Positions 1-64,000 of a DNA stretch of 64,000 nt are shown here, in pieces. Both the position numbers and the translations under genes were made by a program. Numbering within the stretch: position 1 is the first letter of the stretch; the number at the start of each line of letters is the position of its first letter. The notes below the pieces were generated by a model. That model did not search any database and was not told where the DNA came from. It worked only from the letters and a program-made list of their open reading frames with translations. Source of the stretch: Ferrigenium straubiae (GTDB lineage: Bacteria > Pseudomonadota > Gammaproteobacteria > Burkholderiales > Gallionellaceae); assembly GCA_019449655.1 (NCBI GenBank), contig JAHQXD010000002.1:2106-66105 (forward strand), read 5' to 3'.

Positions 1-359
1 GTGCTGCGTCCGGCCGTTCTGGCAAGCTCCTGTTGCTCTTGCCGCCAGCGGCGGGCAAAGGCGGTCACGCGGTCATAGGAACCGGTGAAACCCAGTTGCA
101 CCAAGTCGTGGTGCAGTTGTTTGAGGCTGCGCTTCTGCTTGCGCCCCTTGCCAGCTTCCGTCTTCAGCCATGCGGCCAGCTTGGCCGCGTAGTCGTCTAG
201 CTTGCAGGGGGTCTTGCGGTTGGGGTACTTGGGCTCAACGACCTTGTTGGCCAGGTACTTCCTGATGGTGTTGCGGGAGAGTCCGGTTCTGCGAACGATC
301 TCCCGGATCGGCATTTGATCACGCAAATGCCAACGTCTGATGCTGCTCAATATCGCCAC
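1..359 (-). CDS. istA: IS21-family transposase IstA, N-terminal part (runs off the window)
   Basis: N-terminal 119 codons of an IS21-type transposase; the rest lies left of base 1. I read a GTG start at 359 with GGAG about 8 bases upstream. The N-terminus carries a helix-turn-helix of the IS21 type (segments REIVRRTGLSRNTIRKYL and later KGRKQKRSLKQL), which binds the element's terminal repeats. The catalytic DDE domain is outside the window. The gene points away from the glycan cluster and belongs to the younger of two nested elements, whose end is near base 474. The family call is from recognised sequence pattern, not a search. Confidence 0.85.
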   Translation of the reverse strand, partial: MAILSSIRRWHLRDQMPIREIVRRTGLSRNTIRKYLANKVVEPKYPNRKTPCKLDDYAAKLAAWLKTEAGKGRKQKRSLKQLHHDLVQLGFTGSYDRVTAFARRWRQEQQELARTAGRS

Positions 360-377
360 GTTGATCACTCCTGTTGC

Positions 378-400
378 TCCCGCTCAAAAAATGAGCGGGA
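378..400. repeat. Hairpin in the istA leader
   Basis: Perfect 9-base inverted repeat TCCCGCTCA / TGAGCGGGA (378-386 and 392-400) around a 5-base A loop, about 20 bases before the istA start. It lies inside the insertion sequence and could damp istA expression or read-through from outside. The function is inferred; only the symmetry is seen. Confidence 0.5.
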
Positions 401-413
401 CAGTATCTATACG

Positions 414-474
414 TGGGTCAAATTTGGATGCATATTACTGCCCTGGATGGGTCAGTTTTGAGTGCAATTCAACA
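414..474. repeat. Terminal repeats of the younger IS21 element
   Basis: Two TGGGTCA motifs at 414 and 448, 34 bases apart, followed by the end sequence GTGCAATTCAACA finishing at 474. The same arrangement (spacing 34, same end sequence) occurs at 669-729. Multiple terminal repeats read by IstA are typical of IS21. The element edge is placed at about 474 because recognisable istB coding sequence of another copy starts directly after it. Confidence 0.7.
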
Positions 475-593
475 TGGATAGGCTTACACATCACTGCCAT
501 ATCGTGGAAACCGGCAACGATAGTTACCGCTTCAGAAACAGTTCAACTCAAGTCGGAAAGGAGGGTAAAAACAGAAAACTATCCACGACCTGA
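475..593 (+). pseudogene. istB: istB remnant (3' end only) of an older IS21 element
   Basis: Translating from 474 in the plus strand gives a peptide of about 39 residues with the segments HHCHIVETGNDSYRF and RNSSTQ, ending at a TGA at 591-593. This is the conserved C-terminus of the IS21 helper ATPase IstB. The upstream part, including the AAA+ core, is missing because the younger element is inserted at 474/475. Orientation is opposite to istA at 1-359, so the two genes come from different copies. Confidence 0.75.
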
Positions 594-616
594 AAGATCC
601 AGAGATAATTCAAGGG

Positions 617-729
617 TGGGTCAAAATTCAATGCACAACCCGGGTCAGATTTACATGCATTTCAACAGTGGGTCAAATTTGGCTGCAAACTATTGTCGGA
701 ACTGGGTCAGTTTTGGGTGCAATTCAACA
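617..729. repeat. Terminal repeats of the older IS21 element
   Basis: Motifs TGGGTCA at 617, CGGGTCA at 641, TGGGTCA at 669 and 703, then the end sequence GTGCAATTCAACA finishing at 729. It follows the istB remnant as expected for the istB-side end of an IS21 element. The outer edge at about 729/730 lies inside the reading frame of the neighbouring epimerase gene. Confidence 0.7.
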
Positions 730-1688
730 CGATACCATTCAGCTGTGGCTCGCAAACCCTGCTCCAGTGTATAAGGCGGGACCCATTCCAAATCGTGGCG
801 TATCTTATCGTCATTCAGCCGCAACGAACTTGATAATCGCTCAATCTGACCCGAGTACCCAGTCAGTTTCCCCAGTATCTTTAGCAGCTTAATAGGAAAT
901 CGAATAAGCCACGGTGTGCAACCCATCTCCCTTCCCAATTGACGTAACAAATTGGGGGTTGATATCGCCTCGCCGTCACGCACCAAATATGTTTTTCCTG
1001 CTGCGTCCGAGTGCTTTGCGCACACAAGCATAGCACTAACCAGATTTCCCACATAAATAAAATCGCGTAGATTATTTATCGAAGCAAGGGGCAGCGGCAA
1101 CCCTAAGGCTTTGATCATCAGCCCAAAGTTACCAGGTGCTCCACCGCCATAAACCAAAGGTGGGCGAATAATCACAATTTCCAAACCTGTCTCTTGCATC
1201 ACGCGATACAGTGCTTTCTCTGCCTCCCACTTCGAAATAGCATACCCGTCATGTGGTGCTGGAACATCCAACTCTGAAAATTGGTAATTTGCAGATGTTT
1301 GAGTACCATTTACCCCGATTGAACTCACAAAAACCAACCGCTTCACACCTCTTGCTGCTGCGCAACGTGCCAAATGCTCCGCCCCTGCCACATTAATACG
1401 CCAGAACTCGGCCATCACACCATCGGATATTTTCTGCATCACATGAACATGTGCCGCAAGATGAAAAACGACCTCTACACCATCCAACGCTTCCATCCAA
1501 TCTGTAGTACCTGATATCTCGCCTACCTCTACCTGAGTAAATGTTCTGTTCGTGAATACGCTATCCGGCCTGTAACAACGGACAGCAGCGATAACCCAAA
1601 CATCAGAATCAAGCAAACTCTGACACAGCGCCCGCCCGATAAAACCAGTTGCTCCGGTGACAAGAACTTTATGCAATTTTTCTGTCAT
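690..1688 (-). CDS. NAD-dependent epimerase/reductase, WbpV/QnlA-like; 3' end supplied by an IS
   Basis: Extended short-chain dehydrogenase with the nucleotide-binding motif TGATGFIGRAL at the N-terminus and the catalytic motif YAISK. The segments HLAAHVHVM and IIRPPLVYGGGAPGNF are typical of the WbpV/QnlA group, which reduces UDP-4-keto-6-deoxy-N-acetylhexosamine to UDP-QuiNAc or UDP-FucNAc, the sugar that often starts an O-unit. I chose ATG 1688 by family alignment; ATG 1700 is also possible and neither has a strong ribosome site. It overlaps the upstream glycosyltransferase. The last 12 residues and the TAG stop come from the terminal repeat of the IS ending at 729, so the native C-terminus is replaced; the remaining length is near that of the family. 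Confidence 0.75.
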   Translation of the reverse strand: MTEKLHKVLVTGATGFIGRALCQSLLDSDVWVIAAVRCYRPDSVFTNRTFTQVEVGEISGTTDWMEALDGVEVVFHLAAHVHVMQKISDGVMAEFWRINVAGAEHLARCAAARGVKRLVFVSSIGVNGTQTSANYQFSELDVPAPHDGYAISKWEAEKALYRVMQETGLEIVIIRPPLVYGGGAPGNFGLMIKALGLPLPLASINNLRDFIYVGNLVSAMLVCAKHSDAAGKTYLVRDGEAISTPNLLRQLGREMGCTPWLIRFPIKLLKILGKLTGYSGQIERLSSSLRLNDDKIRHDLEWVPPYTLEQGLRATAEWYRVELHPKLTQFRQ

Positions 1689-2859
1689 TACGATGTACAT
1701 CCGAAAACAAACGACGGTACTCCAATATAACTCCCTCGTTTATTTTTTTTGCATCAAATAACTGTTCGACCCGACATCTGGCAGCATTGCCCATGGCCCT
1801 GCAGCGCAGCAAATCCTTGAGTAAAGAAGATAACGCCTGTCCGAGCGCGGTTGAATCCCGTGGTGGCACCAGAATCCCTGTCTCTTCATTTACCACAGCA
1901 TCGGATAAACCATATATATCTGTACCAACAGTAGGTATACCCATCGCTGCCGCCTCGATCACTACAGTTCCAAACCCCTCGCGGTAACTAGGCAAACACA
2001 GAATATCCGCAATAGCCATATACACCTCTGGCTGGCCGGTATATCCGACCAGATGGGTATCAGGAAGGGCATCAATATCAGTACGCGTAATCTCCCCCCC
2101 CCCTCGTTCAGTATCAAAGGGGCCGACAAACACCAAATGCGCGCTACTACCCGTTTTTTTGATTTCCTGAAATGCAGCCAGCAACTCGCTCACACCTTTG
2201 TCTGCCGTAATGCGCCCCACGAACAATAGCACTGGCGCATCCAAGGGGATACCTAAGTTTCGTCTGACTTGAATACGATCCTGATCGGTGAATCTACCTG
2301 CATTAAAGCGCACAAGATCGACTCCAGCAATTGAACCCGCACCAATAACACTTACCCACTCCGGCAGCACGACATGCCGATCAACAAGAAATTGTCGCTG
2401 GCTTTGACTATCCGCATAGCAATGAGTGTTCAACCGAGCAACAAGGCTATCACTCAAGTGAGCCAGTACTCGCATAGGCCCTTGCAGATTTACCCAAGGC
2501 TGGCCGGTGAACGTATGCAATCGAACAGGCACGCCGGCGAGTATGCCAGCAATTGCCGTCAGCAAGCCCGCCTTGGGATTTGTTGAATGAACAATGTCAA
2601 AGTGCTCTCGCCTGAATAGCCTAAACAGCATCCAAAGCGCCCGGATGTCCTTGATAACGGAAATCGATCGTGCGATTTCAATGGTAATGATGCGGGGAGG
2701 TGATGCACCCAATCTTAGCTTTTCCAACTCAGGTCCATCACTGGATATCACTGTAACTTCGATACCACTGCATACAATTGCATCCAACTGTGCAGGAAGC
2801 TGGGAAGCCACAAAGTATGGCGAGGCAGAAACACGGGCTAGCTTCATCTTTGTTGGCAT
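1669..2859 (-). CDS. Glycosyltransferase family 4
   Basis: 396-residue GT-B enzyme. The N-terminal half has the acceptor-side fold start and the segment STNPKAGLL; the C-terminal half has LLFVGRITADKGV and the nucleotide-sugar binding region PSYREGFGTVVIEAAAMG with the conserved E-x7-E pair. It is expected to act on the cytoplasmic face, adding a hexose or N-acetylhexosamine to a lipid-linked unit. Its place directly before the WbpV-like reductase resembles O-antigen loci where such a transferase uses UDP-activated amino sugars. The exact donor cannot be read. An alternative start is ATG 2847. Confidence 0.8.
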   Translation of the reverse strand: MPTKMKLARVSASPYFVASQLPAQLDAIVCSGIEVTVISSDGPELEKLRLGASPPRIITIEIARSISVIKDIRALWMLFRLFRREHFDIVHSTNPKAGLLTAIAGILAGVPVRLHTFTGQPWVNLQGPMRVLAHLSDSLVARLNTHCYADSQSQRQFLVDRHVVLPEWVSVIGAGSIAGVDLVRFNAGRFTDQDRIQVRRNLGIPLDAPVLLFVGRITADKGVSELLAAFQEIKKTGSSAHLVFVGPFDTERGGGEITRTDIDALPDTHLVGYTGQPEVYMAIADILCLPSYREGFGTVVIEAAAMGIPTVGTDIYGLSDAVVNEETGILVPPRDSTALGQALSSLLKDLLRCRAMGNAARCRVEQLFDAKKINEGVILEYRRLFSDVHRNDRKIA

Positions 2860-2922
2860 ATTCTCAAAATCATTTGTTTTCGATAGCTTATCGCCACGAT
2901 GCTCCGCTTATTGGCGATATGA

Positions 2923-4539
2923 TCACTTATTACCTCCTCTAATAGCAAAAGGGTGCGAACGCTTCATGCCATCAAGTGCCCAAAGTATCAGCAGAACCAA
3001 AATCAATGAGAACAAAGATCTCTGCAGCCCAACCAGCCAATCATCTAACCCCATAGCAGAATAAAACGAAAATATATTCAGCAGAATCCACGCTGAAAAA
3101 TAGGGCACCAACCCACCTTTGAACTTTTTGGATATGGCCATATACATCGACAGCAGAATAAAACCGGCCACGAACAAAGCAAACAATCCCATGCCCCATC
3201 CAAACATGCAGTACGCTACCCCCCATGAGGTCCATATGAAACTTTCGTAATACCCTGCTTTCAATAATTCAGCATCCCGTAATTTATAAACAAAAGGCCA
3301 TAGAAGTGCGGTATTAAACGGCGCATCAGCAAAAACCACCCCGGGGAGAATTATGTTCGTTGCGCTTTTCAATGCATAAGGCAAGTTAATATTTCGTAAC
3401 GCCATCTCCGGATCTGCCCCCAATACAACGGTCATGACTGCCGTATCAAAACCTGCTCCTAGCCGACTCAATATCGACCCTCCTATAGCACTTCCGGCAG
3501 AGCCTTGTTCACCAGCCGTTTCCGGCGGCTTAGTCAATGGCTTAGTCAATGGCTTAGTCAATGGCTTAGTCAATGGCTTAGTCAATGGGCGATTTTCCGT
3601 TACAAAACCGTCGCGCTCGGCAAGCATAGCCGTTCTAGCTGCTGTAGCAATAGGAAAAGAAACTACACTTAATGCCGCAATAGTGAGAAAAAAAACAAAA
3701 TAATTTCGTAGCCGTTCGCGAAAATTCCCGTAGAGAACGAGCATCGCTATCAACACCAATTGAAAAATTGCGACTCCCCCAGAACGTGAGCCAAGCATGA
3801 CCATTACTATCATGAAAGCGGCAGCAAACAAAAGGATGGGCATATTGGTTTTACTACCACGCCCTCTTGCAGCCAGCATTGAGATCATAACAATTAAAAA
3901 TGCATGCATACTGACAAACAGAACCGTAACCACTCCTACAAACTTATGCTCGACACCATAATACATTTTCGATAGCACACTATTGCCAAGCCATAACGCT
4001 ATGTAGAGCTGAACCACGCAAACAACAGTAAAGGCGAGGGCCAAATGGCTAGCTGGGTAAGTTTTTGTTGCAACGCCAACAACGCTCCATTTATTCAAGT
4101 GTTTTTTGAGGGCCATATATGCCAAAAAGAAGCCTGCGCAAAGTGCTGCAGTGCCCAGCACAATATAGACATACCCCAAATTTATCTGTTGCACTGTCAA
4201 GAATACGGTTAGCGGAAAACGCACTCTATCCGGGAAAAACAAGAATGAAAGAACACGTGGGAAAATGAAAATCAGAAAAAACACCACCAACAACGCATAC
4301 GCAGGAAACAAGACCTCCTCACTCTTGAGCAACACGGATAGTAACAGTCCACAAGCAGTCAGCGTGACCAGAAGGGTTGTCATGTCATATAGTGCTCGCG
4401 GCCCGAGCAATACATAACCGACGATACTAATAATGGCAACCGTGCCCAGCGCCGCCATTAACACCGATTTAAATGCAAACTCCTCATCCAAAACCCCAAG
4501 GTTCATTTTACCGAACTGAATCCTCAAAAAGTTCATCAT
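2923..4539 (-). CDS. Wzy-like O-antigen/exopolysaccharide polymerase
   Basis: 538-residue protein with about twelve hydrophobic segments and one large non-membrane loop near residues 310-350, the usual design of Wzy-type polymerases, which join undecaprenol-linked repeat units in the periplasm. Sequence identity among Wzy proteins is very low, so the call rests on topology and on being surrounded by glycosyltransferase genes. The large loop carries a five-copy PLTK peptide repeat (3529-3588). It could also be an O-antigen ligase. It stands 9 bases downstream of the GT2 gene and is part of the same minus-strand series. Confidence 0.6.
   Translation of the reverse strand: MMNFLRIQFGKMNLGVLDEEFAFKSVLMAALGTVAIISIVGYVLLGPRALYDMTTLLVTLTACGLLLSVLLKSEEVLFPAYALLVVFFLIFIFPRVLSFLFFPDRVRFPLTVFLTVQQINLGYVYIVLGTAALCAGFFLAYMALKKHLNKWSVVGVATKTYPASHLALAFTVVCVVQLYIALWLGNSVLSKMYYGVEHKFVGVVTVLFVSMHAFLIVMISMLAARGRGSKTNMPILLFAAAFMIVMVMLGSRSGGVAIFQLVLIAMLVLYGNFRERLRNYFVFFLTIAALSVVSFPIATAARTAMLAERDGFVTENRPLTKPLTKPLTKPLTKPLTKPPETAGEQGSAGSAIGGSILSRLGAGFDTAVMTVVLGADPEMALRNINLPYALKSATNIILPGVVFADAPFNTALLWPFVYKLRDAELLKAGYYESFIWTSWGVAYCMFGWGMGLFALFVAGFILLSMYMAISKKFKGGLVPYFSAWILLNIFSFYSAMGLDDWLVGLQRSLFSLILVLLILWALDGMKRSHPFAIRGGNK
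3529..3588. repeat. Five-copy 12-base tandem repeat inside the polymerase gene
   Basis: CTTAGTCAATGG repeated five times without error. Read on the minus strand it encodes PLTK five times. Because the unit is a multiple of three, copy-number changes keep the frame. Confidence 0.95.
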
Positions 4540-4548
4540 CCTTTTTTG

Positions 4549-5499
4549 TCACCCCCTTATTCGCTTCACATATCCATCTAGGCTAGCATGCAACTTGGAA
4601 GCATCTATTACAAGAGCAACAATGGGAGCCCATAGCAATGAAGATGTCTGCCCATCCCACCATTTTCTTTGCTTGCTACGCCGAACTGGATCAACCATAC
4701 CGCGCAAAACCACATAAACCAATACACTCCAGGCCGCTATCTGCAGCGATATGGACAGCATAATCAGCCATCCAACAACAACAACCAGTTGCAATAAATC
4801 GTACTTGACGCCGATTCCCGCTTTGATGACATGGCTCTTGTACAGATACCACTTTCTGGCAATGGCAGGGATTGAATCTGGGAAAACGCGGTAATGAACC
4901 CGCGCCTGTAAACACACCACCTTGGGGCCAGACCAGGATTCCAGCAAGGCCATCCACTTGACGTCCTCGGCCGCACGAAGCTGTTCCTCGAACATCCCCG
5001 TTTTTAGAAAGGCGCTGCGTTGGAAGAGAGACGCAGGCAATACGGGGTGTTCGCTCCCCAGTCCATAACTGAGCGCACAGGCTGCCTTGGCGATCGCACC
5101 CTCTGCGAAGAAATCGCACAAGCCAAAAACGGCTGGCGCGCCCGTTTGGCCTGCACAAGCCAACAGCCGTTCCAGCCAGTCGGGCTCCGGGTAGATGCCA
5201 CAATCGATGAAGGCGATCCACTCGCAGGTGGTGATACCAACCCCAATGTTGCGGTTGTGCCCTGGATATCCGCCTGGATTCACTTCGACCCGACAAGCGC
5301 CATCCGGCCAACCCTGCTCCTGCCACCAGGCGGAGATGACGCTCAGGCTGGCATCGGTCGAACCGGCGTCGACAAAGACGATCTCATCCGGGAGCCGGGT
5401 CTGGCCCTGTATTGCGCTCAGCAACGGCGGCAAGGTGGCCGCCTCGTTCAGTATCGGGATGACGAGCGCGACGCGTTCACCTGACTGCGGCTCACTCAT
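4549..5499 (-). CDS. Glycosyltransferase family 2 with C-terminal membrane segments
   Basis: 316 residues. The GT-A fold starts with ALVIPILNEAATLPPLL and VDAGSTD; the metal-binding acidic motif appears as IDCG rather than the usual DxD. Later EEQLRAAEDVKW matches the acceptor-site ED motif of GT2 enzymes. Two or three hydrophobic helices near residues 235-290 suggest membrane attachment. The start at 5499 overlaps the stop of the upstream gene by ATGA, indicating coupled translation. The donor sugar is unknown. Confidence 0.8.
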   Translation of the reverse strand: MSEPQSGERVALVIPILNEAATLPPLLSAIQGQTRLPDEIVFVDAGSTDASLSVISAWWQEQGWPDGACRVEVNPGGYPGHNRNIGVGITTCEWIAFIDCGIYPEPDWLERLLACAGQTGAPAVFGLCDFFAEGAIAKAACALSYGLGSEHPVLPASLFQRSAFLKTGMFEEQLRAAEDVKWMALLESWSGPKVVCLQARVHYRVFPDSIPAIARKWYLYKSHVIKAGIGVKYDLLQLVVVVGWLIMLSISLQIAAWSVLVYVVLRGMVDPVRRSKQRKWWDGQTSSLLWAPIVALVIDASKLHASLDGYVKRIRG

Positions 5500-6131
5500 T
5501 GCTTGCCCTCATGACTCAAAAAAGCACCTCCCAGCAGGTAGTACGCTATTTTTGCGCTCTCCAGCAGAACATTGCGCGCAGCCCCCTGGTCGTTCCACCA
5601 TTGCTCCGGGAACTTCTCATAGACGTTGCCGACGACGTGCAATTCCGCAGGCACATCGCCCAATATCTTGCGAAAGATCATGCCTGTGCGGCGTACATGG
5701 TATGGCGAAGTAACGACCATTATCCGCAGCGATTTGCCTGAGATCTCGTCGCGCACGGCCAGCGCCTCTTCGAAAGTGCTGCGCGCACCCGTCCCGATGA
5801 CACGAATATGCTCAAGCGGGACACCCTTGCGCTGCAATACCTGGATATTGATGTCTTCCTCTGCGGGCAAATTCATCCCCAGATCATCCAGCATGCGCTG
5901 CCCAGCCTCCCGCTCCGGACTGCTCACCAGAACCAGCGGAGCAAAGTTCTGACGATACAGGTCCGCAGCATAGAAAGCGCGCTCCACCGAACCGGCCAGC
6001 ACCACGATGACATCGGACTTTGCGGGCGCTTCCGGATCCCGCAACCATGCCGCCGCGCCCGCCAAGAAACTCACCACTAGCGCGAGCAGCAGCAGATGGA
6101 TGGCCGCAATAACGAGCAGGCAACGCTTCAT
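5496..6131 (-). CDS. YdcF/SanA family (DUF218) membrane-anchored protein
   Basis: 211 residues with one N-terminal membrane helix and then a DUF218 domain (segments SDVIVVLAGSVERA, VIGTGARSTFEEA and VTSPYHVRRTGMIF). Members such as E. coli ElyC and SanA act in envelope and lipid-carrier metabolism, but their chemistry is unsettled. I chose ATG 6131 rather than the longer open frame to 6293 because it overlaps the preceding stop as ATGA and places the membrane helix at the N-terminus. Members are frequent in exopolysaccharide loci. Confidence 0.75.
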   Translation of the reverse strand: MKRCLLVIAAIHLLLLALVVSFLAGAAAWLRDPEAPAKSDVIVVLAGSVERAFYAADLYRQNFAPLVLVSSPEREAGQRMLDDLGMNLPAEEDINIQVLQRKGVPLEHIRVIGTGARSTFEEALAVRDEISGKSLRIMVVTSPYHVRRTGMIFRKILGDVPAELHVVGNVYEKFPEQWWNDQGAARNVLLESAKIAYYLLGGAFLSHEGKQ

Positions 6132-6916
6132 GGCACTCTCATACCCACAGGTTGTGGCTGCAGTCGACCATACCAATCCCAGCAACCAGCCAGTTTCCTC
6201 CTGAGGGAACGTTCGCCGTCCTGAGCGAATATCGTGGTGCGCGCCAGCAGCAAGGGATCGCAAGTTGAACGGTTGATGCCGATATGACTGCATCCTGCAT
6301 GATCGTATCCGGCAGCCTCGACCGCATCGCGTACGCGCCGATCTACCGAACCATGGGGATAGGACATCGTCGTCACCGCACGCCCCGTCAGATCCTCCAG
6401 ATAGGCCCTGCTATCAGCCAGTTCTCTGGCGAGAGAATGATCATCGCAGCCTGCGAGCGGCACGTGCGTATCCCCATGGGCACCGATAGTCGCACCCGGC
6501 AGCGCTGCCAGTTCGCGGACTTCCTCCGGTGACAGGAAGTCCGGATGCCGGTCTCGTACGAATCGAGTCGCCACAAATACCGCGAACGGCATGCCGCGCG
6601 CCAGCAGAATGGGCGCCGCAACCCGCAAATTATCCCGGTAGCCGTCATCAAAGGTGATGGCCACTTTCGCACTGTCCGCCTCACAGGCGGCCTGGGTGAC
6701 AGGGGACACGGTGAGCCCGGCGGTCTGGTTCAATATCTCCATATGCCGTGCGAAACGTTCGGCAGTGATGTTGTAATAGCCGAGATGGTCATTGTCAGCC
6801 CGACCGCCCACTGCGTGGTACATCAATATGCGCAGGCCATTCTGGGGCACGCGGCAAGCCCCGCTCAATGCGACCAACTCGGTGAGGAATCGATGACCGA
6901 ACTGAGCCAGGCTCAA
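6128..6916 (-). CDS. Polysaccharide deacetylase (NodB domain, CE4)
   Basis: 262 residues with the CE4 metal motif TFDDGY and the second motif HGDTH, which bind the catalytic metal of N- or O-deacetylases. The enzyme would remove acetyl groups from amino sugars of the glycan or of a lipid-linked precursor. No clear signal peptide is seen, so the site of action is open. Start and stop both lie in ATGA overlaps with neighbours, placing it in one transcript with the FemAB-like and DUF218 genes. Deacetylases of this length are common in EPS loci of betaproteobacteria. Confidence 0.85.
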   Translation of the reverse strand: MSLAQFGHRFLTELVALSGACRVPQNGLRILMYHAVGGRADNDHLGYYNITAERFARHMEILNQTAGLTVSPVTQAACEADSAKVAITFDDGYRDNLRVAAPILLARGMPFAVFVATRFVRDRHPDFLSPEEVRELAALPGATIGAHGDTHVPLAGCDDHSLARELADSRAYLEDLTGRAVTTMSYPHGSVDRRVRDAVEAAGYDHAGCSHIGINRSTCDPLLLARTTIFAQDGERSLRRKLAGCWDWYGRLQPQPVGMRVP

Positions 6917-7941
6917 ACCCGCCCCCCGCGCTTCCGTATTGCGAAATTAAGCGCCGATTGGATCAATCTGGAACTCGCGGATTCCCATTCGCCGACATAT
7001 TCGGTTATTTGACCGCCGAAGCCGCATTTGAAATGATTCACGCCACTCGCAGATTTATTGACCGGGTCGATTCCGCCAAAATCAAAACAGGATATCCCAC
7101 GCTCGCGCAATCGCTGAATCAATTGTTCGACCATCGCATAGGCCGCGCTGACATCCCGTCCTTTCTCGCCTGTCGATGCCACCATATAGAACGCCTTCTT
7201 TCCAAAGAGCAGAACCAGGCAAGAAGTCAGCGGTGTCTCGTTCAAGCACCCATTGACTATCAGGACATGGTCGCCCAATGCGTTCCTCATACGCTCAAGC
7301 TCTTCATAACTCGTCGCAATCGATCCAAGTTGTTTGGCCTGAACCATCTCGCGATGGAGCGCCGCCAGCTCACGCAATTGCTGGTCGCCATTACCGACCG
7401 ACCAGCTGATACCGGCTTCGGCAGCCTTCTTCGTATAGTAACGATGCTTGGACGTCATCTGCTTCCGGAATGCCGCCTCATCCAGCGAACCCAGATCCAT
7501 CCGGATACTGAAACCGCTGTTGAGCCTAGCGGCCGGCCTGTGACATACCTTGCTGATATCGTAGACCAGCGCTGAATCATGGGGCGAATGGCTCTGAAAA
7601 CGGATCAGTGCGCGCGGATGGCTTTTATCCAGCACCTCCAGCAACTCCCGCAACAACTCGCTCGCCTGGATCTGACTCTTGCTTGGGAAGACCAACGCCG
7701 GACCGCCAGCAGCCCATAACAACCCGATACCCAACGGCAATCTCTTCAGGAGGAACTGGGCCATTCCCTGAACGCGCCCATCCTTATCCCGACACCAGTA
7801 GCGCAGGGGCTCCCATCCCGCAGCTCTCTTATATTCCCCCCAGCCATGGGACTGAAAAACCGTATGGTCATCGGCCAGTGCCAGATTCTCATCCCACTGC
7901 GCCGCCGCAACTATCTCAGAACAACATTCCCAACCAGACAT
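6913..7941 (-). CDS. FemAB-like GNAT acyltransferase
   Basis: 342 residues of the double-GNAT FemAB/BioF2-like type: N-terminal segment DDHTVFQSHGWGEYKRAAGW, central KQMTSKHRYYTKKAAEAGIS, and C-terminal YAMVEQLIQRLRERG followed by DFGGIDP and NHFKCGFGG. Family members transfer an aminoacyl or acyl group from tRNA or CoA to an amine. Related proteins accompany EPS/exosortase loci, where their substrate is unproven. It is coupled to the deacetylase gene by ATGA, so deacetylation followed by re-acylation of the same sugar is a reasonable inference. Confidence 0.75.
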   Translation of the reverse strand: MSGWECCSEIVAAAQWDENLALADDHTVFQSHGWGEYKRAAGWEPLRYWCRDKDGRVQGMAQFLLKRLPLGIGLLWAAGGPALVFPSKSQIQASELLRELLEVLDKSHPRALIRFQSHSPHDSALVYDISKVCHRPAARLNSGFSIRMDLGSLDEAAFRKQMTSKHRYYTKKAAEAGISWSVGNGDQQLRELAALHREMVQAKQLGSIATSYEELERMRNALGDHVLIVNGCLNETPLTSCLVLLFGKKAFYMVASTGEKGRDVSAAYAMVEQLIQRLRERGISCFDFGGIDPVNKSASGVNHFKCGFGGQITEYVGEWESASSRLIQSALNFAIRKRGGRV

Positions 7942-7984
7942 ATAAATGAACCATCAAGATACTAAAGTTGAATTATCAGCCGTA

Positions 7985-8773
7985 TCACCTGACCATGATG
8001 TAGACATATCGCTGTTTTTTCCCCAAGGCAAAACTTATCATCCCCTGCATCATGACCAAGAATCCATTAAGCGACTGTTTATAACAAACTTTGCCGAGAC
8101 GCCTAAAAATAGCATCGTGTATGAGCACTCGTCTCTCGACAACCGAATAACCCTCATTCAACAATCGACTTCTAGCCGCAATCCAATTGGTACAAATACC
8201 TTTGCTCAAGCACACCATTGAAAGAACGACCGCTCCTCCAGGTTTTAGTTTGGACAGATAACCCTTGAGGCAATTGATCTGAAAATCGAGGTCATTCGTT
8301 CTCGTAAAGGGATAGAACTCTCGCCCATGAATCACATCTATCGAATCACCCGTGATATTGGACAACTCATCTGCAGGCTGGCATAGAAAGTAACATTTCG
8401 GGTAGTCCCTGCGCGCGACGTCGACCCCGGTTTCTGAAATATCAATCCCTGTTACTTTTTCCACACCAGAGACGTTCCGAATATGTTCAGGGATGATCCC
8501 AATTGCGCAACCCAGATCCATGACGTTCCCTCGGAATCCCACCCCCAACATTCCCATGAGCGCATTAACGTTTGTGACGTACTCGGATGCCAGAACATCT
8601 TCGGATACTGCATGGTGCTTGATTAGATCCCGGTTGGCACCTGTCTTATATGCGTAGTATGCCGAATAATCGTTTTCGGAACTCAATTCTCCAGCCTGTG
8701 CACGCTTTATAGCCTCTTCCTCGGTTTTTTTGAGCTCCTCTGGCCTTGCCCAAGCCGCATCTTCCATAGTCAT
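7985..8773 (-). CDS. Class I SAM-dependent methyltransferase
   Basis: 262 residues. Motif I is VMDLGCAIG, followed by the acidic residue of motif II in VTGIDIS, and LKPGGAVVLSM corresponds to the post-motif strand. I chose ATG 8773 because GGGAGAG lies about 6 bases upstream; a longer open frame reaches 8809. The substrate is unknown, but in this setting O- or N-methylation of a sugar is likely. Confidence 0.75.
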   Translation of the reverse strand: MTMEDAAWARPEELKKTEEEAIKRAQAGELSSENDYSAYYAYKTGANRDLIKHHAVSEDVLASEYVTNVNALMGMLGVGFRGNVMDLGCAIGIIPEHIRNVSGVEKVTGIDISETGVDVARRDYPKCYFLCQPADELSNITGDSIDVIHGREFYPFTRTNDLDFQINCLKGYLSKLKPGGAVVLSMVCLSKGICTNWIAARSRLLNEGYSVVERRVLIHDAIFRRLGKVCYKQSLNGFLVMMQGMISFALGKKQRYVYIMVR

Positions 8774-8854
8774 ATTACTCTCCCTCATTGTCAGAATCCC
8801 GGTTGCCAAGTCCGAACCCTCGGCGAGGGCGTAATTATCTGGGGTATCCTAGAA

Positions 8855-9928
8855 TCACCAAATAAAGTTAATCACCCAGACGTCTTGGTACCGTTCGACC
8901 GATTTTTTCTGGATTTCCAACGGCAATTCCGGCCAAAGATAACAGTCCAGATATTGCTTCCTTAATGCTCGCCTTATAGCCTCGATTCGCTCCGGTGGCG
9001 CACGAAAGGGGAAACAGTAAGGAACAACATGTTCCGGCAGACGTGGAAAGACCGGGATCCCGCCATAATCACCCACAAGCTCTTGAGACCCGAGATACAG
9101 GCGTCTTCGTCTTGAAATCTCACCCTCCACATCCAGTGATTTCAAGGCTTGCAGTAAGCTCGCATCCGGTTCAGGCCGCCCCGGCAACTCTAACTCTTCC
9201 TCGACTCCCGACCTTACATAATCGCTGCCTGTACGCAACTTGCGGACCCCCCTGTCCAGACTGATCAATGCATATAACAGCCCGGCCATATTCCATCGGG
9301 GCAACTGCCTCAGGAATCCCTTTATTCGGAAGATCCGAGATCTTGCATAGTGCACAAAAGGCAGCTGCGCTTTAAGGGTGCTGACTGTGTCAGGTTGGTT
9401 GACTACGAGCCCGCTGCCATTTACGAGCGGCATGGACTTCCTGAAGCTGAAAATACCCACGCATCCGCGCATCCCAAGATATTCACCACCTTCATCCTGA
9501 CTCAGAAAGCCGTGCGCATTATCCTCGATCAATACCGCGCCACTCTTGTAGCAATAAGCTGCGAATGGCGCCAGTGCCTGAGGAAAGCCAAAATAATTGA
9601 TTGCAAGGACTGCTCGCGCTTTCGGCAAAACCTCCGGGGGAACAGCGAGTTCCATATTCAGCCCCACAGGATAGTACTCCACCCTCGCCCCACAGGCATT
9701 CACAGCGGACAGCGTTTCGCCGCATATATATTCGGGAAGAAGCACCACATCATCTTTTCTGACGCCGGCCAGAATCAATGCTTCAAAGAGCGCATGTCGT
9801 CCGTAGGCAAAGAACCTGAAATCCCTGCCTCGCAGCGGAGGAGGTAATTCACCCGGCTGAGGCAGGGGGCGACACCCGCCATACAGGAGTCCGGCCAGCT
9901 TCTTCACCTCCTCATCACCTTGGGTCAA
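8855..9928 (-). CDS. DegT/DnrJ/EryC1-like PLP protein, RK-lysine subgroup
   Basis: 357 residues of the aspartate-aminotransferase fold. The segments YGRHALFEALI, LPEYICGE and VLIEDNAHGF match the DegT family, with the Asp that contacts the PLP pyridine in EDNAH. The PLP lysine lies in FSFRKSMPLVNG, different from the usual SFHxxK of sugar aminotransferases. It could transaminate a keto sugar, but the atypical active site leaves this uncertain. Start 9928 overlaps the GT2 stop (ATGA). A similar protein occurs at 34833-35855. Confidence 0.7.
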   Translation of the reverse strand: MTQGDEEVKKLAGLLYGGCRPLPQPGELPPPLRGRDFRFFAYGRHALFEALILAGVRKDDVVLLPEYICGETLSAVNACGARVEYYPVGLNMELAVPPEVLPKARAVLAINYFGFPQALAPFAAYCYKSGAVLIEDNAHGFLSQDEGGEYLGMRGCVGIFSFRKSMPLVNGSGLVVNQPDTVSTLKAQLPFVHYARSRIFRIKGFLRQLPRWNMAGLLYALISLDRGVRKLRTGSDYVRSGVEEELELPGRPEPDASLLQALKSLDVEGEISRRRRLYLGSQELVGDYGGIPVFPRLPEHVVPYCFPFRAPPERIEAIRRALRKQYLDCYLWPELPLEIQKKSVERYQDVWVINFIW

Positions 9929-10833
9929 CTAACCCCACGTGGCTTGAGAAATCCCAGTAGCCCTATCAAAGCTGCGGCATACTGTTTCGGTATGAACGGA
10001 TATCTCAGCCACGACCGGAGAAGCAGCTTCATTCCACTGACATGATCGCCCTCGGCCTGCATCCCTCGCGCCGCCGTATAGTAAGCAAGGGCAAAGCGTC
10101 TTTGCATCTTCAGACGCGTCGCTATGCCATCATCGCGGATCTCTGAAAAATGCTTCCGAAGCACCGCCAGTTCGGCGCCGAGATTGCGCATTACCGCCTT
10201 GCTTTGATTCCCGCCATGCAAACGGTACTCACCCAGGACCTCCTCAATCAGCACAAAGGAACAACCTTTTTTTGCCAGGCGCAGCCAAAGCTCATAATCC
10301 TCCGCCGTGACCATCTGCGAATCCTCACTGAAACCTCCTGCTTTATCCAGAGCCGATTTCCGCACGACGATAGCCGAAGTCGACAGGCAATTCCCGTCAT
10401 AGAGCAGGGAAAGATAGCATGTCCTCAATTGCGGACCATACATCACGACACGTGGCGGCGCATTTTCCTTTACCCAAGCCTCGGCATGGCACACGACATC
10501 CACCTGATCGCCTATTACATCCATACATCGTTGCAGCTTCTCGCGATACCAGACATCATCCGAATCCAGAAAGGCAATCGTCTTGCCGGTCGCCAGACCT
10601 ATGCCATGATTTCTTGATGCCGCAATCACGCCATGATTGCGAAAGTTGACCAGCCTGATTCGCGGGTCATTGAACGAAGCAACAATTTGAACCGTATCAT
10701 CTTCAGAATAGTTGTTGACGACCACTGCCTCCCAGTCCGCAAAGGTCTGATTGATGACGGACTGAAGGGCCGCCCTCAGGAACTGTGCATGATTGTATGT
10801 CGGGATGATTACCGAGACTGCCGGACTGATCAT
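9925..10833 (-). CDS. Glycosyltransferase family 2
   Basis: 302 residues. GT-A start VSVIIPTYNHAQFL, acidic motif FLDSDDVW (the metal-binding DxD-type site), and acceptor-site motif TAEDYELWLRL. No membrane helix is evident, so it probably works on the cytoplasmic face on a lipid-linked acceptor. It is separated by one base from the SDR gene and coupled by ATGA to the DegT-like gene. The donor cannot be read from sequence; the adjacent CDP-sugar genes make a 6-deoxyhexose a candidate. Confidence 0.85.
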   Translation of the reverse strand: MISPAVSVIIPTYNHAQFLRAALQSVINQTFADWEAVVVNNYSEDDTVQIVASFNDPRIRLVNFRNHGVIAASRNHGIGLATGKTIAFLDSDDVWYREKLQRCMDVIGDQVDVVCHAEAWVKENAPPRVVMYGPQLRTCYLSLLYDGNCLSTSAIVVRKSALDKAGGFSEDSQMVTAEDYELWLRLAKKGCSFVLIEEVLGEYRLHGGNQSKAVMRNLGAELAVLRKHFSEIRDDGIATRLKMQRRFALAYYTAARGMQAEGDHVSGMKLLLRSWLRYPFIPKQYAAALIGLLGFLKPRGVS

Positions 10834-10834
10834 G

Positions 10835-11797
10835 TCAGCCCTTCTGCCCGAAAGAGCGCTGACACAGCCGGAGAGTCGCCTCTATCTCTTCGTCAATGTT
10901 GGCCAACAGGTAAAAGCCCGTTCCTTTTAACCTATCCATCCGATAGTCAAGCGACAACACCTGCTCATCGGCAGAGCTTGGCGGCTTATGTATTTCCGGC
11001 CTGAAGCCCAGAACAGCCTCACACCGTTCCGCAACCTTTTCCGCCACATCGATGATGCGCAAGGGGGCCTCTCCGCCAAGATTAAACAGGCCATCGCCAC
11101 AAGCTTCCGGCGCGAGATCCAACAGATGCAAAACTGCTCTGCCGACATCTGTCAGGGTGATGAAATCCCGATATTGGAGGCCGGATGAGCGAAGCACCAA
11201 TTTTTTCGCCGTCACAGCCTGCCGACAGAGATCGTTGGCCAGGAGCGACCAGCGATTGACTTCCGCCCGCTCGGGAGCGCCAAACCCATTGGAAAGGCGA
11301 ACCACGATTCCATCGATCTCGTTCTTATCCCGCGCAGCAAGAACAAAATCTTCTGCGGTCCGGTGCGTGATCGCATAGGGATGTTGTGGGCGCGGCAGAC
11401 TCTCCTCGGTCAATCGACCTGCCAGTGGGCTGCCGTAAACATGTGCCGTTGAAAAATAGATGAAGCGCTCGACCCCAGCTCTGATAGCGGCGCGCAGCAA
11501 CTTCAGCGACCCTAGTCCGTTTATCATAAGGGCTTGCTCCGGGTCGGCCGCACTGTCGATTTCATTCAAAGCGGCCAGATGAATCACGCACTTCACCCCG
11601 CGGCAAGCCGCTGCAAGTGATGCCTCATCCAGCAAGTCCAATGAAACGATCTCACCCCGACCCAGCCATTCTGGCTTCGGCTGCGACGCATCACGCGTCC
11701 CTATCCTGAGGTGGTAATCCGACGCCTCGAGCAGATGGTGGGATATACGCCCGCCGACATACCCCAGTCCCCCGGTAAGCAGAACCACGTCGCTCAT
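10835..11797 (-). CDS. Extended SDR, probable last step of the CDP-6-deoxyhexose pathway
   Basis: 320 residues. Dinucleotide motif TGGLGYVGGRI at the N-terminus, HLAALNEID and YFSTAHVYGSPLAGR in the core. The catalytic motif reads YAITH, so the canonical lysine of YxxxK is replaced by histidine. I chose ATG 11797, which overlaps the stop of the RmlC-like gene as ATGA, over the longer frame to 11815. Position after rfbF, rfbG and an RmlC-like epimerase suggests reduction of the 4-keto group of a CDP-6-deoxyhexulose; this is inference. Confidence 0.7.
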   Translation of the reverse strand: MSDVVLLTGGLGYVGGRISHHLLEASDYHLRIGTRDASQPKPEWLGRGEIVSLDLLDEASLAAACRGVKCVIHLAALNEIDSAADPEQALMINGLGSLKLLRAAIRAGVERFIYFSTAHVYGSPLAGRLTEESLPRPQHPYAITHRTAEDFVLAARDKNEIDGIVVRLSNGFGAPERAEVNRWSLLANDLCRQAVTAKKLVLRSSGLQYRDFITLTDVGRAVLHLLDLAPEACGDGLFNLGGEAPLRIIDVAEKVAERCEAVLGFRPEIHKPPSSADEQVLSLDYRMDRLKGTGFYLLANIDEEIEATLRLCQRSFGQKG

Positions 11798-12243
11798 CGG
11801 TGCTTGATCTCCCATCGATATGGAATTGCCGGATCGAACGGATCCATGCGCTCGATCTCATCGGCTCGATGAGGAATGGACGTACAGTTTGCGACAATGG
11901 CCATTTCCTGCCCGATCCCCTTGAAACCATTCCAAACCAGAGGCGGCACCGTAACCAGGCAATAGTTATCCGGCCCCATAAATATCTCCTGAAGCTCACC
12001 TCGCGTAGGGCTGTTCGCACGATCATCATAAAGTACAAATTTTATGTTGCCGTGCGGCACGGCATAGTTCAGCACCATTTCTTTGTGGATATGCCATCCT
12101 TTTATGGCGCCGGGATGCACGCAGGAGAAATAGATCTCCCCGAACCCATGAAAATCCGCGGCATCACCACGCATCATGTGCATGATCTTTCCACGTTCAT
12201 CCAGGATTTGTTTCAAGGGAGTAATTTTCACGCCTTCGATCAT
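11794..12243 (-). CDS. RmlC-like sugar epimerase (cupin)
   Basis: 149 residues of the dTDP-4-dehydrorhamnose 3,5-epimerase superfamily, shorter than RmlC itself (about 180). The segment GAIKGWHIHKEM carries the histidine that acts as the catalytic base in the family, and IKFVLYDDR is a typical core strand. It is coupled by ATGA on both sides, to rfbG upstream and the SDR downstream, so it probably epimerises C3 and/or C5 of CDP-4-keto-6-deoxyglucose. Ketoisomerases of the FdtA type are a less likely alternative. Confidence 0.75.
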   Translation of the reverse strand: MIEGVKITPLKQILDERGKIMHMMRGDAADFHGFGEIYFSCVHPGAIKGWHIHKEMVLNYAVPHGNIKFVLYDDRANSPTRGELQEIFMGPDNYCLVTVPPLVWNGFKGIGQEMAIVANCTSIPHRADEIERMDPFDPAIPYRWEIKHR

Positions 12244-13316
12244 TTCGACTCCATGTATGCCAATATTTGTCTGCTAGAGATGTCAAATGCGTTGCCGCCT
12301 TTATGCACATCACGATACCAATCCACTGTTTCGGCAATCGCACGCTCCACTCCCCACTTCGGGTGCCACTTCATCAACTGATGCGCCTTATCGCAGTTCA
12401 AATGAAGCAACCGCGCCTCATGAGGTGCGCTGGTCTGCGGAGCGAACTCGACTCGTCCACTCCCCCATGCTGTGACGATCAACTGCGCCAAGTCACCCAC
12501 TGTACGAATGGATTGCGTATCTGGGCCGAAATTCCAAGCACCCCTGAAAACTTCAGGGCGCTCGAGCAAATTGACCGCGGCCAGCAGATAGCCGGACAGG
12601 GGCTCCAACACATGCTGCCAAGGGCGCGTCGAATTCGGGTTGCGGAGATAAATCGGATCTCCCACCTTCAATGCGCGGACCGCATCCGGCACAATACGGT
12701 CGGCGGCCCAGTCGCCGCCGCCGATCACATTCCCTGCCCGCACAGTTGCCGCACCAAAATCTGATCGCGCGAAGAAGAACGAATCCTGATAGGAGGAAAA
12801 CACCAGCTCTGCAGCAGCCTTGGATGCGCTGTATGGATCATGTCCGCCTAGCTCGTCGTTCTCGCGATAACCCCATATCCATTCGTTATTGCGATAGCAC
12901 TTGTCTGAGGTCACGCAGACAAAAGCCCTGACCGAATCACATGACCTGACAGCCTCAAAAATATTGACCGACCCGGCAACATTCGTATCGAATGTGAGCT
13001 TGGGCTCCACATACGAATACCGCACCAACGGCTGCGCCGCCAGATGGAATACGACCTCCGGCTGAAAACGGTCAAAGACGGCCTGCACGGATGCAAGATC
13101 GCGGATATCGCCAGTAACGTGCTCGATTAGCTCTTCCATATTCAACAGATTGAAGTGAGCATCCTCTTGCTCCGGCGGAAGCGCATACCCCAAAACCTGC
13201 GCGCCCAGTTGATGCAGCCACAAGCACAACCAGGAGCCCTTGAAGCCGGTGTCCCCCGTCACAAGGACGCGACACCCCCGGAGTTTCTCCAGTGATCGGT
13301 TCACCACTTGATCCAC
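12240..13316 (-). CDS. rfbG: CDP-glucose 4,6-dehydratase
   Basis: 358 residues, full family length. NAD-binding motif VTGDTGFKGSWL, the segment HLAAQPLVRYSY, the characteristic TSDKCYRNNEW, and the catalytic YSASK. The enzyme turns CDP-D-glucose into CDP-4-keto-6-deoxy-D-glucose. It overlaps the cytidylyltransferase gene by 16 bases and the epimerase by ATGA, so the three are made together. The segment TSDKCYRNNEW separates it from dTDP-glucose dehydratases. Confidence 0.92.
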   Translation of the reverse strand: MDQVVNRSLEKLRGCRVLVTGDTGFKGSWLCLWLHQLGAQVLGYALPPEQEDAHFNLLNMEELIEHVTGDIRDLASVQAVFDRFQPEVVFHLAAQPLVRYSYVEPKLTFDTNVAGSVNIFEAVRSCDSVRAFVCVTSDKCYRNNEWIWGYRENDELGGHDPYSASKAAAELVFSSYQDSFFFARSDFGAATVRAGNVIGGGDWAADRIVPDAVRALKVGDPIYLRNPNSTRPWQHVLEPLSGYLLAAVNLLERPEVFRGAWNFGPDTQSIRTVGDLAQLIVTAWGSGRVEFAPQTSAPHEARLLHLNCDKAHQLMKWHPKWGVERAIAETVDWYRDVHKGGNAFDISSRQILAYMESK

Positions 13317-14095
13317 GGAGCCTCACCCTTGCTTACGAGACCATTAAGGTACATATAATCCCGATAGGTATCCATCGGCTGCCAGAAACCATCGTGCGGA
13401 TACATCACCATCTGTCCCTCCGACACCAATTTACGCATCGGTTCAAGCTCGAACACCAAATCCTCGCGGTCATTCAGATAATCGAATATTTCCTTCCGGC
13501 ACACGAAAAAGCCGCCGGATATCCGCCCGCCTGTTGCCTGAGGCTTCTCGTTGAATTCCGTCACCACGCCCTCGGGAGAATGCATCAACTCGCCGAAGCG
13601 CCCGGGTGGACGCACCCCTGTCACTGTAAGGATGCGGCCATGATCGATATGGAATTTGATCAACGCATCAATATCCACATCCCCCACACCATCGCCATAT
13701 GTCAGCATGAAATGCTTATCATCAGCGATATATTTGCGTATCTTCCGCACGCGCGCACCCGTCATGGCATCCTGCCCTGTGTCCGCCAGCGTCACACGCC
13801 AATCGGCCTCTTCATGATCGGTGTGATACTCGATCTCCCTTGCCCCGCCCAATGTGACCGAGAAGTCCCTCGTCTGGGATTCATAGTTGAGGAAAAAATC
13901 CTTGATAGCTTGGCCCTTATAGCCGAGACATAAAACGAATTCCTTTTGCCCTTTGCTTGCATAATATTTCATGATGTGCCAAAGAATCGGCAACCCGCCC
14001 ACCGTGATCATCGGTTTGGGCATATTCTCGCTTACGTCACGAATGCGCGTTCCTTGTCCGCCACACAGAATTACTACTTTCATGTTCTTACTCAT
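13301..14095 (-). CDS. rfbF: Glucose-1-phosphate cytidylyltransferase
   Basis: 264 residues. The N-terminal VVILCGGQGTRI is the nucleotidyltransferase signature and EMPKPMITVGG (as NMPKPMITVGG) the lysine-containing follow-up; TYGDGVGDVDI is the metal site typical of RfbF. It forms CDP-glucose from CTP and glucose-1-phosphate. I chose ATG 14095 with AAGGAG about 10 bases upstream rather than the open frame to 14140. A TATAAT box at 14145-14140 (minus strand) upstream may mark an internal promoter, but no good -35 is present. Confidence 0.92.
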   Translation of the reverse strand: MSKNMKVVILCGGQGTRIRDVSENMPKPMITVGGLPILWHIMKYYASKGQKEFVLCLGYKGQAIKDFFLNYESQTRDFSVTLGGAREIEYHTDHEEADWRVTLADTGQDAMTGARVRKIRKYIADDKHFMLTYGDGVGDVDIDALIKFHIDHGRILTVTGVRPPGRFGELMHSPEGVVTEFNEKPQATGGRISGGFFVCRKEIFDYLNDREDLVFELEPMRKLVSEGQMVMYPHDGFWQPMDTYRDYMYLNGLVSKGEAPWIKW

Positions 14096-14254
14096 ATAAA
14101 TAGCGCTCCTTCTTAATAAGGAATCGGCATATCCCATCAATTATACTGTCGATTCGATCACAGGACACAACGAACCTGTCGGGCGCATCGGCTGCGCAAC
14201 TCCGGCTCGTTAAGCCCTGCAAAAGCCAGGAGACTTGATCGCTCCGGCTGCCCC

Positions 14255-16135
14255 TTAAGGACAGGACATATCCGACATTTCGACAACACTGATTCCGCCC
14301 AAAAAGACAGGGAGCGCCTCCGGCTGAACGAATCGTTTCGAATAATAAGCGGCGACAAGACTCGCGTGACTCACCCCGGGGTCAGCCTGTCTGATTCGTA
14401 TTGCCGCTCTGCATCCTCCCAATTGGAAATCCTTGAGCATATTCAACTGCAGGGGAAATCTACGGATAAATTCTTCCGGGGTGATCTCATTGAAACTTGA
14501 AAACCCAAGCCGTTTCTCCTCATTCCAGGCCGCCTTGAACATTCCAGCGTATTCGTAATAGTTATAGCTGATATCGAGAACCGGGAACTGATCATCCACA
14601 AAGATAACGTTGACCCGATCAACCTGCTCTGTCGGGAGTTTTTTCAGGTTCTCAATTATCGACGAGTCCTTGATCCATCGCACTTGCCATTCGATATAAA
14701 TCATCGCACTCACAAGGACAAAGGTCGCCATGAGGAAGCCTGCAAAAGCACGCAGGACAACCGCTGACGTTCTGCTGAACGCCATGGATGCGAAGGCGCG
14801 CCCGAGCACCACGAGCATGAGCGCGACTGGGAGGCTGACCAGCAATGCATAACGCGTACCCGTTCCGCTATAGAAGGGGGCTTTCCCCACCAGGACATAA
14901 GGAAAAATGGCGCAGAGCATCATAAACAATGAATAAAAAGCCAGATTCCTCGTCTCAACCAAAGCAAAAATTCGCCATAGCAGCACAGGCATGCCTGCAA
15001 TCATGAAACTTACAAGAAAGACATGGAATGCACTCCACTCTCTGACGGCTGAAGATTCACCGAACAACGCAGAAGGTATAACAACGTAGCGCAAGAGGGC
15101 AAAAACAAGGAACGTTCCCAGCAAAGCGAATCCGCCGATGCGTTTAAAACTCACCGGCATATTGGATGAACTGCTCCCTTCTTCCCGCAGCCATATCCTG
15201 CTCACGAACCATGTCACGACAATAAATATGCCAGTAAGCAGCACAACGGCTATCGGATATGCCTTACCCAACTTAACGGCGTGATAAAGCTGCATGAAAA
15301 ACGAATTTTCTGCAAAACCCATCAAGCCATCGAGCCAGCGAACCGGCTCCAACAGCAGATGGTTGTAGCCCTCGTAGTTTCCAGATGGCTTCCAGAGGAT
15401 ATTCTTGAGTGCCCAATAAACGAACGGCAACAGAATGAAATCAGCATACCGCAGAGAAACTGCAATCCTACCCGTCAGATTTTTATTCTCCCACTCGCCC
15501 CGGCACTCCAGAAATAACAATACCAAAAAGGAAAAATATAGGACCAGCAATGAGTTATAAAAAAAACTGATGGCAAAAATTACCAATGCTAGTGTCCGCA
15601 ACAGAAAACCAGCCCCCCTATCCATCCGGAGGGCCTGCAACGCAATATAGGCGGCCATCAAAAACAAGAAATAGCAGAATCTGGCCGAAAGCGCTATCTG
15701 GAGCACATAGGTCTGATATGCCGTAAAGCAACAAAACATAGCCCCGACAAAGAGACTCTCTCGCAAACTCAGAAAACGCACTCGCGAAGCCAGTAAATAA
15801 ACCAACTGGCTCGACAACATGATACTGAGGAACGCCACTAAGTTATAAGAAAGCTTAGGGTTCGGAGTCTGCCATAGCACCGAGTGAAGATACCCAGCTA
15901 CCGGATTACCCACCTCTCGGAAGAGGTCAACAAGCCCCGCCGCACCATTATTCAGGTACACCCCATGGAGCATCCAATCGTCCCAGTATATGCCGTCATT
16001 GAGCAACATCAATCCATGGCATACGAATACCAACATCACTAAAAGGAACAAATTACCAAAATGCTTGTGCATGGTTTTTAGAGGAGCAGACTCTGACAAA
16101 AAACCAGACGAATTTGAGATAGAATTAGATCGCAT
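14255..16135 (-). CDS. GT-C type membrane glycosyltransferase candidate
   Basis: 626 residues with about eleven to thirteen membrane segments. The first periplasmic loop contains GIYWDDWMLHG, an acidic pair in the position of the GT-C catalytic motif. A hydrophilic C-terminal domain (about the last 140 residues) follows the membrane part, as in GtrII-like O-antigen glucosyltransferases. It would use an undecaprenyl-phosphate-linked sugar outside the inner membrane. With gtrA- and gtrB-like genes at 18314 and 19833 it could be the third, specificity-giving part of such a set. ATG 16072 is an alternative start. Confidence 0.6.
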   Translation of the reverse strand: MRSNSISNSSGFLSESAPLKTMHKHFGNLFLLVMLVFVCHGLMLLNDGIYWDDWMLHGVYLNNGAAGLVDLFREVGNPVAGYLHSVLWQTPNPKLSYNLVAFLSIMLSSQLVYLLASRVRFLSLRESLFVGAMFCCFTAYQTYVLQIALSARFCYFLFLMAAYIALQALRMDRGAGFLLRTLALVIFAISFFYNSLLVLYFSFLVLLFLECRGEWENKNLTGRIAVSLRYADFILLPFVYWALKNILWKPSGNYEGYNHLLLEPVRWLDGLMGFAENSFFMQLYHAVKLGKAYPIAVVLLTGIFIVVTWFVSRIWLREEGSSSSNMPVSFKRIGGFALLGTFLVFALLRYVVIPSALFGESSAVREWSAFHVFLVSFMIAGMPVLLWRIFALVETRNLAFYSLFMMLCAIFPYVLVGKAPFYSGTGTRYALLVSLPVALMLVVLGRAFASMAFSRTSAVVLRAFAGFLMATFVLVSAMIYIEWQVRWIKDSSIIENLKKLPTEQVDRVNVIFVDDQFPVLDISYNYYEYAGMFKAAWNEEKRLGFSSFNEITPEEFIRRFPLQLNMLKDFQLGGCRAAIRIRQADPGVSHASLVAAYYSKRFVQPEALPVFLGGISVVEMSDMSCP

Positions 16136-17252
16136 CTACCAACGCTCCAACGATATAAGCCTGATGCTCCCGAGAAAGGCCAACCCACAACGGGAGGCGC
16201 AACAAGTTGCCGCTAACAGAATCGGTGACCGCCATACCCCCATGCACCCTGCCATACCGAATGCCGGCAGGTGCGCTATGCAATGGGACATAATGGAACA
16301 CCGCATTAATGCCCTGCTGCTTTAACCTATCGATCACCCGCGTCCTGGTCGCCAAAGAATCCAACAGAACATAATACATATGCGCATTCTGCCGACAGTC
16401 CAAAGGTATGATGGGACGCCTCAGTTTGCACGCCTCTTCCAATGGCTGGAAAGCTTCATGGTACCCATCCCAGACCGCCAAGCGACGCTCTGTAATCGCG
16501 CCAGCATATTCCATCTGTGCCCAAAGAAATGCGGCGATGATCTCACCCGGCAGATATGACGAGCCAATATCCACCCAAGTGTATTTATCCACCTGTCCGC
16601 GGAAGAAGCGGCTTCGGTTTGTTCCTTTCTCCAGAAGAATCTCGGCGCGCTCAACATACTCGGGCGCATTCACCAACAACGCTCCACCCTCACCCGAAAT
16701 AATATTCTTCGTCTCATGGAAGCTTAGCGCCGCCAGATGGCCAATGCTACCGAGCGGCCGCCCCTTGTAGGTCGACATGATGCCTTGCGCCGCATCCTCG
16801 ATGAGGACCAGATTGTGGTAATTGGCGATGGCCATGATCGCATCCATCTCGCAAGCCACTCCCGCATAATGCACGGACACAATGGCCTTGGTTCTGGAAG
16901 TGATCGCCGCCTCAATCTTTGATTCATCGATGTTCAGCGTATCGGGGCGAATATCCACAAACACAGGAACCCCGCCGCGTAACACAAAGGCGTTCGCAGT
17001 AGAAACGAACGTGTAGGAGGGCATGATGATCTCATCACCCGGCTGAACACCGATGAGTATCGCCGCCATTTCCAGCGCGGCAGTACAAGAGTGCGTCAAC
17101 AGGGCCTGATAGCAGCCAATATTTTTTTCCAGCCAATCGCAGCACTTAGTCGTAAACTGCCCGTTGCCTGCCAGATGCAAATTGGCATGCGCCTGAGATA
17201 TATAAGGCAACTCATTGCCTGTCATGTATGGCTTATTGAAGGGGATCTTCAC
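16125..17252 (-). CDS. wecE: dTDP-4-amino-4,6-dideoxygalactose transaminase, WecE/RffA-like
   Basis: 375 residues, full length. MPSYTFVSTANAFVLRGG and LIEDAAQG are DegT-family motifs, and the PLP lysine is in SFHETKNIISGEGG, the form found in WecE. The enzyme uses glutamate to aminate C4 of dTDP-4-keto-6-deoxy-D-glucose. The start is a GTG with a weak GGTAGG upstream. RmlA and RmlB, which would make the substrate, are not in the window and would have to be elsewhere. The gene overlaps the GT-C gene by 11 bases. Confidence 0.85.
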   Translation of the reverse strand: MKIPFNKPYMTGNELPYISQAHANLHLAGNGQFTTKCCDWLEKNIGCYQALLTHSCTAALEMAAILIGVQPGDEIIMPSYTFVSTANAFVLRGGVPVFVDIRPDTLNIDESKIEAAITSRTKAIVSVHYAGVACEMDAIMAIANYHNLVLIEDAAQGIMSTYKGRPLGSIGHLAALSFHETKNIISGEGGALLVNAPEYVERAEILLEKGTNRSRFFRGQVDKYTWVDIGSSYLPGEIIAAFLWAQMEYAGAITERRLAVWDGYHEAFQPLEEACKLRRPIIPLDCRQNAHMYYVLLDSLATRTRVIDRLKQQGINAVFHYVPLHSAPAGIRYGRVHGGMAVTDSVSGNLLRLPLWVGLSREHQAYIVGALVDAI

Positions 17253-17352
17253 TGCCTACCACCGTCCTCTAATGTTTATCCGCGTCAGGCATTGAGGTTC
17301 CACAGCGCAGCCATGACTTACTTGAAAAATGGGCTGCCTAATTAGAATAGGT

Positions 17353-17394
17353 GCTGAACAAGCCCGGCTTTGCGGGAATGACGACTTATTCAGC
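17353..17394. repeat. REP-like inverted repeat
   Basis: Outer arms GCTGAACAAG (17353-17362) and CTTATTCAGC (17385-17394) match at 9 of 10 positions when inverted, enclosing CCCG...CGGG (17363-17376). It lies in the 192-base gap between wecE and a methyltransferase gene. Its form resembles dispersed intergenic elements of beta- and gammaproteobacteria. I see no promoter with confidence in the rest of this gap. Confidence 0.5.
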
Positions 17395-17444
17395 GTTTCC
17401 ATAATTATATTCACCCGACAACGCACACCACGCCTGAAATCGGC

Positions 17445-18317
17445 TCATCGTATCTTCTTTGCAACGACTAGCCTAGAGCCGCCAAAAGGAAAATCCAGTC
17501 CAATCTTCACGCAAACAAGTTCAATGCTAAGCAGGCACAGGAACAATAAATTCAGAAAAGGGGAGATCGCAAGCTCCGCCCTGGCATCAACCCCATCCGC
17601 CCCTCTCCTCTTAAAAAACCTGGAAACCATCATCGCAGGCAGAAGAATAGATACAAATGACGTTGAACGCACTATTTCAAAACCCGCAGATTTGATCTTG
17701 CGTTGAAAATTTGCAGCCTCATAACGCCTGACATGGCAAGCACGCTCGTCTGTTGCGCTCCACAACCATTCATGCTGAGGCACAGTTAACAACATCACAC
17801 CATCAGGATTAAGTGCAGAATGAAGCTGGGCAAGAACCAGTTCATCTTCTTCTATATGCTCCAGAACATCAAAGGCCCCGATTGCATCGAACTCATTATA
17901 GAAGGGAATATTGCGGGCATCCATTTGCATGAGATTCGCTGATGGCAATCGGGCGGAGGCGAATTCCAAACCAGCCGTAAATATCTCACTACCATACAAC
18001 GTCGTATCAGGAAAAGATTTTGCAATACCAGATATAACGAACCCCGTCCCGCAACCAATCTCAAGAAACGAATGGAAACTTGGACAATATTTTCTTATTG
18101 CCCAGAGAATCAATTTATTACGGCATCGAAACCAAAAATTGGCTTCTTCCAAACGAGCCAAGTCCGAGAAGCGTGCCGCATCAAATCCGCCGCCCACGCG
18201 GGAAAGCAACGGGGCATATGCGATGAAGCCATCTACCACCACCGGAGCATGGCCGCAGGCCGGGCAATCCATAAGCCTGGACTCGTAATGCCCGTTACAT
18301 ACCAGGCAGCGTTTCAT
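17445..18317 (-). CDS. Class I SAM methyltransferase with N-terminal zinc ribbon
   Basis: 290 residues. The first 25 residues hold two CxxC pairs (CLVC, CPAC) forming a likely zinc ribbon. The methyltransferase core has FLEIGCGTGFV (motif I), AFDVLEHIEE and LLTVPQHEWLWS. The last 60 residues are hydrophobic and may attach it to the membrane. Its product overlaps the gtrA-like gene start as ATGA. Such proteins are frequent beside GtrA/GtrB-type genes; the substrate is unknown. Confidence 0.75.
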   Translation of the reverse strand: MKRCLVCNGHYESRLMDCPACGHAPVVVDGFIAYAPLLSRVGGGFDAARFSDLARLEEANFWFRCRNKLILWAIRKYCPSFHSFLEIGCGTGFVISGIAKSFPDTTLYGSEIFTAGLEFASARLPSANLMQMDARNIPFYNEFDAIGAFDVLEHIEEDELVLAQLHSALNPDGVMLLTVPQHEWLWSATDERACHVRRYEAANFQRKIKSAGFEIVRSTSFVSILLPAMMVSRFFKRRGADGVDARAELAISPFLNLLFLCLLSIELVCVKIGLDFPFGGSRLVVAKKIR

Positions 18318-18715
18318 CCTTCGACCTTTGCCTGAACAGATTCACCATCCCTGAAGACAAAGAATTTGAACGCAATAAACAGGAATACCGCAACTACAAA
18401 AATCGCCACCAGCTGCACCCATTGATGTGGATACCCGAATTTATCCGCCAGAATGGCCATTAGCCCGAGATTAATCATATACCCAAGCAAGTGAACAACG
18501 ATGTACCTGGTACCAGTCGCTTGCAGACTCCCTTCATGCATAAAAACATATTTTCGGCTTCCGAAAAACCCAACCGTTGCACCGGCCGCATACAAGATGC
18601 TTATTGCCCACTTGGGAGGAACCCCGAAATATGTGACCAACAGGTAAATCAGATAGCCAAGCGTGTTTCTTATTATCCCGAGGAGTCCGTAGCTGAATAT
18701 CTGCTTGACTAGCAT
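18314..18715 (-). CDS. GtrA-family membrane protein
   Basis: 133 residues with four membrane helices, the GtrA (PF04138) pattern: FSYGLLGIIRNTLGYLIY in helix 1 and FIAFKFFVFRDG at the end. GtrA proteins are thought to move undecaprenyl-phosphate-linked sugars across the inner membrane. It overlaps the sulfotransferase gene by 7 bases and is in the same series as the GtrB-like gene at 19833. Confidence 0.85.
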   Translation of the reverse strand: MLVKQIFSYGLLGIIRNTLGYLIYLLVTYFGVPPKWAISILYAAGATVGFFGSRKYVFMHEGSLQATGTRYIVVHLLGYMINLGLMAILADKFGYPHQWVQLVAIFVVAVFLFIAFKFFVFRDGESVQAKVEG

Positions 18716-19833
18716 TTCGCCCCCATTGCGGCGAATACATCAGGGAATAAAAATAATCTTCTATTGCCCTCGACGTCATGATATCTGCCTTGCGATGCAG
18801 CCTCCCAGCGCGACAACTCAAACTGCCGATTTTTCACGGACAATGCGTAATTAGACAGGTATGCAGTGCGCACACCCTGCGTCTCCTCAACTAATCCAGA
18901 GATGTCATCCGCTCGTAAATCCGTGCTGCATGAATAACCCAGAGCATCCAGCTCCGGCTTGGTGCAGGCTTCGATGAAGCGAATTTCTTCGCCCGAAAGC
19001 AATGTGCGCCAGACCTCCTCGCTCTTGCGATCAACGCCCTTTTTGTCACCGAACGACGAGTTGCCTTTCCACTCTCTCCCCTGGTGGTCATATAGCGGCT
19101 GATGGATCAGCCCTTCTGGGAAGTCCCCGATCCCGAGCCACTCTGTAATTCCACTCAGGGTAGCATCCGGATCTTGCACTAGATCCTCATAGCGAACTAC
19201 ATGTACCAGCGGGTGGTTCCTGAAGGACAGCCAATATGCGGCACTTTTGCGCCATAGCCTGATCAACATCAAAAGCGGGTATCGGTCACCCACTTGTTGG
19301 TGATAACACCCATGGCTAGCAGATGAGATCACAGCACGGGGGTCACGAACGATAATCACACATCGCCCGCCGGAGTCGACTATCGCCGGTATGTATTCCT
19401 CGCAGAGCACTTCCTTGGCGCCTATGTATTTGGCATCATCGCGATGACAGCGCTCGGACAAAAGACTATGGAGCCGGGTTTGAATATCGAAGAAAGACCC
19501 AGAACCCATGGTTATTCCATCGGTGTACCCAAGGGCACTGCCGCCTTTACCAGTTGTCGCGCTCTTCACCAGGTATGCTGCTTCTTCGACATTGAAAGTC
19601 CGCTCTTTCAGCCATCGCGAGAATTGAAGGCGCTCTTCGTCAGAGCTGTCCTGGCCATCGCCTAGCGGCAGAAATTTTTCTATGCCGCACTCTTCAAGGA
19701 ACAAACGCCTTACATCCACATAAAGCTGATGATAAGGCTGGTAGGCCACAAACATCTCCGGATGGTTTGTTAACAGTGTCTGAATCAGGCTAGTACCTGA
19801 TCGCAGCATGCCGGTAACGAAAAGGAATCCCAT
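18709..19833 (-). CDS. Sulfotransferase family protein
   Basis: 374 residues. The P-loop-like 5'-phosphosulfate site is GMLRSGTSLIQTLL near the N-terminus, and VRDPRAVISSASHG supplies the Arg and Ser of the 3'-phosphate site of PAPS. It would transfer sulfate from PAPS to a hydroxyl or amine of the glycan. Its start shares one base with the stop of the GtrB-like gene (TAATG). An APS kinase gene in the same cluster can make the donor. The acceptor is unknown. Confidence 0.8.
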   Translation of the reverse strand: MGFLFVTGMLRSGTSLIQTLLTNHPEMFVAYQPYHQLYVDVRRLFLEECGIEKFLPLGDGQDSSDEERLQFSRWLKERTFNVEEAAYLVKSATTGKGGSALGYTDGITMGSGSFFDIQTRLHSLLSERCHRDDAKYIGAKEVLCEEYIPAIVDSGGRCVIIVRDPRAVISSASHGCYHQQVGDRYPLLMLIRLWRKSAAYWLSFRNHPLVHVVRYEDLVQDPDATLSGITEWLGIGDFPEGLIHQPLYDHQGREWKGNSSFGDKKGVDRKSEEVWRTLLSGEEIRFIEACTKPELDALGYSCSTDLRADDISGLVEETQGVRTAYLSNYALSVKNRQFELSRWEAASQGRYHDVEGNRRLFLFPDVFAAMGAKC

Positions 19834-20765
19834 TACAGATGCTCTTCAAAGATAGGAAACTGACTACTCGCCATATTTTCTTCGATGATTCTTCCGATAT
19901 ATTCGCCCAGCACCCCTATGCAAAGCAGGATGTTCCCGGCCAGGAATGAGATCAGAACCGCAAGAGACGCCCAGCCTGCAAATTGAGAGCCGTACAGCAA
20001 GACCTTGATAACGATAAATACCGCAAATGCCAAGCTGGCCAAACTGACCAGCCCACCCCAAGTTGTAACGAACCGCAATGGTATCCGCGAGTGGTTAATC
20101 AACAAATACGATGCAAGGGTTAACAGCTTCTTCAGCGTATAAGTGCTTTTGCCATCGGCACGCACATCATGCTGGACGGAGATATTGCATATCCGGTCAG
20201 GCGGAACAGAATTCAGCATCAGCGCCGGGATATAAACATGCGTTCCTTTGAACGAACTCATTGCCCGAGCAACGCGCTTCGTCATCCCCCTATAACTGGA
20301 CAGCGTCAATCCTTGGGGCTTATGCAGGATGCGCCCAACCAGGGCTTGTATCGCCCGACTGGCCACATTGCGTAACCAATGATGTTTCTTGCTTCCTTTA
20401 ATGTCGCCGATAACCAAGTCGTATCCTTCATCGATTTTTCCAATGAACCGTGGAATTTCTTCAGGGGGATTCTGCAGATCATCGTCCAATGTCAGCACAT
20501 AATCTCCGCTCGCACGCTGCAAACCGCAAAGAGTTGCATGATGCTGGCCCATATTGCGCGCGAAGCGCACTAATTTGACCCGCTTGTCGTGTACACGGAT
20601 TTCCTGCATTCGGTCGAATGTGCCATCGTTGCTAGCATCATCGACCAAGATGATTTCCCATTGATCCGTCAACGATGAAAGGATCCCTTCAAGTCGGCGA
20701 CACAGCTCCTTCAGGATGTTGCCGCTACGGAAGACAGGGATAACGATGCTAATGGATTTGTTCAT
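19833..20765 (-). CDS. GtrB/ArnC-like undecaprenyl-phosphate glycosyltransferase
   Basis: 310 residues. GT2 domain with ISIVIPVFRSGNIL, VDDASNDGT, NMGQHHATLCGLQRA and LDDDLQNPPEEI, followed by two C-terminal membrane helices (about residues 228-290) and a short cytoplasmic tail. This is the pattern of GtrB, ArnC and DPM1-like enzymes, which load a sugar onto undecaprenyl phosphate. It is coupled to the WbqC-like gene by ATGA and to the sulfotransferase by TAATG. Confidence 0.88.
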   Translation of the reverse strand: MNKSISIVIPVFRSGNILKELCRRLEGILSSLTDQWEIILVDDASNDGTFDRMQEIRVHDKRVKLVRFARNMGQHHATLCGLQRASGDYVLTLDDDLQNPPEEIPRFIGKIDEGYDLVIGDIKGSKKHHWLRNVASRAIQALVGRILHKPQGLTLSSYRGMTKRVARAMSSFKGTHVYIPALMLNSVPPDRICNISVQHDVRADGKSTYTLKKLLTLASYLLINHSRIPLRFVTTWGGLVSLASLAFAVFIVIKVLLYGSQFAGWASLAVLISFLAGNILLCIGVLGEYIGRIIEENMASSQFPIFEEHL

Positions 20766-21460
20766 GATGATCTTTCCCTGCAGACATATTTCATAAATTC
20801 AGGAGAATCCGTGCCACAGTTAAACAGTAAATCAAGGATGCTCACACCATGCACGAAGCCTCCCCAAAGCTGCGGGTATTCTTTATAGCCAGAGTAGTCG
20901 AACCAGCTTAGCTTGATACCCTGCTCAGCAAAAAGCTTCTCTTCGATGTAATCCTTGGCGGCTGGACCGGAGATATATTCATCAGCACCCGCCTGTTCAC
21001 ATAAATCAACCAATCGAGCAGACCTCCCTTCAACCAGTCTGTAGTCCCATGAACAGCTTATTTTCGTCGTTATGTTAAGGTAGCCACAAATACCTTGGAT
21101 GAACTCCCGATTTAGTTCCGATAAGTTTCTATACCTGCGCACATAAAAATGACTGAGTAAGGTTGCTATTTCATCAAAATGTGTTGCCCGACTATAGTTA
21201 CTTTCTAGTGTCTTCCAGTGCTTTCTTTGCCAATTATTTTCTGGCAATTCAACATCTCTGATTCTTCGCTTAATATCCTGTCCAACTGGGACAGTAAGCC
21301 ATTGCACCCCCTGTGGAGTTTTAATCAAATTACGATTTCGCCAATCATTCTTTGTAAACTGCATGTCATCGTAAATGATGAATTCATCCACTGCGGCAAT
21401 CATGTCGAAGTATCCCTTCCAAGGGATATAGTTCGATTGGAGGATAGCGATTTTCTTCAT
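20762..21460 (-). CDS. WbqC-like family protein
   Basis: 232 residues with the family signature IAILQSNYIPWKGYFDMI and FIIYDDMQFTKNDWRNRN. WbqC proteins (PF08889) occur in O-antigen and glycolipid loci; a cysteine-protease-like fold or a role in amino-sugar modification has been discussed, but no reaction is settled. I chose ATG 21460 because the family begins there; a TTG at 21472 is in frame. The gene is coupled to the GtrB-like gene by ATGA. Confidence 0.8.
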   Translation of the reverse strand: MKKIAILQSNYIPWKGYFDMIAAVDEFIIYDDMQFTKNDWRNRNLIKTPQGVQWLTVPVGQDIKRRIRDVELPENNWQRKHWKTLESNYSRATHFDEIATLLSHFYVRRYRNLSELNREFIQGICGYLNITTKISCSWDYRLVEGRSARLVDLCEQAGADEYISGPAAKDYIEEKLFAEQGIKLSWFDYSGYKEYPQLWGGFVHGVSILDLLFNCGTDSPEFMKYVCRERSS

Positions 21461-21539
21461 GGGAAAAGGCAAGCGATCAATCCACTCCGACAGGTTGGGC
21501 CCCGATGCGGCGATGCCCGCCCTTCAAAGGCCGAAGAAT

Positions 21540-22766
21540 TCAGCATTCACGATGAACGAGCATGGCATATTCCTTTGCCATGCGCTCTGCCGAAAATAGC
21601 CGCCGATAACGCTGATACCCTTTTTTGGCCTGTTCTTTCCTGAAGTCGGATTCTTTCAGGAAGGCGATAATATGATTCGCATAGCCCTGAACATCATCCG
21701 GCCCAACACAGAATCCACCCTCGCCATCCGCCACGACCTCTGGGACGCCGCCGACTCTTGTTGCCACTACCGGCACCCGGTTCGCCATTGCCTCCACACT
21801 GGTCAGTCCGAATGACTCAAAGATCTGTGATGCCACCAGTAACACGTCGGCTTGCTTCAGCATGGCATCCACATCGCTGCGAAAACCCTGCAGATTGACA
21901 TGCCGGGAAAGGTCATATAACTCTATCAGGTGTCTCACTCGTTCCACTTCTTCAGGATAGCCATATCCGCAAACCACCAGATGTGCATTGGGAATTGCCG
22001 CAATTACTTTCTGGAATGCTCTAAACAGGAAATCATGTCCCTTGCGTGGCTCATAAGTTGCCAACATCAGGCACAACGGAACACCCGCAGGTATGCCGAG
22101 CTCTTCGCGCAACGATGTTCCGAGATTGGCCGACTCCACAGGCTCAGCAATGCCGTTGTAGATATACGATACCTTGTTCATAGCTGTATCACCGATCCGC
22201 TTGCGCAACGACTCCGCGCAGATCTTCGACACCCCGACCAGTGCGCGGGCATTGCTCACCAGCCAGGAATCCATCAGTTTCTCCGGCAGCCGGTCGATTC
22301 GATTGGGCATGTTGGCCAGGTTATGAAAGTTATATATCGCTCGCGGCTTGTCTTCATGAAATAACCGCCAGGCAATGACTGCAGCCCGACAGGTGTCCCC
22401 CCCGGGATGCCCTCCGTTCACCACCATCAAGCGATCGGTCTGCCATTTGGCAAAGATCGAGCGCAAGCGGATGAGGTAATAGACAAAGTAGCCATATCTC
22501 AACAGAGGCGACAGCACCCGCCTTGCTGTTCGCAAGAACCGATTCCGGTTGCTCTTGGACACCAGAACGGGATAGGTCGATATGTCGTGGCGCACCACCT
22601 CACAAGGGCGGATGATCCTGTCTTTCAGCACCTGGTAGCCGGGATGGGCTGGATTGCAAATTATTCTCAGTTCGTCTTCTGGATAGGGCCAGTGATTGAC
22701 CAGTGAAATCAGGAAGGAATCCAGGCCACCGCAATGGATGTTCTCAGTCAGGAAAGTTATCTTCAC
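21540..22766 (-). CDS. Glycosyltransferase family 4
   Basis: 408 residues, GT-B fold. N-terminal FLTENIHCGGLDSFL, central VGVSKICAESLRKR, then LATYEPRKGHDFLFRAF and the donor-binding segment IFESFGLTSVEAMANRVP with the conserved E-x7-E pair. It is expected to extend a lipid-linked glycan on the cytoplasmic side. The donor cannot be read. A basic hydrophobic stretch near residue 95 may touch the membrane. Confidence 0.85.
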   Translation of the reverse strand: MKITFLTENIHCGGLDSFLISLVNHWPYPEDELRIICNPAHPGYQVLKDRIIRPCEVVRHDISTYPVLVSKSNRNRFLRTARRVLSPLLRYGYFVYYLIRLRSIFAKWQTDRLMVVNGGHPGGDTCRAAVIAWRLFHEDKPRAIYNFHNLANMPNRIDRLPEKLMDSWLVSNARALVGVSKICAESLRKRIGDTAMNKVSYIYNGIAEPVESANLGTSLREELGIPAGVPLCLMLATYEPRKGHDFLFRAFQKVIAAIPNAHLVVCGYGYPEEVERVRHLIELYDLSRHVNLQGFRSDVDAMLKQADVLLVASQIFESFGLTSVEAMANRVPVVATRVGGVPEVVADGEGGFCVGPDDVQGYANHIIAFLKESDFRKEQAKKGYQRYRRLFSAERMAKEYAMLVHREC

Positions 22767-22789
22767 GCGCGACCTGTTTGAAAAATGGC

Positions 22790-23506
22790 TTAGATCTTCT
22801 TTGCAAGGAAGGTGAATCCTTCGGCGAACTGCGACGGGTAGCGGTTCACCAGCCTCCTCCTGGCGGCAGATGACGGAATCAGGTACTTGCCGTAAGGAAT
22901 AGCGGGAAAATGATGGCTTAGATCGCGGGCAATCTGGAATCCTGCCAAGCCAAGCAGCCCGGCCAGCCCCTCATGAGTAAAAAAGCGGATATGCGGGAAA
23001 TCCCAGCACTTCGCACCCGGGAAATACTGGTGGGTATCGATATCGCTATTGAACAGAAATTTGATCCGCCCCTGGAGCGTGAAATGATTGGGTACATGCA
23101 CAAGCAGAAATCCGCCCGGCTTCAACACGCGATGCGCTTCCTTCAGAACGAAATCCGGCCGCAGCAAATGTTCGAGCAGGTCTTTACACAGACAAAAATC
23201 CAACTGCCCGGCATCAAAAGGCAAGGTGTCGACATTGAAGTCACTGATGAGCGACAAGGTCTCAAAACCGACCCCTCTGGCTTGCTGGAGCGCATAATCG
23301 CTGCCATCCACGCCATAGAGCCGGCATCCCGTCAATGCCTTCGCCTCGGCTGCGAAAACGCCCGTGCCGCAGCCGATATCCAGCATGCTTTCAAAGTTAC
23401 CCGTAGTCGCGATGGCTTCCTGCCATACAGGAGAGAAATAATTCGAAGCGATGCTGACTTTCGCGATGTCATCGATGTATTTTTCAGCAAAATGTTTATT
23501 TGTCAT
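22790..23506 (-). CDS. Class I SAM methyltransferase
   Basis: 238 residues. Motif I MLDIGCGTGVFAAEA, acidic residue in LYGVDGSDYA, then DFCLCKDLLEHLL and LKPGGFLLVHVPNHF, a pattern common in sugar and quinone methyltransferases. It stands alone, with short gaps to both neighbours (23 and 50 bases), in the same orientation. The substrate is unknown; a sugar in the glycan is likely from context. Confidence 0.8.
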   Translation of the reverse strand: MTNKHFAEKYIDDIAKVSIASNYFSPVWQEAIATTGNFESMLDIGCGTGVFAAEAKALTGCRLYGVDGSDYALQQARGVGFETLSLISDFNVDTLPFDAGQLDFCLCKDLLEHLLRPDFVLKEAHRVLKPGGFLLVHVPNHFTLQGRIKFLFNSDIDTHQYFPGAKCWDFPHIRFFTHEGLAGLLGLAGFQIARDLSHHFPAIPYGKYLIPSSAARRRLVNRYPSQFAEGFTFLAKKI

Positions 23507-23556
23507 TACAGGCTAGGGCTATTTTAATGAACGTTTTATAAGGGGACGAGAACAGT

Positions 23557-24228
23557 TCAATCATTTCGATTCATCGGAACGGTCCCGATGACCGTCGCAG
23601 GGTTTCCGCCCACGATGCTGTAGGCAGGAACGTCTTTTGTAACCACTGAACCTGCAGCCACTATTGATGCCCGCCCCACTGTTACTCCTTTGAGGATGAT
23701 GGCGCGGGCCCCTACCCAGACATCATCTTCGATGATGACCGGAGATCTTTTTACAACCGACCAGTCTTTCGGGCGTCCCTCCATATAATCGGGCAAATCC
23801 TTACGGCGCACGGCCGGGTCAATCGCATGGCCATCGTGGTCCAGAATCAGACAATCAAAGGATATCCAGACGTTATCGCCGACACACATCCGGTCCGCCA
23901 ACACAAACATTGTTCCGCCATTGATGGCTGTGTTTTTTCCTATTTCCAGACTGGCTTTGCTGCGCTCGAAGTTTACGGTGCCATCGACTGATGACTGCAT
24001 CCCCACCCGTATTGCGCATTCTGCCGGATCCACATAATAACCAAACGATACCACCGCTCTGAACATTTCTGTTTTGGCGATCGAGAATGACCCGAGGGAC
24101 GCCACACCGCGGAGCCTTGCTCGGGTCCTGAACGAATCTATGATCTTTGCGACCAAATTGAAAATGGGATTTTTCATCAAATCAAGTCGGGAGGATTTAC
24201 CAGCCACGCTAACCAACGCCCCCGACAT
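23557..24228 (-). CDS. Hexapeptide-repeat acyltransferase
   Basis: 223 residues with left-handed beta-helix repeats: the C-terminal half shows [35 protein letters not shown] and ends with the usual [13 protein letters not shown] loop with HDGHAIDP holds histidines typical of CoA-dependent O-acetyltransferases such as WcaF/NodL relatives. It probably O-acetylates a sugar. The start is uncertain: ATG 24228 or ATG 24177, neither with a good ribosome site. Confidence 0.8.
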
Positions 24229-24288
24229 AGAGTCACAGTTATCAACATCGCTTCCCTACTCCAGCACCCACACAATCGATATCGGCAG

Positions 24289-26037
24289 TCATGATATAGC
24301 AAGTGCATGAGACTCACGCACGAGATATGCCTTTGCCTGCTCCCAATTCCCGAGTGAGCGCGCACCATCGCTGCGGATCTCATATATATGGTCGGCATGC
24401 TGAATCGTGGTGTAGCGATGTGCGATGACGATGATGGTAAAACGGCCGCTCGCCTGCAGGTCGCATAGCATCTGCGTGATCCACTGCTCACTCTCGTGAT
24501 CCAGCGCGCTGGTGGCCTCATCGAGGATCAGTATCTCGGGGCGGCGCAGCAACGCCCTCGCCAATGCCAGTCGTTGCCGTTGCCCACCGGAGAGTTGTAC
24601 ACCACGATCGCCGATGATCGCATCCAGCCCTCCCGAACGCTGAGCGATGAACTCCCATGCACCAGCCTTCTCACAGGCAGCCCGCAATTCATCATCACCG
24701 ACACTCCACTCCAGCCCCAGAATCAGGTTGCTGCGAATAGTGTCGTGAAACAACACCGCCTCCTGCGAAACATAGGCAATACGCTCTCGGTACCGCCGCA
24801 ACTCCAGCTCTGCCAAGTCGATATTGTCTATCATGACTCGCCCCGCTTCCGGCCGATACAACCCCAGGATCAGATCGGCGATAGTCGTCTTGCCAGAGCC
24901 GGATGGGCCAACCAACGCCACCGTTTGTCCCTTGGCGATTATCAGATCCAGCCCGTTGAGGACGGGCTCCCGCCCCGGATATCGGTAGCGAACCCCTTCC
25001 AGCTTTATGCAACGCTGCATACCATGAAAATCGCCTTTGCCAGTCGGCTCACTGGCCGCAGCCGCCGCCTCAAGCAAGCCGAACACCCTGTCAACGCTCG
25101 GCTTATTGGCCTGAAAATCGGCACCCATACTAATCACCGACTGGACATTCGGAAGCAATCGAGTAAATGCCAGGGCAAATGCGCCCAGGAAAGCTACCGA
25201 CAGATCGAAATATAGTGAGAACCAGATTATCAGGCTCAGGATAATGACCGAGATCGGCTGAATCACGATACCCGGACTATTCGACCAGAACGCCATCCAT
25301 TGCCAATGATGACGGACTGCACCGCTACCCTCCCGGAAGCGCCGCTCCAGTGCCCCCCCCCAATTCATGGCATTGACCAGCTTCTTGGCCTGCAGCCCTT
25401 CCAGCGCTCGGTGCTGCGTCTCCTCCAGAGCTTGGGTGTAATCCTTTCCATGCTGGTGGGCCTGTCGCCCCATCCAGCGGATTATCGGAGCGGCACCCGC
25501 CCCCATCACCAGGGCCGTCACTGTGAGCTTCCAGGATATCCATAACACAAACGACAGATAAGCCAACACGGTCACCCATTGCGCCACCACCTGAATCAGC
25601 GTGAAGAATGCCTGCCCGGTTCGAACAGTGTGCTCGCTCAACACGCTGAGTAACGCCCCCTGTTTGTGCCCATTGATAAAGTCGGTCCTTGCTTCCAGAA
25701 AGTCATGGAACAAGACAGATCTCAGTTGGTTCTGTATCTCGGCGGCCATTTTCACACTTATATGGCGCATCCACATTATCAACCCGCCCTTGACCAGGAA
25801 CAGCAAAGACAACAACACCAGAAATGTCGGCAACACAGCAGGCAACCCCAAGGCGGACAGAAAGTTCAACATGGTCTGTGTCAGCCCACTCGTCACGCCT
25901 CCCTTGCTTTGAAATAAATCGATAATCGGAATGAACAGGGAAAGTCCGAGTAATTCAAAGGCATTGATCAGCAGGATCAGAGCGATTAATACGCCGACCC
26001 GTGCAACACTTATCTTCTTCAACAGCGCATACATCAT
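24289..26037 (-). CDS. ABC half-transporter, MsbA/PglK-like flippase candidate
   Basis: 582 residues: six membrane helices in the first about 320, then an ATPase with Walker A GPSGSGKTT, signature LSGGQRQRLALARAL, Walker B ILILDEATSALD and the switch His in VIAHRYTT. Size and layout match MsbA and the lipid-linked oligosaccharide flippase PglK. As no Wzx-type flippase is found in the 39-kb cluster, it is a good candidate for moving the lipid-linked unit. Export of another lipid or peptide cannot be excluded. Confidence 0.8.
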   Translation of the reverse strand: MMYALLKKISVARVGVLIALILLINAFELLGLSLFIPIIDLFQSKGGVTSGLTQTMLNFLSALGLPAVLPTFLVLLSLLFLVKGGLIMWMRHISVKMAAEIQNQLRSVLFHDFLEARTDFINGHKQGALLSVLSEHTVRTGQAFFTLIQVVAQWVTVLAYLSFVLWISWKLTVTALVMGAGAAPIIRWMGRQAHQHGKDYTQALEETQHRALEGLQAKKLVNAMNWGGALERRFREGSGAVRHHWQWMAFWSNSPGIVIQPISVIILSLIIWFSLYFDLSVAFLGAFALAFTRLLPNVQSVISMGADFQANKPSVDRVFGLLEAAAAASEPTGKGDFHGMQRCIKLEGVRYRYPGREPVLNGLDLIIAKGQTVALVGPSGSGKTTIADLILGLYRPEAGRVMIDNIDLAELELRRYRERIAYVSQEAVLFHDTIRSNLILGLEWSVGDDELRAACEKAGAWEFIAQRSGGLDAIIGDRGVQLSGGQRQRLALARALLRRPEILILDEATSALDHESEQWITQMLCDLQASGRFTIIVIAHRYTTIQHADHIYEIRSDGARSLGNWEQAKAYLVRESHALAIS

Positions 26038-26104
26038 CTCGGAATAACTTTCTTCATTTCCCCAGCTATTGCAAGGAAAGCATATTGGTTCAGAGGGCTA
26101 TTGT

Positions 26105-27205
26105 TCATTCCATCTCTTTCATCAGGATAGAGTGATAGCTAAGGGATACCCCATCCTCTTTCAGATAATCACGAACCAGTCGCTTCATCAGTTCGATGTT
26201 GGGTGACATTGCCCGCAAGTACACTGCCTTGTCCACCTCTGTCACAAACACTGGCTTCGCAACAAAATGGATCAGGGCGGCAGCAAAACCACTGCGCTTC
26301 ATTTCCGTAAAATCTGGATCATCCATGATCATCACAGGCTTCTCGGATACCAGACACTGATCCAGGGCCAGTGACATATGCCCCATAACCAGTTGGGCAT
26401 TTTGAATGAGCGGCAACGTCTGCCCATAGATCAAAGGTCGGCCGCCGAACCTGTCTCTGGGGTAGTGATATTTTCCTGAAGCCGCAATCACGACCGGCAT
26501 CCCGCTCCAAGCCTCGATTTCGGCAAACAATCGGTTCAGTCGCGCATAATATGCATCAGGGTCTCGACAGACCGCGCAGCCCATCATCTTGGCATCTGGC
26601 GCATAGTCCACGCTCTCATCCACAAAAAGGTTATAAGGCCCCTTGACCATCCGTTCCGACGGCTGCCATCGTACCTTGATGGAAGGGATGCTGATGAAAC
26701 GCGCCCCGGGGAACACCTCAAGAGATTGCTTCCGCCCGAACCTGCCGGAACCGACCACGCCGTACGGTTGCAACAACCTGTTGTGATATCGCTGCCTATA
26801 TGCAGCCAGGAGCTTGCGGGTCCTTTGAATAATTTGTGCTGGTTCGATTAACGTATCGAAATGTTGCAGATAATAACGGACCCCCTTCCGTTGCAATTCG
26901 GCAAATATCCAGTCATCTGGCGTTATCCTGTGGAAGCGGCTCAGGTACCAGACCACCGAATCTTGAGTAAGCGCATGGAGTGATTTCTGGAACGAACCAT
27001 CATTATCATAGATGCAATGATTGGGGCCGATGTATCGATAATCACGGGCGCCGCCAAAATATTGGGACAGGCCTTCTCCGGAATAAAAAAATCCTGAAAT
27101 ATCCCAGAACTCGACATCAACACCATGATTGGCGAACCACCACGCATCCAGCTTTTCGCCAAACAGCTTAGAGATTGGCATTGAACTGATGAAAATCAGC
27201 CTCAT
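26105..27205 (-). CDS. Uncharacterised protein, possible GT-B-like transferase
   Basis: 366 residues from ATG 27205 (a longer frame reaches 27244). No family recognised with certainty. It begins RLIFISSMPISKLFG like a GT-B N-terminal strand, and the C-terminal half has LPLIQNAQLVMGHMS followed by ALDQCLVSEKPVMIMDD, which resembles the C-terminal donor site of CDP-glycerol transferases and KpsS-like proteins (a GHxS in place of TDYS). Flanked by the ABC transporter and a sulfotransferase. A polymer-forming transferase is possible but unproven. Confidence 0.6.
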   Translation of the reverse strand: MRLIFISSMPISKLFGEKLDAWWFANHGVDVEFWDISGFFYSGEGLSQYFGGARDYRYIGPNHCIYDNDGSFQKSLHALTQDSVVWYLSRFHRITPDDWIFAELQRKGVRYYLQHFDTLIEPAQIIQRTRKLLAAYRQRYHNRLLQPYGVVGSGRFGRKQSLEVFPGARFISIPSIKVRWQPSERMVKGPYNLFVDESVDYAPDAKMMGCAVCRDPDAYYARLNRLFAEIEAWSGMPVVIAASGKYHYPRDRFGGRPLIYGQTLPLIQNAQLVMGHMSLALDQCLVSEKPVMIMDDPDFTEMKRSGFAAALIHFVAKPVFVTEVDKAVYLRAMSPNIELMKRLVRDYLKEDGVSLSYHSILMKEME

Positions 27206-27377
27206 GATATTGCCAAGGTCAGAGATGCATCGACTGCTTCCCATGAGTACGCCACTCTGTCGTACGGTCCCGTTTGGAATGGGGACGTGGCGGAGGCGAC
27301 AAGTGGATTAACTTCATAACGCCTTAAAGAATAGTCCGCAGCTTGACGAAGCTTCAGTCGCGAAGACCTCGCTTGCG

Positions 27378-27399
27378 CCCTGATCATCAGGGATATCCC
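27378..27399. repeat. Two abutting palindromes at the sulfotransferase stop
   Basis: CCCTGAT-C-ATCAGGG (27378-27392) overlaps GGGATATCCC (27390-27399), at the 3' end of the sulfotransferase gene and just before the 180-base gap to the next start. They could be a protein-binding site or a weak transcript end; there is no T-run. The gap 27206-27386 shows nothing else I can name. Confidence 0.4.
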
Positions 27400-28334
27400 C
27401 AAGCAGCATTCAGTTCATTGAGTTTCTTCAGTTCATTTGCTTCCACTTCACCCAGGAAATCGTAGTTTTTTACACCCCCCGTTTTATCTACCATCGGCCT
27501 GACAGACATGATGCCAAGTTTGGTTAGATTCGTGGTTTGTGTAGATAGGAACTGTGCCAACTCGTCCATGATAGAGTCGGGGTTCTGCCTTAACTCCTCG
27601 TAAGAGAGGATGTGCAGCCTATTACCCAGTCCACTGCTCTTCGCTTGTATCGCAAACTCCGCATCCCGCCTCCAAAGATAACATGCTCGGGTTGCTTCAT
27701 TCATCTTTACCCATTCGCCAACCATTGAATCCTCAACCAAATGGGGAACCTTGCTCCCATTGACTATCTTGAAAGGCCAATAGTTATTTTTCAGCCCTTC
27801 GTCGCTAAGCCACCGTTTCTTGATGATGGATTTCACTACGTCTCGCCCATCTCTCATTATGATGATGAACTGGGACTCAGGGAGCGTGGCATCGAAAAAC
27901 GGGATTGCATCTATCACACTCGGCATCTTGAAGGCGAGCCGCAGTTTTCTATCGGCAATGTAGTTAATTGCATCATCCCGATTGCGGATATTTTGCCACC
28001 GTGAAAGCAACTCCGGCCAGTAAATTGAGTTGAGAACCAGACTGTCATCTCCTGGACGGAGGTTTGCCTTTCTTCCATGTGCAGATTCGAGGAGAAGATC
28101 CTCATGCAAGTGCAATTGCAACAGAACCGATGCAACTTCTGGGGACAGGGCTTTCATTGAAAGCAAGGCGGACAACCCCCACACCAGCGGCGGTTCAAAA
28201 TGGTACTCGACACCCTCGAGTGTGCTAACTAGTTTTCCCAGCAGACTAGTGCCGGATCTAGGCGCACCCGTTATGACAATCGTATTTTTGGTGTTCTTTT
28301 TTTGAATTTCAGCTAAATCTATTTTATTGTCCAC
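27387..28334 (-). CDS. Sulfotransferase family protein (second)
   Basis: 315 residues. 5'-phosphosulfate site VITGAPRSGTSLLGKL, and 3'-phosphate site IMRDGRDVVKSIIKKRW. It differs from the one at 18709 in length and core sequence, so the two are not recent duplicates. It follows the ptmA-like gene by 20 bases at the downstream end of the legionaminic-type gene set, suggesting sulfation of that sugar or of a neighbour in the glycan. PAPS can be supplied by cysC at the head of the operon. Confidence 0.8.
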   Translation of the reverse strand: MDNKIDLAEIQKKNTKNTIVITGAPRSGTSLLGKLVSTLEGVEYHFEPPLVWGLSALLSMKALSPEVASVLLQLHLHEDLLLESAHGRKANLRPGDDSLVLNSIYWPELLSRWQNIRNRDDAINYIADRKLRLAFKMPSVIDAIPFFDATLPESQFIIIMRDGRDVVKSIIKKRWLSDEGLKNNYWPFKIVNGSKVPHLVEDSMVGEWVKMNEATRACYLWRRDAEFAIQAKSSGLGNRLHILSYEELRQNPDSIMDELAQFLSTQTTNLTKLGIMSVRPMVDKTGGVKNYDFLGEVEANELKKLNELNAAWGYP

Positions 28335-28354
28335 GACTTATTACCTTTTGGGTG

Positions 28355-29182
28355 TCACCAAGCACTAAGACCGCCATCTATAAGCAAATTTTGTCCCGTA
28401 ATATAGCTCGATGCGTCCGATGCCAAATAAACCAATGCGCCAACCATTTCGTTCGCTTGTGCCATCCTGCCCATAGGAATTCTCGCCGAATACCTCATTT
28501 GAAATTCTTCGTTTTGGCCACTCTCGACACCGCCTGGGCAAATGCTATTTACCCTGATTCCCTTATTCGCCCAGTAAGTGGCAAGATATCGCGTGAGGCC
28601 GATTACCGCAGCTTTTGAAGCTGAATATACGGCGGGTGTATTAATGGCGCGGCCATAATAGAACGAACCTTCATAAATCCGCTGATCCGGCGCCATTGCA
28701 CCGTAAATAGAGGCAGTTTGAACGATGCTCCCCCCCTTACCCTGTTTTACCATTTGTTTGCCTACGGCCTGCGCGACAAGAAACATGCCGTCTATATTGA
28801 CAGACATGGCATTGCGCCACTCCTCCAAGCTATATTCCTCAAATGGCGCAAAGTATGCTTCCATATTGGAAGATTTCCCCCCTGCATTGTTGTGGAGTAT
28901 GTTGATTTCGCCGAATGCATTAACTACTTGCTCGACCATTCTGGCAACCGCTTCCGGGGAGGTAACATCACAGGCAACACCGACTGCCTTTATCCCATGA
29001 TTTTTTATCAATTCATCAGCAAACGCTCGGCATTTTGATTCATCAAGATCTACAACTGCCACATTGGCGCCAAATTCGGCCAAGCCCCTACAAAATGGCT
29101 TGCCCAGAATCCCCACCCCTCCGGTAACAATGGCGGTTTTCCCTTTGAGGCTGAACCATTCCGGGTTAAATGTCTCACTCAT
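28355..29182 (-). CDS. ptmA: Short-chain dehydrogenase, PtmA-like
   Basis: 275 residues of the classical SDR type: TGGVGILGKPF for NAD(P) binding, NNAGG, and catalytic YSASK with the preceding Ser in QTASIYG. PtmA of Campylobacter flagellin glycosylation is the best match by position: it lies next to a CMP-sugar synthetase gene in legionaminic-acid loci. Its reaction there is not firmly known. It overlaps the cytidylyltransferase gene by 8 bases. Confidence 0.75.
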   Translation of the reverse strand: MSETFNPEWFSLKGKTAIVTGGVGILGKPFCRGLAEFGANVAVVDLDESKCRAFADELIKNHGIKAVGVACDVTSPEAVARMVEQVVNAFGEINILHNNAGGKSSNMEAYFAPFEEYSLEEWRNAMSVNIDGMFLVAQAVGKQMVKQGKGGSIVQTASIYGAMAPDQRIYEGSFYYGRAINTPAVYSASKAAVIGLTRYLATYWANKGIRVNSICPGGVESGQNEEFQMRYSARIPMGRMAQANEMVGALVYLASDASSYITGQNLLIDGGLSAW

Positions 29183-29876
29183 GCGCCCCTCCTCTCATTA
29201 AAAATTCAACGAACTTGAAATCAAGCTCACTATCGATATCGATAGAACGTTCCTCAGGCATCACATAAAGCAAAGTATCTGGTTGAAAAATGGCGCGCTC
29301 CACAAACAAAGCATCATGGCGCCAAACATAGATGGAGGCATTCATGTCATAGCACTTGGGCGCGTCCTGACGGCGCACGATAGCTTTTTCAAGCGGCTTG
29401 GATAGTCGTACCACTCCATCTTCGCCAACTTCGACAAGATTGAAATAAGGGGAACGCCTCGCTGGCGCTCCCGTTATTACATTAGAAACCTCGCGTTCTT
29501 CCAGAAGCCTGACTGCTCCAGCGATATCTTCCGGTAAACGCAAGGGGGACGTAGCATCCAGATCAACCAATACATTGAATTTACTGCTGGCTCGATTTTC
29601 CGCTTCGAGGACACAATGCTGAATAGCGGGCAGTTTTGCCGCCGTGTCACTTGCCATTTCGTCTGGTCGCTTGATCAGCATATCTGCACCATACCGGCCA
29701 GCAACTTCCAGAATTTCATCTGAATCACTGCTGACAGCTATAGCCTCAAAAAGCTTCGATGCCTTTGCCTGTTCAATACTGTGTGCAATAAGGGGCTTCC
29801 CGAGCAACTCTCGAGTGTTCTTTCCCTTTACCCCTTTAGATCCGCCTCTCGCGCAAATTGTGCATAATCTAGCCAT
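29175..29876 (-). CDS. legF: CMP-nonulosonate (legionaminate/neuraminate) cytidylyltransferase
   Basis: 233 residues. N-terminal TICARGGSKGVKGKNTREL is the signature of CMP-sialic-acid-type synthetases, with DLDATSPLR as the metal-binding core. It activates a nine-carbon acid with CTP. The companion genes legB and legC indicate legionaminic acid rather than neuraminic acid. It overlaps both neighbours by 8 bases, so it is made together with the Gfo/Idh oxidoreductase and PtmA-like protein. Confidence 0.88.
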   Translation of the reverse strand: MARLCTICARGGSKGVKGKNTRELLGKPLIAHSIEQAKASKLFEAIAVSSDSDEILEVAGRYGADMLIKRPDEMASDTAAKLPAIQHCVLEAENRASSKFNVLVDLDATSPLRLPEDIAGAVRLLEEREVSNVITGAPARRSPYFNLVEVGEDGVVRLSKPLEKAIVRRQDAPKCYDMNASIYVWRHDALFVERAIFQPDTLLYVMPEERSIDIDSELDFKFVEFLMRGGAHE

Positions 29877-30786
29877 GAGCTGTTACCCATATTTCTTTCT
29901 TCGCTGCAATTTCTGCAGAGTCAATCATCTTCATGACTGCGAGCCCGTCTTTATAGTTACATAGCTTGGCAAAATCACCGGCGAGCATAGCCTTATGTTC
30001 ATCAAGATATGTTACATCACGTTCAACATTCACTAACTCGGTGTTGCCGTCAATGTCAATCGTCCCTTTTACAAAATCGATCTTGAGCGAATGCTGGTCA
30101 GTGTGCACAAGCACCTCCCTGCGTGCGACCCTGTCAAGATAATTCACATGAATGCTCACAAGCGGACAGGCATTCATCTCCAACAGCAGGGTATAGAAAT
30201 CATCACTATCAATTTCAAGATGACTGAAATGTCCGCCAATCGCAGTCAGCCGCACCCAGTCGCCAAACAACCATCTCATGTAATCCAGCTCATGGCTTAG
30301 ATCTCGCAGCACCCCGCCCCCCTCGGAACGTTTGGCTGAATAACTACATCGATAATCTGTCGATGGCCGCCATTGAGGCAAATATTGCCCTACATATGCA
30401 AAGGCGGATAACGGGCGCTGATCAACAAGAAAATCGCGCAATCTGTTAATCAGTGGGTGGAATCTCAGGTTATAGGCGACAGCAAGGCAAGCAAAACGAT
30501 TGGGCGGTACCTCATAAACCTGGTCAAAAAGCGGTTTCTCAACTAACACCCTGCCTTCGAAATCATATTGTGCGAGGGTAGACAATACGCTATGGTGCTC
30601 ATGGGTTTTGTTTGCCAAAACCACGTATTCCGGCTTCCACTCTTCCAAGGCTGTGCCAATATCACAAAAAACAACTGGATGCTCAATTTCTCGGCTGCTC
30701 ACTACAGCAACCTCGCACCCTAGCTCCTTAAGCAATCGAGCATGCCGCTGCCCAATAGACCCGAAACCAACCACCAGAACCCTCAT
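29869..30786 (-). CDS. Gfo/Idh/MocA-family oxidoreductase
   Basis: 305 residues. Rossmann start LVVGFGSIGQRHARLL, then VEKPLFDQ, the EKP motif of the family with the catalytic-site Lys, and GGVLRDLSHELDYMRW in the second domain. Members oxidise or reduce sugars with NAD(P). They are often found between the ptmE and ptmB/legF genes of legionaminic-type loci, but the reaction there is not established. Coupled by ATGA to the nucleotidyltransferase gene. Confidence 0.8.
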   Translation of the reverse strand: MRVLVVGFGSIGQRHARLLKELGCEVAVVSSREIEHPVVFCDIGTALEEWKPEYVVLANKTHEHHSVLSTLAQYDFEGRVLVEKPLFDQVYEVPPNRFACLAVAYNLRFHPLINRLRDFLVDQRPLSAFAYVGQYLPQWRPSTDYRCSYSAKRSEGGGVLRDLSHELDYMRWLFGDWVRLTAIGGHFSHLEIDSDDFYTLLLEMNACPLVSIHVNYLDRVARREVLVHTDQHSLKIDFVKGTIDIDGNTELVNVERDVTYLDEHKAMLAGDFAKLCNYKDGLAVMKMIDSAEIAAKKEIWVTAHG

Positions 30787-31832
30787 TGCGCATCCCCAGA
30801 GTGCTCCAAATTGGCTCTCTCAAAGTCCTCGACGTGACCAATATCCAGCCAGTATTCACGCACTGGGAAAGCAATGGTTTTGCTTCTATCGGCAATCAAA
30901 CGGTCAAACAGGGTAGGCATGTCGAAAAAATCGCTCTTGGGGATCATGTCCAGTATTTCTGGCTCGAGCATATAAATCCCTGCGTTGACGAAAAACGTTT
31001 GAACCGGCTTTTCCTCGATGGCCGTGATGCTGTGATGATCCATTTTGACCACTCCGTAGGGTACCTGAAAATCATACTCCCTGACACACATGGTCGCCTT
31101 TGAACGGTGCGCCCCGTGAAAATCAACAAGCTGCGTAAAATTAACCTTAGTCAACAGATCGCCGTTCATGACCAGAATGGGCGAATTCGGCCTTTCCGGC
31201 AGTAAGCTGAGTGCTCCGGCAGTCCCTAGTTTCTGAGATTCGCGCAGATACCGGATATCTACCCCCCAACGCGAGCCATCGCCAAAATATTCGGTAATGG
31301 CCTCCGACATATAATTAACGGAGAGATAGAAGCGCCGAAAACCGTATTCGATAAAATTGAGTAAAATGGTTTCGAGGATGGGTCTCCCACCTATTTTCAG
31401 CATGGGCTTAGGGCAATTCTCAGTCAGTGGTCTCAGCCTGACACCAAGGCCTCCCGCCATCAACACCACCAGATTATCCCGCTCTTTGGGTGCAAGCAAC
31501 TCGTCGTGCGTCTCTAGTCTTACGACCCGACCGGCCTTATCGACTACAGGCATGTGACGCAAATTTCTGATCTCCATGCGAGTCAGAATCGCTTCGCGCG
31601 CGTCATCTTCCCTGCAAACGCTGGGATTCGGATTCATTATCTTATCGACGGTCTCATTCAGCGCCACGCCACGCAAAATTCCGCGCCTGACATCGCCATC
31701 AGTCACCGTACCTAGCAAGTGATTGTCACCGTCCACCACCAACGCGATTTGCATGGCACTCGAATCAATAAGTTGTATCGTGTCGCGTATGGACGAATCT
31801 GGCGAGACAAGTATTTTTTTAATATCTTTCAT
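30783..31832 (-). CDS. ptmE: CBS-domain nucleotidyltransferase, PtmE-like
   Basis: 349 residues. Two CBS repeats (about residues 8-115, with GTVTDGDVRRGIL) precede a sugar nucleotidyltransferase domain with LMAGGLGVRLRPLTE and CPKPMLKIGGRP. In Campylobacter PtmE makes GDP-glucosamine from glucosamine-1-phosphate, the first activated sugar of the GDP route to legionaminic acid. Finding it here supports legionaminic over neuraminic acid. The CBS pair may sense a nucleotide. No PtmF-type glucosamine synthase is in the window. Confidence 0.85.
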   Translation of the reverse strand: MKDIKKILVSPDSSIRDTIQLIDSSAMQIALVVDGDNHLLGTVTDGDVRRGILRGVALNETVDKIMNPNPSVCREDDAREAILTRMEIRNLRHMPVVDKAGRVVRLETHDELLAPKERDNLVVLMAGGLGVRLRPLTENCPKPMLKIGGRPILETILLNFIEYGFRRFYLSVNYMSEAITEYFGDGSRWGVDIRYLRESQKLGTAGALSLLPERPNSPILVMNGDLLTKVNFTQLVDFHGAHRSKATMCVREYDFQVPYGVVKMDHHSITAIEEKPVQTFFVNAGIYMLEPEILDMIPKSDFFDMPTLFDRLIADRSKTIAFPVREYWLDIGHVEDFERANLEHSGDAQ

Positions 31833-31870
31833 TCTGGTATATGGTGCTCACGATTAGTATGCCGGACCGT

Positions 31871-32539
31871 CTATTGTTGTTTCTCTCCAACAATGAGCCA
31901 TTCCTTGACTTCATGTTTGCGACCTTCCATCGTACGCGTCAATAATTCAGTCTCTTTGATTTCAAATCCCTTGATCAGCTCGGGTATTTCGGACAATTCC
32001 GTAAACCTATTAAATCCCTTATTCAGCAATGGCCCCTCGGCCACGATCCAAGCATTGTGTCCCACAGGCTGGCCTGTACCATCACCCCAACAGCCTTTAG
32101 CAAAAGCTCGGGAAAACAGCTTTCCACCCGGTTTGCATACCCGCGCCAACTCGGCGTAAATCTTTACTGAATCGTTAAAAGAGTTGCAGCAAATAGCCTC
32201 GTTATCAATTACTGCATCAAAGACACCATTTTCGAAGTCGAGGAGGGTGATATCACCGACTTTCAATTCCCCCTTCCACCCTGGGCATTCCGAATCAAGG
32301 CGAGCTTTAGCTTGCGCTATGGCTGTCGCGGAGCCGTCCACCCCATAAACCGTGAATCTTTCTCTGGCGATATACCATAGATTCGCACCCGGGCCACAAC
32401 CCACCTCCAGGATCTGGACCGCAGTGCGATCTGGTACCCGATAAAAATTGCGGGCCACGAATCGGATCAAATCTTCGCCGGGATATTTGCCCCACGCTTG
32501 CGTTTTGAATACCTGCTCCCAAACCGGATCAAATGACAT
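31871..32539 (-). CDS. Class I SAM methyltransferase within the legionaminic-type locus
   Basis: 222 residues. Motif I ILEVGCGPGANLW, acidic VYGVDGSATAI, then CKPGGKLFSRAF. It separates neuB/legI from ptmE in the same transcript, with gaps of 38 and 51 bases. Methylation of the nonulosonic acid or its N-substituent is a reasonable guess from position only. Confidence 0.78.
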   Translation of the reverse strand: MSFDPVWEQVFKTQAWGKYPGEDLIRFVARNFYRVPDRTAVQILEVGCGPGANLWYIARERFTVYGVDGSATAIAQAKARLDSECPGWKGELKVGDITLLDFENGVFDAVIDNEAICCNSFNDSVKIYAELARVCKPGGKLFSRAFAKGCWGDGTGQPVGHNAWIVAEGPLLNKGFNRFTELSEIPELIKGFEIKETELLTRTMEGRKHEVKEWLIVGEKQQ

Positions 32540-32590
32540 GCCACCCCCAATAATTACTTCGTTAACTGATGAAAAATACTGCTCAAAGAC

Positions 32591-33643
32591 TTAATGCCCA
32601 CCGAATATATCATCCCATTCGACAGGCTGATCCGCATTAACTGCAGTATGAAGTATACGATTGCAAACCAATTCAAAATGTTCTGCGAATATGCCCGAAT
32701 TTGCGCGTTTAAATATCAGATCGTTTTCTGACAATCGCCTTCCCGCGTGCAGATCGCATGCTGCAACTAGGCGCTTACGCACAATTTGCTTGGTCTTCTC
32801 CTCGCTCGGATTTGGACGCTTTATGCCATCGCCCATTGCGGATTCGATATTCCGGATAGCGCGAACCATGGCTGACAATTCGCCTGGATCCATTGAAGCC
32901 TTATGGTCTGGACCTTCCATTTCCTTATCCAGCGTAAAATGCTTTTCAAGTACTTCGGCCCCCAAAGCAACGGCTGCTACCGGCACTTCGAGCCCAATGG
33001 TATGGTCGGAATATCCGATTCTTATCTTGAATGCTTCTTTGAGCGTCAGCATCGCCCTGAGATTCACTTCATTCATCGGGCATGGATAATTGGTCGTACA
33101 GTGCAGAACTACCAGCTCTTTCTGGTTTATCTCCCTGATGAGGCGCATGGCAGTCTCAACCTCACCAAGTGTCGACATGCCGGTTGAAAGGATGATTGGC
33201 TTTTGCTTGAATGCGGCACGCCGAAGAAACGGGTAATTGTTCACCTCTCCAGAACCTATCTTGAGCCAAGGTATATCAAGTTCATCCGCCAGAAAGTCCA
33301 AACTGTCTTCCTCGTCAGGCGTGGAAAGAAACAGTATCCCCGTGCGTCTGCAATATGTGTGCAATTCCCGGAACTCATCATAGCTAAGTTCGAGCTTCTT
33401 AATCATCTCGAATTGCGAATTGCTTACTGCCAGATTTTCTTTTTGGTAATCTGCCATGTCTGCATGGCGAGTGACTATCTTTTCTGTCTTGAAAGTCTGG
33501 AACTTTACGGCATCCGCTCCCGCCTTGCGGGCTGCATCAATCAATTGATAGGCTAGTCCGATGTCACCATTATGGTTGACGCCAGCTTCCGCAATAATGA
33601 ATGTCTTTCCGTTCACTTGAAATTCCTGATTAATGCATTCCAT
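32591..33643 (-). CDS. legI: N-acetylneuraminate/legionaminate synthase
   Basis: 350 residues, full length. NeuB barrel with IIAEAGVNHNGDIGLA and KFQTFKTEKIV, WLKIGSGEVNNYPFL and LSTGMSTLGEVE, and a C-terminal SAF domain (RKRLVAACDLHAGR...) that covers the active site. It condenses phosphoenolpyruvate with a six-carbon amino sugar. The substrate is probably 2,4-diacetamido-2,4,6-trideoxymannose given legB, legC and a NeuC-like epimerase. The start overlaps the end of the epimerase gene by 31 bases. Confidence 0.92.
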   Translation of the reverse strand: MECINQEFQVNGKTFIIAEAGVNHNGDIGLAYQLIDAARKAGADAVKFQTFKTEKIVTRHADMADYQKENLAVSNSQFEMIKKLELSYDEFRELHTYCRRTGILFLSTPDEEDSLDFLADELDIPWLKIGSGEVNNYPFLRRAAFKQKPIILSTGMSTLGEVETAMRLIREINQKELVVLHCTTNYPCPMNEVNLRAMLTLKEAFKIRIGYSDHTIGLEVPVAAVALGAEVLEKHFTLDKEMEGPDHKASMDPGELSAMVRAIRNIESAMGDGIKRPNPSEEKTKQIVRKRLVAACDLHAGRRLSENDLIFKRANSGIFAEHFELVCNRILHTAVNADQPVEWDDIFGGH

Positions 33644-34836
33644 TCACTCTTGTTCACGTCAAGGTTGAATTTTTTTGTGAGTAACTCATGTCTGGTGCGC
33701 GTAGTCATTGCGTTCAGCAAGGCACTTACGATCCGCTCCGAATTACGGCCGTCCTTGAATGGATCATAAGGGTTGATACAACTGCGACTAAATTGCTGGA
33801 AGGCCGGGCTCAAGACACGCTCCAAAGCTTCTTGGATCGCTAGCGGATCATAATTCACGTGAAGAACAGACTCTGCCGCCATTCGATTTTTCTGTCGATT
33901 GCCCACATTGACTGTAGGCACCCCAAAGGATGCCGCTTCAACCAATCCGCTTGAGGAATTTCCCAACACCGCGGAACTATTTCTTAGGACAGCCAGATAG
34001 TTTCTGCTTCCAAAATTATCCACGAACAGCGCATTCGTCCGATCATCTACAAACCTCTTGATGCATTCCACCACCTCATCTGCACCTTTCTCGGCCCCTG
34101 GGGATGTAAGAACAACCTGGTACTCCGGAAAATATCCCAGCGCCTGCAGCAATGAATCGACCTGGGCAGACACTGAAAACTCCGAATCCAGCGAGGCTGG
34201 GTGATATGTGACCAGAATGAACTTCTGCTTCAGGGACAATCCGAAGCGTTCCTTGATCTCCTCTGGTGTGGCCAGATCCTGGCGATGGATCGAATCCAGG
34301 CCGCATTCGCCGGAGACCGTGATACGCCAATCTTCCTCTCCCATTCTGCTGATGTTCTCCGCATAGTGCTCGTTCGCGGCAAAGTGCAGGTGCGCCAGTT
34401 TGGTGTGCGCATGCCGTATGCAGTCATCAATCACCCCTTCTGTGACCTCACCGCCACTGATATGAGCGATAGGAATCCCATAAAGCATGGCTGGTAGCGA
34501 AGCGCCGAAAAGTTCCCAGCGGTCTCCCAATATGACCAAAGCATCATAAGATTGGGTGGCGAACCACTGTCCGAGGCTGGCTTGCGCCAACGAAAGAGAT
34601 TTAGCCTGCGCCTGTGCGGAACAGTCTTCAAGCAGGAACTCCACGGGAATCATTCTTATACGTGCGTCTTCCCCCCAATCCGCCTCGATCTCATGCCGTG
34701 TCATTCCCTTCGATTGCAGGTGATGTGCTCCAGCTACAAGGATGTCTACGTTAAATACCTCGGCGGATTGCGAGATGAAATTTCGCAACAATCCATAATC
34801 CGAACGAGCACTGGTATAAATAGCTATTTTTTTCAT
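33613..34836 (-). CDS. legG: Hydrolysing nucleotide-sugar 2-epimerase, NeuC/LegG
   Basis: 407 residues, with IAIYTSARSDYGLLRNFI, ILGDRWELFGA, and HISGGEVTEGVIDDCIRHAHTKLAHLHF, the features of NeuC-type UDP-GlcNAc 2-epimerases, plus GNSSSGLVEAASFG in the C-terminal donor site. In the legionaminic pathway LegG releases the 2-epimerised trideoxy sugar from its nucleotide. It is coupled to the PLP-protein gene by ATGA and overlaps legI. Confidence 0.9.
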   Translation of the reverse strand: MKKIAIYTSARSDYGLLRNFISQSAEVFNVDILVAGAHHLQSKGMTRHEIEADWGEDARIRMIPVEFLLEDCSAQAQAKSLSLAQASLGQWFATQSYDALVILGDRWELFGASLPAMLYGIPIAHISGGEVTEGVIDDCIRHAHTKLAHLHFAANEHYAENISRMGEEDWRITVSGECGLDSIHRQDLATPEEIKERFGLSLKQKFILVTYHPASLDSEFSVSAQVDSLLQALGYFPEYQVVLTSPGAEKGADEVVECIKRFVDDRTNALFVDNFGSRNYLAVLRNSSAVLGNSSSGLVEAASFGVPTVNVGNRQKNRMAAESVLHVNYDPLAIQEALERVLSPAFQQFSRSCINPYDPFKDGRNSERIVSALLNAMTTRTRHELLTKKFNLDVNKSEWNALIRNFK

Positions 34837-35855
34837 AGCGCGGCAATCAATTCATCAGCGGTTCTCGACATATCCCTAGCGCTATACCTTGCATCGCAGG
34901 GGATGCTGAGCAGTTTGTCCGAGAGTGCGTGGGGTTGGGAGAGGAATGATGTATCCCAATGGATAGGGCAATAGATACGTTTTGTCCCAAGTGTGCTGTG
35001 CACTGCGTCACGCGATTTTTTGTCGCTGAACTTGCATACGAAATATTGAGAAACTCCATGCCCGTAAACAGGCAACTCGCATGCATGACCAAGACGCGCT
35101 GCCAGCACAGCCGTATTTTCAGCCACAGCCACACGTTGACTTGAGATGTCAATTGCTGACATCACTCCGTTGCTGGCATAGCTCATACCATATCGTCCGG
35201 CTGGTGCATTGTCCAGTATCTCCTCTGCCTGACGCAGCATGATAAAATTCTCGTCATCAGCAAAATCTTGCCTTGCCGAATATCCACGTGAAAGCATCGC
35301 TGCCGCGCGCAATGACCAGAAACTCTGGCGTGCGGGTTCACTCGGTGCTGGCACGGAATGCTTATTGCTCCCGCAAAAGGCCCCATCCGGAAATGGTCCT
35401 GACTTGCGCAAGCTTGCCATGGAAAAATCCGATTCTTGTATCACTTCAGCCAACCCTTCGGCATTGAATAACAAGTGAGTGGCATCCGACACTAGTGTGA
35501 CGTTCTTCTCGCGTAACTTCTTCAGCAATCCAATATCCGGAATACCAAAGAAATGGATCACCAGTACTACATCATCTGGCTGGGTATCAGCTATCCAGTC
35601 GTGTACCCCACGCAGACTGTCATCCACATCGTAATACATGACCGGCTTCCCGACCTGCCTGACAGATGACCATACTGAATGGCATAAATAGTTAGGCAAC
35701 CAGATCCGTCCGATCTCCAAGCCGGAGAAAAGGGAGAACAGTGTATCTCTGCCAGTTGCAAAATATGAGAGTTTGCTGAAACTCATCGTCAACTCTTTTT
35801 CCAAGCTATTCGAGATTGGCGCAGAAGTTTGAAAATAATACTCCCCGCCGATCAT
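34833..35855 (-). CDS. Atypical PLP-dependent aminotransferase-fold protein
   Basis: 340 residues. Not a standard sugar aminotransferase. Segments YFATGRDTLFSLF, WLPNYLCHSVW, VSDATHLLFN and SLRKSGPFPDGAF match in order the substrate start, LPEYIC, EDNAH and RK-lysine regions of the DegT-like protein at 8855. In the third the PLP Asp is kept. It sits between a FemAB-like gene and legG, coupled by ATGA on both sides, so it is probably needed for the same modified sugar. Its reaction is unknown. Confidence 0.65.
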   Translation of the reverse strand: MIGGEYYFQTSAPISNSLEKELTMSFSKLSYFATGRDTLFSLFSGLEIGRIWLPNYLCHSVWSSVRQVGKPVMYYDVDDSLRGVHDWIADTQPDDVVLVIHFFGIPDIGLLKKLREKNVTLVSDATHLLFNAEGLAEVIQESDFSMASLRKSGPFPDGAFCGSNKHSVPAPSEPARQSFWSLRAAAMLSRGYSARQDFADDENFIMLRQAEEILDNAPAGRYGMSYASNGVMSAIDISSQRVAVAENTAVLAARLGHACELPVYGHGVSQYFVCKFSDKKSRDAVHSTLGTKRIYCPIHWDTSFLSQPHALSDKLLSIPCDARYSARDMSRTADELIAAL

Positions 35856-36874
35856 GCCTCACCCCGCGCATCGCTTATCAGAAAGAAGTTCGGGTATTTC
35901 AGGGTCAGGCGCGCGCGCTCAGCCTGGTAACGTATGTCATCGCAGACCCAGCGTGAGAGATGGAAAGGCCTGCTCTCTGTCGCAAATTTTTTCTTAAAGC
36001 GACTCAATCCATCACTTTCATCGGCAGCATGCCCTCCACCCAAATGTAAATTCCGATACCCGGCATTCCCATATCGCAATGTTGCCTCCGCCATCATCAA
36101 TTCAACCGGCTGCAGTTTCATAAAATCACGATGCGAAGCACTCAGATGGTAGTGAGCCCAATCCGCGCCATCCAGCAGGAAGAAGGCAGCTGCGATCAGC
36201 TTACCACTTGACGGATCATGCACAGCTGCCAATTCGCAGTTGTCGCCAAAATGAAGCGCGTGCTTCTGAAAAAACTCTTCCGAAAAAAGATAGTAGTTAT
36301 TGGTCTTCTTTCCATCCATCAGCCCATGATAAATACTATAAAATTCTCTAATTAAACTTTCTTTGCACGTTTTCAAGGGGTGAAAGTGCGTCATCAAATC
36401 ATGGCGGCGCGCATAGTTGATCGACCATCGCAACTTTTGCGGCGAGCTAGCGCTAAACTTGTCTAAATCCCCGCCTTGGGTCAAGGTGCGAACATAGGTT
36501 GTGCGGTTAAACTCTGACTGTCCACGCGGCAACCACTCTTGGTTTCCGAGGAAAGGAGAATGCCTTATAAAGGCGCAAACCACATTTTCTTCTTGAAGAA
36601 ATTTGCGCAGCTTCTCCAGCAACGCCATTGAAACCGTGCTACCGGTTGCACTCAATATCCCACCATAGCCATATGCAGTATATGCCTCATATACCCTATC
36701 TCCGATCTTGCGCAACAGCAGCGGCAGATACCATTCTGAAACCCCATCGTTGATGCATACGCTGACTGTTTTTGCACCATCATGTTCAGCGAAGAGCGAC
36801 TGGTATGCTTGTGTGAAATATATCGGTAGTGAGCCGCTGGGGATGTGATCCACCCAGTCGCATGGCTGCCTCAT
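35852..36874 (-). CDS. FemAB/GNAT-like acyltransferase in the legH position
   Basis: 340 residues with the double-GNAT pattern: KFSASSPQKLRWSINYARRH in the middle, IAAAFFLLDGADWAHYHLSA, and YGNAGYRNLHLGGGHAADE followed by LSRFKKKFA at the end. It lies directly after legC, where other loci carry a hexapeptide acetyltransferase (LegH) that acetylates the C4 amine. A role as the LegH substitute is an inference from position; transfer of another acyl or aminoacyl group is equally possible. Confidence 0.7.
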   Translation of the reverse strand: MRQPCDWVDHIPSGSLPIYFTQAYQSLFAEHDGAKTVSVCINDGVSEWYLPLLLRKIGDRVYEAYTAYGYGGILSATGSTVSMALLEKLRKFLQEENVVCAFIRHSPFLGNQEWLPRGQSEFNRTTYVRTLTQGGDLDKFSASSPQKLRWSINYARRHDLMTHFHPLKTCKESLIREFYSIYHGLMDGKKTNNYYLFSEEFFQKHALHFGDNCELAAVHDPSSGKLIAAAFFLLDGADWAHYHLSASHRDFMKLQPVELMMAEATLRYGNAGYRNLHLGGGHAADESDGLSRFKKKFATESRPFHLSRWVCDDIRYQAERARLTLKYPNFFLISDARGEA

Positions 36875-36924
36875 TGCTTCCCCATCGCTTTCACTGACTC
36901 ACTCGCTATATGCCAATCCAACAG

Positions 36925-38115
36925 TTAACCTTTCAGCTTGCCCAAGCTTGCACTACTGGGGATATTGATCAGACGCCGCTCAATATCTTTAGCCACCTCC
37001 AGATCGCCCATCGCCGGGCATGCCTTATATATATCCAATTCATGCATCAGTGTCCACGCTGGGCGCGTCATTATCCCCGAGCTGTTGGTGGCCTCAAGCA
37101 GCACATCACGCTGATTTACAAACTGCCGGTCCAATAGCAAAACATTCAACCAATAATTGCTTTGAGCAAACTCTGGCTCAGTATAAAAATGAACGTTATC
37201 AACGCCTATAAAAGCTTTCTTGTAGCTTTCTGCCAGCGCTCGCTTTTCCTTGATAAAGATTGGCAGCTGCTCAAGCTGCGCGCAGCCCAGCGCAGCATTG
37301 ATATTTGGCAAGCGATAATTGAAGCCGATCATGTCGTGAGCAAACGACCATTTGTGGGGAACCTTTGCGGTCGTGGTTATATGCTTCGCAACCTTGGCGA
37401 TCTCTGGATCGTTTGTAAGAATAGCGCCGCCGCCGCCGGTAGTGATGACTTTATTCCCGTTGAAGCTTAGCGCCGAAACTCTGCCCAAGTTTCCGGTGTG
37501 CCGCCCCTTGTAATACGACCCTAGCGATTCGGCGGCATCTTCAACCATCTCAAGCCGATAGTGGCGACATACCTCAACTAGCGGATCAAGGTCAACGGGG
37601 TGCCCGAAAGTATGCATCGGTAAAACGGCTTTGATACGGCGGCCCGTTTTCTTATTGAAGCAGCCATCCGCCCGAAATTCAGAAATCTCTTTGAGATAAT
37701 CAAAGAGCTTTTTTGGATCAAGTCCTAAAGTAGCTTCTTCACTGTCCACAAAATGAGGAATAGCCCCGCAGTAGCTGACAGCATTGGCCGTCGCAATGAA
37801 GGTGAGGGTTGGCATCAGCACCTCATCATCCTGCTTTACTCCGACCAACTTGAGGCAAACATGCAATGCCGCTGTTCCATTGACTGCTGCTACGGCATAT
37901 TTGACACCGGTATAGGCCGCAAGGTCTGCCTCGAAGCGGTCAACAAATTTGCCCACCGATGAAACAAAGGTAGAGTCAAGACACTCTTTCAAATAGAGCC
38001 ACTCGTTGCCAGAGAAATTGGGTTCGTGCAGTACCACAGGCCCCTCCCCGACGACAGTGCGTATTGCCGAAACAACTTGTTCAGTCAGCATAATCGGGGG
38101 GCTCTTGGCATTCAT
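36925..38115 (-). CDS. legC: LegC-type nucleotide-sugar aminotransferase
   Basis: 396 residues of the DegT family. MPTLTFIATANAVSYCG, MVEDAAESLGSYYKG and the PLP lysine in SFNGNKVITTGGGGAI identify it. In the pathway LegC aminates C4 of the 4-keto-6-deoxy-HexNAc made by LegB. It is coupled to legB by ATGA, as in other legionaminic-acid loci, and is somewhat longer at the N-terminus than WecE, a trait of LegC proteins. Confidence 0.88.
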   Translation of the reverse strand: MNAKSPPIMLTEQVVSAIRTVVGEGPVVLHEPNFSGNEWLYLKECLDSTFVSSVGKFVDRFEADLAAYTGVKYAVAAVNGTAALHVCLKLVGVKQDDEVLMPTLTFIATANAVSYCGAIPHFVDSEEATLGLDPKKLFDYLKEISEFRADGCFNKKTGRRIKAVLPMHTFGHPVDLDPLVEVCRHYRLEMVEDAAESLGSYYKGRHTGNLGRVSALSFNGNKVITTGGGGAILTNDPEIAKVAKHITTTAKVPHKWSFAHDMIGFNYRLPNINAALGCAQLEQLPIFIKEKRALAESYKKAFIGVDNVHFYTEPEFAQSNYWLNVLLLDRQFVNQRDVLLEATNSSGIMTRPAWTLMHELDIYKACPAMGDLEVAKDIERRLINIPSSASLGKLKG

Positions 38116-39116
38116 AGGTTATAGATATCTGCTTTGTAGCCAGCCAGATTGCTCGGTCGCGTAAACCATTCTGCGGTTTCTGCCAAGCCACGCTTGAATC
38201 CTTCGCGTCCGCCATAGTTTGGCTGCCAACCAAAGAGCTGCTTGGCTTTTGCATTTGCGGCCCACAAACGCTCAACCTCGGAGTCCTCGGGACGTAAACG
38301 CGCTTCATCCGTGATGATCTCAATCTTGGTATTCATCGCTTCAGCGATAAGCTGTGCCGTATCACCGACTGAAATCTCAAAATTGCTGCCGAAATTGACC
38401 ACCTCACCCAGCCCATGGCCAGAATTCAGTACGGCGATGAATCCAGCTACCGTATCCTGCACGAAATTGAAATCCCGGGTCGGCGATACCGCTCCGAGCT
38501 TGATCTGGCGCTTGCCATTCGCTATTTGAGTAATGATGGTCGGGATCACTGCCCGTGCCGACTGGCGCGGACCATAGGTATTGAAGGGGCGTGCAATAAC
38601 CACAGGCAGACCGAAGGACGCATAGAAGGAAAAGGCCAGCTGATCAGCCGCAATTTTTGTGGCCGAGTACGGCGATTGGCCCTGCAATGGGTGCTCTTCG
38701 GTGATCGGCACAAAACGCGCTGTGCCATATACCTCGCTGGTCGAGGTATGAATAACCCTCTTAACACCCAGCTCACGCGCCGCTTGCAACACGTTCAGTG
38801 TGCCTTTGACGTTGGTATCCACATAGGTATCCGGCGAATGGTATGAATAAGGGATAGCGATCAGTGCGGCCAAATGCAATACCGCATCACAACCTTTCAT
38901 CGCCTCCTTTACGCCATGTGGATCGCGAATATCACCTGCGAATACCTCGAACTGACCTCTTACATCTGGTGCGCACTGATCCAGCCATCCCCATGAGCCA
39001 AAGGAGTTATAAAGTACCAATGCGCGGACTTTGTACCCTTGGCGCACCAGAGACTCTGTAAGATGGGATCCGATAAAACCATCGGCCCCTGTTATAAGTA
39101 TTTTATTTAATTCCAT
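38112..39116 (-). CDS. legB: LegB-type nucleotide-sugar 4,6-dehydratase
   Basis: 334 residues, extended SDR. ILITGADGFIGSHLTE, HLAALIAIPYSYHSP, TSTSEVYGTA and the catalytic YSATK are characteristic of LegB. It converts the GDP- or UDP-activated GlcNAc into the 4-keto-6-deoxy form. PtmE in the same operon favours GDP. This is the first dedicated gene of the pathway and is 80 bases downstream of cysC. Confidence 0.88.
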   Translation of the reverse strand: MELNKILITGADGFIGSHLTESLVRQGYKVRALVLYNSFGSWGWLDQCAPDVRGQFEVFAGDIRDPHGVKEAMKGCDAVLHLAALIAIPYSYHSPDTYVDTNVKGTLNVLQAARELGVKRVIHTSTSEVYGTARFVPITEEHPLQGQSPYSATKIAADQLAFSFYASFGLPVVIARPFNTYGPRQSARAVIPTIITQIANGKRQIKLGAVSPTRDFNFVQDTVAGFIAVLNSGHGLGEVVNFGSNFEISVGDTAQLIAEAMNTKIEIITDEARLRPEDSEVERLWAANAKAKQLFGWQPNYGGREGFKRGLAETAEWFTRPSNLAGYKADIYNL

Positions 39117-39196
39117 TTCGCCGCTCTCGGTCAGTCAATAACAAAACCAGTTCTATTGGGTGCAAGAAAACAATCTGTGAATCGATATTCCCTGGC

Positions 39197-39820
39197 TCAA
39201 ACTATTTTTATAATTCTCCGGGCCTGCATTTCACTTAGAACGTAGCCCACGCAAGTGTCCAAATCTATTGAGCCAGTATTCACAGTTAATTCTGCTTTTT
39301 TTGGCTCCTCATACGGAGACGAGATACCCGTGAAATTTTTAATCTGTCCGGCACGGGCTTTTTTGTAGAGGCCTTTTACATCGCGCGATTCGCACATCTC
39401 GATGGGGCTGTCACAATATATCTCGATGAAATCTCCATGTTCGACCATGCCGCGAACACGCTCCCGATCTTCACGAAAAGGTGAAATAAAGGCAGTCAAT
39501 ATGATGACCCCTGCCTCCATAAATAATTTAGCAATTTCTCCCACCCGGCGGATGTTCTCAACCCTGTCTTCATTTGTAAAACCCAAGTCTCCACACAGCC
39601 CATGTCTTACGTTATCCCCATCCAGAACAAACGTACGACATCCGTGTTGATGTAATTTTTCTTCCACTGCGTGCGCTAGTGTAGATTTGCCAGCGCCGGA
39701 TAATCCAGTAAACCAAAGAATTGCACCACGGTGACCATTTTGTGCTTCGCGGCGTGATCTGGTGACGGTAGCGTGATGCCAATTCACATTAGTCGAAATA
39801 CTTGCAAATTCTTTGCTCAT
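39197..39820 (-). CDS. cysC: Adenylylsulfate (APS) kinase
   Basis: 207 residues. Walker [10 protein letters not shown] (residues 39-47), [16 protein letters not shown] and [12 protein letters not shown] are the APS-kinase signatures. It phosphorylates APS to PAPS, the sulfate donor. APS-forming genes are absent here, so it serves donor supply, not assimilation as a set. Two sulfotransferase genes lie downstream in the same direction. It is the first intact gene of the cluster and follows a broken cysQ by 16 bases. Confidence 0.93.
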
Positions 39821-39836
39821 GGATTGAGTCCCCTGA

Positions 39837-40615
39837 TTACCTGGCTAAATTTGCGCTTCTGCTCACACGCACAAAAAATTCCGAATTATGCGAGTCAAAT
39901 TTATTGCAAAGAAGTTCTTTGCCTGTTTGATAATGCACGACGCCGCCTGCCATCAAACTACCGCATGTGCTGCTGCAGTATCCCATTCCATGGTTAGCAC
40001 TAAACGTGGATAGAAATGCGCTGCACCCTCTGCAACCAAACACAATTTAAGTGAGCTCCCCATGCGTATACATTCATATTCTTCCAGCTTATATTGCTAC
40101 AGTACGTTTCGTCAGTATGTGAAAGGCTAACCACTCCTTTGAGTGGCTCATCTGTAGGCTCGGTAGAACTCGGATCACTCAAGCTGTTTCTGCAGAACGT
40201 TTAACGTACGCGCCCACACCGATTGCTGTGTAGTAACAAACATTCAATATAGGGACGTATGCAATATCAAAAATAGGTTGCCTATTCTCTATAAGGGCAA
40301 TGTTGACAGTGAATTCGCCGCATTTCGTGTATAAGTCCCCTAGTGCTACCGAGTGGGCCAACTAGCCAGTACCGCCTCCGGTACTACGCGACATATGGTA
40401 TGTCAGTCGCTTCTTCGGAAGAATTGGATATTGTTCTTGTGTCAGCATGGCAAGCCTGAAACGATGGCTCGTTGTAAAACGGGATCGGCTATGGTGAGTG
40501 GCGAGTCGCCCGCCTTGCGGATATCACCCACATCGCCACTATGAAAACCGTCATGTAGCCTCGCCTGCCTCATAAGCTAGCTTATAACTTCATGCAATAA
40601 ATCTTCTGACAGCAT
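39837..40615 (-). pseudogene. cysQ: Decayed cysQ (3'(2'),5'-bisphosphate nucleotidase)
   Basis: No frame stays open, but reading the minus strand across three frames recovers CysQ in order: ATG at 40615 after AGAGG with LLHEVI, LAYEAGEA in a second frame, DSPLTIAD (about 40484-40507), SEEATDIPY (about 40393-40418), GEFTVNIALI and ILNVCYYTA (about 40230-40320), VVSLSHTDE, MEWDTAAAHAVV (about 39957-39992), and YQTGKELL (about 39908-39932), ending near 39837. Total length, about 259 codons, equals the intact gene. In-frame stops include 40577-40579 (TAG) and one after AAAHAVV. CysQ removes PAP left by sulfotransferases; it would have paired with cysC. Confidence 0.85.
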
Positions 40616-40675
40616 CCTCTACTAATGGGCGACCGATTCTTGTCACAGTATGCACACAGCCTAGGAGACGGGCAC

Positions 40676-41020
40676 TTATGCGCGTTCTCCAGCAAGCCCG
40701 CTTTGCTCCGCTTCACGCTTCAGTTCTTCGATCTCTGTTCGCAGCCGCTCATATTCCTGCATCTTGTATTTAAGGAAGTGTACGGTGATGCGCGCCTTTT
40801 CTTCGACACCTTGGGAAGTAAGCAAATATGCATACCCCAGCTTGTTATCGCTGTTGCGGAAATTGCTGACCTTCAGGCAACCCTTCTCGATCAATGCATT
40901 GAGGCAGTAATTAATCTTGCCGAGGCTGACGCCCAGCCGCTTCGCCAAATCTCTTTGGGAAAGCCCAGGATCATTTTCTAGTGTTTTGAGTAAGCCGTAG
41001 CTGGTAGTATCGTCGAACAT
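40676..41020 (-). CDS. MarR-type EPS-associated transcriptional regulator
   Basis: 114 residues. Winged-helix part with [28 protein letters not shown] as the DNA-reading helices, and a C-terminal helix [22 protein letters not shown] likely to form a coiled coil for pairing. This matches the small MarR-like regulators found at the edge of exopolysaccharide clusters in betaproteobacteria. It stands alone between the atp operon and the cysQ remnant, and its own promoter carries an inverted repeat that may be an autoregulatory site. Confidence 0.85.
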
Positions 41021-41049
41021 AATGTGCGTTCAGCAAATGAACGTCAGGC

Positions 41050-41105
41050 ATTACAACAGCCTTACCACAATACTGTCAAGGGGCAATGATACGCCGCCCC
41101 TTGAC
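41050..41105 (-). promoter_or_regulatory. Promoter of the MarR-type gene with overlapping inverted repeat
   Basis: Minus strand: -35 TTGACA (41079-41074), 18-base spacer, -10 TGTAAT (41055-41050), start of transcription near 41043, about 22 bases before the ATG. The -35 box is the end of a perfect inverted repeat GTCAAGGGGC / GCCCCTTGAC (41096-41105 and 41075-41084, 11-base loop). A regulator binding there would block the promoter. The same repeat could also fold in atp read-through transcripts, but no T-run follows. Confidence 0.6.
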
Positions 41106-41202
41106 GATGCCTTTGTTGCCAGTATGGGGAATATATCAGATCAATTTGCAGCTGTTACAGAAGCAGAACGGCAATTGCATTGGACGAACAGCTGACTTGG
41201 CA

Positions 41203-41220
41203 TGCCCCCTCTCTGGGGCA
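41203..41220 (-). terminator. GC hairpin after atpC
   Basis: TGCCCC and GGGGCA (6 base pairs, 6-base loop) 17 bases after the atpC stop. No T-run follows on the minus strand, so at best a weak or Rho-assisted end of the atp transcript. The rest of 41106-41237 shows nothing clear. Confidence 0.4.
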
Positions 41221-41237
41221 GCGTTCAGGTATGTGGT

Positions 41238-41666
41238 TTAATGCCCCGCTTGCTTGCGCAACTGCTGAATCGCGCGCAACTGGGCAATAGCTTCGGCCAG
41301 TTCAGCCTGCGCTTGGGCGTAGTCGATGTCTGAGGTGCGGTTCTTGAGCGCCTCTTCCGCGGCCTGTTTCGCTTCCAAGGCGCGCGCCTCGTCCAGGTCG
41401 CCACCGCGTATCGCGGTGTCGGCCAGAATGGTCACCACGCCGGGCTGCACTTCCAGCATGCCGCCGGAAACATAGACCAGTTCTTCCTGCTCCTGGTCAG
41501 GGCGCTTGATGCGCACCGCACCCGGTTTGATGCGGGTCAGCAGCGCGGTGTGGCGCGGGTAGATGCCCAGCTCGCCCATTTCGCCCGGGACTGCGATGAA
41601 TTCAGCCAAGCCGGAGAAAATCTGCTCCTCCGCGCTCACCACGTCCACATGTACGGTCATTGCCAT
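41238..41666 (-). CDS. atpC: ATP synthase epsilon subunit
   Basis: 142 residues from ATG 41666, preceded by GGGAGC at 6 bases (a GTG at 41678 is in frame but without such a site). N-terminal beta-sandwich with [14 protein letters not shown] and [15 protein letters not shown]-terminal helical pair rich in Ala/Glu. It is part of the central stalk of F1 and can inhibit ATP hydrolysis. Last gene of the operon. Confidence 0.95.
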
Positions 41667-41681
41667 GGTTGCTCCCACTGA

Positions 41682-43124
<1,443 letters not shown>

Positions 43125-43151
43125 TTATTTCTGAATACTTTGCGCCGATGA

Positions 43152-44018
43152 CTAGCTGATCGCCGCTGCACCGCCAACGATCTCGGAAATTTCCTTGGTG
43201 ATCGCTGCCTGGCGCGCCTTGTTGTAAACCAGCTTGAGCTCGCTGATGACATTCTTCGCGTTGTCGGAGGCGGCCTTCATCGCCACCATGCGCGAGCTCT
43301 GTTCGGAAGCGATGTTCTCAACCACGGCCTGATAAACCAAGGATTCGATGTAGCGCAACAGCAACTCGTCGATCACCTTCTTGGCATCCGGCTCGTAGAT
43401 ATAGTCCCAATTGCCTTCGGTGGTGCCCATTTGCTCGCCGGTCAGCGGCAGCAACTGTTCCATGCGCGGCTCCTGCCGCATGGTGTTGATGAAGTGGTTG
43501 TAGCTCAGGTAGATCGCGTCAATTTCACCGGCTACGTAAGCATCCAGCATCACCTTCACGGCGCCGATCAGCTTTTCCACATGAGGCGTATCGCCCAGCC
43601 CGGTCAAATGCGACTTGACCTTGGCGCCGATGCGGTTCATGAAGCCGAAGCCCTTGTTGCCGATGGGGCACACCACGAGACCCTTGCCCGCAGTTTCCCA
43701 CGACTTCATCTCGTTCACTGCCAGACGCAGCAGGTTGGTATTCAAACCGCCGCACAGGCCCTTGTCCGAGGTGACAACGATCAAACCGACGTTCTTCACG
43801 GTGTCGCGCTTGGTCAGGAATGCATGCCGGTACTCCGGATTGGCGCGCGACAAGTGGGCGGCGACGTTGCGTATCTTTTCGGCATAGGGGCGGGCGGCAC
43901 GCATGCGTTCCTGCGCCTTGCGCATCTTCGCCGCTGCTACCATCTCCATCGCACGGGTGATCTTGCGCGTATTTTCAACGCTCTTGATCTTGGTGCGAAT
44001 TTCTTTGCTGCCTGCCAT
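43152..44018 (-). CDS. atpG: ATP synthase gamma subunit
   Basis: 288 residues. The N-terminal helix [27 protein letters not shown] and the C-terminal helix ending [14 protein letters not shown] form the rotating shaft of F1. The Rossmann-like middle includes [12 protein letters not shown]. Full length, between atpA and atpD as usual. Confidence 0.97.
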
Positions 44019-44032
44019 GGTTTAGCTCCCGC

Positions 44033-45574
44033 TTAGTAAGCCGCTGTTGCCTTGAACGCTTCGACAGCAGCAGCCAGCAGCTTCTCGTTGTCGCCGGACA
44101 GATCCTTGCTGGATTCGATCGCATCCATCAGGTCCTTGTTCTTCGAGCTCAGATGCGCATGCAACCCCGCCTCGAAGGCCAGCACTTTGGGCACGGCCAC
44201 GTCGTCAAAATACCCCTTGTTCACAGCAAACAGCGTCGCGGCCATCTTGGAAACGGACAGCGGTGCATATTGCAACTGCTTCATCAACTCGGTCACGATC
44301 TTGCCGCGCTCGAGTTGCTTGCGAGTCGCCTCGTCCAGATCGGAGGCGAATTGCGCGAACGCAGCCAGTTCACGGTACTGCGCTAGCGCCAGACGCACAC
44401 CGCCACCGAGCTTCTTGATGACCTTGGTCTGCGCTGCACCACCCACGCGGGACACCGAGATACCGGCGTTGATCGCGGGACGGATGCCGGCGTTGAACAG
44501 GTCGGTTTCCAGGAATATCTGACCGTCGGTAATGGAAATCACGTTGGTCGGCACGAAGGCGGACACGTCGCCTGCTTGTGTCTCGATCACCGGCAAGGCG
44601 GTCAGCGAACCGGTCTTGCCCTTGACGGCGCCTTTGGTGAAGGCTTCGACATACTCTGCGTTCACGCGGGCGGCGCGCTCCAGCAAACGGGAGTGCAGAT
44701 AGAACACGTCGCCGGGGTAAGCTTCACGGCCTGGCGGGCGGCGCAACAACAGGGAGATCTGGCGATAAGCCCAGGCTTGCTTGGTCAAGTCGTCATATAC
44801 GATCAGCGCGTCTTCGCCGCGATCGCGGAAGTATTCGCCCATGGTGCAACCGGCATAAGGTGCCAGGAATTGCATCGCAGCTGAATCGGAAGCGGTAGCG
44901 GCAACCACGATGGTGTATTCCATCGCACCGTGCTCTTCCAGCTTGCGCACCACATTGGCCACGGTCGAAGCCTTCTGGCCGATGGCAACGTAGATACAGG
45001 TCATGTTCTGACCCTTCTGGTTGATGATGGCGTCCACTGCCACGGCAGTCTTGCCGGTCTGGCGGTCGCCGATGATCAGTTCGCGCTGGCCGCGGCCGAC
45101 CGGCACCATGGAGTCGATGGACTTCAGGCCGGTTTGTACGGGCTGGTCGACCGACTTACGCGCGATCACGCCCGGCGCGACCTTTTCGATCTTGTCGGTC
45201 ATCTTGGCGTTGATCGGACCCTTGCCGTCGATGGGCTGACCCAGCGCATTCACCACGCGGCCGCGCAGTTCGGGGCCAACCGGCACTTCCAGAATGCGGC
45301 CGGTGCACTTGACGGTGTCGCCTTCGGTAATGTGTTCGTATTCGCCCAGCACCACGGCGCCGACGGAGTCGCGCTCCAGGTTCAGCGCGAGGCCGAAGGT
45401 GTTGCCGGGAAACTCCAGCATTTCACCCTGCATCACGTCGGAAAGACCGTGCACACGAACGATACCGTCGGTCACGCTGACCACCGTACCTTCGGTGCGC
45501 GCCTGCGTCAGGGCCTCGAAGTTCTCGATGCGACTGCGAATCAGATTGCTAATTTCAGAAGGGTTGAGCTTCAT
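44033..45574 (-). CDS. atpA: ATP synthase alpha subunit
   Basis: 513 residues. Nucleotide-binding motif GDRQTGKT (169-176) and the arginine-finger segment [10 protein letters not shown]. Non-catalytic nucleotide-binding subunit of F1. N-terminal [12 protein letters not shown] is the usual beginning in betaproteobacteria. Ordinary length. Confidence 0.98.
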
Positions 45575-45624
45575 CTGGATTTCCTTATCTTGATAAATCT
45601 TTTATCAGGCCAATGTGCCTGCCA

Positions 45625-46158
45625 TCAAGCAAGCGCGTTCGCCATCTCACCGAGACGGGTGCGGGCCGAGCCATCGATCACCTTGTCACCGGCACGGATC
45701 ACTACGCCGCCCAGCAATTCCTTGTTAACTTTGCAGGTCAGCTTGATTTCGCGACCCATGCGCTTCTTTAGCGAGGCAACAATCTTTTCCTGCTGTGCGG
45801 CAGACAATTCAAACGCGGAATCCACTACCACATTCACGGTTTTTTCCGCTTCCGCGCGCAAGGCCTCGAAGATGGCGGCGATTTCCGGCAGGATCAACAG
45901 GCGCTGGTTATCCACCAGCACCCTGGCGAAATTGCGCTGTTGCGCGCTTGCCTGGCTACCCAGCAAGCCCTCCATCAGGCTCTCGACTTGCGCCTTGTCA
46001 ACCCGCGGATTGGTGGCTACCGCGCGAACTTCCGGGTAATTGATCGCCTCGGCAAGGGACAGCAGCATTTCCGACCAGCCTTTCAGGTCCGCCTTCTTTT
46101 GTGCCTCTTCAAATGCCGCCTGGGCATAGGGGCGTGCAGTGGTAATGGCTTCGGACAT
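45625..46158 (-). CDS. atpH: ATP synthase delta subunit
   Basis: 177 residues. N-terminal TTARPYAQAAFEEA and C-terminal LLGGVVIRAGDKVIDGSARTRL are the family signatures. It forms the peripheral stalk joint between F1 alpha and subunit b. Five bases from atpF. Confidence 0.96.
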   Translation of the reverse strand: MSEAITTARPYAQAAFEEAQKKADLKGWSEMLLSLAEAINYPEVRAVATNPRVDKAQVESLMEGLLGSQASAQQRNFARVLVDNQRLLILPEIAAIFEALRAEAEKTVNVVVDSAFELSAAQQEKIVASLKKRMGREIKLTCKVNKELLGGVVIRAGDKVIDGSARTRLGEMANALA

Positions 46159-46163
46159 GGCGT

Positions 46164-46634
46164 TCAGATTTCCGCGACGAGTTTGTCGAGCAGATCGTTA
46201 TGCGCCTTGGCATCGATCTCGCGACCGAGGATCTTGCCTGCGCCGGCCAATGCGATCGCAGAGACCTGAGTGCGCAATTGTTCCTTGGCTTGAAAGACTT
46301 GCTGATCAACATCAGCATGCCCTGCCGCAACAATTCGATCATACTCCACCTTAGCCTTGGCCTTGGCTTCTTCGACGATCTCGCTCGCGCGTTTCTCGCC
46401 GCTCGCCACGATGTCGCCTGCTTTTTCCTTGGCTTCGCGCAGGATCTCTGCAGAACGCTTGGAGGCCAGTTCGAGGTCGTGCTTGGCGCGCTCGGCATCG
46501 GCCAAACCGTCGGCGACCTGCTTCTTGCGTGCGTCCAGCGCCGCCACGATGGGCGTCCAGACGAACTTCATGCAGAACCACACGAACAGCGCAAACATGA
46601 TGAGCTGGGCGAGGAGAGTTGCATTGATATTCAT
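46164..46634 (-). CDS. atpF: ATP synthase b subunit
   Basis: 156 residues. One N-terminal membrane helix (ATLLAQLIMFALFVWFCMKF) and a long Ala/Glu/Lys-rich helix (about residues 30-145) that pairs in the peripheral stator stalk. Start ATG 46634 begins MNINAT, the common form in betaproteobacteria. Single b gene, no b' copy. Confidence 0.96.
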   Translation of the reverse strand: MNINATLLAQLIMFALFVWFCMKFVWTPIVAALDARKKQVADGLADAERAKHDLELASKRSAEILREAKEKAGDIVASGEKRASEIVEEAKAKAKVEYDRIVAAGHADVDQQVFQAKEQLRTQVSAIALAGAGKILGREIDAKAHNDLLDKLVAEI

Positions 46635-46675
46635 GCAAGCTACCTTTCTTAGTTATGCGTTTCGCGTTGCGCGGA

Positions 46676-47834
<1,159 letters not shown>

Positions 47835-47844
47835 CTATCTCAGT

Positions 47845-48231
47845 CTAAAACTTGTTCAACCTATTCAGGAACAACCGGCCTGCCAGCAGTGCCGACTGTC
47901 CTGTCACAAAACCACCCAGCACAGCGAGCGGCGATAATTTCAGCGCCGCCATGCACAAGCCGAGCAGCGCAACAACCACCAAAAATCTTTCGGCGGCGTA
48001 AAAATACATGAGCCGTAGTTGACGATGAGCACCACTGGGATGTTGTGCTTCATGTGCGGAATGCAAAGCTGCCCGGGACATCCTCCACGCCAGCAATGCT
48101 CCGTTGAGAACCGATACCAATCCCCCGCTTAACACCGCTACTGCATATTCCGGAGCACCATTCAGCCCGTAAGCGACGCCCGCGACGATCAGGGCGATTA
48201 CCACCTGCAGCCCAACCACTTGGCGCGCCAA
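47845..48231 (-). CDS. atpI: ATP synthase assembly protein AtpI
   Basis: About 128 residues with four membrane helices (GLQVVIALIVAGVAYG first). AtpI helps assemble the c-ring. I place the start at TTG 48231, or GTG 48219: a longer open frame back to 48333 would include a perfect promoter at 48269-48297, and its first 30 residues have no family character. AGAGG sits just before the TTG, closer than ideal, so the exact codon is unsure. Confidence 0.75.
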   Translation of the reverse strand: MARQVVGLQVVIALIVAGVAYGLNGAPEYAVAVLSGGLVSVLNGALLAWRMSRAALHSAHEAQHPSGAHRQLRLMYFYAAERFLVVVALLGLCMAALKLSPLAVLGGFVTGQSALLAGRLFLNRLNKF

Positions 48232-48268
48232 CCTCTTTTCTTTGGCCTCTACGGCACAAAGGGTGGCG

Positions 48269-48297
48269 ATTATAGAGACGCTTGCCGGGGGTGTCAA
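48269..48297 (-). promoter_or_regulatory. Consensus sigma70 promoter of the atp operon
   Basis: Minus strand: TTGACA (48297-48292), a 17-base spacer, TATAAT (48274-48269). All twelve consensus bases and the optimal spacing are met. Transcription should start near 48262, about 30 bases before the atpI start chosen here. It lies 36 bases after the parB stop. Confidence 0.85.
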
Positions 48298-48333
48298 ACA
48301 TTGTTGTGGCGTCTCACCCGCGTCTTTTCCCAC

Positions 48334-49191
48334 TTATTTGCCCTTCTTGAGCCTGCCCAGGAATTCATCCAGCTGATCATGGTTGGCATAGGCAATGACC
48401 AGCTTTCCCGTGCCCTTGTTGCCCGGTTTGATTTCCACAGGGGTTCCGAGGCATGCGCTCATTTCCTCCTGCAGCCGCTGGGTATCGCGGTTGAGCCGGT
48501 GCGCCTTGGGTTTGTGCTTTTCCGGCTCATCGACCTGCTTCTGCGCCAGTTTTTCCGCTTCGCGCACGGACAGCCCTTCCAGGACGATCTTGTTGGCCAG
48601 CAATATCTGCTGCGCGCTCTCCAGCGACAGCAGCGCGCGTGCATGTCCCATGTCCAGCTTGTTTTCCATCAACATGTTCTGCACGGCCTGCGGCAGCTTG
48701 AGCAGGCGCAGCAAGTTGCTGGCTGCGCTGCGCGAGCGGCCTACTGCCTCTGCGGCGACCTGGTGCGTCATCTTGAATTCGTCGATCAGGCGCTGCAGAC
48801 CGATAGCCTCTTCCAGCGGATTCAGGTTCTCGCGCTGGATGTTCTCGATCAGGGCCATCGCCAGCGCCGCATTGTCCGGAACGCTGCGCACCAGCACCGG
48901 CACATGGGTCAGCCCGGCCAGCTGCGCGGCACGCCAGCGCCGCTCGCCGGCGATGATCTCGTAGCTGCTGTCGGCAAGCTGCCGCACCAGAATCGGCTGC
49001 ATGATCCCCTGCGCCTTGATCGAGGCCGCGAGTTCATCCAACGATGCCTCGTCCATATGCGAACGCGGCTGGTACCTGCCCGGTTTGAGCAGCGTGACGT
49101 TCAGATCGCGCAGCACCTCGTCTTTTTCGCTCTTGCCGCCGGACAGCAATGCGTCCAGTCCGCGCCCCAACCCCTTGTGCAGTTTTGCCAT
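48334..49191 (-). CDS. parB: Chromosome-partitioning protein ParB
   Basis: 285 residues from ATG 49191, with AAGGGAAG upstream; the longer open frame is not family-like. N-terminal KLHKGLGRGLDALL contacts ParA; ALIENIQRENLNPLEEAIG and AGERRWRAAQLAG form the CTP-binding domain; the helix-turn-helix KMTHQVAAEAVGRSRSAASN binds parS. Two parS sites are in the window. Eleven bases from parA. Confidence 0.95.
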   Translation of the reverse strand: MAKLHKGLGRGLDALLSGGKSEKDEVLRDLNVTLLKPGRYQPRSHMDEASLDELAASIKAQGIMQPILVRQLADSSYEIIAGERRWRAAQLAGLTHVPVLVRSVPDNAALAMALIENIQRENLNPLEEAIGLQRLIDEFKMTHQVAAEAVGRSRSAASNLLRLLKLPQAVQNMLMENKLDMGHARALLSLESAQQILLANKIVLEGLSVREAEKLAQKQVDEPEKHKPKAHRLNRDTQRLQEEMSACLGTPVEIKPGNKGTGKLVIAYANHDQLDEFLGRLKKGK

Positions 49192-49202
49192 GATTGCTTC
49201 CC

Positions 49203-49985
49203 TTATGCTGATGCAGCCGATTGCGCTGCGTTGTTCAATAATTCCCCGGCCAGCGCCAGATAGGCCTGTGTTCCCTTGGATAACTTGTCGTGATACAGCA
49301 CCGGTACACCAAAGCTGGGCGCCTCTGCCAACCGCACATTGCGCGGGATCACGGTGCGGTAAACCTTGCTGCCGAAGTGCTCCTGCAATTGATCCGAAAC
49401 CTGCTGTGCAAGGGCATTGCGCGGGTCGAACATGGTACGCAGCAACCCTTCGATTTCTAAGTCCGGATTCAGGTTGGCGCGCACCTTGCGAATAGTATTC
49501 ACCAGGTCGCTCAGCCCTTCCAGCGCGTAATATTCGCACTGCATTGGAATCATCACCGACCTCGCCGCGCACAGGCCGTTCAGAGTCAGTAGATTCAGCG
49601 CGGGCGGGCAATCGATCAGCACGTAGTCATAATCTGCCGCGACACCCTGCAAGGCATCGCGCAGGCGCGTTTCGCGATGTGCCAGACCGACTAACTCGAC
49701 TTCCGCGCCCGCCAGTTCACGGTTGGCGGGCAGCAGGTCGTATTTTCCGGCTTCCGAGTGTATCCGCGATTCGGCTACCGTCTTGCCTCCTAGCAGCACA
49801 TCGTAGACGCTGACCTGCAAATCACGCTTGTCGATGCCGCTGCCCATGGTGGCGTTGCCCTGCGGATCGAGGTCGATCAGCAGCACTCGCTGCTGGGCCG
49901 CCGCGAGGCTGGCCGCCAGATTTACGGTGGTGGTGGTCTTCCCTACCCCACCCTTCTGGTTGGTTATTGCCAGTATTTTCTTCAT
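49203..49985 (-). CDS. parA: Chromosome-partitioning ATPase ParA (Soj)
   Basis: 260 residues. Deviant Walker A KGGVGKT (residues 11-17) with the signature lysine, LIDLDPQGNAT and YVLIDCPPALN. The ATPase binds DNA non-specifically and moves ParB-parS complexes. Start overlaps the rsmG stop as ATGA. Confidence 0.96.
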   Translation of the reverse strand: MKKILAITNQKGGVGKTTTTVNLAASLAAAQQRVLLIDLDPQGNATMGSGIDKRDLQVSVYDVLLGGKTVAESRIHSEAGKYDLLPANRELAGAEVELVGLAHRETRLRDALQGVAADYDYVLIDCPPALNLLTLNGLCAARSVMIPMQCEYYALEGLSDLVNTIRKVRANLNPDLEIEGLLRTMFDPRNALAQQVSDQLQEHFGSKVYRTVIPRNVRLAEAPSFGVPVLYHDKLSKGTQAYLALAGELLNNAAQSAASA

Positions 49986-50638
49986 GTTGCTTCGCTCCCC
50001 TTTTCATGGTGCTTAGTCGCTGGGCATATTGCAATTACCAGGCTGCGCGCCGCATCCAGCCCCGGCACCTGCAGCGGTATCACGCGTTCCACCAGGCATC
50101 CTTCCGGAACACCCGCCAATTCCCGTTGCGGCGCACCCTTCATCGCAGCCCAACGCCCGTGCTGCGCCATCAGATGGCGGGTGCTGCGCAGGAATTGACC
50201 CAGATCGCTGAACGCCCGCGAGATGATCCCGTCGAAACGCTCCGCTGTTTGCCACTCTTCCACACGCTCGCAGTGAACGCTCACGTTTCTCAAGTCCAGT
50301 TCGATGACTGCCTGTTGCACGAAGCCGGTTTTCTTGCTGTTGCTGTCCAGCAGGGCGAACTGCCAGTCCGGCTGTGCGACCGCCAGTACCAGCCCCGGCA
50401 GGCCCGCGCCGCACCCCACATCCAGCCACCGCCCTGCCCACAGATGCGGCATAGCCGCGAGGCTGTCGAGCAAGTGATGGCTCACCATCTGCTGTTGATC
50501 ACGGATTGCGGTCAGGTTATAGACCCTGTTCCATTTGTGCAGCAACGCCAAGTAGTCCAGCAGCTTGCGCTGCGCCTCCGCGTCCAGCGCAATCCCCAAC
50601 TCCGCAATGCCACGCTGCAACTCCTCTGAAGGACTCAT
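49982..50638 (-). CDS. rsmG: 16S rRNA (guanine527-N7)-methyltransferase RsmG
   Basis: 218 residues. [12 protein letters not shown], the SAM motif [31 protein letters not shown] and [11 protein letters not shown] are characteristic. Methylates G527 of 16S rRNA. Coupled by ATGA to mnmG and parA. Confidence 0.96.
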
Positions 50639-52533
50639 GCGCGCTTCTGCTGCCGGTCATCGTGGAACCCGCGCTTGATATGCACCAACAATAAGGAAAT
50701 CGCCGCAGGGGTAATCCCGGAAATGCGCGCCGCCTGCCCGACGGTCTCGGGTCTATGCTGGTTGAGCTTCTGCTGTACCTCGATGGACAGGCCACGCACC
50801 TTGCGGTAATCGAGATTTTCCGGCAGCCCAAGCGTCTCGTATTGCTCGTTGCGCCCGATCTCGTCGCGCTGCCGCTCGATATAGCCGTGGTATTTCGCCT
50901 GGGTTTCCACCTGCTCGGCGACTTTTTCGTCACTCACCACAACCCCCGCACCAGGCAGGGTCAGCAGGCTGGCATAGTCCACATCCGGACGGCGCAGCAA
51001 CTCATGCAGCGAGTACTCACGCTCGATCGGCTTGCCTAGCACGCGCATCGCGTCCTCTTCGGGCAGGTTGCGCGGATTCACCCAGGTGTTGCGCAACCGC
51101 TCCTGTTCGCGCGCGATGGCCTCACGCTTCTGCTCGAATGCGTGCCAGCGCACATCGTCCACAATGCCAAGTTTGCGCCCGATCTCCGTCAGCCGCAGAT
51201 CCGCATTGTCCTCGCGTAACTGCAGGCGGTACTCCGCGCGGCTGGTGAACATGCGATACGGCTCGGAAGCGCCGCGCGTGATCAGGTCGTCCACCATCAC
51301 GCCCAAATAGGCCTCGTCGCGGCGCGGACACCAGGCTTCGCGCCCAGTGACCTGCAGCGCCGCATTCAGCCCGGCCAGCAGACCCTGTGCCGCCGCCTCC
51401 TCGTAGCCGGTCGTGCCGTTGATCTGCCCGGCGAAGAACAGCCCATGAATCGCCTTGGTTTCCAGTGAGCTTTTCAGCCCGCGTGGGTCGAAATAATCGT
51501 ATTCGATCGCGTAGCCGGGACGCAAGATATGCGCGTTTTCCAACCCCTTGATAGAGCGCACCAGAGCCAGTTGCACATCGAACGGCAGGCTGGTGGATAT
51601 GCCGTTGGGATAAACCTCGTGGGTGGTCAGCCCTTCCGGCTCGAGAAAAATCTGGTGCGAGTCCTTGCCGGCAAAGCGCGTGATCTTGTCCTCGATCGAC
51701 GGGCAGTAACGTGGCCCGATCCCCTCGATCACGCCGGTGAAGAGCGGCGAGCGGTCCAGCCCGCCGCGGATGATGTCATGGGTGCTTGGGTTTGTCTCGG
51801 TGATCCAGCAGGGCAGCTGCCGCGGATGCTGCGCGGCATTGCCCAAGAACGAGAACACCGGCACGGGATCGTCACCCGGCTGCTCCTGCATCACCGAATA
51901 ATTTATGCTGCGCCCGTCGATGCGCGGCGGAGTGCCGGTCTTCAGCCGCCCCACCGGCAGATCCAACTCGCGCAGGCGGTGTGCGAGGCTGATGGAGGGG
52001 GGGTCGCCCGCACGGCCTGCCGGATAATGAGCCTGCCCGACATGTATCAGGCCGGACAGGAAGGTGCCCGCCGTGAGCACTACGGTTTTTGCGCTGAAAC
52101 GCAGACCCAGTTGCGTGACCACCCCGCATACCCTGTCCCGATCAACCAGCAGATCGTCCACCGCCTGCTGGAACAGCCACAGGTTAGGCTGGTTCTCCAG
52201 CCTCGTGCGGATTGCCTGCCTGTAAAGGATGCGGTCGGCCTGCGCGCGCGTCGCACGCACTGCGGGCCCCTTGCTGGAATTCAGGATGCGGAACTGGATG
52301 CCGCTCTCGTCGGTGGCTGCCGCCATCGCACCGCCGAGCGCATCCACCTCCTTGACTAGGTGCCCCTTGCCGATCCCGCCGATAGATGGGTTGCACGACA
52401 TCTGCCCGAGCGTCTCGATGTTGTGGCTGAGCAACAGGGTTTTGCAACCCGCGCGCGCACTGGCCAGGGCGGCCTCCGTGCCGGCGTGCCCACCGCCCAC
52501 TACGACCACATCGAACATATCGGGAAAATTCAT
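50635..52533 (-). CDS. mnmG: tRNA uridine-5-carboxymethylaminomethyl enzyme MnmG
   Basis: 632 residues. FAD motif [17 protein letters not shown] at the N-terminus, [16 protein letters not shown], and [12 protein letters not shown]. With MnmE it modifies the wobble uridine of certain tRNAs. The C-terminal helical domain is complete. Separated from mnmE by 198 bases holding a repeat and a parS site. Confidence 0.97.
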
Positions 52534-52645
52534 GCAGCAACCGCCTCAAAAAGGACGCGCATCATACAACAGCGCATCAGGAAACCCAACGGTCATGACG
52601 GAAATCCATCAAAATAGAATTCATCATGCCCGCCCTTCTCCCCAA

Positions 52646-52669
52646 CCCTCTCCCGCAAGCGGGCGAGGG
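52646..52669. repeat. GC-rich dispersed-type hairpin repeat
   Basis: CCCTC-t-CCCGC / GCGGG-c-GAGGG folds into a stem with one mismatch and a 2-base turn. This sequence form is a very common intergenic repeat in proteobacteria. It lies between mnmE and mnmG; no T-run follows on either strand. Confidence 0.6.
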
Positions 52670-52708
52670 AGCAAACAAATCGCTGCGCGAGTTTCACGTT
52701 AACCGCAT

Positions 52709-52724
52709 TGTTTCACGTGAAACA
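52709..52724. promoter_or_regulatory. parS site
   Basis: Perfect 16-base palindrome TGTTTCACGTGAAACA, the canonical parS sequence bound by ParB, 8 bases after the mnmE stop. A degenerate neighbour GTTTCACGTTAAC lies at 52691-52703. Confidence 0.95.
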
Positions 52725-52731
52725 GTTGGAG

Positions 52732-54084
52732 CTATTTTCCGATACAGAAGCGGCTGAATATCTCGCCAAGCAGGTCGTCGGAGGTAAATTCCCCGGTAAT
52801 TTCGTTCAGCGCGTACTGCGCCAGACGCAACTCTTCGGCAAACAGTTCTGCACTCGCCAGCACCGCTTGCGCCTGTTCCAAGTGGGTCTGAGCCAGCGCC
52901 AAGGCGCGCAGGTGCCGCTCCCGCGCCATGAATGCGCCGCTTTCCTGCTCGCGCCAGCCTGCTGCTTCCAGCAACTTGCCGCGCAACTCCTCCATTCCCG
53001 CACCGGTTTTGGCAGACACAAGGGCAAACGGCACGCCGGTAGCTACAGTAGCGCTCCCGTCCAGAAGGTCTGCCTTGTTGAACACGAGTAGCCGCGGAAT
53101 ATCCGTCGGCAAACTTGCAAGGATCGCCTCGTCCTGCGCCGTCAGCCCCTTGCTCGCATCCAGCAACAGCAGGATCAGGTCGGCGCGGTGCATGGTCTGG
53201 TGCGCGCGCGCGATGCCCATGCTCTCCACCGCGTCCTCCGATTTGCGCAACCCCGCCGTGTCCATGATGTGTAGTGGCACCCCGCGGATCTGGATCGCCT
53301 GACGGATTACGTCACGGGTGGTGCCTGGTATGTCGCTGACCAGTGCAATTTCCTCGCCGGCCAAGCGGTTCAGCAGGCTGGATTTGCCGACGTTCGGCTG
53401 CCCAGCAATGACCACATGCGCACCCTCGCGCAGGAGGCTGCCCTGTTTTGCGGTGCCCAGCGTATGCTGCAGACTGGCTCGAATACTGTTCAACAGAGCA
53501 TTGCGGCGCTCCAGGTCGACGGCATCCACCTCCTCTTCCGGAAAGTCCAGCATCGCCTCCACCAGCATGCGCAGGTGGATCAACTCGTCGACCATGTGAC
53601 GGATAGCAGCGGAAAATTCCCCGTGCAGGGAGCGCATCGCGCTGCGCGCAGCCTCGGCGGTGTTGGCCTCAATCAGGTCGGCGACGCTTTCCGCCTGAGC
53701 CAAGTCAAGTTTGTCGTTCAGAAAGGCGCGCTGCGTGAATTCGCCGGGCTGCGCGAGCCGCGCGCCCAGAGCGAGGCAGCGCTGCAGCAGCAGTTGCAGG
53801 ACGGCGGAGCCGCCGTGCCCCTGCAGTTCGAGCACATCCTCGCCAGTATAGGAACGCGGGGCTGGAAAAAATAGGGCGACCCCCTGATCCAGGGGGTCGC
53901 CGTTTTCATCGAGGAATTCGCCGTAGGTAGCATGCCGCGCGGCGGGCAACTTGCCCAAGATGCCACGCGCCAGCGTTTTGAGTTGCGGTCCGGATATCCT
54001 CACCACCCCGATGCCGCCTCGTCCTTGCGCGGTGGCAATGGCGGCGATGGTATCAGCGTTTGGCTGCGGCGGCTTTGCTCGCAT
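52732..54084 (-). CDS. mnmE: tRNA modification GTPase MnmE
   Basis: 450 residues. N-terminal formyl-folate-binding domain ([22 protein letters not shown] region), GTPase G1 GQPNVGKS (228-235), G3 DTAG in [11 protein letters not shown], and the C-terminal CIGK with the essential cysteine. The start overlaps the end of yidC by 32 bases. Confidence 0.96.
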
Positions 54085-55726
54085 CCTCGGCAGCCCGGGT
54101 GATATACCACTGCTGGCCGATGGAAAGGATGTTGTTCACGATGGAGTACAACACCAGTCCGGCGGGGAAAATGAAGAAAATCGCGCTGAAAGCAATCGGC
54201 ATGATCTGCATGATCCTGGCCTGCATGGGGTCGGTCGGCTTTGGATTGAGGCGCATCTGGATAATCATGCTGGCGCCCATGATGATCGGCAGGATGTAAT
54301 ACGGGTCCGCCGCCGACAGGTCGGTAATCCAGCCGAAGAACGGCGCATAACGCAACTCGACGCTAGCCAGAATGGCCCAGTACAGGGCGATAAATACCGG
54401 GATTTGCACCAGCACCGGCAGACACCCGCCCAGTGGATTGATTTTCTCCGTTTTGTACAAGTCCATCATGGCGCGATTCAGCTTCTCCCGGTCGCTGCCG
54501 CATTGCTGTTTGATCTTTTCCAGCTTGGGTGCGACCACGCGCATCTTGGCCATGGAGCGGTAGCTCGCCGCAGACAGCGGGAAAAACAGCAGCTTGATCA
54601 GCACGGTCAGCAGAATGATGGCGATACCCCAGTTATGCGTCCATTGATGGAACAACTCCATGACCCAGAATAGCGGGGCGGAAAGAACGGTCAGCCAGCC
54701 GTAATCCACCGTCAATCCCAGCCCGGGAGAGATCTTATCTAGGTTGGATTGGGCAGGGCCGGCATAGAGGGTGGTGCCCATCAGCGCTTTCTGGCCAGGA
54801 TTGACCACCTGCTCCGGCAGGAGAACCCCCACTGAATACAGATCGCCGTCCAGTTTACGCGTAAAATACTCGCGATTGGTTTTTTCCTTGGGCAGCCATG
54901 CCGCAACGAAATACTGCTGCAACATCCCGATCCAGCCGTTATCGGCTTGCTTGGGATAGTCCGTCTTGCTCTTTTCCATATCGGGAAATGCCACCTTCTG
55001 GAATTTTTCACTGTCGGTGTAGACCGCAGCACCGATATAAGTGGGCAAAAACATCGAACTTCCGGCCAGCGCGGCGCTATCACGAATCAACTGATAGTAG
55101 CTGCTTGCCGCTACTGCCTGCTGCCCGGTGTTTTCCAACTCATAGGCGACATCGACCAGGTAGCTCCCCTTATGGAAGGTAATTACCTTGGTTGCCTTCA
55201 GCGCGGCATCACCCTCCGCTTTCAGGCGCACCTGTACCTGTTCGGCATTCCCGGAAAGCGTGTATTGATCCTGTTCCGGAACAAACAGGCTGTTGTGATT
55301 GGGCAACCCCGCACCGAGCAGGCCGCTTTGTGCGGCATAATTGTGGGTGCCGGCACCACGATGGAAAAGCACCAGCGGTTTGCTCTTATCCTGCCCGTCG
55401 GGGTGTTCCAGCAGCGCCAGACGGCTGATATCCCCGCCGATGGTGCTGATTTCTGCTTCAAGAACATCGGTCTTGACGTGAATTATCTTTCCAGCCACTT
55501 GCTGGAGGGGCTGCTGGGCAACAGGAGCCTGCGCCGACCCGGTCTGGGACGAGGCGGCAGGAATGGATGCCGCTGGGGGTGTTGCCTGAGATTTCGGCTG
55601 CACCTCGTTTGCCGCCGCCTCTTGCTGAACATACCGCTCTGGGTGCTGGTGGCGCTGCCAGCCATCCCAGACCAATCCCAGCGAAAACGCAAAAATTAGA
55701 AACAAGAAGAGTCTTTGAAAATCCAT
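54053..55726 (-). CDS. yidC: Membrane protein insertase YidC
   Basis: 557 residues. N-terminal membrane helix, a large periplasmic domain (about 60-345), then the conserved core from [16 protein letters not shown] through [18 protein letters not shown] to [20 protein letters not shown]. It inserts membrane proteins such as the c subunit of the ATP synthase. Typical gram-negative length. Confidence 0.97.
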
Positions 55727-55741
55727 GATCGGGCCTGATGT

Positions 55742-55951
55742 TTAGGGTGCGGGGTCGTATCCGCCGGGGTTCCAGGGATTGCAGCGCAGCAATCTCTTAA
55801 TGCCGAGCCACCCCCCTTTCATGACACCGTATTTCGCCAGTGTTTCGCAGGTGTAATGGGAACAGGTGGGAGTAAATCTGCAGGTAGGCGGTTTCAGCGG
55901 GCTGATCAGGTATTGATAGCCGTGTATCAGCTTAATCATGATTCTGCGCAT
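55742..55951 (-). CDS. yidD: Membrane protein insertion efficiency factor YidD
   Basis: 69 residues with the family pattern [33 protein letters not shown] and [15 protein letters not shown]. Small peripheral membrane protein assisting YidC. Overlaps rnpA by 16 bases. Confidence 0.94.
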
Positions 55952-56328
55952 CTGCTTTCCACCCGATTAAACAGCATCTTCAAGTTGCCAACCTGCACCC
56001 CCTCTTCTTGGGGGTCATTGCGCCTCAACATCACCACCAGATCCAGCCCGTACTGCTTAACGCTATGTTGGCGGAACGCCTCCCTGATGACTCTTTTCAT
56101 GCGATTCCGGTCGGTTGCGCGGGCCAGTGTTTTTTTGCCAACAATCATCCCGAGCCTGGCATTTTCCTTGCCGTTGTGCACAAAAAAAATTTTGAAATGC
56201 CTGTCGGATATGTTTTCGGCGCGAACAACATGATCAAAACCGTTTTCGCGCAACAAGCGATGCGCAGCGGTAAATTTCGCCGATAGATCAGACTGCGAGT
56301 CTTGCACGGCCCTTGGCGCGACGTGCAT
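55936..56328 (-). CDS. rnpA: Ribonuclease P protein component
   Basis: About 130 residues from ATG 56328. The RNA-binding motif [18 protein letters not shown] and the start of the fold at [11 protein letters not shown] are clear. The first about 18 residues overlap rpmH in another frame; GTG 56310 is another possible start. The enzyme trims the 5' ends of tRNA precursors with RNase P RNA. Confidence 0.92.
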
Positions 56329-56422
56329 TAATAACGGCGCGGCCTCCACGCGTTTTCATGCGCGACAAAAAGCCATGGGTGCGCTTCCTTTTGGTGACTG
56401 ACGGTTGGTATGTGCGTTTCAT
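56288..56422 (-). CDS. rpmH: Ribosomal protein L34 (bL34)
   Basis: 44 residues, beginning [18 protein letters not shown] and ending KGRARLAV, the full L34. ATG 56422 follows AGGAAAAGAAC. The gene is too short for many open-frame listings. It shares about 41 bases with the 5' end of rnpA. Confidence 0.97.
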
Positions 56423-56453
56423 GTTCTTTTCCTAGGTGTTCGTAAAACGTGCT

Positions 56454-56482
56454 ATTACAAAGCCTTGGGGCGTAAGTGTCAA
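56454..56482 (-). promoter_or_regulatory. Promoter of the rpmH operon
   Basis: Minus strand: TTGACA (56482-56477), 17-base spacer, TGTAAT (56459-56454). Eleven of twelve consensus bases with ideal spacing, about 32 bases upstream of rpmH. Confidence 0.8.
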
Positions 56483-56502
56483 GTATATTTTACTTTTTTG
56501 CC

Positions 56503-56533
56503 TGTGGATAAGTTTTCGCTTGCGCGGTAGAAT
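56503..56533 (+). promoter_or_regulatory. dnaA promoter region with DnaA box
   Basis: TGTGGATAA (56503-56511) is a perfect DnaA box in inverse orientation. A -10 candidate TAGAAT lies at 56528-56533, placing the box in the -35 area, where DnaA binding would repress its own gene. No good -35 sequence is present. dnaA itself lacks a clear ribosome site. Confidence 0.6.
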
Positions 56534-56577
56534 GCGGCAACTTTCATTGTCGCAGAGTCTCTCCTTCCAACTAAATC

Positions 56578-57930
56578 ATGCAGGATATTTCTTTTTGGGA
56601 TTCATGTCTTCGCTCGTTCGAAAAGAGCCTGCCGCCGCAACAATACAATTCCTGGATAAAGCCGTTGGTCCTCAAGAGCGAGAACGGATCTCTGGTGCTG
56701 ACCGCGCCAAACAGCTTCACCCTGAAACTTGTCCAGGAGCGATTCTTACCCGAAATCAACAGGCAGGCAGGTTTGGCTTATTCGCGAATCCCGCCGTTCG
56801 AGTTCCGTATCCTCGAAACAGAACCTGCCGCGCCACGCGAAGCTGCCCCCCAGAAAGCAGCGGCACCGGTCAATGATGGCAAACCGAAGGTCGAGACTTC
56901 CTTTCGCAATTATGTGAAACTCAACCCCAACCTGACTTTTGACAATTTTGTGATCGGCAAAGCCAACCAACTCGCTTTTGCCGCCGCCACGCAAGTCGCT
57001 GAATTACCGGGCGCCTCTTACAACCCTCTATTTATTTACGGTGGGGTGGGGTTGGGTAAAACCCACTTGATCCAGGCGATAGGCAATCAAATCAAGGCTC
57101 ATAACCCGCAGGCAAAAATTTGCTATATGCACGCCGAGCGGTACGTCTCAGACGTAGTGCGCGCTTACCAATCTAATAAATTTGAGGAATTCAAACAATA
57201 CTATCATTCCCTCGACATTCTGCTGATCGACGATATCCAGTTTTTCGCCGGAAAAACAAAAACTCAGGAAGAATTTTTCTACGCCTTCAATACGCTCATC
57301 GATTCGCACAAGCAGGTCATCATGACCAGCGACACCTTCCCAAAGGAAATTGCTGGGCTCGATAGCCGCCTCGTTTCACGTTTCGGTTGGGGGCTTACTG
57401 TGGCCATCGAACCGCCGGAACTGGAAATGCGCGTTGCCATCCTGTTGAAAAAAGCCGGCTTGGGCGGTTATGTACTTGATGAGGCGGTCGCTTTTTTCAT
57501 TGCTAAACATGTCAACTCGAATATTCGCGAACTCGAGGGCGCCTTGAAGCGCGTTGAAGCATATGCAAAATTTCACCGTCGCGCCATCTCCGTTGAAACA
57601 GCAAAAGAAGCCCTGAAAGACATCCTGATTGCGCAAAGCCGGCAAATTTCCATCGATAATATACAAAAAACGGTTGCCGACTATTACCATATCAAGATGG
57701 CCGACCTGCTTTCGAAAAAAAGAACTCGCAACCTGACCAGGCCACGGCAAACAGCCATGTCGCTTGCCCGGGAATTAACTTCCATGAGCCTGCCTGAAAT
57801 TGGTAATGCTTTTGGTGGAAAAGATCACTCGACCGTGATTCATGCGTGCAAGATGATGACAAATCTCCGAGCTTTGGACACTACGATAGACGCCGATTAC
57901 AAAATCCTGCTTCAAACTTTACGGGGATAA
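56578..57930 (+). CDS. dnaA: Replication initiator DnaA
   Basis: 450 residues. Domain I begins FWDSCLRSFEKSLPPQQYNSW, a short linker follows (about 85-108), then the AAA+ core with Walker A GGVGLGKT (155-162) and DDIQFFAGK, and the C-terminal DNA-binding motif GGKDHSTVIHACKMM. Binds oriC and opens the duplex. Plus strand, divergent from rpmH. Confidence 0.98.
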   Translation: MQDISFWDSCLRSFEKSLPPQQYNSWIKPLVLKSENGSLVLTAPNSFTLKLVQERFLPEINRQAGLAYSRIPPFEFRILETEPAAPREAAPQKAAAPVNDGKPKVETSFRNYVKLNPNLTFDNFVIGKANQLAFAAATQVAELPGASYNPLFIYGGVGLGKTHLIQAIGNQIKAHNPQAKICYMHAERYVSDVVRAYQSNKFEEFKQYYHSLDILLIDDIQFFAGKTKTQEEFFYAFNTLIDSHKQVIMTSDTFPKEIAGLDSRLVSRFGWGLTVAIEPPELEMRVAILLKKAGLGGYVLDEAVAFFIAKHVNSNIRELEGALKRVEAYAKFHRRAISVETAKEALKDILIAQSRQISIDNIQKTVADYYHIKMADLLSKKRTRNLTRPRQTAMSLARELTSMSLPEIGNAFGGKDHSTVIHACKMMTNLRALDTTIDADYKILLQTLRG

Positions 57931-58154
57931 AACGGGTAAGGAATTATGTGTAGTTAACCATGGGATTAATGTGTAGCGAATGTTGATAACTTAATGTTTT
58001 TCGGCGTACCGATAAATTATCCACATTAGCCATGTCATTTACCCACAGTAGTTCCATGTAGTTTGTTTTTATATAATTTTCTGTATAAGAAGAAGTTTTT
58101 TAGTTATCCACACTATTGAGGCCACTTAATTAGCTCTTATTAAGGATTCATATT
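57931..58154. other. Probable replication origin (oriC)
   Basis: AT-rich gap between dnaA and dnaN with DnaA boxes: TTATCCACA at 58017-58025 and 58104-58112 (perfect), TTACCCACA at 58039-58047 and TGTTGATAA at 57981-57989 (one mismatch each). A run of A/T from about 58062 to 58100 could be the unwinding element. The box upstream of dnaA at 56503 may be part of a two-part origin. AAGGA before dnaN serves as its ribosome site. Confidence 0.8.
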
Positions 58155-59261
58155 ATGTTTATTAAAGAAGTAAACAAAGAAACCATACTTAAACCCCTGC
58201 AAGTGGTCATTGGCATCGTAGAGCGAAAACAGACCCTGCCAATACTGTCGAATGTGCTGATTGAAAATCAGGACGGCAAGATGCGCTTCACCACGACGGA
58301 TCTGGAAATACAGATCACCACGACTATTGATACGGAAGCATCCATTGGTCAAACTACATCCTTTACGGTGGGTGGGAAAAAACTCCAGGAAATACTCAGG
58401 GTTCTCCCTGATCAAAGCAAGATCACCATCGATACCAAGGAAAACAAGGCCCAGATCAAGACCAATAAAAGCCGCTTTAGCCTGCAAACCTTGCCATCGC
58501 AGGATTTTCCAAAGTTGAGCAACCAACTGGAAAACGCAAAAAAAATAGTGTTGCCGCAAAAGGAACTGAAAAGCCTGCTGCTTTCCGTTCAATACGCAAT
58601 GGCACAACAGGATGTGCGCTATTACCTTAACGGCGTATTGCTGATCGTCGACGGCAATAAGCTCAAGGCGGTGGCTACCGATGGACACCGGCTTGCCTAC
58701 AATGCGGGCTCCATCGAAGGGCAGTACGAGAAGCAGGAAATCATCCTTCCGCGCAAGGCGGTCATGGAGTTATCCAAACTGCTGTCGGACAACGATGAAA
58801 GCGTCGAGCTGGAGTTTTCCCAACAGCAGGTGAAAACTACTTTCTCTGGCATCACCATGATAACAAAGGTAATCGAAGGAAAATTTCCCGATTACGAGCG
58901 CGTTATTCCGAAATACGACAATCATCTCAGTATGGAGCGGATCGTCATTCAGCAGGCTTTACAGCGTGCCGCAATCCTGTCCAACGAGAAATTCAGGGGA
59001 GTACGCTTTGTGCTGACCGAGAAGAATCTCAGTATTATCAGCAGCAACAGCGAACAGGAAGAAGCTCAGGAAGAAATTGAAACCGATTATCACGGCGAGG
59101 CGCTGGATATCGGTTTTAATGTCAACTACCTGATGGACGGGCTGAACAACATCAGCAGCGGCACCGCTACTTTTTCGTTCGGCGACCCCAATAGCAGCAT
59201 TCTGATGACTATTCCCGATAATCAGGAATTTCGCTACGTCGTCATGCCGATGCGTATTTAA
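58155..59261 (+). CDS. dnaN: DNA polymerase III beta clamp
   Basis: 368 residues, three clamp domains. Segments VIGIVERKQTLPILSNVLIE and ATDGHRLAYN are diagnostic, and the C-terminus VVMPMRI closes the protein-binding pocket. AAGGA lies 8 bases before the ATG. recF does not follow. Confidence 0.97.
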   Translation: MFIKEVNKETILKPLQVVIGIVERKQTLPILSNVLIENQDGKMRFTTTDLEIQITTTIDTEASIGQTTSFTVGGKKLQEILRVLPDQSKITIDTKENKAQIKTNKSRFSLQTLPSQDFPKLSNQLENAKKIVLPQKELKSLLLSVQYAMAQQDVRYYLNGVLLIVDGNKLKAVATDGHRLAYNAGSIEGQYEKQEIILPRKAVMELSKLLSDNDESVELEFSQQQVKTTFSGITMITKVIEGKFPDYERVIPKYDNHLSMERIVIQQALQRAAILSNEKFRGVRFVLTEKNLSIISSNSEQEEAQEEIETDYHGEALDIGFNVNYLMDGLNNISSGTATFSFGDPNSSILMTIPDNQEFRYVVMPMRI

Positions 59262-59262
59262 A

Positions 59263-61725
<2,463 letters not shown>

Positions 61726-61742
61726 GGAGCCGCAAGGCTGGA

Positions 61743-61776
61743 GGCACGCCTTTACCGGCGTGCCTTTTAATATTTT
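61743..61776 (+). terminator. Rho-independent terminator of gyrB
   Basis: GGCACGCC (61743-61750), loop TTTACC, GGCGTGCC (61757-61764), then TTTTAATATTTT. An 8-pair perfect GC-rich stem with T-run, 18 bases after the gyrB stop. Confidence 0.92.
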
Positions 61777-61799
61777 GAATATACAATACAAAACAGATA

Positions 61800-62978
61800 A
61801 TGAATACACCGGTAACATTCTTTCCGCAACGCACCCAGCAACCGATTGAAACCACGCCCGAAACATCACCCATCGTGGGCGACCGCGTGGAGCTGCAACT
61901 GCTTACCACCCTGACCTGCAACCTGAAGTGCAGCTACTGCTCGCTCGGCGTGGGCGACATGGTCGGCTCGCAGGGCAAGGTATCCTACGACGTCGACACG
62001 CTCGACGCCTTCATCAAAAAACACCTATCGAAGCATGAAGTCTATGTCACTTTCTACGGCGGCGAGCCGACCCTGAACCTCGACTTCATCGAGGAGATCA
62101 TGGAGCGCTACCCCACCTTCCGCTTCCAGCTCCAGACCAACGGCACGCTGCTCGACAACCTGCCGGACCACGTCCTGTCGAACCTCTCCAATATCCTGAT
62201 CTCCATCGATGGCGGCGAGAAGATCACCGACGGCTTCCGCGGCCAGGGCGTGTACCGACAGGTGGTCAAAAACTCCCAGAAGGTGCGCGACAAGATGAAG
62301 GGAACCTTCACCGCGCGCGTGACCTGGAGCAGCGAGGAGACCTCGTTCGAGGAACTGGATGAACTCGCGAGCACCTTCGATTACCTGTACTTCCAGTTCG
62401 TTGCCGGAGAAGGTACTTACACCCCAGAGGCGATGGAGAAGAAGAAAAAGGTGATCACGCAGCTCGTGGACAAGTTCTTCTCCTCGACCGACAGGCTCTA
62501 CCCGATCATCCCGATCATGGGCATCGTGCGTAACAAGGTGCTGCCGACGCGCGCCACCGAGTTGTACCACGGCAAGACCCAGTGCCGCGTGTCCACGCAC
62601 ATCCTCAACGTGATGCCGGACGGCAAGATATTCCCCTGCCCCGACATGATGTACGCGCCCGAGATGCTGCAGGGCAGCGTGATCGAAAACTGGCTCAAGC
62701 CCAGCCCGCTGCAGCCGCATCCCGACATGCCCTGCGACCGCTGCGAGGCGCAGCCCTGGTGCCGCGGCAACTGTATGAAGAACCTCTATCTCGCCTACGT
62801 GAAGAACGACCGGCGCTACCGCGACAACGTCGTCGACCCGATCTGCGACCTGGTGAGGTTCCTCGGCCGCGAGATCGACCGCCACGACCCGCATGCCTGG
62901 TACGCGAAGGCGCCGCTGGACGTGCGCAAGACCCTGCGCGACTGCGAGGTTTACGAATATGTAGAAATCATGCCCTGA
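61800..62978 (+). CDS. Radical SAM protein with SPASM domain
   Basis: 392 residues. The radical SAM cluster is Cys40, Cys44 and Cys47 in CNLKCSYC; YGGEPTL is the SAM-binding GGE motif. The C-terminal third holds a SPASM set: CRVS, GKIFPCPD, CDRCEAQPWCRGNC and a last Cys in DPICDL, expected to hold two more 4Fe-4S clusters. SPASM enzymes modify peptides or proteins (for example sulfatase maturases). No precursor peptide gene is visible next to it. The start follows the gyrB terminator closely and has no clear ribosome site. Confidence 0.85.
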   Translation: MNTPVTFFPQRTQQPIETTPETSPIVGDRVELQLLTTLTCNLKCSYCSLGVGDMVGSQGKVSYDVDTLDAFIKKHLSKHEVYVTFYGGEPTLNLDFIEEIMERYPTFRFQLQTNGTLLDNLPDHVLSNLSNILISIDGGEKITDGFRGQGVYRQVVKNSQKVRDKMKGTFTARVTWSSEETSFEELDELASTFDYLYFQFVAGEGTYTPEAMEKKKKVITQLVDKFFSSTDRLYPIIPIMGIVRNKVLPTRATELYHGKTQCRVSTHILNVMPDGKIFPCPDMMYAPEMLQGSVIENWLKPSPLQPHPDMPCDRCEAQPWCRGNCMKNLYLAYVKNDRRYRDNVVDPICDLVRFLGREIDRHDPHAWYAKAPLDVRKTLRDCEVYEYVEIMP

Positions 62979-63019
62979 CTGATGAGCAGCCGGGCTTTTT
63001 ACATCACTGGGGAAACAAA

Positions 63020-63484
63020 ATGAAAATAAGCAAGCTTGCCTTGATTGCCCTGCTGCTCTGGGCCGCCACCGTCGCCGTCTTCGCCTGGTTCTTCGTGCGC
63101 GGCAACACCGCCGCGGGCACGGATGGCAGGACCGCGATCGTGTTGTCGTCCGCTGAGCGCGACTTCGTCATGAAGGAAATGCGCGGTCTGCTCGCCGCAA
63201 CGCAGGAGATCGCGGACGCCGCGAGCCAGAACGACGTGCCGCGCATCGTCAAGGCGGCGCGCAGCGCGGGCATGGCGGGCGCAGCGGACGTGAACCCCGC
63301 GCTGATGGTGAAGCTGCCGGTCGACTTCAAGAGGCTCGCGATGGGTATGCACGGCGACATGGACGAGATCGCCAGGGCCGGCGAGAGCGGCAAGCTCGCG
63401 CCGGAACTGCTGAAGATGACCTCCGGCGCGCTCGCAAAGTGCGTGGCCTGCCACAAGGATTGGCAGATCAAGGTGGGGAGTTAG
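63020..63484 (+). CDS. Cytochrome c'-like protein
   Basis: 154 residues from ATG 63020 with GGGGA six bases upstream; a longer open frame from 62582 overlaps the radical SAM gene and is not used. One N-terminal membrane helix or signal (residues 5-25), a mainly helical body, and the haem motif CVACH (Cys141, Cys144, His145) close to the C-terminus, as in class II c-type cytochromes. Acts in the periplasm. Forty-one bases after the radical SAM gene, so co-transcription is likely. Confidence 0.8.
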   Translation: MKISKLALIALLLWAATVAVFAWFFVRGNTAAGTDGRTAIVLSSAERDFVMKEMRGLLAATQEIADAASQNDVPRIVKAARSAGMAGAADVNPALMVKLPVDFKRLAMGMHGDMDEIARAGESGKLAPELLKMTSGALAKCVACHKDWQIKVGS

Positions 63485-63502
63485 CACCTACGTTAGGCTT
63501 TT

Positions 63503-63904
63503 ATGTCAGAGGTTGAATACCGTCATAATTTTCCCCTTGTCGCTACTGATGTAGCTGCGGTTTTTGATGCGTCCGGCATTCGCCGCCCCACCAACGATTT
63601 GGCGCGGATTGAGCGTATGTTTTCCAATGCAAACCTGATTTTCTCCGCTTGGCACGAAGGCAAACTCGTTGGAGTATGCCGCGCTCTGACTGATTTCAGC
63701 TATTGTTGCTACCTGTCCGATCTCGCAGTGGATAAGGCGTTTCAAAAACATGGTATCGGGCGTGAACTTATTGCCCGCGTTCGCTCTGCTATTGGTGAAG
63801 AGGTGGCGCTTGTTCTGCTATCCGTACCTGAAGCTATGGCGTATTACCCCAAGGTTGGGTTTGAGAAAATTGAAAATGGGTTCATCATCAAACGCACCCG
63901 ATAG
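63503..63904 (+). CDS. GNAT-family N-acetyltransferase
   Basis: 133 residues. Acetyl-CoA motif LAVDKAFQKHGIGRELI (the Q/RxxGxG/A loop is QKHGIG) and AMAYYPKVGFEKIENG near the end. Small stand-alone GNAT; substrate unknown. It follows the cytochrome gene by 18 bases. Confidence 0.85.
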   Translation: MSEVEYRHNFPLVATDVAAVFDASGIRRPTNDLARIERMFSNANLIFSAWHEGKLVGVCRALTDFSYCCYLSDLAVDKAFQKHGIGRELIARVRSAIGEEVALVLLSVPEAMAYYPKVGFEKIENGFIIKRTR

Positions 63905-63918
63905 CGCGTAAGGCGTAG

Positions 63919-63946
63919 GGCGTCAATAAGCGTAGCGCATTGCGCC
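63919..63946. repeat. Imperfect inverted repeat, dispersed type
   Basis: GGCGTCAATAAGCG and CGCATTGCGCC pair imperfectly around TAG. Sequences of this form (GGCGCAATGCGCT...) are common intergenic repeats in betaproteobacteria. The last 54 bases show no gene start. Confidence 0.45.
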
Positions 63947-64000
63947 GGATGTCAGTCCTTGTATCCGAGCATATTTTTATCGCCACCCGCCCAATCCGGC

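Follow-up and report, generated by a model that had tools for sequence, protein, structure and literature searches.

A FemAB-like protein and a diverged PLP-fold protein in the place of LegH: a candidate aminoacyl-sugar module in a legionaminic acid locus of Ferrigenium straubiae

The legionaminic acid locus

The window, by which we mean the whole stretch of 64,000 nucleotides analysed here, carries a legionaminic acid locus on its minus strand. In the profile search legB, legC, legG and legI all scored above their NCBIfam cut-offs, which places the locus in the legionaminic acid pathway. The genes are:

38112..39116, minus strand: legB, 4,6-dehydratase (TIGR04180, 531 bits, cut-off 475)
36925..38115, minus strand: legC, aminotransferase making the 4-amine (TIGR04181, 543.1 bits, cut-off 420)
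35852..36874, minus strand: FemAB/FemX-like double-GNAT protein, 340 aa; proposed to replace LegH as an aminoacyl-tRNA-dependent N-aminoacyltransferase for the 4-amine made by LegC
34833..35855, minus strand: diverged DegT-fold PLP protein, 340 aa, with an S-x-R-K lysine; proposed L-to-D epimerase of the sugar-bound aminoacyl group
33613..34836, minus strand: legG (neuC type), hydrolysing 2-epimerase (TIGR03568, 348.9 bits, cut-off 235.9)
32591..33643, minus strand: legI (neuB type), nonulosonic acid synthase (TIGR03569, 464.4 bits, cut-off 399.65)
31871..32539, minus strand: SAM-dependent methyltransferase; proposed to add an N-methyl cap to the aminoacyl amine
30783..31832, minus strand: CBS-nucleotidyltransferase (PF00483 and PF00571), which we take to be ptmE-like
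29869..30786, minus strand: Gfo/Idh/MocA oxidoreductase (PF01408/PF22725), presumably ptmF-like
29175..29876, minus strand: legF-like CMP-sugar synthetase (PF02348; PseF model 136.7 bits, under the cut-off of 205.7)
28355..29182, minus strand: short-chain dehydrogenase (PF13561), presumably ptmA-like

The LegF assignment is by PF02348 only. The FemAB and PLP genes sit between legC and legG, as an earlier note on this DNA had recognized when it placed a FemAB-type double-GNAT protein in the legH position. The translational coupling claimed there is borne out by ATGA overlaps at both junctions, one joining the FemAB stop to the PLP start and the other the PLP stop to the legG start. The methyltransferase gene, a further member of the module, was overlooked in that note. 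The window carries other sugar genes as well, including a second LegC-like DegT gene (16125-17252, 150 bits), and it encodes another FemAB protein.

Relative to the canonical Campylobacter pathway, the locus has the LegB, LegC, LegG, LegI, LegF, PtmA, PtmE and PtmF types. That pathway also has LegH and PtmH, whereas in the window LegH appears to be replaced. The top NeuD-profile match in the window reached just 29 bits (23557-24228), and no hexapeptide acetyltransferase of the LegH kind was found there. The hexapeptide gene at 23557-24228 was rejected as LegH, its best NCBIfam match being WbbJ-type (73 bits, cut-off 243) and its TIGR03570 (NeuD) score 50.9 bits against a cut-off of 160.8.

Probable replacement of LegH and the FemAB protein

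To compare loci, 30 legC-centred regions were drawn from two LegC searches with 73 and 15 matches. From the first, 21 of the 24 matches over the cut-off were taken, the others being the window, G589 and G605; the second contributed one match under the cut-off and eight of the nine above it, the ninth again being the window. Because neither LegI nor LegG turned up beside them, four regions (L064, L072, L080 and L089) were not counted for LegH; the NeuD match was 283 bits in L080 and 49 in L089, with none in L064 or L072. A Cytophagales MAG contig (L127) was excluded because it is nearly identical to the Aeromonas popoffii locus L121. Locus counts were taken from a six-frame pass.

FemAB occurred in 17 non-redundant legionaminic loci, from Vibrio to Lachnospiraceae, 14 of which also carry the PLP gene, so the pair is more than a chance association. 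The earlier note would have been refuted by absence of the pair from other leg loci, and this neighbourhood count showed the reverse. In the stretches fetched around the loci, LegH/NeuD at ≥150 bits was found in 0/17 FemAB loci versus 19/24 other leg loci (157-297 bits), which supports replacement of LegH. Among close relatives, the FemAB protein was found at E ≤ 1e-3 in one of 200 genomes of the order, the source genome itself, and LegC at E ≤ 1e-100 was not found in the two other genomes of the genus sampled. Plasmid searches gave four records for the E. coli O161 FemAB, none for the O161 PLP protein and one, a Priestia plasmid, for the window PLP protein.

The LegH function might instead come from a NeuD-family gene on another contig of the source genome (G000:C2:115687-116271), leaving the FemAB, PLP and methyltransferase proteins to act on a different amino sugar in the polysaccharide. 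That gene scores 183.3 bits with TIGR03570 (cut-off 160.8), and the window's other sugar genes, such as the second LegC-like DegT gene, would suit such a target. The gene is nevertheless far from legI and legG, in an 18 kb stretch lacking both; the window FemAB gene belongs to an overlapping chain between legC and legG; and LegH was not matched in any fetched stretch of the 17 FemAB loci. We regard this arrangement as highly improbable.

Replacement of LegH by the FemAB protein is preferred. The reference for comparison is the E. coli O161 O-antigen locus, whose polysaccharide structure is reportedly from Li et al. 2010. Like the window, this locus has a LegC-FemAB-LegI-LegG-PLP set with a nucleotidyltransferase and a cytidylyltransferase and is without LegH; unlike the window, it is without a methyltransferase and its FemAB and PLP genes lie apart. 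The O161 polysaccharide contains Leg5Ac7(D-alanyl), with D-alanyl on N7 of legionaminic acid, as listed in Table 2 of PMC10609480. The same genes without LegH together with a D-alanyl product specifically support an aminoacyl group, and so uphold the idea of the earlier note, in which the two proteins would stand in for LegH and attach some other N-acyl or aminoacyl group.

The window FemAB scores above the cut-off of PF13480 and below the gathering score of PF02388 (17.4 bits, cut-off 24), a family that matches 18 of 21 aligned FemAB members at E ≤ 0.1. Structure prediction gave it a double-GNAT fold resembling FemX, as in the FemABX enzymes, and the structure matches of the model are aminoacyl-tRNA-dependent transferases with FemX on top; a search of the PDB with the window sequence alone gave no FemX among its matches. 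K294 is invariant in 21 FemAB members, and a profile alignment pairs it with the lysine of the FemX F-K motif, position 305 by hand count, which is the catalytic Lys305 of FemX (PMC12945691). The F-K motif is also present in the window's other FemAB protein and is thus no proof of a tRNA donor. Identity to FemX of Weissella viridescens, which is Ala-tRNA-dependent and acts on UDP-MurNAc-pentapeptide, and to the aminoacyl-tRNA-dependent synthases Sbb17/Sba18 is about 15-17%. The acceptors of these enzymes are peptide lysine or streptothrisamine, whereas the acceptor proposed here is a nucleotide amino sugar.

Plain substitution of LegH by another acetyltransferase was set aside because fold and profile favor aminoacyl-tRNA enzymes and the O161 product is D-alanyl. 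More broadly, an acyl-CoA-dependent FemAB transferring acetyl or a longer group, as a non-orthologous LegH yielding an ordinary acylated legionaminic acid, would agree with the naming of PF13480 as a GNAT acetyltransferase domain and with the divergence of the window protein from the O161-like clade. It is very unlikely given that Fem-type aminoacyl-tRNA enzymes score about 8-9 Z units above named GNAT acetyltransferases in the structure matches, that a locus with a FemAB relative yields a D-alanyl product in O161, and that the PLP protein and methyltransferase would be left without an evident substrate.

Aminoacylation in the window locus is well supported. As for the residue transferred, the window FemAB is 22-27% identical to module members (27% to O161 FemAB) and clusters in the tree with non-leg outgroups on a long branch with weak support (0.16), and the window PLP protein is 17-25% identical to its counterparts (17% to O161 PLP); acceptor and amino acid could accordingly differ. 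A residue other than alanine, for example glycine (N-methylated to sarcosyl) or glutamate, with the PLP role tied to that residue, is less probable. In its favor, the present data do not give amino acid specificity, the window FemAB is only 27% identical to that of O161, and another bacterium is known to make legionaminic acid with an N-methyl-glutamyl group (PMC5207245). Alanine is favored by O161, the sole FemAB-PLP leg locus tied to a solved structure, and by Aliivibrio wodanis, tentatively alanyl as described in PMC7371886.

The PLP protein and its proposed reaction

The PLP protein gave no Pfam or NCBIfam match at E ≤ 0.01; it did not reach the gathering score of PF01041 or belong to any Pfam family, and among 14 aligned members a single one matches PF01041 at E ≤ 0.1. 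The structure prediction that the earlier note had proposed for 34833-35855 returned a DegT-type sugar-aminotransferase fold, in keeping with the PLP fold and RK lysine described there: the lysine of the S-x-R-K motif is invariant among relatives and aligns with LegC Lys222, the PLP lysine of a DegT/DnrJ/EryC1 fold. Asp124 is retained in 12 of 13 relatives, and Cys58 and Trp300 are invariant. Within the class, 15 of 274 genomes searched, the source genome among them, have relatives at E ≤ 1e-3, most of them weak. The fold is shared with the DegT/DnrJ/EryC1 sugar aminotransferases (GDP-perosamine synthase, ArnB, PseC and LegC), but identity to these is 10-18%, the S-x-R-K motif and the invariant Cys58 and Trp300 are the protein's own, and a keto-sugar substrate is not apparent.

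Distribution suggests what the protein may do. The E. coli O123/O186-type locus resembles the window in having an amino-sugar DegT, an acyltransferase, an RK-PLP protein and then a cap enzyme; it differs in having WbqC (PF08889) for FemAB, Qui4N as the sugar and a GNAT with MaoC as the cap. The O123 sugar is Qui4N with N-[(S)-3-hydroxybutyryl]-D-alanyl. The O121 O antigen, which we take to be the same as that of S. dysenteriae 7, is N-acetylglycyl, and the PLP gene was not found in its galF-gnd locus. Among just three loci of known structure, the gene is thus present in the D-alanyl O161 and O123/O186-type loci and absent from the glycyl O121 locus. From these two D-alanyl loci and one glycyl locus comes our proposal that the PLP protein acts on L-alanyl already bound to the sugar and epimerises it to the D form.

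It is also conceivable, though unlikely, that FemAB adds the amino acid and the PLP protein is not an epimerase of the bound group, instead supplying the donor (as a free amino acid racemase or otherwise), acting as an additional aminotransferase on sugars or having a structural role as a partner. The fold, being of NDP-sugar aminotransferase type, would fit, and three of the 17 FemAB leg loci are without the PLP gene, with no PLP match elsewhere in those genomes at E ≤ 1e-10, so the protein is not essential for aminoacylation. Nevertheless, its presence follows D-alanyl and its absence glycyl. The O161 annotation shows no dehydratase or keto sugar step beyond LegC's own. E. coli would have no need of an additional racemase for free alanine. 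The use of Ala-tRNA by FemX (PMC12945691) also speaks against this alternative.

If the bound group is epimerised, the RK-PLP protein could represent a new type of PLP enzyme, descended from a sugar aminotransferase but now inverting L-aminoacyl groups already attached to nucleotide sugars; Cys58, which is invariant, and the PLP lysine would serve as its two bases. Together with FemAB (tRNA-dependent) or WbqC-type aminoacyltransferases and exchangeable N-acetyl or N-methyl caps, it might form a general D-amino-acid cassette for surface sugars, of which the window would hold the methylated form on legionaminic acid. We put this wider idea forward tentatively, at somewhat below even likelihood.

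The proposed N-cap and the predicted product

A small GNAT or a methyltransferase accompanies FemAB in 14/17 leg loci, and never both together. The methyltransferase family is found in 9/17 FemAB leg loci and in 0/24 other leg loci; the window copy is 53% identical to that of L076. The methyltransferase in the window leads us to predict 7-N-(N-methyl-D-alanyl)-legionaminic acid. The protein may or may not be a relative of Campylobacter PtmH, an N-methyltransferase according to PMC13317340. Counting against the prediction, the known N-methylated aminoacyl legionaminic acid, the N-methyl-glutamyl form, carries its group on N5 and not N7 (PMC5207245). The methyltransferase could perhaps act at another position by O-methylation, and none of the small-GNAT or methyltransferase loci was linked by sequence to a solved Leg structure.

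We consider it fairly probable that the FemAB-PLP pair is an aminoacyl-sugar module replacing the LegH acetyltransferase, by L-alanyl transfer, L-to-D epimerisation and N-methylation. LegB and LegC would make the nucleotide-linked 4-amino sugar, and the FemX-like protein would acylate its 4-amine (N7 once the nonulosonic acid is formed) with an amino acid, L-alanine supplied by Ala-tRNA being the likeliest. The DegT-fold PLP protein would then hold this residue as an aldimine through its free alpha-amine and convert it from L to D, after which the window methyltransferase would N-methylate the alpha-amine; elsewhere a small GNAT would acetylate it, or it would stay free. LegG, LegI and LegF would complete the sugar, with CMP-Leg5Ac7(N-methyl-D-alanyl) as the predicted product. 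The observed basis consists of predicted folds, synteny, a locus without LegH, the recurrence of the module and a gene set that agrees with the D-alanyl product published for O161. Alanine, the D-configuration and N-methylation we infer only, because the window FemAB and PLP proteins are divergent; we also infer the tRNA donor, the PLP reaction and the order of steps.

Related products are known. PMC7371886 describes Leg5Ac7AcAla clusters in Vibrio vulnificus CMCP6 and A. wodanis; in the latter, PtmE and NeuA come after a second aminotransferase. As in our proposal, alanyl is described at N7 in these, but their cap is N-acetyl whereas that predicted for the window is N-methyl. Of the new nonulosonic acid variant suggested in the earlier note, the novelty of an alanyl form therefore falls away, D-alanyl and N-acetyl-alanyl forms being recorded in PMC10609480 and PMC7371886, and the predicted methyl-capped form stands as new. 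Shewanella oneidensis flagellin carries a 274 Da nonulosonic acid with 236-264 Da groups; it was rejected as a direct parallel, its sfmABCDE being a different gene set (PMC3765264). In the literature searched, legionaminic acid and FemAB appeared together in a single paper, on C. difficile flagellin.

Bacterial surface sugars with D-alanyl or another D-aminoacyl group are structurally known (PMC10609480, Table 2), and no enzyme for the inversion was found assigned in the accessible portions of the literature searched. Nor was FemAB, WbqC or the PLP protein found assigned to D-aminoacylation, in a search of the accessible papers that is no proof of absence. As far as our searches saw, the enzyme assignments are new proposals and D-alanyl-legionaminic acid itself is already known.

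The module amounts to a concrete three-step proposal of tRNA-dependent aminoacylation, PLP epimerisation and N-capping, directly testable through its named genes, the solved O161 reference locus and the O123/O186-type and O121 comparison loci. It offers a rule for predicting nonulosonic acid structures from genes, in which FemAB would indicate an N7 aminoacyl group, the PLP protein the D-configuration, a small GNAT N-acetylation and the methyltransferase N-methylation.

The leg operon and the place of LegH

The window is a stretch of contig C5, in a genome of 2.66 Mb. Its legionaminic acid (leg) operon runs on the minus strand in the order legB, legC, FemAB-like, PLP-like, legG, legI, methyltransferase (MT), and ends in ptmE-, ptmF-, legF- and ptmA-type genes. 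Curated NCBIfam cut-offs were exceeded by legB, legC, legG and legI. As the earlier note had described, the FemAB–PLP pair is coupled between legC and legG, with ATGA overlaps at the FemAB/PLP and PLP/legG junctions. The polysaccharide of the source organism may be sulfated, since the operon has in its vicinity two genes that look by eye like sulfotransferases (window 27387-28334 and 18709-19833) and one that looks like cysC (39197-39820).

The NeuD profile and NCBIfam models found no LegH within the window leg locus. A NeuD-family gene occurs on contig C2 of the source genome, in a stretch without legI or legG:

L116:8670-9344 (G000 contig C2), NeuD-family acetyltransferase, above the TIGR03570 cut-off

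This gene could in principle act in trans on the leg pathway. It is adjoined, by eye, by short-chain dehydrogenase-like and methyltransferase-like genes.

For comparison, 30 legC-centred regions were fetched; two carried FemAB and four without LegI and LegG were set aside, leaving 24. The NeuD profile reached at least 150 bits in 19 of these 24 versus none of 17 FemAB leg loci (best score 46 bits; Fisher p = 3e-7, the two groups being sampled in different ways), which supports the proposed position of FemAB in the place of LegH. Within the LegC-driven sample alone the contrast was 0/3 versus 19/24 (p = 0.019). The five loci lacking a strong match were L074 (95 bits), L084 (73 bits) and L065, L071 and L079 (none); in L065 a formyltransferase-like ORF follows legC (by eye).

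Spread of the module and related gene sets

The FemAB subfamily is rare. A single-sequence search found it in 1 of 200 genomes of the order, and a profile at E 1e-5 in 11 of 398 genomes of the phylum (above 80 bits in five of the 11); at 1e-20 it was present in 6 of 116 genomes in the family of genome G801. Profile scanning of genome contigs gave 16 FemAB loci, ten with legI and legG and six FemAB relatives without them. The module recurs: FemAB is present in 17 leg loci (window, L076, L081, L120-L126, L131, L134, L141-L145; near-duplicate contig L127 left out) and PLP in 14 of the 17. Named sources include Photobacterium indicum, Aeromonas popoffii, Vibrio owensii, Vibrio profundi and Providencia vermicola, and MAGs of Colwellia, Cyclobacteriaceae, Butyrivibrio and Lachnospiraceae. 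Three loci lack PLP (L081, L124 and L126), and searching the remainder of their genomes at E<=1e-10 gave no match either.

L127, an 8.6 kb Cytophagales MAG contig, is probably a binning contaminant, because its module proteins are nearly identical to those of Aeromonas popoffii (L121). The L081 leg locus (genome G149) may be decaying, since family search places two in-frame stops in legC and the methyltransferase is split in two pieces; formyltransferase-like and PIG-L-like genes are also present (by eye).

The window holds another FemAB, methyltransferase and RK-PLP trio of matching types at 6913-9928 on the minus strand:

6913-7941, minus strand, FemAB, PF02388 73 bits
7985-8809, minus strand, methyltransferase
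8855-9928, minus strand, RK-PLP, PF01041 45 bits, leg PLP profile 46 bits

The leg-FemAB profile did not match this FemAB at E 1e-3. The trio may likewise decorate another amino sugar. In L093, L094, L096 and L148 a DegT gene is followed by a WbqC-family gene and then RK-PLP (PF08889 tested in L148; L094 assigned via E. coli matches, L093 and L096 by eye). This order suggests that WbqC is another sugar N-aminoacyltransferase.

The E. coli O161 locus

The Providencia FemAB-to-PLP stretch was compared by blastn with 5,426 E. coli genomes. Matches occurred in 391, nearly all of them short neuB matches among the rows listed. Seven genomes matched with a query coverage of 80% or more, and the same seven matched the E. 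coli module stretch at >=99%. In the two examined, galF and gnd flank the locus, and its wzx carries an O161-family annotation; the genes follow one another as dehydratase, LegC, FemAB, NeuB, NeuC, hypothetical protein, nucleotidyltransferase and cytidylyltransferase. The hypothetical protein is a PLP family member (388 bits):

L146:14103-15098 and L147:12103-13098, O161 PLP gene, annotated as a 263-aa hypothetical protein

Its annotated start is probably too late, since reading from the first ATG gives 327 open codons and homology covers all 327 aa. MT, small GNAT and NeuD gave no match in either region, and FemAB is the sole annotated acyltransferase-like gene in both. In Table 2 of PMC10609480 the entry for the O161 polysaccharide is Leg5NAc7NR, where R is D-alanyl. 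The missing LegH and this D-alanyl product support the earlier idea of aminoacyl or acyl replacement, which the enzyme roles proposed below extend.

Proposed cap genes and the predicted product

Among the 17 FemAB leg loci, the SAM methyltransferase family is present in nine (window, L076, L081, L126, L131, L141-L144), small GNAT in five (L121, L122, L123, L134, L145) and neither in three (L120, L124, L125). No locus has both (chance of no overlap about 0.009, by hand), and both are absent from all 24 other leg loci. Interleaving of MT and GNAT types in the FemAB tree, as in the sister pair L131 (MT) and L134 (GNAT), indicates that the cap gene has been exchanged.

PMC7371886 reports an m/z 522 species of Aliivibrio wodanis, tentatively Leg5Ac7AcAla. 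Its section 9 describes, for Aliivibrio sp. R8-63, a Leg cluster that as far as the second aminotransferase is similar to that of A. wodanis, and an unassigned quinoxaline at m/z 530; this mass agrees with no cap in the present proposal. PMC5207245 describes a Clostridium Leg that bears an N-methylated aminoacyl group at N5, and PMC13317340 reports a PtmH-type N-methyltransferase beside the Leg genes of that organism.

The suggestion of a new nonulosonic acid variant stands in part: the structure of D-alanyl-legionaminic acid is already known, and the methyl-capped form predicted here is the new part. The roles of aminoacyltransferase for FemAB, epimerase for PLP and alternative cap for MT are put forward as testable hypotheses; none of these assignments was found in the accessible literature. 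Because window FemAB and PLP are diverged (22-27% and 17-25% identity, respectively, with members of the module) and the tree of FemAB proteins does not put the window protein inside its main clade, alanine, D-configuration and methylation are predictions for the source organism. Given the cap distribution, the known N-methylated Leg with PtmH, and the similarity of window MT to L076 MT (53% identity), the window product is predicted to carry an N-methyl-D-alanyl group.
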